From an uncultured Lachnospiraceae bacterium (lineage in GTDB: Bacteria > Bacillota > Clostridia > Lachnospirales > Lachnospiraceae): 34,203 nucleotides of DNA. Positions 1 to 34,203 of the stretch are shown piece by piece; the first letter of the stretch is position 1; the number at the start of each line of letters is the position of its first letter. A program made the translations under genes and the position numbers. Location of the stretch: NCBI GenBank assembly GCA_946414825.1, contig CAMKQB010000020.1:1-34203 (forward strand), written 5' to 3'. Below the pieces are notes generated by a model. It ran no database searches and had not been told where the DNA came from. It was given only the letters and a program-made list of their open reading frames with translations.

Positions 1-1562
1 AGCCACAGCCTATGCAGCCAGACTTTGGCGGACAGCCACAGCCTATGCAGCCAGACTTCGGCGGACAGCCACAGCCTATGCAGCCAGACTTTGGCGGACA
101 GCCACAGCCTATGCAGCCAGATTTCGGTGCACAGCCACAGCCTATGCAGCCAGATTTTGGTGCACAGCCACAGCCTATGCAGCCAGACTTCGGTGCACAG
201 CCACAGGCTCCAATGGGTGGACAGCCAGGTATGGTTTATCAGGATCCAGGATATGGACAGCAACCACCAGTTGGCGGACAGCCAGGCTTCGGTGGACAGC
301 CAGGTGGACCTAATCCACCTAAGAGTGGCGGAAGCAAAACAGGTCTTATAATTGGTATTATTGCAGGTGCAGTTGTATTACTTGGTATAATTTGTGCAGT
401 TCTATTTGTTAGTAGCAGAAATATTAAGGGTGCTGAGGAAGTATCTCTTAAGTTCATGAATGCATTTAGCGAACTTGATTTCCCAACTATGGTTGAGTGC
501 ATACCGAATGAACTGAAGGATGATGATGCTTTCGAATTCCTAAATGACGAAGAAACAGAGAGCTCTCTTGCACTTCTGAAGGGCTTTGGTTTCAAGATTG
601 ATGACATCGAAGTTAAAGAGTCTAGAAGGATAGATCCTAAGCAGCTTACAAAGGACTTTAATGCTGATCATGGGACTAAGATGAAGTTCAGCAATGCAGC
701 TGAGGTTGATGTAAAGGGTACTATGTCAGTTTCCTTCCTTGGAGAGTCACAGGAAGAGGAAATGGATTACACATTTACTTGTGGTAAGTCTAAGGGTAAG
801 TGGTATATTGTAAATCTTGATGATCACGGCGAAAGTGTTCTCAATGAAGATATAGCTGAGGAAGAACCTACTACAGAGGAAGAGGTAGATAAGGAAGAGC
901 CTACTACAGAGGAAGAGGAAGAAGAAGCTTCTGACGATGATGCAGATCAGGAGTCATCAGATGATGATGATGAAGTTGGAAGCATCACAGAGATTCTTGA
1001 TAAGAATACATGTCCTTCTAAGGTTGCAGAGGTTCCTGCTGGCGTAGAAGATGATCCTTCTTCAATGTCCTTCGCGCTTGATGGAAAAGCTTTCAAGCTT
1101 CCACAGAAAGTTACAGATCTAGGTTCTGACTGGGTACTTGATGATGAGTACTTCACAAAGGGCGATGAGGAACTCGATGCGGGTGATACATCAGGTTCAT
1201 ATCAATATAAGAATTCAAATTATGATGATTGGTTCTATCTATACATAAGTACATGTAACCCTACAGATGATACTGTTGCATACGAAGACAGCCAGATTAG
1301 AACATTTGATGCTGATATCAAGTGGATCGATGAAGGCGGAGCATATCCAGAGGTTGTTCTTCCAAAGGGTATCACATGGGGCTCATCACTTCAGGATGTA
1401 TATGATGCATATGGTGATGCAGATTCAATCTATACTTATGATGATGAGACAGTATATCTGTATTACTATTTCGATCATAGCGATGAGCTATGTATAACAC
1501 TTGACTATGCGACAGGTGTTAACAGCATTGAGTACTATTGCTGGAGCTGGAATTACGATTGA
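1..1562 (+). CDS. Membrane protein with repeat-rich N-terminus, 5'-truncated
   Basis: The reading frame is open to the window edge, so the true start lies upstream. The visible N-terminus is at least six copies of an 11-residue unit (MQPDFGGQPQP or MQPDFGAQPQP), followed by a Gly/Pro/Gln-rich stretch. One hydrophobic segment (about residues 110-135 counted from the Met at base 12, GLIIGIIAGAVVLLGIICAV) is a membrane anchor. The outer part has a small alpha/beta domain, a very acidic linker (PTTEEE and DDDD runs, about residues 285-325), and a Tyr/Asp-rich C-terminal domain. The layout, a disordered low-complexity cytoplasmic head followed by one helix and an exported domain, is common in Firmicute proteins of unknown function. 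I do not recognise a catalytic motif. Confidence 0.8.
   Translation, partial: PQPMQPDFGGQPQPMQPDFGGQPQPMQPDFGGQPQPMQPDFGAQPQPMQPDFGAQPQPMQPDFGAQPQAPMGGQPGMVYQDPGYGQQPPVGGQPGFGGQPGGPNPPKSGGSKTGLIIGIIAGAVVLLGIICAVLFVSSRNIKGAEEVSLKFMNAFSELDFPTMVECIPNELKDDDAFEFLNDEETESSLALLKGFGFKIDDIEVKESRRIDPKQLTKDFNADHGTKMKFSNAAEVDVKGTMSVSFLGESQEEEMDYTFTCGKSKGKWYIVNLDDHGESVLNEDIAEEEPTTEEEVDKEEPTTEEEEEEASDDDADQESSDDDDEVGSITEILDKNTCPSKVAEVPAGVEDDPSSMSFALDGKAFKLPQKVTDLGSDWVLDDEYFTKGDEELDAGDTSGSYQYKNSNYDDWFYLYISTCNPTDDTVAYEDSQIRTFDADIKWIDEGGAYPEVVLPKGITWGSSLQDVYDAYGDADSIYTYDDETVYLYYYFDHSDELCITLDYATGVNSIEYYCWSWNYD
12..209. repeat. 33-bp tandem repeat, six in-frame units
   Basis: Units start at 12, 45, 78, 111, 144 and 177, and each encodes 11 residues. 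Units 1-3 have GGQ and units 4-6 have GAQ at the same place, so two sub-types are homogenised in blocks. The array continues upstream of the window. The unit length is a multiple of three, so copy-number change keeps the frame. Confidence 0.95.
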
Positions 1563-1596
1563 TGATTAGATTATGATAGTTAATTAAAATATCTAT

Positions 1597-1627
1597 AGGC
1601 CTCTTGTAGTTTATCTGCAGGAGGCCT
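1597..1627 (+). terminator. Hairpin after the repeat-protein gene
   Basis: A 13-bp stem (1597-1609 with 1615-1627, two G-T pairs) closes a 5-nt loop 34 nt after the stop codon. The downstream T-tract is poor on the plus strand. The other strand has an ATTTTAATTAA tail, so the hairpin may be bidirectional or act by blocking degradation. Confidence 0.55.
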
Positions 1628-1685
1628 TGATACTGTAATATGATTATAGTTTAAGTGAAAAGGTTTAAGCGGGGAGCAGGATATA

Positions 1686-2318
1686 TTGAATAATATTTCT
1701 CTGAAAAATGAATTAAGGAAAAAGATTCGTTCCTTAAGACTAGATATGGATTCACATGAGGTAAGTGAAAAATCAGAGATCATATGTGGAAGAATAAAGT
1801 CTGTTGCTGAGTATAAGGAGGCAGACGTTATCCTTGCGTATATGAGTGCTGGTGGCGAGGTGGATCTTCAGGAGTTGATTGAGGATGCGGAGAGATACGG
1901 TAAGACTGTTTATATTCCGAAGGTTATCTCGAAGGAGGAAATGAGGTTCTACAGATATACGGGAGATTTTACCAAGGGCAGCTTCGGAATAAGGGAGCCG
2001 GCAAACACTGGTGAAGAAATGCTGTTTGATATTCACAGGGGAGACACTGAGAATAGAAGAATCCTCGTTATGGTGCCCGGAGTTGCATTTGATAAGAATG
2101 GAAATAGAATGGGCTATGGCGGCGGATATTATGATAGATTTTTGATGGATATAGATGGTAGTCTTACTAACGTGTCGAGAGGCAGGATGCAGGTAACTAA
2201 GATAGGGGTTTCGTATGATTATCAGATAGTTGATGAAATCCCTGTAGAAAAACATGATGTCAGGATGGATATGATTATTTCAGAGGCTAGAATAATTATT
2301 CCATCTATGGTACAATAA
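1686..2318 (+). CDS. 5-formyltetrahydrofolate cyclo-ligase
   Basis: This cytoplasmic enzyme converts 5-formyl-THF with ATP to 5,10-methenyl-THF and so returns the stored folate to one-carbon metabolism. The 210-residue product has the family hallmarks: an N-terminal basic helix (LRKKIRSLR, residues 9-18), YIPKV (76-80), and the C-terminal motif VPGVAFD...RMGYGGGYYDRFL (130-153), which forms the nucleotide/phosphate site. The start is TTG at 1686, behind the GGGGAG at 1672-1677. The next in-frame Met lies after the conserved first helix, so TTG is the sensible choice. The length is slightly above the usual 180-200. It is 61 nt upstream of purA, and folate one-carbon units feed purine synthesis, but co-transcription is only inferred. 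Confidence 0.93.
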   Translation: MNNISLKNELRKKIRSLRLDMDSHEVSEKSEIICGRIKSVAEYKEADVILAYMSAGGEVDLQELIEDAERYGKTVYIPKVISKEEMRFYRYTGDFTKGSFGIREPANTGEEMLFDIHRGDTENRRILVMVPGVAFDKNGNRMGYGGGYYDRFLMDIDGSLTNVSRGRMQVTKIGVSYDYQIVDEIPVEKHDVRMDMIISEARIIIPSMVQ

Positions 2319-2382
2319 AGAATGGTGTGCGCAAAGAGTGCTGACCAACAAAAATGATTGATTATATTTCAAGGAGGCAATG

Positions 2383-3660
2383 ATGGTAACTGCTGTAGTA
2401 GGAGCTAACTGGGGTGACGAAGGAAAAGGTAAAATAACTGATATGCTGGCTGAGAAGGCTGATATAATTATCAGATTTCAGGGAGGTGCAAATGCTGGAC
2501 ATACTATAATTAATGATTATGGTAAATTTGCTCTGCATACACTTCCTTCTGGTGTATTTTATGACCATACAACCAGTATTATTGGAAATGGAGTAGCTCT
2601 GGATATTCCTAAACTTTTCAATGAGGTTAAACAGATAGAAGAAGGAGGCGTTCCAACTCCAAAGATTCTGGTTTCTGATAGAGCTCAGATGGTTATGCCA
2701 TATCATGTCCTTTTTGATACATATGAAGAGGAGAGACTTGCAGGTGCATCCTTTGGATCCACCAAATCAGGTATAGCTCCATTTTATTCAGATAAATATG
2801 CAAAGATTGGTTTTCAGGTTTCAGAGCTTTTCGATGATGAGAAGTCACTGAAAGAGAAGATAGAGAGAGTAATAGTTCAGAAGAATGCACTTCTTGAAAA
2901 TCTCTATCATAAGCCACTTCTTACCGTTGATGGTATCTATGAAACATTAATGGAGTATAAGGAAATGGTTGAGCCATTTGTATGTGATGTATCAGCTTAT
3001 CTCTATGATGCAATCAAGGAAGGAAAGAGTATCCTTCTTGAAGGACAGCTTGGCTCTATGAAGGATCCGGATCACGGCATATATCCAATGGTTACATCAT
3101 CATCGACTCTTGCAGGATACGGTGCTATCGGAGCAGGTATTCCTCCATATGAAATCAAGAAGATAGTTACAGTATGTAAGGCTTACTCTAGTGCAGTTGG
3201 TGCAGGCGAGTTCGTAAGTGAGATCTTCGGGGATGAGGCAGATGAGCTTCGCAGACGTGGTGGTGACGGCGGAGAGTTCGGAGCAACTACAGGACGTCCT
3301 CGTAGAATGGGATGGTTCGACTGTGTTGCTTCTAAGTATGGTTGTCGTCTTCAGGGAACAACTGATGTTGCATTTACAGTTCTTGATGTACTTGGATATC
3401 TTGATGAGATTCCAGTATGTGTTGGATATGAGATAGATGGAGTTGTTACAAAGGACTTCCCTACAACAACTAAGCTTAAGAAGGCTAAGCCGGTTTATGA
3501 GGTACTTCCAGGATGGAAGAGCGAGATCAGGGGTATCACAAAGTATGAGGATCTTCCTGAGAACTGTAGAAATTATATCGAATTTATAGAGAAGGAGATT
3601 GGATTCCCTATTACCATGGTTTCAAATGGTCCGGGAAGACATGAGATTATTTACAGATGA
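2383..3660 (+). CDS. purA: Adenylosuccinate synthetase
   Basis: PurA joins IMP and aspartate using GTP to form adenylosuccinate, the first committed step to AMP. Signature elements are visible: WGDEGKGK at residues 10-17 with the catalytic Asp12, GGANAGHTI with the catalytic His at about 40, and GATTGRPRRMGWFD near residue 300 (the mobile loop that binds aspartate). The 425-residue length is normal. Two ATGs stand side by side at 2380 and 2383. The Shine-Dalgarno AAGGAGG at 2371-2377 is too close to the first, so 2383 (5-nt spacing) is preferred. The stop codon overlaps the next start as ATGA, which suggests translational coupling to the dehydrogenase gene. Confidence 0.97.
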   Translation: MVTAVVGANWGDEGKGKITDMLAEKADIIIRFQGGANAGHTIINDYGKFALHTLPSGVFYDHTTSIIGNGVALDIPKLFNEVKQIEEGGVPTPKILVSDRAQMVMPYHVLFDTYEEERLAGASFGSTKSGIAPFYSDKYAKIGFQVSELFDDEKSLKEKIERVIVQKNALLENLYHKPLLTVDGIYETLMEYKEMVEPFVCDVSAYLYDAIKEGKSILLEGQLGSMKDPDHGIYPMVTSSSTLAGYGAIGAGIPPYEIKKIVTVCKAYSSAVGAGEFVSEIFGDEADELRRRGGDGGEFGATTGRPRRMGWFDCVASKYGCRLQGTTDVAFTVLDVLGYLDEIPVCVGYEIDGVVTKDFPTTTKLKKAKPVYEVLPGWKSEIRGITKYEDLPENCRNYIEFIEKEIGFPITMVSNGPGRHEIIYR

Positions 3661-4727
3661 ATCAATTCAGATTACCTTATCATTTGATAGTTGCCGAGGG
3701 TATCTTCGGTCGTATTCCTGAGGTTATGGAGGATGCCATACCTGGAGTAGCCGATCAAAAAACTATTATTGTTACAGAAGAGAATCTTAGAGGAATCTTT
3801 GGTACCATTATTGATGGTATAGAGGCAAGCTTCCCTAATAGTGAGATGTATCTGATTCAGTCAGCAAGCTATGACAATGCGGTGGCGCTGGCCAAGTATA
3901 TCACTATGAATGATATTCAGGTGGTTATAGGATTTGGTGGAGGTACAGTGCTGGATCTTGCTAAGTTTGCTGCATTTGTCAGCAAGGCTGAGCTGATATC
4001 ACTTCCGACCACTCTTAGTAATGATAGTCTCGCTTCGCCTGTTGCTGTACTTGGTACAGAAGGTAAGGCTAGAAAGACATTTAAATGTACTATTCCAGAT
4101 GCGATACTTGTTGACGCAAGTGTTATTATGAGCGCCCCTGATAGACAGCTCCTTGCTGGAATAGGTGATACCATAAGCAAGTATACTGCGCTGAATGATT
4201 GGAAGATAGCTCATATAAAGGGCGCTGATCATGTAGACGATTTTGCTTATATGATTTCGAAGATGGCATTTAACTCGCTGGCTTATAATGATCAGAAGGA
4301 GCTTAAGAGTGTTGATTTCATTAAGAGACTTACTCAGGCTCTTGTTATGGGTGGACTCGCTATGGAGATAGCTGGTACATCCAGACCAAGTAGCGGATCA
4401 GAGCATTTGTTCTGTCACGCTCTTGAAGAAGAGTTTTCGGAATATGTAAATGTTCCTCACGGAATTGCAGTTGCCATGGGAAGCTATGGTGCTTGCAAGT
4501 TCCAGGAGAGAAATATCCAGAAGATTACAAGAATCATCAAGGAGTATCAGATACCCGTGGTTCCATCTGACTGGAAGATTACCGAAGAGATATTTGTTGG
4601 AGCTTGGCAGAAGGCTGCGGCTACCAGAGCAGATAGATATACAATATTAAATGAAACAGACCTTTCTACAGAAAGGCTTAGTAAACTGTATTATGAAATG
4701 GAAGATGTTTTTGCAAATCTTAAATAG
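3657..4727 (+). CDS. Glycerol-1-phosphate dehydrogenase-like (AraM/EgsA type) metal-dependent dehydrogenase
   Basis: This is a member of the iron-containing alcohol dehydrogenase / dehydroquinate synthase fold. The NAD(P) loop is GFGGGTVLDLAK (residues 92-103). The sequence LPTTLSNDSLASP (116-128) resembles the SNDG-ASP motif of sn-glycerol-1-phosphate dehydrogenases. Metal ligands would be Asp172 (GIGDTISK), His251 (GSEHLF) and His269 (VPHG). Known relatives reduce dihydroxyacetone phosphate to glycerol-1-phosphate; in Bacillus AraM this feeds heptaprenylglyceryl phosphate. Substrate assignment here is inference, and a glycerol dehydrogenase role cannot be excluded. The ATG shares 4 nt with the purA stop. 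The 356-residue length fits the family. Confidence 0.85.
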   Translation: MNQFRLPYHLIVAEGIFGRIPEVMEDAIPGVADQKTIIVTEENLRGIFGTIIDGIEASFPNSEMYLIQSASYDNAVALAKYITMNDIQVVIGFGGGTVLDLAKFAAFVSKAELISLPTTLSNDSLASPVAVLGTEGKARKTFKCTIPDAILVDASVIMSAPDRQLLAGIGDTISKYTALNDWKIAHIKGADHVDDFAYMISKMAFNSLAYNDQKELKSVDFIKRLTQALVMGGLAMEIAGTSRPSSGSEHLFCHALEEEFSEYVNVPHGIAVAMGSYGACKFQERNIQKITRIIKEYQIPVVPSDWKITEEIFVGAWQKAAATRADRYTILNETDLSTERLSKLYYEMEDVFANLK

Positions 4728-4744
4728 TTAATTAGGAGGGCGTC

Positions 4745-5269
4745 TTGCCGGATATAGTTAAAATAGGTTTTGATAAAAGAATCGTTGATATAATTCATAG
4801 CTGCGGAAAAGATATTCTGGAAAGTGATGCTTTTCAGAGAGAGAAGGATTTTATCCAGCACGGTACTACAACTACGTATGCACATTCACTATGTGTCACA
4901 TATATTAGTGTGTGGCTGGCGCTTCGTAGTAAGCATCCTGTGAATATGAAGAGTGTAGTGCGTGGTGCGCTTCTGCATGATTATTTTCTGTATGACTGGC
5001 ATGAGAAGAATGAATACCATAGATTTCATGGATATACACATGCTAAGATGGCGCTAGATAATGCTAAGAAGGATTTTAAGCTGAATCGTACTGAGGCAGA
5101 GATTATATATTGCCATATGTTTCCTCTCAATTTGAGTAGGATTCCGCATAGCAGAGAGGCTAAAATAGTGTGCATAGCAGATAAGCTGTGTGCAGGATGC
5201 GAGACATTGCTTATTATGCAATATAGTAAATATATGTCAGGTAACTATGAGCTTAGTGCTCAGTATTAA
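4745..5269 (+). CDS. HD-domain phosphohydrolase-like protein
   Basis: The product is a 174-residue soluble protein with a compact HD domain. His47 (TTYAHSLCV) and the adjacent pair His78-Asp79 (GALLHDYFLYDW) are in the order expected for the metal site, and a later Asp lies in CIADKLCAG. Small proteins of this type in Clostridia are usually annotated only as HD family; the substrate is unknown. Translation probably starts at TTG 4745, just after AGGAGGG at 4734-4740. The 4-nt spacing is short, but no other start fits without losing the N-terminal helix. It lies 17 nt after the dehydrogenase gene and 17 nt before the citrate synthase start, so one operon with purA is likely. Confidence 0.8.
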   Translation: MPDIVKIGFDKRIVDIIHSCGKDILESDAFQREKDFIQHGTTTTYAHSLCVTYISVWLALRSKHPVNMKSVVRGALLHDYFLYDWHEKNEYHRFHGYTHAKMALDNAKKDFKLNRTEAEIIYCHMFPLNLSRIPHSREAKIVCIADKLCAGCETLLIMQYSKYMSGNYELSAQY

Positions 5270-5286
5270 TATATTTGGAGTTTGAT

Positions 5287-6651
5287 ATGACAGAATTAAC
5301 TGCGAGTGCAGCTGCCAGAGAGATACATAAGCTCTCAAAACTGTGTGAGGTTAACAACTACATAAAACCAGAACTATATGAAGAGTATCATGTTAAGAGG
5401 GGACTTCGTGAGCCAAGTGGTAAGGGAGTTCTTACAGGTCTTACAGAAATCTCTACTGTAAATGGTTCGAAGGAAATAGATGGAGTTCTTACGCCTATCG
5501 AGGGCGAGCTTCGTTATAGAGGAATAGATATAAACGATCTGGTTAAAGGATTTACTAATGGTCATAGATTTGGTTATGAGGAAATAGTTTATTTACTTCT
5601 CTTTGGAACTCTTCCAAATCAGACTGAGCTGGATAAATTCAATGCACTGCTGGGGTATAATCGTAAGCTCCCACCAGATTTTGTCGAGGATGTAATACTT
5701 AAGAATCCTAATAAGGATGTCATGAATGCTATGTCACAGGCTGTTCTTGCACTTAATGCATATGATAAGCGTTCGGATGATATAGATATACCAAATGTTC
5801 TTCGACAGAGTATAGGACTTATTGCCAGCATTCCAATGATTGCTGCATATTCATATTTATCCTATCGTCATTACGTTTTGAGGCGAGGGCTATATCTTCA
5901 TAATCCAAAGCCTGAGCTGTCGACAGCAGAGAATCTTCTCAGAATGCTCAGACAGGATAAGAAGTATGACGAGGCTGAGGCAAAACTTCTGGATATGGCA
6001 CTTGTTCTTCATGCAGAGCATGGCGGTGGTAATAATTCGACATTTACAACTCACGTTGTTACGTCTTCGGGAACAGATACATATTCATCCATAGCTGCAT
6101 CTCTTTGTTCTCTTAAGGGACCAAAGCATGGTGGTGCTAATATCAAGGCTATGAAGATGTTCCAGGATATTAAAGCTAATATAAATGACTGGTATGATGA
6201 TGAAGAGATAGAAGCATACCTTAAGAAGATACTTTCCAAGGAAGCATTTGATCGTTCTGGACTTATATATGGTATGGGTCATGCGGTTTATTCTCTCTCA
6301 GATCCGAGAGCAAAGATTCTGAAGAAATATACTTTGGAACTTGCAGAGAAGAAGGGTAGAGATAGCGAGGCACATCTATATAAAACTGTTGAGCAGCTTG
6401 CTCCTAAGGTTATTGCTGAGAAGCGTAAGATATATAAAGGTGTATGTACGAATATAGATTTCTATAGTGGATTTGCATATGATATGCTCGGAATTCCAGA
6501 AGAGTTTATCACTCCGCTTTTTGCGATAGCACGTATCGCAGGCTGGAGCGCACATCGTATAGAAGAGCTGTTATGTGACGGCAAGATCATTCGTCCTGCA
6601 TATATGTCAGTCGCTGACAACTTGGACTACGTTCCACTAAACGATAGATGA
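5287..6651 (+). CDS. gltA: Citrate synthase
   Basis: Condenses acetyl-CoA and oxaloacetate to citrate. Family signatures are present: HAEHGGGNNSTF and GPKHGGAN (substrate/CoA region), GMGHAVYSLSDPRAK with the catalytic His, and NIDFYSGFAYDMLGIP with the catalytic Asp. At 454 residues it is longer than the 370-430 of many bacterial enzymes because of an N-terminal arm of about 55 residues, which is typical of this Firmicute subtype. ATG 5287 is chosen because GGAG at 5277-5280 lies 6 nt before it; the in-frame TTG at 5275 overlaps that ribosome site. The convergent neighbour is isocitrate dehydrogenase. No aconitase gene is in the window. Together these enzymes form the oxidative branch that makes 2-oxoglutarate for glutamate. 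Confidence 0.95.
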   Translation: MTELTASAAAREIHKLSKLCEVNNYIKPELYEEYHVKRGLREPSGKGVLTGLTEISTVNGSKEIDGVLTPIEGELRYRGIDINDLVKGFTNGHRFGYEEIVYLLLFGTLPNQTELDKFNALLGYNRKLPPDFVEDVILKNPNKDVMNAMSQAVLALNAYDKRSDDIDIPNVLRQSIGLIASIPMIAAYSYLSYRHYVLRRGLYLHNPKPELSTAENLLRMLRQDKKYDEAEAKLLDMALVLHAEHGGGNNSTFTTHVVTSSGTDTYSSIAASLCSLKGPKHGGANIKAMKMFQDIKANINDWYDDEEIEAYLKKILSKEAFDRSGLIYGMGHAVYSLSDPRAKILKKYTLELAEKKGRDSEAHLYKTVEQLAPKVIAEKRKIYKGVCTNIDFYSGFAYDMLGIPEEFITPLFAIARIAGWSAHRIEELLCDGKIIRPAYMSVADNLDYVPLNDR

Positions 6652-6666
6652 GACCACAAAAATGAA

Positions 6667-6718
6667 AAAAAGGGACGGTTCTCTTTTGCATATAGGCAAA
6701 AGAGAACCGTCCCTTTTT
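6667..6718. terminator. Perfect 23-bp bidirectional hairpin between gltA and icd
   Basis: Arms 6667-6689 and 6696-6718 pair without mismatch around a 6-nt loop. Each arm has a run of five A or T at its outer end, so either strand reads as a stem followed by T's. It serves both convergent genes. The core GGGACGGTTCTC resembles a dispersed repeat and is partly shared with the element at 15662-15865. Confidence 0.9.
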
Positions 6719-6725
6719 GCATAGT

Positions 6726-7931
6726 TTACATTGCTTCGAGGGTTGTGCGGATAGCCTTGATGAAGTCCTGAGTATTAAGTGTAGTGACATTCTCAAGCTC
6801 AGTTATAAGTGCCAGATCCTTTGTCATTGTTCCGTTCTCGATAGTGGCAATAGTTGCTTTCTCAAGCTTATCTGCAAATGCCATCAGCTCTGAATTGCCG
6901 TCAAGCTCGCCGCGCTTTCTGAGTGCGCCTGTCCAGGCGAAGATAGTAGCAACAGGGTTTGTTGATGTTTCTTCTCCCTTGAGGTGCTTGTAGTAATGTC
7001 TCTGAACTGTTCCGTGAGCCGCCTCGTATTCATATACTCCCTTAGGAGAAACGAGAACAGATGTCATCATTGCAAGTGATCCAAATGCAGAAGAGAGCAT
7101 GTCGCTCATTACATCTCCGTCGTAGTTCTTGCAAGCCCAGATGAAACCACCCTTTGACTTCATTACACGGGCTACAGCATCATCAATAAGTGTGTAGAAG
7201 TATTCGATACCGGCTGCATCAAACTTCTCTTTATATTCTGCATCAAAGATTTCCTGGAAAATATCCTTGAATGTGTGATCGTATTTCTTTGAAATAGTAT
7301 CCTTTGTTGCAAACCATAGGCTCTGCTTTGTATCGAGAGCGTATGTGAAACAGCTTCTTGCGAAGCTTTCGATTGATGGGTTAAGGTTATGCATTCCCTG
7401 AACAACTCCAGGACCGTCAAACTCATGAACGAGAACTGATTCCTGTGTTCCATCAGCGGCTGTATAAACAAGCTCAACCTTTCCTGCTCCTGGAATCTTC
7501 ATTTCGCTTGCTTTATATACATCACCATAAGCATGTCTTGCGATAGTGATTGGCTGCTCCCAGTTTCTTACGCAAGGAGTGATTCCTTTTACCTGAATAG
7601 GTGCTCTGAAAACAGTTCCATCGAGAATTGCTCTAATTGTACCGTTAGGGCTCTTCCACATCTCCTTCAAGTTATATTCTTCAACTCTTGCGGCGTTAGG
7701 TGTGATAGTTGCGCACTTAACAGCAACTTTATACTTTTCGGTTGCATATGCTGAGTCCTTTGTAACCTGGTCGTCAGTTTCGTTTCTGTGTTCGAGTCCT
7801 AAATCATAGTATTCTGTGTTAAGCTCGATAAATGGATTTAGAAGTTCGTCCTTGATGAGCTGCCACAGAATACGAGTCATCTCGTCTCCGTCCATTTCGA
7901 CCAGTGGGGTAGTCATTTTGATCTTGTCCAT
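6726..7931 (-). CDS. icd: NADP-dependent isocitrate dehydrogenase (eukaryote-like homodimeric type)
   Basis: Oxidatively decarboxylates isocitrate to 2-oxoglutarate with NADP. The 401-residue sequence matches type II (cytosolic eukaryote-like) enzymes rather than the E. coli type. It starts [17 protein letters not shown], then has [14 protein letters not shown] and [17 protein letters not shown] (substrate Ser/Arg loop), the metal Asp region YDGDVMSD, and [12 protein letters not shown]. The ATG at 7931 is preceded by GGAGGAAT. It is convergent with gltA over the shared hairpin. A possible -10 TATAAT lies at 7993-7998 on the minus strand, and a short hairpin (7953-7978) sits near the start of the predicted leader. 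Confidence 0.96.
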
Positions 7932-7950
7932 AATATTCCTCCATTTTTAA

Positions 7951-7983
7951 AGATTCTTCGGGATAAATCCCTCAGAATGACAT
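7951..7983. repeat. Short palindromic dispersed-repeat-like sequence in icd leader
   Basis: AGATTCTTCGGGA, loop TAAA, then TCCCTCAGAATGACA. The stem is 4 bp, an internal TC/TC loop (tandem G-A in the icd transcript), then 5 bp. The ends AGATTCTTCG and CTCAGAATGACA resemble, from memory, a palindrome scattered through many bacterial genomes. It lies in the 5' leader of icd. Confidence 0.5.
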
Positions 7984-7992
7984 TGTTTTTTA

Positions 7993-7998
7993 ATTATA
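7993..7998 (-). promoter_or_regulatory. Possible -10 element for icd
   Basis: Minus-strand TATAAT, about 62 nt upstream of the icd start codon. No convincing -35 sits 16-18 nt upstream (AT-rich sequence only), so this is a partial promoter call. Confidence 0.35.
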
Positions 7999-8030
7999 CC
8001 TAATTAAATGATTAAATAATTATCGCGGTT

Positions 8031-8828
8031 TTATAAGGTTTCAAGCAGTTGAAGTAAAACTTCAGTTTCACCATATTCCTTGAGGGGTGGGGCGATATGC
8101 TTAGCTACAGCCTTAATCTCATCGCGGGCGCTTCCGATAGCGTAGCTTTCTTCGGCAGCTGCCAGGAGTCCAAGGTCATTTAAATTATCTCCAAATGCCA
8201 TTGTTTCTTCCTTAGTTATTCCAAGTATCTTCTGGAGTGCCTGTAGGGAGCTTCCCTTGTCTGCGTCTGGATTAACGACATCCATCCACATTATACCTGC
8301 ACTGGCTATCTTGAACTTGTCCTTCCACTTATCGGTGAACCATTCATTTACGATAGCTTCTGCGTTATCCTTATGATAGATGGACAGCTTAACTATATCC
8401 TCTTTTATGTGTGATTCAAAATCACCAACAACTTCTATGTTGAAACGATACGAATCACGCATCCAGTAGAACATTTCACTTTTGTCTTCGCAGTAGGCTG
8501 TATCAAGTCCACTGAGCATTATATCGCAATCCTTCAGCTTCTTTATATCAGCTACCATCTCGAAGAGATCCTTGCGATTAATAACGCTCTTGGCATAAAC
8601 CCGCTTGGTATCTCTAACGACTGTTCCGCCTTCTGTAATATAGTAAATGTCCTCGCAAACAGGAGCGAATAGTCTAGCCATACTAGCGAACTGTCTACCA
8701 CTTGCCCCGACGTATATGATACCGCATTCCTTCAGTTTTTTAATGACATCGAACATCCTTGGATCAATCTCGGCGGTTCCATCTGGAACGAGAGTACCGT
8801 CGATGTCGCTTGCAATAAGTTTGATCAT
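8031..8828 (-). CDS. HAD superfamily hydrolase, Cof type (IIB)
   Basis: A predicted cytoplasmic phosphatase of the Cof/YbiV-like group, which acts on sugar phosphates and other small phosphate esters; the substrate cannot be told. Motif I is DIDGTLV near the N-terminus (nucleophile and general acid Asp), motif II is GASGRQ, and motif IV is AFGDNLNDLGLL. The cap insertion between them is of C2B size. The ATG at 8828 (MIKLIASDIDGT) or 8837 (MNNMIK) is preferred over the open extension to 8903. The extension would overlap the predicted promoter at 8875-8903, and AAGGA is placed for the 8828 start. The gene is divergent from the membrane protein at 8981. Confidence 0.88.
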   Translation of the reverse strand: MIKLIASDIDGTLVPDGTAEIDPRMFDVIKKLKECGIIYVGASGRQFASMARLFAPVCEDIYYITEGGTVVRDTKRVYAKSVINRKDLFEMVADIKKLKDCDIMLSGLDTAYCEDKSEMFYWMRDSYRFNIEVVGDFESHIKEDIVKLSIYHKDNAEAIVNEWFTDKWKDKFKIASAGIMWMDVVNPDADKGSSLQALQKILGITKEETMAFGDNLNDLGLLAAAEESYAIGSARDEIKAVAKHIAPPLKEYGETEVLLQLLETL

Positions 8829-8874
8829 ATTATTCATCCTTACTATTTTAATAGCTTCAACGAAGCCACCCATT

Positions 8875-8903
8875 ATTGTACTAAACACAAAAATCTTATG
8901 CAA
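8875..8903 (-). promoter_or_regulatory. Sigma-A promoter for the HAD hydrolase gene
   Basis: On the minus strand TTGCAT (8903-8898) and TACAAT (8880-8875) are separated by 17 nt. Transcription would begin near 8868, about 30-40 nt before the chosen start codon. Confidence 0.7.
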
Positions 8904-8980
8904 GTAGTAAAATATATGATAAAATTAGGTATCGATTTGCGAAGTGAGGATACGCGTTTTATTATAAAGGACAGAATATT

Positions 8981-9457
8981 ATGATTAATTATCATGTGAG
9001 AAAAAAGAAAAGAACCAGATATACATACAGGTTTGTCGGTTTCGCCATTATGCTCGTATGTCTATCTCAGGTTGTCATGTTTATTATGGGTTATGGACGC
9101 GCCTACAAAATCGGCACATTTATAGCATTTGCATTTCTTCTATACGGTGCCTATCTATTTGCCAATTCCTTTAGAGCAGGTGCCTATGACATAGATTTTG
9201 AGTTTCGTGAGGACGACTTCATCGTCCACACAAAATGGGGCGACAGACATTATACATATGATGAGGTAAATGATATCTCTCAAGTAATTCCCGATAACGA
9301 GAATATCTATAGCCTCTTACACATATATGTTAAGAATAAGAATTACATACTTCCTTTTTCCTACAAGAAGGAGGTTGCAGATAAAATATACAGCTATGTA
9401 AATGACAGAGTTATGGCTGCAAAACTAGGTGGTGAGATGTCAGATGATGATAAATAA
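8981..9457 (+). CDS. Two-helix membrane protein with PH-like soluble domain
   Basis: The 158-residue protein has a basic N-terminus (VRKKKRTRYTYR), two close hydrophobic helices (about residues 18-36 and 43-61), and a C-terminal domain of about 90 residues with alternating strands ending in an amphipathic helix (KKEVADKIYSYVNDRV). This order, two helices then a beta-rich domain, is that of bacterial PH-like membrane proteins (YcxB/bPH type), whose function is mostly unknown. I infer the fold from pattern only. The 3' end overlaps the biotin ligase start by 14 nt, so the two are probably translated from one message. Confidence 0.75.
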   Translation: MINYHVRKKKRTRYTYRFVGFAIMLVCLSQVVMFIMGYGRAYKIGTFIAFAFLLYGAYLFANSFRAGAYDIDFEFREDDFIVHTKWGDRHYTYDEVNDISQVIPDNENIYSLLHIYVKNKNYILPFSYKKEVADKIYSYVNDRVMAAKLGGEMSDDDK

Positions 9458-10289
9458 TCCTGAGAGAGTGATAGCGTGGGAAAACAGAACGGCTATTAAG
9501 CTTAATCAGTATGAAGTATTAGATTCGACAAATAACAAAGCGAAAGAATATGTTAAGAACCTTATTAATCGAGGTAATACTGAAAGTGTCAGAGAGATCT
9601 TTGTCTGCGAGAAACAGACAAAAGGACGCGGCAGGATGGGTAAGAGCTGGGAATCCCCTGCGGGGACAGGAATATGGATGTCGTGCCTGATGACTCCAAA
9701 TGTTTCTTCGGATGTATTGTCAGAAATAACGCTTTTAGCTGCACTGGGAGTGGTAAAAGCGATTAATCATCTGGCGGTTACCAATTCGATACTTAATATC
9801 GAACCTAAAATCAAATGGCCTAATGATATAGTGGTAAACGGTAAGAAAATATGTGGCATTTTAACCGAACTCGTAAATGATGCTGCGACGGGCATAAATT
9901 ACGTAATATGCGGAATAGGCATAAATGTAAATGATACGAGCTTCGTAGGAGAAAATTATAATCATGCCACATCCCTTTACAATGAATCCGGTGTAGTATG
10001 GAATAGAGAGGAACTGTTCTTCGACATAGCGCTTTGCCTTAGACAATTTGTTCAAACTCTTGAGGTGAAGAAGTCGCTGGGATTTATAAAAGATGATTAT
10101 AACAGTCTGCTGATAAGTATGAATAAGGAAATAATTTTGAAGGCAGAAGAGGATAAATATAAGGATGAGACTTATATTTCGAGAGGTATAGATGATAGTG
10201 GTGCTCTTCTTGTGGAGAGTAAGGATGGAAATGTAATCCGTGTGACCAGTGGTGAGGTTTCGGTGAGAGGACTCTATGGTTATGTATAA
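9444..10289 (+). CDS. birA: Biotin-[acetyl-CoA-carboxylase] ligase, class I without HTH
   Basis: Activates biotin with ATP and attaches it to the lysine of biotin carrier domains. The catalytic region is complete: GRGRMGKSWESPAGTGIWMS carries the glycine/arginine nucleotide loop, KWPNDIV binds biotin, and KKICGILTE follows. There is a short C-terminal SH3-like domain (about 240-280). The N-terminus goes straight into the catalytic domain (YEVLDSTNNKAKEY), so there is no DNA-binding domain and it should not act as the bio repressor. ATG 9444 or 9447 is preferred, with the GGTGAG at 9431-9436 upstream; an open GTG extension to 9429 is less likely. It overlaps the preceding gene by 14 nt. Confidence 0.93.
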   Translation: MMINNPERVIAWENRTAIKLNQYEVLDSTNNKAKEYVKNLINRGNTESVREIFVCEKQTKGRGRMGKSWESPAGTGIWMSCLMTPNVSSDVLSEITLLAALGVVKAINHLAVTNSILNIEPKIKWPNDIVVNGKKICGILTELVNDAATGINYVICGIGINVNDTSFVGENYNHATSLYNESGVVWNREELFFDIALCLRQFVQTLEVKKSLGFIKDDYNSLLISMNKEIILKAEEDKYKDETYISRGIDDSGALLVESKDGNVIRVTSGEVSVRGLYGYV

Positions 10290-10309
10290 TGCTTTACCAC
10301 TTTAATCGG

Positions 10310-10338
10310 TTGAAGAAAAGAGGGGCATTTGTTATAAT
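10310..10338 (+). promoter_or_regulatory. Sigma-A promoter of the amylase operon
   Basis: TTGAAG at 10310-10315 and TATAAT at 10333-10338 are spaced by 17 nt, giving a start near 10345. The leader of about 35 nt contains GGAGG at 10369-10373. It lies in the 89-nt gap after birA, where no terminator is seen, so read-through is also possible. Confidence 0.8.
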
Positions 10339-10378
10339 AGCAATCGTTACTTGAAATAACACATAGTCGGAGGCGAGT

Positions 10379-11839
10379 ATGATGGATAATGGAATAATGA
10401 TGCAATACTTTGAATGGTATATGAAGAGCGAACCAGCTCTGTGGACTGCTGTTGCAAAGGACGCTGCCAAGCTGAGCAAGGCAGGTGTTACATCTGTGTG
10501 GCTCCCACCTGCATATAAGGGTGCAAATGGCGCAGAGGATGTAGGATATTCCGTTTACGATCTATATGATCTTGGAGAATTTAATCAGAAGGGTTCTGTT
10601 AGAACAAAGTACGGTACTAAGAAGGAGTATCTGGATGCAATTCAGGCGCTTCAAAAAGCTGGCATAAATGTGTATGCCGACATAGTGCTCAATCATAAGA
10701 TGGGTGCTGATGAGATGGAAGAAGTATCGGCTCAGGAATTCAATGCTAACAATAGATACCAGATGGTAAGTGAAGGTAAGACTATTGGTGCATGGACTAA
10801 GTTTAACTTTCCTGGTAGAAAAGGAAAGTATTCTGACTTTACTTGGAATTGGACTCATTTTGATGGAATCGATTGGGATCAGGAGCGTATGACCAAGGCC
10901 ATCTACAAGTTCAGCGGTAAGGAATGGAATAATGAAGTAGATCTGGAAAATGGAAACTACGATTATCTCATGGGCGCCGATATCGACTTTGATAATAGAG
11001 AAGTTTTCGACGAGCTGGTTAAGTGGGCTGTATGGTACGTTGATATAACAGGCATTGATGGCATGAGACTTGATGCAGTAAAGCATATACCGGCATCCTT
11101 TTATAGAGATTTCCTCTACACTGTTAGACAGCAGACCGGAAAGGAGCTGTTTACAGTTGGAGAATATTGGAATGGCGATGTAAAGGTATTAAATGATTAT
11201 ATGGATGCTATCAAGTCAGAGGCATCTCTGTTCGATGTTCCACTTCATTACAACCTTTATAATGCTTCTAAGGCAGGTGGTTCTTATGATTTGAGAACTA
11301 TCTTCAATGGAACACTTGTTCAGGAAAATCCTATCAAGGCAGTTACATTTGTAGATAATCATGATACACAGCCTGGACAGAGTCTGGAGTCCTTTGTAGA
11401 GGACTGGTTTAAGCCTATGGCTTATGCACTTATCCTTCTTAGACAGGATGGCTATCCTTGTGTATTCTATGGTGATTATAATGGAATACCTCATGATAAG
11501 ATCAAAGGTAAGAAACAGCTCCTGAATAAGCTGATGAAGCTTCGTAAGACTAAGGCTTACGGTGTACAGCACGATTATTTGGATCATCCTAACTGCATAG
11601 GCTGGACAAGAGAAGGCGACGAAGAACACAAGGATTCTGGTTTGGCTGTAGTTATATCAGACGGTGAAGGTGGAACTAAGAGAATGTATGTTGGAAAGCA
11701 TTTTGCCGGTACTTACTTCTCTGATGTTATGGGAAATGCTAAATATAACATTAAAATAGATGATGAAGGTTGTGGTGAGTTCTATGTTAATAGAGGAGCC
11801 GTAGCCGTTTGGGTTCGAAAGGAGCCATCTTCTAGATAG
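10379..11839 (+). CDS. Cytosolic alpha-amylase (GH13, AmyS-like)
   Basis: Hydrolyses internal alpha-1,4-glucan bonds. GH13 signatures are visible: VYADIVLNHKMG (region I), GIDGMRLDAVKHI with the nucleophile Asp (region II), FTVGEYWNG with the acid Glu (region III), and TFVDNHDTQPGQ (region IV). The opening NGIMMQYFEWY and the 486-residue length match the bacterial liquefying/cytoplasmic AmyA subfamily (GH13_5). No signal peptide is present, so it should act on internal glycogen or imported maltodextrins. Two Met codons (10379, 10382) both fit the ribosome site. It is the first gene of a rightward run with yerC 12 nt behind. Confidence 0.95.
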   Translation: MMDNGIMMQYFEWYMKSEPALWTAVAKDAAKLSKAGVTSVWLPPAYKGANGAEDVGYSVYDLYDLGEFNQKGSVRTKYGTKKEYLDAIQALQKAGINVYADIVLNHKMGADEMEEVSAQEFNANNRYQMVSEGKTIGAWTKFNFPGRKGKYSDFTWNWTHFDGIDWDQERMTKAIYKFSGKEWNNEVDLENGNYDYLMGADIDFDNREVFDELVKWAVWYVDITGIDGMRLDAVKHIPASFYRDFLYTVRQQTGKELFTVGEYWNGDVKVLNDYMDAIKSEASLFDVPLHYNLYNASKAGGSYDLRTIFNGTLVQENPIKAVTFVDNHDTQPGQSLESFVEDWFKPMAYALILLRQDGYPCVFYGDYNGIPHDKIKGKKQLLNKLMKLRKTKAYGVQHDYLDHPNCIGWTREGDEEHKDSGLAVVISDGEGGTKRMYVGKHFAGTYFSDVMGNAKYNIKIDDEGCGEFYVNRGAVAVWVRKEPSSR

Positions 11840-11851
11840 GGGGATCGTTAT

Positions 11852-12151
11852 TTGAAGAGTATTAATACGCAAGCCGTAGATGATCTGTTTGAAGCAATTA
11901 TGACTCTTGAAAACAAAGAGGAGTTCTACAGCTTCTTCGAAGATATTTGTACTGCGAATGAGATATTGTCAATAGCTGAAAGATTCGAAGTGGCTAAGCT
12001 TCTGTATCAGAATAATACCTATATTGAGATTGCTAAGAAGACAGGTGCATCTACAGCCACTATCAGTAGGGTCAATCGTTTCCTTGGAAATGGAAATGGC
12101 AGCTGCGATTTCATTTTTGAGAGAATGGGTATAACAAAAGGCAAGGAGTGA
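11852..12151 (+). CDS. YerC/YecD family TrpR-like DNA-binding protein
   Basis: The 99-residue product has the TrpR fold: LTLxNKEEFYSFFEDICT-type helices, then a helix-turn-helix with ERFEVAKLLYQNNTYIEIAKK and recognition helix GASTATISRVNRFL (about residues 64-77). YerC-type proteins are annotated as TrpR-related regulators; their ligand and targets are poorly known, and tryptophan regulation should not be assumed. TTG 11852 is the start, with AGGGGG at 11838-11843 overlapping the amylase stop region. It is sandwiched between the amylase and the CBS membrane protein, so autoregulation of this operon is possible. Confidence 0.88.
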   Translation: MKSINTQAVDDLFEAIMTLENKEEFYSFFEDICTANEILSIAERFEVAKLLYQNNTYIEIAKKTGASTATISRVNRFLGNGNGSCDFIFERMGITKGKE

Positions 12152-12158
12152 TAGATAG

Positions 12159-13457
12159 GTGGACCCGAGTTCCATAATATTAATAGTCACATTGGTGATA
12201 ATGCTGGTGCTGTCAGCATTCTTTTCGTCGGCTGAAACTGCGCTTACTACAGTTAGCGTAAATAAGCTTAAGACTGTAGTCGATGAAGGCGGAAGAAGAG
12301 CCAGGGCGGCAGCTAGAGTTTTAAGAATGAGAGAAGATTCATCTAAACTTCTCTCTACAATTCTGATTGGAAATAATATAGTAAATATATCTGCTTCAGC
12401 TATTATGACAGTCCTGGTTACAGATTTTTTCGGAAGTAAGTTTATAGGACTTGCAACAGGTATACTTACATTTTTCGTTCTAATATTCGGAGAAATAACT
12501 CCGAAAACCATTGCATCACTAAATAATCTGAATATGTCTCTTTTCTTTTCTGGACCTATCTACATTCTTATGATTATTCTTACTCCAGTGATATGGGTTC
12601 TAAATATAATATGCAGAGGTATATTCTTTGTACTCAGAATTGATCCGGATAAGAATCCAGATCAGATGACAGAGAGCGAGCTGCTGAAGATAGTAGATGT
12701 CAGCAGCGAAGAAGGTGTCATAGAAAACTCTGAGAAAGAAATGATAAATAATGTGGTTGATTTTGGTGATGCTGTCGCTAAGGAAATAATGATTCCCAGA
12801 GCTGATATGGTATGTATCGATATCAATTCTTCTTATGAAGAAATCTTTGATATTATCAGAGAAGAGTCTTATTCCAGATATCCGGTTTATGATGAATCTA
12901 AGGATCATATAATTGGAATAGTAAATGTCAAAGATATGCTATATGCAGGAATGGAAAATGGCGGCTCGAAATTCTCTGTTAAGGATATAATGAGAGAACC
13001 GGTCTATGTCTATGAATATCAGCGTACTGCTCAGATATTTGCAGATATGAAGGGCGCCTCAGTAGCACTGTGTATCGTGCTGGACGAATATGGGATAACT
13101 GCAGGTCTCATAACTATGGAAGATCTGGTTGAAGAAATAGTTGGCGAGATTCGTGACGAGTATGATGAAGACGAAGATGAGCTCATCAAGGAACTTGGAA
13201 ATGGAATATATCACATTGATGGTTCAGTTAAGCTGACGGATATAAATGATAGAATAGGATGCAACCTTGAGTCTGAAAACTACGATTCGATTGGTGGACT
13301 TATGATAGAACTGTTGGACAGACTTCCTGAAGAAGGGGACGAGGTTATGGCGGGAAATATCAAACTTATATGTCGCAAGGTTGAAAAGAACAGAGTAGAA
13401 CGCGTGGAACTATATGGAGAAAAAGATGGAGAAGAGCCTTCAGGAGATGAAGCGTGA
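12159..13457 (+). CDS. CNNM/CorC-HlyC family CBS-domain membrane protein
   Basis: The N-terminal DUF21 membrane domain has about four hydrophobic segments (residues 1-25, 60-85, 88-110, 125-150) and the characteristic SAFFSSAETALTTV motif. Next comes a tandem CBS pair (about 205-330; EIMIPRADMVCI, SRYPVYDESKDHIIGIVNVKD) and the C-terminal CorC_HlyC domain (about 345-420, DSIGGLMIELLDRLPEEGD). Relatives take part in Mg/Co efflux or in ion homeostasis; calling it a haemolysin would be misleading. GTG 12159 starts 8 nt after the yerC stop, with AAGGAG at 12143-12148. The 3' end overlaps DUF1836 by 32 nt. Confidence 0.92.
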   Translation: MDPSSIILIVTLVIMLVLSAFFSSAETALTTVSVNKLKTVVDEGGRRARAAARVLRMREDSSKLLSTILIGNNIVNISASAIMTVLVTDFFGSKFIGLATGILTFFVLIFGEITPKTIASLNNLNMSLFFSGPIYILMIILTPVIWVLNIICRGIFFVLRIDPDKNPDQMTESELLKIVDVSSEEGVIENSEKEMINNVVDFGDAVAKEIMIPRADMVCIDINSSYEEIFDIIREESYSRYPVYDESKDHIIGIVNVKDMLYAGMENGGSKFSVKDIMREPVYVYEYQRTAQIFADMKGASVALCIVLDEYGITAGLITMEDLVEEIVGEIRDEYDEDEDELIKELGNGIYHIDGSVKLTDINDRIGCNLESENYDSIGGLMIELLDRLPEEGDEVMAGNIKLICRKVEKNRVERVELYGEKDGEEPSGDEA

Positions 13458-13989
13458 AATACGCGAAAAACTAAAACTTGATTTTGCTCATCCGGATGAT
13501 ATTCCAGATGAGGAAATGTTCATGGAACAGGTCACAACCTTCATGGAGAAAGAGCTTAAGAACAATCTTCGAAATGATGATGAGAAAACTCTGACCAAGG
13601 CTATGATTAACAACTATACGAAGAACAAGATTATGCCTCCTCCGGTTAAGAAGAGATATTCCAGGGAGCATTTGATATTTCTTATATATATCTATTACAT
13701 GAAAAATGTAATGTCCATCAGTGATATTCAGAAATTGATGGAACCACTGATGAGCGAAGCGATGACAGAGGAAAAACTGTTCGAACTATATACCAAAACG
13801 TTCGAAATGGAAAAAGCTCAATACTTCAATATAGAACAAAGCGTTGTGAAGGCGAAGGAGATTACAGAGAAGAAGCTTCCGGAGTCAGAAGACGAAAGAC
13901 TGAGCAAGATGTTATACATTTTCATGCTGGGATATGATGTGTACAGCAAGAAAAGACTTATAGAAAAACTAATTGATGAATTAGATTAA
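13426..13989 (+). CDS. DUF1836 protein
   Basis: The 187-residue soluble protein has the DUF1836 signature: TLTKAMINNYTKNKIMPPPVKKRYSREHLIFLIYIYYMK in the middle of the chain (only the pattern is cited), an arrangement like a MerR-type winged helix. The function is unknown; a DNA-binding role is inference. Two in-frame starts exist: 13414, and 13426 with GGAGA at 13416-13420 positioned for it. The second is chosen. The gene overlaps the CorC-like gene by 32 nt, so translation is likely coupled. It is 35 nt before the ABC-F gene. Confidence 0.8.
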   Translation: MEKSLQEMKREIREKLKLDFAHPDDIPDEEMFMEQVTTFMEKELKNNLRNDDEKTLTKAMINNYTKNKIMPPPVKKRYSREHLIFLIYIYYMKNVMSISDIQKLMEPLMSEAMTEEKLFELYTKTFEMEKAQYFNIEQSVVKAKEITEKKLPESEDERLSKMLYIFMLGYDVYSKKRLIEKLIDELD

Positions 13990-14024
13990 TAAAAGATAGA
14001 CTAATAAAATTCGAGGAGAAAAAA

Positions 14025-15650
14025 ATGATAAGCGCAAACAATATTTCACTGAGATTTGGAAAGAAGGCACTTTTTGAGGAAGTAAATATCACCTTTACCC
14101 CAGGAAACTGTTATGGACTCATTGGTGCTAATGGAGCAGGAAAATCAACCTTCCTGAAAATTCTTTCTGGAGAGCTGGAGTCAACAACTGGTGACGTTAC
14201 AATGGATCCGGGTGAGAGACTGTCAGTTCTTGAGCAGGATCACTTCAAGTATGATGAGTACAGTGTTATGGATACGGTTATCATGGGTAACCAGAGATTG
14301 TACGACATTATGAAGGAGAAGGATGCTATCTATGCAAAGGAGGACTTCTCTGATGAGGATGGAGTTCGTGCATCTGAGCTTGAAGCTGAGTTCGCTGAGA
14401 TGGATGGCTGGAATGCAGAGGTGGATGCAGCTACACTCTTAAATGGTCTGGGTGTTGAAACGGATTATCACTATGCAACCATGGGTGACCTTGAGGATAG
14501 CCTGAAGGTCAAGGTACTTCTTGCGAAGGCACTCTTCGGTAATCCTGATGTACTTCTTCTGGACGAGCCTACAAACCACTTAGATATGGATGCTATAGCA
14601 TGGCTGGAAGAGTTCCTTATAAATTTTGAGAATACAGTAATCGTTGTCAGCCACGATAGATATTTCCTTAACAAGGTATGTACGCATACAGCAGATCTTG
14701 ATTATGGAAAAATTCAGATATATGCAGGTAACTATGACTTCTGGTATGAGTCCAGTCAGCTGATGATTCGCCAGATGAAGGAAGCTAACAAGAAGAAGGA
14801 AGAGCAGATCAAAGAGCTCAAAGAATTCATTCAGAGATTCTCTGCAAATGCTTCTAAGTCAAAGCAGGCTACATCTCGTAAGAAGGCACTTGAAAAAATC
14901 GAACTTGAAGAGATCAAGCCTTCAAGCCGTAAATATCCATTTATCGATTTCAGACCTAATCGTGAAATCGGAAATGAAGTACTTACAGTTTCACATATTT
15001 CAAAGACAGTAGATGGAGTTAAGCTTCTGGATGATATCTCCTTTACTGTAGGAAGAGAAGATAAGATAGCATTTATCGGACCTAAGACTCAGGCCACAAC
15101 AATGCTTTTTAAAATCCTTGCTGGAGAAGAAGAACCGGATGAGGGTGAGTATAAATGGGGAGTAACAACTTCTCAGGGATATTTTCCTAAGGATAATACT
15201 AAGGAGTTTGATAACGACCTCGTTATAGTAGACTGGCTTACACAGTTCTCTGAAGAAAAGGATGCAACATATGTAAGAGGCTTCCTTGGAAGAATGCTCT
15301 TCAGAGGCGAGGATGGACTCAAGAAGGTTAAGGTTCTGTCAGGAGGAGAGAAGGTTAGATGTCTTCTATCAAAGCTTATGATCATGGGAACAAACTGTCT
15401 CATCCTTGATGAGCCAACCAACCATCTGGATATGGAGGCTATTACATCACTTAATAATGGACTTATTAAGTTCCCTGGCGTTGTACTCTTTGCATGTCAG
15501 GATCACCAGTTCATTCAGACTACAGCTAACAGAATCATGGAGTTAACAGACACAGGACTTATTGATAAGCAGTGTACATATGATGAATATCTGGAGAATG
15601 ATGAACTTGCACGTAAGAGACAGGTAATGAACTTCGATACTGCAGAGTAG
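14025..15650 (+). CDS. ABC-F family ATPase with degenerate second nucleotide site
   Basis: A tandem-ATPase soluble protein of 541 residues without membrane helices. Relatives act on the ribosome in translation or give resistance to ribosome-targeting antibiotics. Domain 1 has Walker A GANGAGKS (34-41), Walker B LLLDEP (177-182) and H-switch SHD (209-211), but its signature is DLEDSLKVK (155-163) instead of LSGGE. A charged linker follows (about 250-300). Domain 2 has a normal LSGGE (439-443) and DEPTNHLD (462-469), but Walker A reads GPKTQATT (352-359) with Thr358 where Lys is expected, and the switch reads CQD (491-493) instead of SHD. It is closest in layout to the YkpA/YbiT group. GAGGAG precedes ATG 14025. 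Confidence 0.9.
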   Translation: MISANNISLRFGKKALFEEVNITFTPGNCYGLIGANGAGKSTFLKILSGELESTTGDVTMDPGERLSVLEQDHFKYDEYSVMDTVIMGNQRLYDIMKEKDAIYAKEDFSDEDGVRASELEAEFAEMDGWNAEVDAATLLNGLGVETDYHYATMGDLEDSLKVKVLLAKALFGNPDVLLLDEPTNHLDMDAIAWLEEFLINFENTVIVVSHDRYFLNKVCTHTADLDYGKIQIYAGNYDFWYESSQLMIRQMKEANKKKEEQIKELKEFIQRFSANASKSKQATSRKKALEKIELEEIKPSSRKYPFIDFRPNREIGNEVLTVSHISKTVDGVKLLDDISFTVGREDKIAFIGPKTQATTMLFKILAGEEEPDEGEYKWGVTTSQGYFPKDNTKEFDNDLVIVDWLTQFSEEKDATYVRGFLGRMLFRGEDGLKKVKVLSGGEKVRCLLSKLMIMGTNCLILDEPTNHLDMEAITSLNNGLIKFPGVVLFACQDHQFIQTTANRIMELTDTGLIDKQCTYDEYLENDELARKRQVMNFDTAE

Positions 15651-15661
15651 AATATGTAAAT

Positions 15662-15865
15662 AAAAAAGAACCGTCAGTTTATACATATGAATCGATAGCT
15701 CAATTTTCGTTAAATATGAAGAGAAAGCTTCATGAACTATATCGCGAGCGATGCTGTCTGAGCGAAGCGAGTTAAAGCGAGCGATATTTAGTTCATAGAA
15801 GGTTACTCGAAATATTTAGAAAATTGGTAGCGTGATTCAGATGTATAAACTGACGGTTCTTTTTT
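15662..15865. repeat. 204-bp long imperfect palindrome with perfect 25-bp ends
   Basis: The terminal arms 15662-15686 and 15841-15865 are exact inverse complements (AAAAAAGAACCGTCAG...). Pairing continues inward after single mismatches: TGAATC with GATTCA, CAATTTTC with GAAAATTG, then TAAATAT. In the centre, ATGAACTATATCGC faces GCGATATTTAGTTCAT around GAGCGAAGCGAG. Outer A/T runs make it a bidirectional terminator between the convergent genes. It could be a MITE or REP-type element. No coding frame is seen. Confidence 0.85.
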
Positions 15866-15875
15866 GTGAAGAAAA

Positions 15876-16643
15876 CTATGGGAATAGATAATTAATCAGC
15901 TCTTTGTTTCGTTTGTGATTGTCCTCTTGGTCACCAGCGAAGCCGATGTATATGTCGTCATATCCGACGTTAAGGGACTTCATGAATTCGTTATCTGAAA
16001 CATCAATTGCATATTGGCCAGGTTGACCATCCATATTATTGAGGATGACAATTTTGTCCTTTACCTTGTTGTAGGATTCTTCATCCAGATATTTATCAAG
16101 AGGGTAGAAGACATTTGTCTCGCCACAGTATACAGCACCTTCCATGTTAGTTATTACAACATCATAATAGTCGGCTGTTGCCATTGTTTCAAAGCTTATG
16201 TACTTCTGGCTGTTAGGGTTGGCCTCGTATTCGGAATTGTATTCTTCTTTTAGAAGCTGAACGTTTGTATCACCTTTTATCTGGTAGCCATCAAACTTAC
16301 CAATGTCTTTTGCGTATTGTTCTATAGCATCTACATTGAATTCCATCTGGTTTTGGCAATTAACTACAACGTAGGAAATAGTGATTGGTCTGGAAGTCTT
16401 ATAATATGATACACCGACTATTGTTAAAATAACTATTGCCGCAACAGCAATTATTATTTTTTCTTTGTAGTAGTATAGAAGATATTTTCTTTTCTCTGAA
16501 GGAGTCATATCTTTGGTGGTTTCTTCAATCTGTTCTTTCCTATACTTTCTACGTTCCTTTCGGGTCATAGAAACCTGATCTAGGTTACTAACCTCAGTCT
16601 TTTCAATTGGTTTTTCCTCGAGGTCTTTGGTCATTTGTCTCAT
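15876..16643 (-). CDS. Single-pass membrane-anchored protein of unknown function
   Basis: The 255-residue product has a highly charged cytoplasmic N-terminus rich in Lys/Arg/Glu (TRKERRKYRKEQIEE, about 27-41), one transmembrane helix (about 65-85, IIIAVAAIVILTIVGVSYY), and an exported domain of about 165 residues with no cysteine-rich or catalytic motif I recognise. The exported part (NCQNQMEFN, DYYDVVITNMEG, YIGFAGDQED) vaguely recalls binding-protein-like folds, but this is not a firm call. It is divergent from the sugar transporter operon with 359 nt between. In this family of bacteria such proteins often neighbour DUF624 genes and sugar transporters, so a transport-related role is a guess. 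AAAGGCGG precedes ATG 16643. Confidence 0.7.
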   Translation of the reverse strand: MRQMTKDLEEKPIEKTEVSNLDQVSMTRKERRKYRKEQIEETTKDMTPSEKRKYLLYYYKEKIIIAVAAIVILTIVGVSYYKTSRPITISYVVVNCQNQMEFNVDAIEQYAKDIGKFDGYQIKGDTNVQLLKEEYNSEYEANPNSQKYISFETMATADYYDVVITNMEGAVYCGETNVFYPLDKYLDEESYNKVKDKIVILNNMDGQPGQYAIDVSDNEFMKSLNVGYDDIYIGFAGDQEDNHKRNKELINYLFP

Positions 16644-16769
16644 AAAATAGCCGCCTTTTCTGCTTAGTTTTTGGTACTTTTCTATAAGCCAAAGTTTAAC
16701 ATAAATTGCTATTTAAATGCAAACTTGGTTATTATGTACAAAATCACTATTAAAACCTAAAAAAAATGC

Positions 16770-16798
16770 TTGCATAATTGTTCATTATGACCTATAAT
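16770..16798 (+). promoter_or_regulatory. Sigma-A promoter with embedded palindrome, transporter operon 1
   Basis: TTGCAT (16770-16775) and TATAAT (16793-16798) are separated by 17 nt. Between and partly over them lies CATAAT-TGTTC-ATTATG (16773-16789), a perfect 6+6 palindrome in the place where a repressor would block RNA polymerase. The predicted start is near 16805. It is the only good promoter seen for either copy of the transporter. Confidence 0.8.
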
Positions 16799-17002
16799 AC
16801 ATCTATGTCGTGGCTAGAACATTGTGACGACGTATACTATTTGAGCCGGATGGCTCGAAAATATGCCAAAAAGATACAGAATATGACGAGTATTTCTCGG
16901 AATTGGCTTTAGAAGCTTCGGGCTTCTGATTATAAGGAAGTGGAGTATAAGTTATACGACGTATCAAGGACACACACAAATACAAAAAAGGAGGGTTTTT
17001 TT
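16799..17002 (+). promoter_or_regulatory. About 200-nt structured leader of transporter operon 1
   Basis: The stretch 16644-17002 has no gene; after the promoter it holds a long leader. Visible structures are GAGCC-GGAT-GGCTC (16843-16856), AGAAGC-TTCGG-GCTTCT (16911-16927), the perfect palindrome GTATAA-G-TTATAC (16945-16957), and a direct repeat ACGACGTAT (16827 and 16956). No T-tract follows the hairpins, so a classical attenuator is not evident. I recognise no riboswitch class. Confidence 0.5.
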
Positions 17003-18451
17003 GTGAAGAAGTTCAAAAAGGCAATGGCTTTATCACTTGCACTCGCTATGGGTCTTTCACTTGTAGCATGTGGCGATAAGGCAGAGGAAACAACAGAGGC
17101 AACTACAGAGGCTACAACAGAGGCTGCTGTAGACGACGCAACAGATGATGCTTCAGCTGATGAGGCTGTTGAGACTACAGAGGCTGATCTTTCAGCTGAT
17201 GGTAAGGTTCTTAACATTCAGTGCTGGAATGATGAGTTCGCTCGTCGTCTTAGAGATCATTATCCAGGATTCGAAGCTAACGATCCAGATGATGCTACAG
17301 CAGGTGGTAAGATTGGTGACATCGAAGTTAAGTTTACTGTAACTCCTTCAGATGACAACGCTTATCAGAACAACCTTGATGCTGTTCTTCCAGAGAACGC
17401 TGATGCAGCTGATGATGAGAAGGTTGACCTTTTCCTCGTAGAAGCTGACTATGCTCTTAAGTATGTAAATACTGATCTTACAATGCCTGTCGCTGACCTT
17501 GGTATTGATGTAGATACTGAGCTTGCTAATCAGTATCAGTATACAAAGGATATCGTAACAGACAAAGATGGAAACCTTAAGGGTGTTTCATGGCAGGGAT
17601 GTCCTGGTGTACTTATCTACAACAGAGAGGCAGCTAAGGAAGTTCTTGGATCAGATGATCCTGATACAGTTCAGGAAGCAGTTAAGGATTGGGATACATT
17701 CAATGCTACTGCTAAGGACATGAAGGACGCTGGATACAAGATGACAGCAACAGCAAACGATACATTCCGTGTATTCTCAGACAACGTTTCAACTCCATGG
17801 GTTGTTGATGGAAAGATCACAATTGACGATAACATCAAGAAGTGGGTTGATATGTCTAAGGAGCAGGTAGACAATGGTTATACAGGTACTGGTGACCTTT
17901 GGTCAGATGACTGGTCAGCAGGTTTCTATCCAGATGGTAAGGTATTTGCTTACTTTGGACCAGCTTGGCTTATCGACTTCTGTATGGCAGCTGATGATGA
18001 AGAGTCTATTGCCGCTCAGGGCGGTTGGGGCGCTACAACAGGACCTCAGGGATTCTCTTGGGGTGGTACATGGATCTGTGCAGCTAATGGTACAGATAAC
18101 CCAGCACTTGTTGCAGATATCATCAGAAAGCTTACAACAGATGAAGAGATCATGACAGGCATCGTTAAGGATGACAATGATTTCGTTAACAACAAGCCAG
18201 CAATGGAAGCTATGGCAGCTGATACAAGCTATGGCGATGACGTACTTGGCGGACAGAACGCACTTGCAATGTTCTGTGAAGGTGCTGACAAGATCGACAA
18301 GTCAAACATTTCTGAGTATGATCAGGGATGTACAGAGTCATTCCAGGCAGCTATGAAGGATTACTTCGAAGGCAACACAGCTACATATGATGAGGCTCTT
18401 GAGGCATTCTATACATCAGTATCAGAGAAGTATCCAGAGCTTACATACTAA
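17003..18451 (+). CDS. Sugar ABC transporter substrate-binding lipoprotein (copy 1, complete)
   Basis: An extracellular CUT1-type (family 1) solute-binding lipoprotein of 482 residues. The signal peptide MKKFKKAMALSLALAMGLSL ends in a lipobox VAC with Cys23. Then comes a T/E-rich linker (TTEATTEATTEA, about 30-41) and an acidic stretch, followed by the binding domain (DLFLVEADYALKY, WQGCPGVLIYNREAA, FYPDGKVFAYFGPAWL, WGGTWICAANGTDN). The start is GTG 17003 behind AAAGGAGG; an open TTG extension to 16940 is not needed. The ligand is unknown, presumably an oligosaccharide. A 40-bp sequence in the linker (17088-17127) is perfectly repeated in inverse orientation at 25088-25127. No ATPase gene is in the operon, so a shared MsmX/MsiK-type ATPase is likely. 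Confidence 0.95.
   Translation: MKKFKKAMALSLALAMGLSLVACGDKAEETTEATTEATTEAAVDDATDDASADEAVETTEADLSADGKVLNIQCWNDEFARRLRDHYPGFEANDPDDATAGGKIGDIEVKFTVTPSDDNAYQNNLDAVLPENADAADDEKVDLFLVEADYALKYVNTDLTMPVADLGIDVDTELANQYQYTKDIVTDKDGNLKGVSWQGCPGVLIYNREAAKEVLGSDDPDTVQEAVKDWDTFNATAKDMKDAGYKMTATANDTFRVFSDNVSTPWVVDGKITIDDNIKKWVDMSKEQVDNGYTGTGDLWSDDWSAGFYPDGKVFAYFGPAWLIDFCMAADDEESIAAQGGWGATTGPQGFSWGGTWICAANGTDNPALVADIIRKLTTDEEIMTGIVKDDNDFVNNKPAMEAMAADTSYGDDVLGGQNALAMFCEGADKIDKSNISEYDQGCTESFQAAMKDYFEGNTATYDEALEAFYTSVSEKYPELTY
17088..17127 (+). repeat. Left 40-bp perfect inverted repeat (in binding-protein linker)
   Basis: Encodes the linker just after the lipobox, starting within codon Glu29. It is the exact inverse complement of 25088-25127. 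It is itself made of short ACAGAGGC-type repeats (TTEA units). This repeat marks the 5' limit of homology between the two binding-protein genes, and is the proposed crossover site of an invertible segment. Confidence 0.9.
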
Positions 18452-18458
18452 GATTCAT

Positions 18459-18555
18459 TCTAAGCTATTGCTTAATAGGGTCGTCACTGACCTAAATTAA
18501 AAATTAATGCGTGCCTATATCGGGCCCGTTCCGATTGGGCACGCTTTAATTAACT
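18459..18555 (+). repeat. 97-nt identical noncoding block, copy 1 (structured intercistronic element)
   Basis: Lies between the binding-protein and first permease genes and is identical, base for base, to the inverse complement of 23606-23702. It folds as a small TAAGC-TATT-GCTTA hairpin, a GGTC/GACC hairpin, and a long stem (ATTAA, GCGTGCC, ATCGG paired with CCGAT, GGCACGC, TTAAT). In copy 1 a CTTTTTAT tract follows, as in a leaky terminator. Such elements usually let the binding protein be made in excess over the permeases. Confidence 0.85.
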
Positions 18556-18595
18556 TTTTATACACTATCAAATATGGTTTAGCGGAGGTAGCAGA

Positions 18596-19510
18596 ATGAA
18601 CAAAAAAAAGAGTGGAAACGTTGTACGCTTTAACCGTTGGGGGTATTTCTTCCTTATTCCTTTTGTAGTAGTGTTTATTGCATTCCAGCTTGTTCCACTG
18701 GTATCAACTATTTACAACAGTTTCTTTGAACATTATTTTAAAAATGGTCTTACAGAGGTTGGACCAACCCTAATTGGATTAGAAAATTATAAGACACTAT
18801 TTAAGAATGGTGACTTGATTAAATATTTTGGAAACACAATGATCATGTGGATCATGGGATTTGTTCCACAGATCCTCGTTTCACTGTTACTGGCTGCTTG
18901 GTTCTCAGATCCATCACTTAGACTGAAGGGTAGACCATTCTTCCAGTCAGTAATTTATCTACCAAACCTTATTATGGCATCTGCATTTGCAATGTTATTC
19001 TTTGCATTATTCTCAGATTCAGGTCCTATTAACTCAATGTTGGTTAATATGCACATTCTGAGTGAGCCATATAAGTTCTTGTCACATACAAGCAGTGCTA
19101 GATGGCTTGTAGCATTCATGAACTTCCTGATGTGGTTTGGTAATACAACTATTCTGCTTCTTGCAGGTATGCTTGGTATCGATACTACATACTACGAGGC
19201 AGCAGAGGTTGACGGTGCTACCGCAACACAGATATTCTTTAGAATAACTCTTCCAATCTTAAGACCAATCATGATTTTTGTTATGATTACATCACTTATC
19301 GGTGGTCTTCAGATGTTCGATGTACCTCAGATTCTTACAAATGGTGAAGGTTCACCTACAAGAACTACAATGACACTTATTATGTACCTTAATAAGCATC
19401 TGTACAGTAAGAACTATGGTATGGGTGGTGCCCTTTCAGTAATGCTGTTTATAATCACTGGTATCTTGAGTCTTATCGTATTCAAGTTTAATCAGCAGTC
19501 AGAGAAGTAA
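18596..19510 (+). CDS. Sugar ABC transporter permease, inner (MalF-like), copy 1
   Basis: A CUT1 permease of 304 residues with about six transmembrane helices (first at about 15-37). The EAA loop that contacts the ATPase is YYEAAEVDGATATQIFFRITLP at about 198-219 (pattern cited, key residues EAA, G, P). ATG 18596 follows the ribosome site GCGGAGG. It is separated from the binding-protein gene by the structured 97-nt element and from the second permease by 11 nt. By eye it is about 86% identical to the inverted copy at 22638-23552. Bases 19130-19248 are exactly shared with the inverted copy. Confidence 0.95.
   Translation: MNKKKSGNVVRFNRWGYFFLIPFVVVFIAFQLVPLVSTIYNSFFEHYFKNGLTEVGPTLIGLENYKTLFKNGDLIKYFGNTMIMWIMGFVPQILVSLLLAAWFSDPSLRLKGRPFFQSVIYLPNLIMASAFAMLFFALFSDSGPINSMLVNMHILSEPYKFLSHTSSARWLVAFMNFLMWFGNTTILLLAGMLGIDTTYYEAAEVDGATATQIFFRITLPILRPIMIFVMITSLIGGLQMFDVPQILTNGEGSPTRTTMTLIMYLNKHLYSKNYGMGGALSVMLFIITGILSLIVFKFNQQSEK
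19130..19248 (+). repeat. 119-nt identical island shared with inverted permease copy
   Basis: Exact inverse complement of 22900-23018, covering the helix and EAA loop of the first permease gene. The flanking coding sequence differs at many third positions (for example, the next codons are ACTCTTCCA here and ACACTTCCT there). Such an island points to recent exchange between the copies or very strong constraint. Confidence 0.85.
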
Positions 19511-19521
19511 AGGAGGGCAAC

Positions 19522-20379
19522 ATGGAAGAAAAGAAAACAAGTGGATTTGGTGTCCACACACGAAGAATAATTGCATATGTAGTCCTCATTATTGTAACTA
19601 TTATGTGTCTGTTCTGGTTCTATGTACTTTTCATTAATGCAACCAGATCTAATGCAGCACTTAAGAGAGGTTTCACACTTCTCCCTGGAGGATACCTTGG
19701 AAAGAACCTTTATAGTCTGTTCCACAACAGTAATCTTCCTATTATTAGAGGACTTTTAAACAGCCTTATAATTTCATTATGTACAGCAGGACTTAGTACA
19801 TATTTCTCAACAATGACAGCATTTGCTATTCATGCATATGACTTCAAGCTGAGAAAAGCAGCATTTACTTTTATCCTTGCAATCATGATGATTCCTACAC
19901 AGGTTACAGCACTTGGTTTCATCAACATGCTGAGAAGAATCAAACTTATGGATTCATTTATTCCACTTATTGTTCCTGCAATTGCAGCTCCAGCAGTATT
20001 CTTCTATATGAAGCAGTACATGGAAGCTAACATTCCTTTGGAACTTATGGAATCAGCACGTATAGATGGTGCAGGAGAGTTCCGTATATTCAATACAATA
20101 GCTCTTCCTCTTATGAAGCCAGCTATCGCTGTACAGGCTATCTTCTCATTCGTTACAAGCTGGAATAATTACTTCACTCCAGCACTTGTACTTAAGTCAG
20201 ATAACAAGAAGACACTTCCTATTCTTATAGCAACACTTCGTTCAGCAGACTTCCTTAAGTTTGATATGGGCCAGGTGTACATGTTCATAGCACTGGCTAT
20301 CCTGCCAGTTATCGTAGTATACATTTTCATGGCTAAGAACATCGTTGCTGGTATGACAGTAGGAGCTGTTAAGGGTTAA
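19522..20379 (+). CDS. Sugar ABC transporter permease, outer (MalG-like), copy 1
   Basis: A CUT1 permease of 285 residues with about six membrane helices. The EAA loop is LELMESARIDGAGEFRIF, at about residues 172-189, followed by LPLMKPAIAV. The C-terminus KNIVAGMTVGAVKG is typical of the MalG side. ATG 19522 has AAAGGAGG in front and follows the first permease by 11 nt. By my count about 251 of 285 residues are identical to the inverted copy at 21769-22626; most differences are in the first periplasmic loop (about residues 50-72), which could contact different binding proteins. Confidence 0.95.
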   Translation: MEEKKTSGFGVHTRRIIAYVVLIIVTIMCLFWFYVLFINATRSNAALKRGFTLLPGGYLGKNLYSLFHNSNLPIIRGLLNSLIISLCTAGLSTYFSTMTAFAIHAYDFKLRKAAFTFILAIMMIPTQVTALGFINMLRRIKLMDSFIPLIVPAIAAPAVFFYMKQYMEANIPLELMESARIDGAGEFRIFNTIALPLMKPAIAVQAIFSFVTSWNNYFTPALVLKSDNKKTLPILIATLRSADFLKFDMGQVYMFIALAILPVIVVYIFMAKNIVAGMTVGAVKG

Positions 20380-20400
20380 TTTAAAAATGTATATAAATAT

Positions 20401-20438
20401 AGGAGCTAAACCGAATGGTTTGGCTCCTATTTTCATTT
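20401..20438 (+). terminator. Terminator of transporter operon 1
   Basis: AGGAGC-T-AAACC, loop GAAT, then GGTTT-G-GCTCCT (20401-20428, with one T-G pair), followed by ATTTTCATTT. It lies 21 nt after the second permease stop. Confidence 0.85.
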
Positions 20439-20448
20439 ATGTATTCAT

Positions 20449-20567
20449 AGCTGACAAGTAGCTAACAGATAGCTAACATGCGTTTTACCTTAGTTTAATT
20501 ACAATTATACTATTTTTCCAAATTATTTTTTCTTGGTAGCTAACAGATAGCTAACACGTAGCTTACA
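20449..20567. repeat. Two triplets of phased 9-mers TAGCTNACA beside the recombinase gene
   Basis: TAGCTGACA at 20449, TAGCTAACA at 20459 and 20470; then TAGCTAACA at 20537 and 20548, and TAGCTTACA at 20559. The spacing inside each triplet is 10-11 bp, one helical turn, and the triplets are 88-89 bp apart. They lie immediately downstream of the recombinase stop codon. This looks like arm-type sites for the integrase N-terminal domain or for a directionality factor. An AT-rich stretch (20490-20530) separates them. Confidence 0.7.
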
Positions 20568-20575
20568 ATATCATA

Positions 20576-21637
20576 CTATTTATATATTCTTATCTTTTCT
20601 ATTTCATCTTTTAGTGATTCTATACTCCTATGAGTATAAACTCTTTCTGTTATATCTTCTGTAGTATGTCCTACTATTTGTTTTATTATAAAATCATTCA
20701 TATTAGCTTCCTTTGCTAATGTGATGAAGGTATGTCTAGTATCATGAGGCTTATGATTCATATTAAAGGAATTCATTATATTAATGAATCTTCGATTATA
20801 TTTAGTATAATTTATTGAATTCGATTTTGAATCAAATAGGGCTGGAAGAGAATTATTCTTAGCATACTTATATCTATCTGTAATCAAATCTATTATTTCA
20901 CTATGAATAGGTACAATTCGATTGATACCTGCGCTTGTCTTCATTCCACCATACATTGTCATATCTTCAAGTGATATATTATTTGTTTGTAATTTGGTGA
21001 GTTCCTGTGGACGCCATCCTGTATAAATCGCGATGACAATCATATCTACATAGGGTTTATCAACATTTTTCCAAAGCATATGTAGTTCTTCTTCTGAAAA
21101 TGGATTTCTTGTATATACTGGTGGATCAGTTTGTATTTTATCGCAATACTCAGAATAATTAGTATTTGAAATTTCACATTTAATTGCATATTTATATAAC
21201 AAGTTACAGAGACTTTTAATTTTCTTCTTTGTACTGCTATGTACTGGGGCATTCTTAATGCAATCATCTAAATCTCTAGTTCGTATATCTGTAAATTGAA
21301 TATTATGAAGAGGAGATAGGTAAGAATATGCTGACTTCCATGTTCTAACAGCAGAGGGACTTATTTCGGCAAAATGAACCTTGCTCCATTCGGAGTATAC
21401 ATCACTTAATTTGTATTTTCTTTTCCTCATATCGTAAGGAGAATGGATGTATTCAGTAAGTGCTAAGATAGCATCATCTCTGTTTTCAAAATATCCAATG
21501 GGCGTTCGATTTTGGATATATCTATTATCATTTTTGGTACAGCTTGATGTGATAACAGCAACATACGGTCTGGACCTCCTTCCTGATAGTTTGTAAACAG
21601 AACCTAAACCATTTGCTCTTTTTAAATCTGTTTTCAT
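20576..21637 (-). CDS. Tyrosine recombinase / phage-type integrase
   Basis: The 353-residue protein has three domains: an N-terminal arm-binding domain (GLGSVYKLSGRRSRPYVAVI, about 10-66), a SAM-like core-binding domain (about 72-165), and a catalytic domain with every expected residue: Arg209 (TGWRPQEL), Lys233 (GMKTS), His298 and Arg301 (HDTRHTF), His324 (VGHTT) and Tyr334 (ERVYTH). It therefore appears active. It lies alone, with no excisionase, relaxase or phage gene beside it, between two inverted copies of a sugar transporter operon and near the centre of the interval bounded by the 40-bp repeats. Codon use looks more AT-rich than neighbours (many ATA, TTA, AAT), which suggests transfer. 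AAAGGA precedes ATG 21637. Confidence 0.95.
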   Translation of the reverse strand: MKTDLKRANGLGSVYKLSGRRSRPYVAVITSSCTKNDNRYIQNRTPIGYFENRDDAILALTEYIHSPYDMRKRKYKLSDVYSEWSKVHFAEISPSAVRTWKSAYSYLSPLHNIQFTDIRTRDLDDCIKNAPVHSSTKKKIKSLCNLLYKYAIKCEISNTNYSEYCDKIQTDPPVYTRNPFSEEELHMLWKNVDKPYVDMIVIAIYTGWRPQELTKLQTNNISLEDMTMYGGMKTSAGINRIVPIHSEIIDLITDRYKYAKNNSLPALFDSKSNSINYTKYNRRFINIMNSFNMNHKPHDTRHTFITLAKEANMNDFIIKQIVGHTTEDITERVYTHRSIESLKDEIEKIRIYK

Positions 21638-21711
21638 TTTTGCGTATCCTTTCTTTATGTGATTTAGTAAAGTAAAAGGATAATATATATTTTTTAAAAG
21701 TCAAATTGGAT

Positions 21712-21739
21712 AAAAAAAGGGTAGGCATTGCGCCTACCC
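21712..21739 (-). terminator. Terminator of transporter operon 2
   Basis: On the minus strand GGGTAGGC, a short loop, then GCCTACCC and seven T. It lies about 30 nt after the stop of the second permease in the inverted copy and upstream of the recombinase gene, which should insulate the recombinase from transporter transcription. Confidence 0.88.
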
Positions 21740-21768
21740 TATCTAAATACATGTGATGTAAATTATAA

Positions 21769-22626
21769 TTAACCCTTTACAGCACCTACTGTCATACCAG
21801 CAACGATATTCTTAGCCATAAAGATATATACAATGATAACTGGAAGTATAGATAATGCGATAAACATGTATACCTGACCCATATCGAATTTCAAATAATC
21901 TGCAGATCTTAGAAGTGCGATAAGGATTGGAAGTGTCTTCTTGTTATCTGATTCTAGTACTAGTGCAGGAGTAAAGTAGTTATTCCAACTTTGTACAAAT
22001 GAAAAGATAGCCTGTACAGCAATAGCTGGCTTCATAAGTGGAAGCGCTATTTGGTTAAATATACGTAACTCTCCAGCACCATCGATACGTGCTGATTCCA
22101 TAAGTTCCAAAGGAATGTTAGCTTCCATATATTGCTTCATATAGAAGAATACTGCTGGAGCTGCAATTGCTGGAACTATAAGAGGAATAAATGAATCCAT
22201 AAGTTTGATTTTTCTCAGCATATTAATGAAACCAAGCGCAGTAACCTGTGTAGGAATCATCATGATTGCTAAGATAAATGTAAACATAAATTTCTTAAGC
22301 TTGAAATCATAAGCATGAATAGCAAATGCTGTCATAGTTGAGAAATATGTACTAAGTCCTGCTGTACATAGAGCAATTACTAAACTGTTTAAAAGTCCTC
22401 TGGCTATTGGTAATTCACTATTTGAAAATAGATTTTTAATGTTATCAAGCATGTGACCGCCAGGGATAACAGTAAATCCTCTTCCTAATTCAGAATTTGA
22501 TCTGGTTGAATTTATAAATAATACATAAAACCAGAAAAGACATAGTATAGTGATGATAACGAGGACTACATAAGCGATTATTCTACGTGTGTGGACACCA
22601 ATTCCACTTGTCTTCTTTTCTTCCAT
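21769..22626 (-). CDS. Sugar ABC transporter permease, outer (MalG-like), copy 2
   Basis: Intact 285-residue paralogue of the gene at 19522-20379, with the same start MEEKKTSG, the same EAA loop (MESARIDGAGELRIF) and C-terminus GMTVGAVKG. It has no frameshift and no internal stop. About 34 substitutions by eye, clustered around residues 45-72 (the first outer loop). The ribosome site AAAGGAGG is kept. It is third in the inverted operon, whose first gene has no detectable promoter, so in this orientation it may be silent. The intact frame argues for continuing selection. Confidence 0.94.
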   Translation of the reverse strand: MEEKKTSGIGVHTRRIIAYVVLVIITILCLFWFYVLFINSTRSNSELGRGFTVIPGGHMLDNIKNLFSNSELPIARGLLNSLVIALCTAGLSTYFSTMTAFAIHAYDFKLKKFMFTFILAIMMIPTQVTALGFINMLRKIKLMDSFIPLIVPAIAAPAVFFYMKQYMEANIPLELMESARIDGAGELRIFNQIALPLMKPAIAVQAIFSFVQSWNNYFTPALVLESDNKKTLPILIALLRSADYLKFDMGQVYMFIALSILPVIIVYIFMAKNIVAGMTVGAVKG

Positions 22627-22637
22627 GTTGTCCTCCT

Positions 22638-23552
22638 TTACTTCTCTGACTGCTGATTAAACTTGAATACGATAATACTCAAGATACCAGTTATAATAAA
22701 CATCATTACTGATAGTGCGCCACCAATACCATAGTTCTTACTGTATAAATGCTTATTTAAATACATAATTAATGTCATAGTTGTTCTGGCTGGTGAACCA
22801 CTACCGCTTGTGAGAATCTGAGGTACATCAAACATCTGAAGACCACCGATAAGTGATGTTATCATAACATAGATAAGGATAGGTCTTAAGATAGGAAGTG
22901 TTATTCTAAAGAATATCTGTGTTGCGGTAGCACCGTCAACCTCTGCTGCCTCGTAGTATGTAGTATCGATACCAAGCATACCTGCAAGAAGCAGAATAGT
23001 TGTATTACCAAACCACATAAGGAAGTTCATGAATGCTACAAGGAATCTTGCACTTCCAGTATTAGACATAAAACTGTATGGTTTATCGAATATTCCTATG
23101 CTTTGGAGAATCTGGTTAATTGGACCAACTGTTGAAAACAGTGTAAAAAATAGCATAGAAAATGCCGAAGCCATAATTAGATTTGGCAGATAGATAACTG
23201 ACTGGAAGAAAGGTCTGCCTTTCAGTCTAAGAGATGGGTCTGAGAACCATGCTGCCAGCAGAAGAGATACAACGATCTGAGGAATAAAACCGGCAATCCA
23301 CATAATCATTGTATTTCCGAAATATTTAAATAAATCACCTTTAGTAAATAGTGTCTTATAATTTTCTAATCCAACAAAGGTTGGTCCGATTTCTGTCAGA
23401 CCATTTTTAAAATAGTGTTCGAAGAAACTGTTGTAAATAGTTGAAATGAGTGGAATCAACTGAAATATGATAAATACTACAACAAAAGGAATCAGGAATA
23501 TATAGCCCCAACGGTTATAGCGTACAACATTTCCATTCTTTTTTTTATTCAT
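22638..23552 (-). CDS. Sugar ABC transporter permease, inner (MalF-like), copy 2
   Basis: Intact 304-residue paralogue of 18596-19510, about 86% identical by eye. The start MNKKKNGNVVR, ribosome site GCGGAGGTAG and EAA loop (EAAEVDGATAT) are conserved. Most substitutions fall in one outer loop (about residues 138-166: PINQILQSIGIFDKPYSF here against PINSMLVNMHILSEPYKF in copy 1). That loop would face the binding protein, so co-divergence with the binding protein is plausible. An 11-nt gap to the next permease is kept from copy 1. Confidence 0.94.
   Translation of the reverse strand: MNKKKNGNVVRYNRWGYIFLIPFVVVFIIFQLIPLISTIYNSFFEHYFKNGLTEIGPTFVGLENYKTLFTKGDLFKYFGNTMIMWIAGFIPQIVVSLLLAAWFSDPSLRLKGRPFFQSVIYLPNLIMASAFSMLFFTLFSTVGPINQILQSIGIFDKPYSFMSNTGSARFLVAFMNFLMWFGNTTILLLAGMLGIDTTYYEAAEVDGATATQIFFRITLPILRPILIYVMITSLIGGLQMFDVPQILTSGSGSPARTTMTLIMYLNKHLYSKNYGIGGALSVMMFIITGILSIIVFKFNQQSEK
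22900..23018 (-). repeat. 119-nt identical island, inverted copy
   Basis: The partner of 19130-19248 inside the inverted first-permease gene. See the mosaic-identity finding. Confidence 0.85.
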
Positions 23553-23605
23553 TCTGCTACCTCCGCTATACCTTAATTATGATAGTGTATTGTTTGTAAA
23601 TTTTT

Positions 23606-23702
23606 AGTTAATTAAAGCGTGCCCAATCGGAACGGGCCCGATATAGGCACGCATTAATTTTTAATTTAGGTCAGTGACGACCCTATTAAGCAATAGCTTA
23701 GA
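23606..23702 (-). repeat. 97-nt identical noncoding block, copy 2
   Basis: Exact inverse complement of 18459-18555, between the headless binding-protein gene and its permease. The stem is unchanged, but the sequence after it is TAACTAAAAATTT, so the T-tract seen in copy 1 is missing. The block might work mainly as a processing or stability element rather than as a terminator. Confidence 0.85.
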
Positions 23703-23709
23703 TGGAAGA

Positions 23710-25125
23710 TTACTGAGCAAGCTCAGGATACTTCTCACCAATAGCAGTATAGAATGCGTCGAGTGCTTCTTCATATGTTGCGTAATTACCATCAAAGTAA
23801 TCCTTCATAGCACTCTGGAATTCTTCGCAACATCCCTGATCATATGCAGAAATATTTGAAAGATCAATCTTTTCAGCTCCTGCACAGAACTTATCAAGAG
23901 GATTCTGTCCACCAAGTACTGCGAATGCATAAGAATCATCTGTTGCAGCAGCTTCCATAGCAGGCTTATTGTTAACGAAATCGTTATCAGCCTTAACTAT
24001 CTCTGTCATAACATCTTCATCAGTTGTAAGTGTTCTCATGATATCAGCAACAAGGTCAGCATTATCTGTACCATTTGCTGCACAAATCCATGTACCACCC
24101 CAATAGAATCCCTGAGGACCTTCTGTAGCTCCCCAGCCGCCGTTTGCTGCAATAGATGCTGGATCGTCAGCCTTCATTGAGAAGTTGATCAGCCATGCAG
24201 GTCCAAAGTAAGCAAATACCTTTCCATCTGGGTAGAATCCCTGATTCCAAGCATCTGACCAAAGCTCATCAGTTGTTGTATATCCGTTATCAACCTGCTC
24301 TTTTGACATGTCAACCCATGCCTTGATGTTATCATCAATATTGATCTGATCATCAACTACCCATGGTGTTGTTACGTTATTTGAGAATACACGGAATGTA
24401 TCATTAACTGTTGCTGTCATCTTGTATCCAGCGTCTTTCATCTTTGCAGCTGTTTCATTATATGTATCCCAATCAGCTACAGCCTTCTGTACATCTGCAG
24501 GATCATCTGATCCAAGAACTTCCTTAGCTGCTTCTCTGTTGTAGATAAGTACACCAGGACATCCCTGCCATGAAACACCCTTAAGGTTTCCGTTTGAATC
24601 TGTTACGATATCCTTTGTATACTGATACTGATTTGAAAGTTCGCTTTCATCAATACCAAGTGCTGAAACAGGAACTGTATAATCTGTATCAACATACTTA
24701 AGCGCATAGTCAGCTTCTACAAGGAAAAGGTCAATCTTATCATCAGCTGCTGCATCAACATTACCTGGAAGCTTTGAATCCAGGTTATCCTGATATGCAT
24801 TATCCTTTGATGGTGTTGACTTGAACTTGATTGTTATATCACCAATCTTTCCAATTTCGCCATCAACTGTTACATTGTTGTCTGCATCTGTTCCTTCTTC
24901 GATCATCTTGTCATAATCATCAGCTGTCACGAAGTCAGGATAATGATCCTTGAGTCTTGTAACGAACTCTGTGTTCCAACCCTGGATGTAGAGCACCTTA
25001 CCATCATTAGATGTTGTGTACCCTGCATCATCATTTGATGCTGTATCAGCATCATCAGCTGATGCATCCTCTGTTGTGTCATCTGATGCAGCCTCTGTTG
25101 TAGCCTCTGTAGTTGCCTCTGTTGT
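23710..25125 (-). CDS. Sugar-binding protein copy 2, headless: no start, signal peptide or lipobox
   Basis: A paralogue of the binding lipoprotein at 17003-18451, roughly 70-75% identical by eye, with an insertion of about 15-20 residues near its N-terminus (KMIEEGTDADNN). The frame is open for about 470 codons from the linker (TTEATTEATTEA) to TAA, with no frameshift. It has no usable beginning: the codon before the linker is TAA (25126-25128), preceded only by ATG AAT GTG. No ribosome site, lipobox or promoter is seen, and a strong terminator lies just upstream. The first in-frame start is GTG 24996, inside the binding domain. As it stands the gene is silent or makes a non-exported protein. 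I interpret it as a reserve cassette; a relic is the alternative. Confidence 0.85.
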   Translation of the reverse strand, partial: TTEATTEATTEAASDDTTEDASADDADTASNDDAGYTTSNDGKVLYIQGWNTEFVTRLKDHYPDFVTADDYDKMIEEGTDADNNVTVDGEIGKIGDITIKFKSTPSKDNAYQDNLDSKLPGNVDAAADDKIDLFLVEADYALKYVDTDYTVPVSALGIDESELSNQYQYTKDIVTDSNGNLKGVSWQGCPGVLIYNREAAKEVLGSDDPADVQKAVADWDTYNETAAKMKDAGYKMTATVNDTFRVFSNNVTTPWVVDDQINIDDNIKAWVDMSKEQVDNGYTTTDELWSDAWNQGFYPDGKVFAYFGPAWLINFSMKADDPASIAANGGWGATEGPQGFYWGGTWICAANGTDNADLVADIMRTLTTDEDVMTEIVKADNDFVNNKPAMEAAATDDSYAFAVLGGQNPLDKFCAGAEKIDLSNISAYDQGCCEEFQSAMKDYFDGNYATYEEALDAFYTAIGEKYPELAQ

Positions 25126-25127
25126 TT
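25088..25127 (-). repeat. Right 40-bp perfect inverted repeat
   Basis: Exact inverse complement of 17088-17127, in the same codon phase. Homology to copy 1 stops abruptly at its outer edge: beyond it the sequence is unrelated (ACACATTCATTGC and the DUF624 terminator). Confidence 0.9.
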
Positions 25128-25140
25128 ACACATTCATTGC

Positions 25141-25175
25141 AAAAAAAATCATCCATAGTATAAAACTATGGATGA
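25141..25175 (-). terminator. Terminator of the DUF624 gene, directly outside the right repeat
   Basis: An 11-bp stem (25149-25159 with 25165-25175), loop of 5, followed on the minus strand by eight T (25148-25141). It ends 14 nt before the 40-bp repeat and would stop DUF624 transcripts entering the headless gene. Confidence 0.92.
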
Positions 25176-25198
25176 ACAATTTATAAATAGTATAGATT

Positions 25199-25969
25199 TT
25201 ATTCTCTAGGTTTTTCTATTTTGTCGTAGAATCTTATTAGTAGCATTGAGCTTACATATGTAAAGAAAGCTGTTAGGAACAAGGCCCAGAGGAACCAAGT
25301 GTATACCAGGATTCTTGGATTCAGGAAGTACAGCATACTTGGAAATGACCAAATAAAGAATATTTTTATCCAGGTTCCTAGGTTGGCGAGAGAGAAGACT
25401 AATGCATTTCTCATAAGATTAAATGTTGTATTCTCATATCTGGCAACCATTGGGAACTGAAGAGGTATAGCAAATGCTGCAAGTATGAACTCAAACCCAA
25501 GTATTACATAAATGATACGTGCTGTTTCACTGTTACTAGTGATAACATATGAATACTGTAAATACATCAGGAATAGATATATCAGATCTACTATCCAGAT
25601 GATGGTTCCCTGCTTTAGATTCTCTCTAAAGGCTTTGAAATAAGCTTCCTTAACGGGACTTTCATCGTCCTTAACCATTTTGTTAGTAACGGTGTATAGT
25701 GCAGTAAATGCAGCTCCGATCGTTACTATAGGTATACAGGTTATAAAGAAGTAAATATTCAGGAAGAAGAGATCGCCGAATTTATCTATTACATTGAAGA
25801 ACCGCTGTGCTTTTGTCGGCTTAACGCGAGCTTCTTCGCTTTCTTCTTTCTTTTCTTCAATCTGAGGCTTATCTGCATTTTGTGCAGATAGTGTATCAGA
25901 TAGTTGTTCAGTATCTTGTTTTTTATTATCTAATTTGTTGGAATTCTTGCTAGAATTGTTTTTAGACAT
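25199..25969 (-). CDS. DUF624 (YesL-like) membrane protein
   Basis: The 256-residue protein has a hydrophilic Asn/Lys/Glu-rich N-terminus (about 1-55) and then about five membrane helices. The first carries FNVIDKFGDLFFLNIYFFITCIP in pattern, with the DUF624 hallmarks of an early Phe-rich helix, a CIPIVTIGAAFTALY motif, and GTIIWIVDL. YesL-type proteins are commonly found with CUT1 sugar transporters; their role is unknown. It is probably part of the original transporter locus. It has its own promoter and its own terminator. The ATG at 25969 has GAAAGG about 10 nt upstream, a fairly weak ribosome site. Confidence 0.88.
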   Translation of the reverse strand: MSKNNSSKNSNKLDNKKQDTEQLSDTLSAQNADKPQIEEKKEESEEARVKPTKAQRFFNVIDKFGDLFFLNIYFFITCIPIVTIGAAFTALYTVTNKMVKDDESPVKEAYFKAFRENLKQGTIIWIVDLIYLFLMYLQYSYVITSNSETARIIYVILGFEFILAAFAIPLQFPMVARYENTTFNLMRNALVFSLANLGTWIKIFFIWSFPSMLYFLNPRILVYTWFLWALFLTAFFTYVSSMLLIRFYDKIEKPRE

Positions 25970-26035
25970 ATTATGTCAACCTTTCTGTTATAGGTTAAAT
26001 AGCCTTCAAATCAGCTGTTTTTCTCGCATTTTCAT

Positions 26036-26064
26036 ATATTAACATTATAGTTAGTTGTTGTCAA
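26036..26064 (-). promoter_or_regulatory. Sigma-A promoter of the DUF624 gene
   Basis: On the minus strand TTGACA (26064-26059) and TAATAT (26041-26036) are separated by 17 nt. It gives a leader of about 60 nt before ATG 25969. A nearby TATAAT (26049-26044) is only 9 nt from the -35 box and is unlikely to be used with it. Confidence 0.7.
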
Positions 26065-26203
26065 AAAAACTATTACAATAAATAAAAAAAATAAAAGGAT
26101 TCTTCTTTTTTATGTTTAATAATAAGATGGGTCCTCTTTTTTAGGGGATGGTTTTGTCACATATGGTTTTCCTGAAATGGCTTAGGTTTTGAGGAGTGTA
26201 AAA

Positions 26204-27211
26204 ATGACTATTAGAGAGCGTTACGAACAGGAAGAACATCAGAGATTAAGCGAGTATGCATCCTTTAGTGATGAGTCTAGAGGTAGAGATGTACCGGAAG
26301 AGGAAAGTGATATACGTACAGTATATCAGAGAGATAGAGACCGCATCATTCATAGTAAGTGCTTTAGAAGACTGAAGCATAAGACACAGGTTTTTCTAAC
26401 TCCTGATGGGGATCATTACAGGACAAGACTTACGCATACTCTGGAGGTTTCTCAGATAGCTAGAACTATAGCGAAGGCTATAAGAGCAAATGAGGATTTG
26501 ACAGAAGCTATAGCTCTTGGACATGATATAGGTCATACACCCTTTGGTCATGTAGGAGAGAGAGCGCTTAGCAAGGCACTGGGTAGACCTTTTGGACATA
26601 ACGTCAATGGTGTTAGAGTGGTTGAAAAGGTTGAGAAAAATGGACAGGGGCTCAATCTTACATGGGAAGTAAGAGACGGTATCCTGAATCATAAGACTAG
26701 CCTTACACCTGCTACGCTTGAGGGAGATATAGTTAGAATCTCAGATAAGATAGCGTATATTAGCCATGATATAGATGATGGAATAATGGCTGGTGTACTT
26801 TTCGAAGATGAACTCCCTTCAGAATGTACTAATATATTGGGACATTCAACAAGCGACCGAATAGATAGAATGATTCATAATGTGGTAGAGAATTCTCAGG
26901 ATAGCCCTAGGGTCAAGATGACGGACGAATTCTGGCAAGCCTTTATGGATCTTCGGAAATATATGTTCGAAAACCTTTATACGAATCCAGTAGTTAAAAA
27001 GGAAGAGGAAAAGGCTTTTGAAGTTATAGAAATGCTTTATGAGTATTATTATAATAATCCGGATAAGTTATCTGGAGAATTTGCTGATGCCATAGCGAGT
27101 GGCGCTGATGTATCAGATATAGTTTGTGATTATATATCAGGAATGACTGATAACTACGCAGTTGAGATATTCCAGCAGTTATTCATTCCTGATGGTTGGA
27201 ATAAATTCTAG
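26204..27211 (+). CDS. dgt: dGTPase-like deoxynucleoside triphosphate triphosphohydrolase
   Basis: Hydrolyses dNTPs to deoxynucleoside and triphosphate, so it affects nucleotide pools next to the replication primase. It has the family opening (RDRIIHSKCFRRLKHKTQVF), RTRLTHTLEVSQIAR with the first metal His, the HD pair in ALGHDIGHTPFGH, and a later Asp in RISDKIAYISHDIDDG. At 335 residues it is of the shorter Firmicute type. ATG 26204 is chosen because GAGGAG lies 7 nt upstream; an in-frame TTG at 26189 overlaps that site. It is 23 nt before dnaG, the order commonly seen in Clostridia. Confidence 0.94.
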   Translation: MTIRERYEQEEHQRLSEYASFSDESRGRDVPEEESDIRTVYQRDRDRIIHSKCFRRLKHKTQVFLTPDGDHYRTRLTHTLEVSQIARTIAKAIRANEDLTEAIALGHDIGHTPFGHVGERALSKALGRPFGHNVNGVRVVEKVEKNGQGLNLTWEVRDGILNHKTSLTPATLEGDIVRISDKIAYISHDIDDGIMAGVLFEDELPSECTNILGHSTSDRIDRMIHNVVENSQDSPRVKMTDEFWQAFMDLRKYMFENLYTNPVVKKEEEKAFEVIEMLYEYYYNNPDKLSGEFADAIASGADVSDIVCDYISGMTDNYAVEIFQQLFIPDGWNKF

Positions 27212-27234
27212 TTTACATAAAATAGAGGGATGAA

Positions 27235-29028
27235 ATGTATTATTCAGATGAGATAGTTGAAGAAGTACGTTCACAAAATGATATAGTAGATGTTATCTCT
27301 GAATACACAGGTCTAAAAAGGGCTGGTAGTACCTATAAATGCTGCTGTCCATTCCATAATGAGAAAACCCCGTCATTTTCGGTGAGTCGGGAGAAGCAGA
27401 TGTACTATTGCTTTGGTTGTCATGTCGGCGGAAATGTGTATACATTTTTAATGAAGCATGAGAATATGACATTTCCAGAGGCTGTAGAGTATCTGGCTAA
27501 GAGAGCAGGAATCGAGCTTCCAGAGAAAGAACTCTCCGAAGAGGATAAGAAAAAGCAGTCCTGGCGGGCGAGACTCTACGAGGTAAACATGGATGCGGCA
27601 GGTTACTTCCATTATTTGCTAACGAAAACAGATCGTGGAAAGCTTGGGTATGAGTATTATAAGAACCGTGGTTTTACGGATGAGACCATAAATAACTTCG
27701 GACTTGGATATTCAGACATTTATAGAGATGATCTGTATAAGTATCTCAAATCAAAGGGACATTCAGACGAACTTATGAAGGCGGCTGGTCTCGTGAGATT
27801 TGACGAGAGGGATGGACCTGGTGATCAGTTCTGGAACAGGGTGATAGTTCCGATTACAGATATAAGTGGCAAGGTAATAGGATTTGGTGGAAGAGTACTG
27901 GGCGATGCGAAGCCGAAGTATCTCAATACTCGAGAGACCGAAATCTTTAACAAAGGTCGAAACCTCTTTGCAATGAATATAGCCCGTCATAGTAAGAAGA
28001 AGGGTGTTATCCTGTGTGAGGGTTATATGGACGTTATTGCCATGCATCAGGCAGGGTATACGAATGCTACAGCCTCACTGGGAACGGCCCTCACAGAGGC
28101 TCAGGCAGGACTTATTAAGAGATATACGAGTGATGTTTACCTGGCATATGACAGCGACGGTGCTGGCGTAAATGCCACCATGAGAGCGATAGGAATACTT
28201 CGTAAGCTGGATTTGTCACAAAAGGTCATTGACCTTAGACCATATAAGGATCCAGATGAATTCATTAAAAATGAAGGTATAGACAGCTTCGATGAAAGAG
28301 TTCGAAATGCTTTGAATGGTCGACTCTTCGAGATAGATCATATAGTTGCCAAGTATGATCTGAATGATCCTGAAGAGAAAACCAAATTTATGAAGGATGC
28401 AGGAAGACTGCTCGCAGGTATCACGGACATAACGGAGAGACATAACTATATAGATACAGTATCGAGTAAATACTTCCTTGATAAAGAGGAGCTGGGCAGG
28501 ATAGTTACACAGATAGGACTTGCAGGACTGGCTGAAACAAGCCTGGATGCAGCGACTGATAAAGAAGTGATAGATAATACTGACCGGCGAGAATTAAGAG
28601 AACGGCAGAAGAAGACTTCAACACCGGCAGAGGATAACGAAAAATATCTTCTGACTATGATGGTAAATGAACAAAGGCTATTTGATAAACTATCTGGTGT
28701 TATTTCGGAGCAGGATTTTACTGAAGATATCATTTCCGATGTTGCGAAGAAGATTTTTGAACAGTATCGTACTCAAGGAAAGGTTGTACCGGCAAATATT
28801 CTGAACAGTTTCGAGGATGCCGAATCGCAGGAAAAGGTTAGTGAAATATTTACTAAGGAATTTGAATTTGATACGACACCATCTATCATGGAAAAGGTTC
28901 TGACGGATGTGATCATCAAAATCAAAACCAATAATATAGATAAGGCACTAAGAGAGAATTCCAATGTCAGCTATATACAATTAGCTAGACAGAAGGAAGA
29001 AGTTAAAAAAATAAGAATTAAATTATAG
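27235..29028 (+). CDS. dnaG: DNA primase
   Basis: Makes RNA primers at the replication fork. The N-terminal zinc finger has Cys38, His41, Cys59 and Cys62 (CPFH and CFGC). The RNA-polymerase core follows, with the TOPRIM acidic residues Glu262 (CEGYMDV) and Asp306/Asp308 (YDSDGAG). The C-terminal helicase-binding domain (about 460-597) is more divergent. The 597-residue length is normal. It lies between dgt and rpoD, the macromolecular-synthesis arrangement of many Firmicutes, with only 12 nt before rpoD. Confidence 0.97.
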   Translation: MYYSDEIVEEVRSQNDIVDVISEYTGLKRAGSTYKCCCPFHNEKTPSFSVSREKQMYYCFGCHVGGNVYTFLMKHENMTFPEAVEYLAKRAGIELPEKELSEEDKKKQSWRARLYEVNMDAAGYFHYLLTKTDRGKLGYEYYKNRGFTDETINNFGLGYSDIYRDDLYKYLKSKGHSDELMKAAGLVRFDERDGPGDQFWNRVIVPITDISGKVIGFGGRVLGDAKPKYLNTRETEIFNKGRNLFAMNIARHSKKKGVILCEGYMDVIAMHQAGYTNATASLGTALTEAQAGLIKRYTSDVYLAYDSDGAGVNATMRAIGILRKLDLSQKVIDLRPYKDPDEFIKNEGIDSFDERVRNALNGRLFEIDHIVAKYDLNDPEEKTKFMKDAGRLLAGITDITERHNYIDTVSSKYFLDKEELGRIVTQIGLAGLAETSLDAATDKEVIDNTDRRELRERQKKTSTPAEDNEKYLLTMMVNEQRLFDKLSGVISEQDFTEDIISDVAKKIFEQYRTQGKVVPANILNSFEDAESQEKVSEIFTKEFEFDTTPSIMEKVLTDVIIKIKTNNIDKALRENSNVSYIQLARQKEEVKKIRIKL

Positions 29029-29040
29029 TGAGGTATAGAG

Positions 29041-30312
29041 ATGGCTACAAGAAAGAAAGCAAAAAAAGAAGAAGTAATCGAGGAAGTAGTAGTTGAGGGA
29101 ACAGAGGAAACTTCTGAGCAGGAAGCTACTGAAGAAGAAGTAGAAGAAGAGTCAGCCGAAGAAGAACTGGATGAAAGTGACAGAATGACTGATGAAGAGA
29201 AGGATGCTCTTTTCCAGAAGAAGATGAACGAGCTTCTTAAGGTGGCTAAGAAGAATAAGAATATCCTGAGCGATGAAGCTATTATTGACGCACTGAAGGA
29301 TTCACATGCTCTTCTGACAGCAGATTATTTTGCTAAGGCATTGGGCTTCTTCGAGGGTAAGAAGGTAGAGGTTATCTCTATAACTGAAGATGATGAGATT
29401 GATGATGAGGATATCGAGTTCGACATTTCTGAGGAAGAGGAAATCGACCTTGAGAAGATAGAACTCTCAGTTCCAGAGGGTGTCAGTCTTGAGGATCCTG
29501 TAAGAATGTATCTGAAGGAAATTGGTAAGGTACAGCTTCTTACAGCTGAGGAAGAGATAGAGCTTGCGCAGCGAATGGAGGAAGGCGATGAAGTGGCAAA
29601 GCAGAAGCTTGCTGAGGCAAACCTTCGTCTTGTTGTAAGTATTGCCAAGAGATATGTTGGCCGTGGAATGCTATTCCTTGATCTTATTCAGGAAGGTAAT
29701 ATGGGTCTTATTAAGGCTGTAGAGAAGTTTGATTATCGTAAGGGATATAAGTTCTCTACTTATGCAACCTGGTGGATCAGACAGGCAATAACAAGAGCTA
29801 TAGCTGATCAGGCCAGAACTATCAGAATTCCAGTACATATGGTTGAAACTATCAACAAGCTGACAAGAGTTTCCAGACAACTGCTTCAGGAACTGGGACG
29901 TGAGCCAAGTCCAGAAGAAATAGCAGAAGAAATGGAAATACCAGTTGATAGAGTTAGAGAGATACAGAAGATATCACAGGAGCCGGTATCACTGGAGACA
30001 CCTATCGGTGAAGAGGAAGACAGTCATTTAGGAGATTTTCTTCCGGATGAAGATATTCCTGCACCTCAGGATGCTGCAGCATCCACTATCCTTAAGGAAC
30101 AGCTGGTAGAAGTACTTGGAACTCTTACAGAGAGAGAGCAGAAGGTTCTGAGACTTAGATTTGGTCTTGATGATGGTAGAGCCAGAACTCTTGAAGAGGT
30201 TGGTAGAGAGTTTAATGTTACTCGTGAGCGTATCAGACAGATAGAAGCAAAGGCTCTTAGAAAGCTTAGACATCCAAGCCGTTCACGTAAGCTTAAGGAA
30301 TTCCTTGAGTAA
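29041..30312 (+). CDS. rpoD: Primary sigma factor (sigma-70/SigA)
   Basis: The housekeeping sigma factor. It has a Lys-then-Glu-rich N-terminal tail (about 1-60, EE/EEE runs), a region 1.1-like stretch, region 1.2 ([13 protein letters not shown]), region 2 ([17 protein letters not shown] and [15 protein letters not shown], the -10 recognition helix), region 3, and region 4 with the -35 helix-turn-helix ([20 protein letters not shown]). Its 423 residues are slightly longer than B. subtilis SigA because of the acidic tail. This factor should recognise the TTGACA/TATAAT promoters described in this window. It is 12 nt after dnaG. Confidence 0.98.
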
Positions 30313-30337
30313 TAGTAAATGCGGGAGGCTCAAATAA

Positions 30338-31057
30338 ATGATGCCAAAGCTCTCAAATAGAATGAAATGTATAGCTGATATGGTTACCCCTGGAAAGAGA
30401 GTAGCGGATATTGGCTGTGATCATGCATTTATATCGATATATCTTGCAAAGGAAGGTATATCTCTTGGAGGACTTGCTATGGATATAGCCGCAGGTCCTC
30501 TTGAAAATGCTAAAAATAATATAGAAATGTATGGCGTTGCGGATAAGGTTAAGACAAGAATATCTAATGGAATGGATGCCTTGGAACAGGGCGAATGTGA
30601 CGCCGCTATTATTTCTGGTATGGGAGGACCATTAATAATAGATATACTGAATAGGGGCATTTCAAAGCTCTCAGAAGGTTATGAACTTATTTTGTCACCT
30701 CAGTCAGAGATAGAGGAGGTCAGACATTTTCTGAGAACCTCCGGTTTCCAAATCGTTGATGAGGAAATGATGATAGAGGATGGTAAATATTATAATATCA
30801 TTAAAACTGTTTTTCTGGGGAATGCAACAGATGACCAGGAAGAGAACACTAATATATTGTATGACCGTTATGGAGAGCTGCTGATACAAAAAAAATCTCC
30901 TGTACTTCTAAAATATTCAAAAGAAAGAATAGAGAAGCTGGAAGGTATATATTGCAGGCTATCTAAAGAGAGTGGGGACTCTATTATAGACAGGATGGCA
31001 GAAATAAATGCAGAAGTAGAACAACTGGTTAAGGTTATAGAGCTTATTAAAAATTAA
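30338..31057 (+). CDS. trmK: tRNA (adenine22-N1)-methyltransferase
   Basis: A class I SAM methyltransferase of the TrmK family, which makes m1A22 in tRNAs of Gram-positive bacteria. SAM motif I is VADIGCDHAFISIYLA (about 23-38) and the acidic motif II follows in GLAMDIAAGPLENA. The typical IISGMGGPLI lies at about 91-100, and LSPQSE in place of NPPY-type catalytic motifs is characteristic of this family. The C-terminal part is helical. Two neighbouring ATGs exist (30338, 30341), with GGGAGG upstream. It lies 25 nt after rpoD, the conserved Firmicute order. Confidence 0.92.
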   Translation: MMPKLSNRMKCIADMVTPGKRVADIGCDHAFISIYLAKEGISLGGLAMDIAAGPLENAKNNIEMYGVADKVKTRISNGMDALEQGECDAAIISGMGGPLIIDILNRGISKLSEGYELILSPQSEIEEVRHFLRTSGFQIVDEEMMIEDGKYYNIIKTVFLGNATDDQEENTNILYDRYGELLIQKKSPVLLKYSKERIEKLEGIYCRLSKESGDSIIDRMAEINAEVEQLVKVIELIKN

Positions 31058-31091
31058 GTACATTATGATTGGTTGGTGGAGGGGCTACTAT

Positions 31092-32771
31092 ATGAATAAT
31101 ACAGAAATAAATATCAAAATCATTAATGGGGAAAATGTAATAGAAGGAAATGTGCCTGCTGGTACTTGTCTGACAGATATAATAGATAAGTTTATAAATG
31201 ACGATGAGAAGTATGTAGCAGCCGTTGTGAATCGGAGACTATGTGAAGTGACTAGTAGCATATTCAAGGACGCAGAGATTAAGTTTTTGAAGCTTAACAG
31301 TCCTATAGGATATGATCTATACAAGCGGAGCATAGTCCTTCTTATGCTCAAATCAGCAAAGGACGTGCTTGGCAAAGCAGAGGGTGACTACCGAATAGAG
31401 ATAATGTATTCTCTTGGAAAGGGTTTCTTCTGTAGACTTGAGGATGACGATACAGAAATGAATGAAGAACTACTCGGCAAGATCAAGGCCAGAATGAGAG
31501 AGCTTGTTGAGCAGGACCTGCCTTTGGAAAAGAAGGTATATACTACAAGAGAAATGAGAGAAAGATTTGCTCAAAGAGATCTTCCAGGCAAGGCTAAACT
31601 TCTGAGATATAGAAGATCCTCCAAAATTAATATATATGATTTGGATGGTTATGAGGATTACTTCTACGGATATATGGTTCCATCAACAGGCTACCTGACA
31701 GAGTTTGATCTTGTACCATACGATGATGGATTTGTGCTTGTTATTCCAGAGAAGAATACACTGAAGCTTCCTGAAAAATACGATGCACCACATGAACTCT
31801 ATAATGTGCTTAGAAAATCAGAGGACTGGGGTCGCAAGCTTCAAATAACCTGTGTGGGAGAGCTAAATGATATCATTGTCAAAGGCGATATGAATAAACT
31901 CATGCTACTCCAGGAAGCTATGATGGAGAAACAGATAGCTGAAATAGCTCAGGAAATATATGAGGGAGATAGAAAGCTTGTTCTTATAGCTGGACCATCT
32001 TCTTCAGGCAAGACTACATTTTCCAATAGACTCAGCGTTCAGCTGGCGTCCTTTGGTATTGTTCCTCATCCGATTGCGATGGATAACTTCTTCAAGGAGA
32101 GGAAGGATACTCCACTTGATGAAAATGGAAAGTATGATTTTGAAACTATAGATGCATTGGATCTGGAGCTTCTTGAAAGTACAATGACAAGACTTTTGGA
32201 CGGTGAAGAAGTAGATATGCCGACCTTTGATTTCACAGTTGGTTCAAAGGTATATGATGGCACGAAATTAAAGCTTGGTAAAAATGATGTAATAGTCATG
32301 GAGGGTATACATGCGCTGAATCCGGCGTCTACCAAGACTCTCCCTAAGGATAGCTGTTATAAGGTTTATATAAGTGCGCTTACACAGCTTAATATCGATG
32401 AGCATAACCGTATATCAACGACGGATACAAGACTTATTAGAAGAATAATAAGAGACGCAAGAACTAGGGGACATAGTGCAAGTAGAACTATAGAAATGTG
32501 GCCATCTGTAAGACGTGGAGAAGAGAAATATATCTTCCCATATCAGGAACATGCAGATGCAGTGTTCAATTCAGCGCTTATATATGAGCTTCCTGCTCTT
32601 AAGACATTTGTAGAACCTCTACTTTTCGGTGTCTCTGAAGAAAGCGAAATGTATTATGAGTCCAAGAGACTACTTAAATTCCTGGATTATTTCCTGGGAA
32701 TAGATGTACAGAGCGTTCCACAGAATTCTATCATAAGAGAATTTATTGGTGGGGGATGCTTTAAGGTCTGA
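31092..32771 (+). CDS. TGS / threonyl-tRNA-synthetase-like N-terminus fused to uridine kinase domain
   Basis: The first about 60 residues resemble a TGS (ThrRS-GTPase-SpoT) domain, and about residues 60-230 resemble the ThrRS second additional (editing-like) domain. From about residue 280 there is a phosphoribulokinase/uridine kinase domain with Walker A GPSSSGKT (301-308), AMDNFFKER, VMEGIHALNP and a lid with RLIRRIIRDARTRGH. Such proteins are widespread in Clostridia and annotated as nucleoside kinases; the substrate is unproven. ATG 31092 has GGAGGG at 31078-31083; the in-frame ATG at 31065 has no ribosome site. It lies in the same direction as trmK and is convergent with rnpB. Confidence 0.9.
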   Translation: MNNTEINIKIINGENVIEGNVPAGTCLTDIIDKFINDDEKYVAAVVNRRLCEVTSSIFKDAEIKFLKLNSPIGYDLYKRSIVLLMLKSAKDVLGKAEGDYRIEIMYSLGKGFFCRLEDDDTEMNEELLGKIKARMRELVEQDLPLEKKVYTTREMRERFAQRDLPGKAKLLRYRRSSKINIYDLDGYEDYFYGYMVPSTGYLTEFDLVPYDDGFVLVIPEKNTLKLPEKYDAPHELYNVLRKSEDWGRKLQITCVGELNDIIVKGDMNKLMLLQEAMMEKQIAEIAQEIYEGDRKLVLIAGPSSSGKTTFSNRLSVQLASFGIVPHPIAMDNFFKERKDTPLDENGKYDFETIDALDLELLESTMTRLLDGEEVDMPTFDFTVGSKVYDGTKLKLGKNDVIVMEGIHALNPASTKTLPKDSCYKVYISALTQLNIDEHNRISTTDTRLIRRIIRDARTRGHSASRTIEMWPSVRRGEEKYIFPYQEHADAVFNSALIYELPALKTFVEPLLFGVSEESEMYYESKRLLKFLDYFLGIDVQSVPQNSIIREFIGGGCFKV

Positions 32772-32803
32772 AGTGCCACAAAGATGAAGGGGAAAAGCAA
32801 AAA

Positions 32804-33138
32804 TGGAGCAGGACTGTAAGCCGGGTTCTGTCGGGGATAATCATCTATCTAGATCCTGTATTACTACAGGATTCAAGCAACCTACCTGAAGCTCGGCGGG
32901 CCGCGTCAACGCTTCTGCTTGGTCTTGCATCGGATGGGGTTTACAATGCCCTGTCTGTCACCAGCCAGGCGGTGAGCTCTTACCTCGCCTTTTCACCCTT
33001 ACTCATAAAGAGCGGTATATTTTCTGCTGCACTTTCCTGTGAGTCACCTCAACTGGACGTTATCCAGCATCCTGCCCTGTGATGCCCGGACTTTCCTCAC
33101 GGACTATAAAAGTCCCCGCGATTATCTATCCTGCTCGC
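32804..33138 (-). ncRNA. rnpB: RNase P RNA (class A)
   Basis: Read on the minus strand, the conserved core is plain: GAGGAAAGTCCGGGC (P4 5' part), CAGGGCAGGGTGCTGGATAA, the internal GTAAACCCCATCC region, and ACAGAACCCGGCTTA at the 3' side. The ends pair as P1: GAGCAGGA (33136-33129) with TCCTGCTC (32813-32806). The length is about 335 nt. It is the catalytic RNA that trims tRNA 5' leaders. It lies convergent to the kinase gene and divergent from the secreted protein gene. T-rich sequence after P1 may end the transcript. Confidence 0.96.
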
Positions 33139-33145
33139 AGGTGCG

Positions 33146-33174
33146 AGTATAACATAAGAAATTATTCACTTCAA
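33146..33174 (-). promoter_or_regulatory. Sigma-A promoter of rnpB
   Basis: On the minus strand TTGAAG (33174-33169) and TATACT (33151-33146), spacing 17. Transcription would start at about 33139, exactly where P1 begins, which supports both calls. Confidence 0.82.
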
Positions 33175-33194
33175 GAAGTAAATGGAGGACCCAA

Positions 33195-34203
33195 ATGAAA
33201 AGGTTAATAGTATTTGTATTACTGACGACGATGATTCTTTTAGTCTCGAATATGAATATAGATGCTGCCGGTTCTGGATATGCACTGGCTTTAACATCGG
33301 AGATTGCCACTAGTGGTGATTATTATAAAGTCAATGTTGATATAGAGAGTAAAGAAAAGAATTTCTCCGGAACCGTCAGAGTTGTTGTTGAAAACAGTAA
33401 CTCTTCTCTTGTTGGATATGAAACCATTGTTTCAGTCCCAAAAGGAAATACCAAAACATATACAGTTGATATCCCTGTAAGAAGCGTAAATACTAACAAA
33501 GAGATTACTATCTACTTATATGATACAAGTGGTAAAAAAGAGTATTCAGAAAAGTTTAGATCAGTATTTGGTAAAAATGCTAATTACATAAATATCGGAA
33601 TGCTGGCAGATAATCCGGACAAAATATCGGCACTGGATATGGGTGGTGATTTTGTAGAATACTACGAAGAGAAATATCAGATAATGCTTGATGAGGTTGT
33701 TCTTGACGACATAACAGACCAGCTCGATAGATGTGACATTTTAGTAATTGATAATTATGACACTTCAACTATATCGGAAGAGATTATTTCCGAGATAGAA
33801 GAGTGGGTAAATGCTGGTGGAATTCTTTATATCGGTACAGGAGGGACTATGGATAGAACCGTTTCAGGCTTTGATGATGGTTTTCTTGGTATAGAGTCCA
33901 GAGGTACTTATCACGATGAAAAGTACTATACAGGAAATGATTATGCGGAACATGAACTGGTGGATATAGACTATTCACTTGCATATACAAATATTAGTAA
34001 TGTTGATAATCATATAATGATGGGAAACGGAATGATTGTTCATTCAACATTTGATCTGGAGGATCTGACTGAGGAGGATAATTATAATCTGAATAATTTC
34101 TATACATTTATTTTATCTCATCTGGTAGGATCTGGTGGTAATAATTATAATAATAACTTTTCTATGTATGATCTGGAAGATTTCCAGGGATATATGGAAA
34201 AGC
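33195..34203 (+). CDS. Secreted protein of unknown function, 3'-truncated
   Basis: Open from ATG 33195 (GGAGG at 33184-33188) to the window edge, 336 codons with no stop. The signal peptide MKRLIVFVLLTTMILLVSNM is followed by a beta-rich domain of about 100 residues (GTVRVVVENSNSSLVGYE, an immunoglobulin- or BsuPI-like pattern). A Rossmann-like part follows, with NIGMLADNP, CDILVIDNYDT and EEWVNAGGILYIGTGG (about 135-220). The last segment resembles the glutamine-amidotransferase-like/DUF4350-type modules that sense or bind something at the cell surface. Later parts may include membrane helices beyond the window. The function is unknown. Confidence 0.8.
   Translation, partial: MKRLIVFVLLTTMILLVSNMNIDAAGSGYALALTSEIATSGDYYKVNVDIESKEKNFSGTVRVVVENSNSSLVGYETIVSVPKGNTKTYTVDIPVRSVNTNKEITIYLYDTSGKKEYSEKFRSVFGKNANYINIGMLADNPDKISALDMGGDFVEYYEEKYQIMLDEVVLDDITDQLDRCDILVIDNYDTSTISEEIISEIEEWVNAGGILYIGTGGTMDRTVSGFDDGFLGIESRGTYHDEKYYTGNDYAEHELVDIDYSLAYTNISNVDNHIMMGNGMIVHSTFDLEDLTEEDNYNLNNFYTFILSHLVGSGGNNYNNNFSMYDLEDFQGYMEK

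Follow-up and report, generated by a model that had tools for sequence, protein, structure and literature searches.

The 8-kb segment at positions 17088-25127 of the window, the 34,203-nucleotide stretch of DNA from an uncultured Lachnospiraceae bacterium that was analyzed here, very likely is a site-specific inversion switch that chooses which ABC importer is expressed. The segment comprises two convergent binding-protein/permease cassettes around an intact tyrosine recombinase gene. The two facing transporter operons reported in the preliminary description are thus present, with inverted cassette arms at 17088-20381 and 21767-25127 (pieces 71-90% complementary, 81% overall) and a central PF00589 gene. 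The locus is flanked by ABC-F, HD, dnaG and rpoD genes and contains the following features:

16770-16798, + strand: candidate fixed promoter TTGCAT-17-TATAAT, recognized by eye; below the threshold of the consensus scan and so not in the scan output
16990-17071, + strand: fixed expression head (ribosome site GGAGGG, GTG start, signal peptide, lipobox Cys), outside the putative invertible segment
17003-18451, + strand: SBP1, lipoprotein sugar-type binding protein in the expressed slot
17088-17127, + strand: left arm of the perfect 40-bp inverted repeat, TTEATTEATTEA linker codons
18596-19510, + strand: F1 permease, PF00528
19522-20379, + strand: G1 permease, PF00528
20399-20430, + strand: terminator-like hairpin after G1
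20448-20567, strand unassigned: two clusters of three TAGCTAACA-type repeats with an 11-bp period, candidate arm-type recombinase sites
20576-21637, - strand: tyrosine recombinase (Int), with R209, K233, H298, R301, H324 and Y334 intact
21718-21740, - strand: terminator-like hairpin after G2
21769-22626, - strand: G2 permease, PF00528, 88.1% amino acid identity to G1
22638-23552, - strand: F2 permease, PF00528, 86.5% amino acid identity to F1
23710-25125, - strand: SBP2, headless binding protein without start or signal peptide, 75% amino acid identity to SBP1
25088-25127, - strand: right arm of the 40-bp inverted repeat, abutted by an in-frame TAA at 25128-25126
25149-25175, - strand: terminator-like hairpin separating the DUF624 gene from the headless slot, kept in genomes G018, G009 and G040
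25199-25969, - strand: DUF624/MusI-like membrane protein of the outer flank, PF04854

In the proposed mechanism, the segment has the fixed expression elements (promoter, ribosome site and lipoprotein signal) outside its left end and a terminator outside its right end, and both importer cassettes are in frame from the same linker repeat behind the lipid-anchored cysteine. Int, located between the cassettes, is predicted to recombine the two repeats. With each inversion, the single head would gain the alternative binding protein along with its permeases, and the previous set would be parked headless behind the terminator. Switching would be reversible within a population, and the alternative binding proteins would presumably have different ligands. 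Over evolutionary time, the silent slot would also take in different cassettes.

The asymmetry of the two copies is pronounced. Copy 1 carries GGAGGG, GTG and the lipoprotein signal MKKFKKAMALSLALAMGLSLVAC (the signal peptide was read by eye), and the copy-2 frame, traced backward, has no start up to the repeat, where the in-frame stop and, just outside, the terminator-like hairpin are found. The assignment of ribosome site, start and signal peptide to copy 1 only was therefore borne out; that copy 2 has no promoter is read from the hairpin and by eye. Likewise, SBP2 begins exactly at the perfect 40-bp repeat that lies just past the lipobox in copy 1, and the codon phase is the same on both sides of the repeat, in full agreement with the preliminary description. 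The hairpin at 25149-25175 would insulate the silent cassette; 12 terminator-like hairpins were observed in the window vs 4.3 in shuffles. The head of G018 (ribosome site, GTG, signal peptide and lipobox) is the same as that of the window, and the final 70 bases ahead of the repeat core in G040 are identical to the window as well.

The encoded proteins are those of a CUT1-type sugar ABC importer, namely, a substrate-binding protein (SBP) and two BPD_transp_1 permeases, with PF00528 detected in all four permeases. SBP1 and SBP2 had no match in Pfam; a profile of the SBPs searched against the PDB matched a solute-binding protein of family 1 (5ixp, E = 7.7e-11) and a cellobiose-binding protein (8bfy, E = 6e-9). 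The DUF624 protein, a possible counterpart of the MusI membrane protein of the MusEFGK2I maltose importer, scored 95.7 bits against NCBIfam MusI_fam, below the cut-off of 160. In the expressed cassette of G040, F1 seems to be interrupted.

The segment is bounded by perfect 40-bp inverted repeats within the lipoprotein linker, as in site-specific inversion systems. The repeat is non-palindromic, and its length alone is not special because it ranks only sixth among the identical runs between the two copies (119, 97, 59, 44, 44 and 40). A leading identical run of at least 38 at the boundary was obtained in a fraction of 0.0001 of 20,000 mismatch shuffles. The TTEA linker is widespread at the DNA level: segments of 16940-17127, used as the query, had matches in 57 of the 61 genus genomes. 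The 35-base core, with up to three mismatches, occurs four times in the bacterium's own genome, the two exact occurrences being the two arms. What is special about the repeat, judging from the sequences compared, is its boundary position and its presence before the distant binding protein SBP3 (see below); these two features speak against a chance repeat. An assembly artefact was rejected as well: four assemblies contain the outer-flank junction, and the repeats are only 37-43 bp. Repeats of this size are shorter than usual short reads. A search of viral contigs with the 37-base repeat pattern gave no matches.

Int belongs to the Phage_integrase family (PF00589, E = 1.8e-16), and the catalytic R-K-H-R-H-Y residues are all present, so that the segment contains an intact recombinase with six catalytic residues, as expected of an inversion system. 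The best NCBIfam and PDB matches were Xer-type recombinases and proteins named Int or integrase, with all NCBIfam matches below the cut-off. Compared with G018, Int has a dN/dS of 0.110. In the scan of proteins encoded between the cassettes and next to them, neither phage nor conjugation genes were detected, in contrast to the surroundings of an integrase that belongs to a resident prophage or ICE; Int was probably domesticated from a phage/ICE-type integrase. Another enzyme of the same genome could act on the repeats instead of Int. A scan of the genome contigs with Int yielded four loci, two at this locus (L031 and L034) and two elsewhere (L032 and L033); by eye, the neighbors of the latter two look mobile-element-like. 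Across the family, Int was matched at E<=1e-40 in 62 of 397 genomes, own genome included, and neighborhoods of 30 loci were retrieved, 29 of them from other genomes. Proteins of the locus (SBP, F, G, DUF624, ABC-F, HD and DnaG) were found near none of these 29 non-genus loci (E<=1e-6, flank <=1.5 kb), so the association with importers is not general for this integrase family.

The arm-like repeat clusters are kept in G018 and G040, the spacer between them having diverged in G040. The exact doublet is present in 3 of the 61 genomes (G000, G018 and G003), at two places in each; it lies beside int in G000 and G018, and one of the G003 copies starts 82 bp before the headless repeat. With two mismatches allowed, the search was not clean: the motif was found at 21 places in 10 genomes vs 8 places in 7 genomes for the reversed control. 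In the window, these repeats lie 3.3-4.6 kb from the crossover repeats rather than next to them as in phage att sites.

The outer flank of copy 2 was detected at 92% identity or more in 4 of the 61 genus genomes, namely, the window's own, G040, G018 and G009; six further genomes have only weaker matches, at 65-78%, covering a part of the flank. Distances between genomes were taken from sequence identity alone. In all four genomes with the outer flank, it is followed by the core and then by a headless SBP, which is SBP2 in the window and G040, SBP3 in G018 and SBP1 in G009. SBP3 is distant from the other two binding proteins (36% identity to SBP1 in alignment and 32% in local matches; 28% to SBP2 in local matches). 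Even so, it has 43 exact bases in common with copy 1 of the G018 genome.

SBP1 sits in the silent slot of a single genome; three genomes have it in the expressed slot. The preliminary description predicted that, after inversion, SBP1 would lie headless beyond the 25128 side, and this is the junction found in the sister genome G009. The order on contig C172 of G009 is DUF624 gene, terminator-like hairpin, ...gtgtaa, repeat and SBP1. The core is matched at 35 of 35 positions, the outer flank and hairpin are as in the window, and 704 nt of SBP1 are 99.1% identical to positions 17088-17791 without gaps. This opposite-orientation junction was seen in G009 only, in an assembly (70% complete) from which the promoter side is absent (0 matches), as is Int. 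As the contig ends 702 bp beyond the core start and these parts are missing, the silent slot of G009 may instead have been replaced by a copy of SBP1, without inversion.

Two more distant genomes, G016 and G003, have this layout too, but with different boundary repeats. Their exact repeats are 26 and 19 bp, respectively, and similarity between the headed and headless copies sets in abruptly, at the lipobox or in the linker. The Int of G016 is split over two contig ends sharing 24 bases, with 47% identity over residues 3-253 and 57% over residues 287-353; no Int was detected in the G003 assembly (best E = 0.061). The G059 Int (57%) is next to HD, and the 3.2 kb of contig on its other side contain no headless SBP. 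A lone headed SBP is encoded on the HD strand in 22 of 53 further loci from the genus, compared with 5 loci that carry an inverted headless SBP. In G041 (a 94-bp overlap of two contigs) and G059, contigs end at the head or linker, and these were not counted as proof.

The silent cassette does not look like a decaying one. All copy-2 reading frames are open, and comparison of headless SBP2 between the window and G040 over 470 codons gave 46.8 synonymous vs 16.2 non-synonymous changes (dN/dS = 0.085), indicating that headless SBP2 is under purifying selection. This bears on the simplest alternative, already raised in the preliminary description, that the locus is an inverted duplication of an importer operon with a lost 5' end, in which copy 2 would be a fading relic and Int a mobile-element leftover. 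Such an origin would fit the paralogy of the copies (81% identical) and the lack of importer genes at the non-genus Int loci. However, it is contradicted by the selection on SBP2, the distant SBP3 found headless at the same repeat in G018, with SBP1 likewise in G009, and the recurrence of the layout in G016 and G003, and we consider it highly improbable.

Some exchange of sequence between the slots did probably occur by other means. Three identical tracts inside the cassettes (119, 97 and 59 bp) exceed the boundary repeat in length and point to gene conversion as well, and in the G040 SBP2, all but one of the first 33 bases beyond the core agree with copy 1. It is nevertheless improbable that the slots exchange sequence solely by RecA-dependent recombination or gene conversion, with no dedicated site-specific recombinase. 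Crossovers within the cassettes would leave the expression head unmoved, SBP3 shares little homology beyond the linker, the same short repeat forms the junction in four genomes, and a catalytically complete Int under selection lies between the cassettes.

Somewhat less improbable, although still unlikely, is that the slot-2 cassettes are mobile cassettes inserted by Int behind a fixed linker attachment site, with evolutionary replacement but no inversion within a population. The presence of SBP2 and SBP3 cassettes in the same slot of sister genomes, the apparent mobile-element surroundings of L032 and L033, and the repeats beside int that resemble phage arm sites are all compatible with this scenario. 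A cassette without promoter or signal peptide, however, would be of no use if it never came to join the expression head, and selection maintains headless SBP2. Moreover, SBP1 itself is found in the silent slot of G009, and the two repeats are inverted, so that recombination between them inverts the intervening DNA rather than excising it.

Extending the inversion switch from this locus to the genus is a step that we favor only slightly over its negation: a plug-in switch with one fixed head and interchangeable cassettes (of the SBP1, SBP2 and SBP3 types) that would be flipped by a domesticated integrase and replaced by distant ones in sister species, with the crossover at the lipobox/linker in at least three separate forms. 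It would represent bet-hedging on the nutrient specificity of ABC importers in anaerobic Bacillota.

Phase variation by inversion has been described mostly for surface antigens, capsules, restriction-modification specificity and nutrient receptors of Bacteroidota. Here, inversion appears to select a complete ABC importer of a Gram-positive gut bacterium, with the crossover placed so precisely that one signal peptide would serve distant binding proteins. If so, clonal populations would be split by nutrient preference. Headless, terminator-insulated binding-protein genes facing an integrase provide a search signature; automatic annotation would probably label such genes as truncated or as having a wrong start.

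The pneumococcal hsdS locus includes silent truncated copies. Tyrosine-recombinase (PsrA) inversions occur among the hsdS genes, as proposed here among importer genes, but alter DNA methylation specificity, not nutrient import. No invertible ABC importer switch is described in the titles and abstract beginnings of the literature matches listed, and the available main text of an inverton survey has no mention of ABC transporter, substrate-binding or sugar (PMC11892184). The earlier statement that no described case with such a layout is known can be upheld, within these listings, only for the importer cargo and not for inversion joining a promoter and 5' coding end to silent genes, which is described for Mycoplasma pulmonis vsa (PMC2268961).

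Further systems also bear comparison. In Bacteroides, site-specific inversions of the SusC/SusD family likewise alter nutrient-receptor expression (PMC12632263, PMC11868660), but these are outer-membrane receptors of Bacteroidota, whereas the window encodes an ABC importer of a Gram-positive. In the Ureaplasma UU172 element, DNA inversion alternates the expression of two adjacent genes (PMC3047005), which encode surface antigens, with no transporter cassette. In Mycoplasma agalactiae vpma, tyrosine-recombinase (Xer1) inversions bring silent lipoprotein genes behind one promoter (PMC2268961); there, the recombination sites are in 5' untranslated regions and the products are variable surface lipoproteins. 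The closest parallel is M. pulmonis vsa, with the tyrosine recombinase HvsR, where inversion places the 3' part of a previously silent lipoprotein gene behind a single promoter and ribosome site and fuses it to a single 5' coding end (PMC2268961). The window shares with vsa-type expression sites the single expressed head, silent copies without promoter, ribosome site and N-terminus, and a common codon phase. In vsa, 714 nt of 5' coding sequence are moved and variable surface proteins are switched, whereas in the window the exchange would take place right behind the lipobox, the cargo is a binding protein with two ABC permeases, and the recombinase is encoded inside the segment. By this analogy, the switch would resemble a vsa expression site, but with whole importer cassettes and in Bacillota.

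The window is the entire contig C20 of a draft genome of 2.05 Mb. As proposed in the preliminary description, two importer cassettes, each encoding a binding protein (SBP) and two permeases (F and G), converge on a gene for a tyrosine recombinase (Int), a perfect 40-bp inverted repeat bounds the arms, and the copy 2 SBP gene is headless:

16770-16798, candidate promoter TTGCAT-17-TATAAT, read by eye and absent from the consensus scan
17003-20379, + strand, SBP1-F1-G1 cassette
17088-17127 and 25088-25127, perfect 40-bp inverted repeat, at the ends of both arms
20576-21637, - strand, tyrosine recombinase Int
21769-25125, - strand, G2-F2-SBP2 cassette
25175-25149, terminator-like hairpin, separating the DUF624 gene from the headless gene

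The inverted arms match piecewise at 71-90% (81% overall). In copy 1, 16 nt separate the lipobox cysteine codon from the repeat; in copy 2, an in-frame TAA directly abuts the repeat and there is no start codon. Another inverted repeat (32 bp, 97%; 15662-15865, 140 bp between arms) lies between the ABC-F gene and the gene at 15876-16643; in locus L031 of genome G018, its arms are just 8 bp apart.

The likeliest mechanism is recombination of the two linker repeats by Int. The resulting inversion of 8,040 bp would place either SBP1-F1-G1 or SBP2-F2-G2 behind the single promoter and signal peptide (the head), with the terminator silencing the cassette away from it. The int gene lies inside the segment with its own upstream region, and orientation should not affect it. 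The SBP profile matches sugar-type binding proteins in the PDB, and in NCBIfam F1 scores best, though below cut-off, against permeases for sugars and glycerol phosphate.

Of 61 genus genomes, 10 match the outer flank of the headless slot (25128-25420), and four of them carry it at full length with at least 92% identity: the window, G018, G009 and G040. All four continue into the 35-base core of the repeat and then a headless SBP, namely SBP2 in the window and G040, the distant SBP3 in G018, and SBP1 in G009. The G009 contig, which ends inside SBP1, corresponds on one side to window positions 34201 to 25047 (92.7%) and on the other to 17088-17791 (99.1% over 704 nt, gapless); this is the inverted junction, outer flank to headless SBP1, that had been predicted from the window. 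Both the promoter side and Int were sought in the G009 assembly (70% complete), and neither was recovered. SBP1 stands behind the head in G018 and G040, as in the window, and the headless SBP2 of G040 is 97.4% identical to that of the window at the amino acid level, with a copy-1-like linker. In the expressed cassette of G040 (L034/L074, G040:C56), F1 seems interrupted: its match comes in two pieces that overlap and leaves out residues 205-222, which may reflect a true lesion or a mistake in the assembly.

As linker DNA, the repeat encodes TTEATTEATTEA; DNA of this type is common across the genus, and the repeat ranks only sixth in length among the identical runs between the copies. Chance is no explanation for its boundary position and recurrence: the two outer sides beyond it are unlike (29% in register over 200 bp) and, in G018, the same flank and repeat precede SBP3, which is 28-36% identical to SBP1 and SBP2. 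Gene conversion also seems to act on the cassettes, to judge from their internal identical tracts. SBP3 comes with permeases of its own (F3 and G3) and a DUF624-like gene; this silent slot (L031, 5590-9870) also holds, adjoining int, a 69-aa C-terminal piece of another G permease, perhaps a scar of cassette replacement.

SBP2 is headless in both the window and G040; over 470 codons, the two versions of this gene differ by 46.8 synonymous and 16.2 non-synonymous changes (dN/dS 0.085, pairwise NG86). Occasional expression would be the simplest explanation for such selection on a start-less gene. The dN/dS of Int between the window and G018 is 0.110; between copies, the values are 0.22 (SBP1/SBP2), 0.13 (F1/F2) and 0.11 (G1/G2).

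The flanking HD gene is present in 52 of 61 genus genomes, including the window's own. Apart from the window, the locus was surveyed in 53 genomes, of which 51 have HD and two, G013 and G042, were retrieved through their SBP. An inverted headless SBP adjoins HD in five of these (G009, G018, G040, G016 and G003); in another 22, one headed SBP lies alone on the same strand as HD. No SBP was seen in the fetched stretch at 21 loci, often owing to a contig end, and in three (G030, G034 and G041) the SBP lacks its 5' end because the contig or the fetched stretch stops there. With the window counted, the headless layout is thus found in at least 6 of 54 genomes. At the G041 contig ends (L077/L078, C7 and C17), 94 bp of signal-peptide and linker sequence overlap exactly, which would fit a stretch that occurs in more than one setting within the sample.

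In G016 and G003, similarity of the headed and headless copies begins abruptly, and an exact repeat marks the boundary: in G016 it is 26 bp long, from the lipobox codons onward, and in G003 19 bp long, within the linker. The G016 Int (47% identical over residues 3-253) is in two parts, at the ends of two cassette-bearing contigs with 24 bases in common. At this locus, G012 retains an Int remnant next to an apparent single cassette split across two contigs. In G059, Int (57%) adjoins HD and no headless SBP was found on the contig, a counter-case to strict pairing of the two. G002 combines a headed SBP on the HD strand with an inverted SBP beside HD (L228, G002:C32, 2075-3424) that is not headless but has a different N-terminus, a membrane anchor joined in frame. 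In G005 (L230, C4:46000-54811, about 6150-8700), an inverted SBP3-like gene adjoins HD and directly follows the end of another tyrosine recombinase, which matches Int piecewise at 22-34%. The SBP3-like gene has retained its signal peptide, lacks the usual GGAGG leader and has a broken reading frame; this may be a separate switch in which crossover takes place at the start codon.

Residues R209, K233, H298, R301, H324 and Y334 of Int, which we take to be the catalytic residues of the family, are invariant in an alignment of five sequences. Among named proteins, Int is matched best by Xer-type recombinases and by proteins called Int or integrase, all NCBIfam matches being below cut-off. Relatives outside the genus, in E. 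aggregans (L032) and Clostridiales (L033), have neighbours that by eye resemble phage or integrative-element genes, and at none of the 29 Int-matching loci examined across the wider bacterial family did the fetched flank contain genes of the importer locus. Two clusters of three 9-mers, TAGCTAACA, with an 11-bp period, are situated behind int; both are kept in G018 and G040, and in G040 the intervening DNA has diverged. The exact doublet occurs in 3 of 61 genomes (the window, G018 and G003) and, with up to two mismatches, at 21 places in 10 genomes, versus 8 places in 7 genomes for the reversed control. One exact doublet of G003 begins 82 bp before the headless repeat, a position that ties the motif to the crossover region. 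The clusters, kilobases from the repeats in the window, are putative arm-type binding sites of Int. A second exact G003 doublet (L257, C24, 2158-2181) lies on a 3.2-kb contig after a G end, a DUF624 gene and an unidentified gene.

Of known systems, the M. pulmonis vsa locus comes closest: there, inversion attaches a silent 3' gene to the promoter, the RBS and 714 nt of initial coding sequence (PMC2268961). As regards nutrient receptors, Bacteroides SusC/SusD, as outlined in reviews, offers a parallel. Among the literature matches listed, none is an invertible ABC-importer switch; switching by inversion as such is known already from vsa and SusC/SusD.
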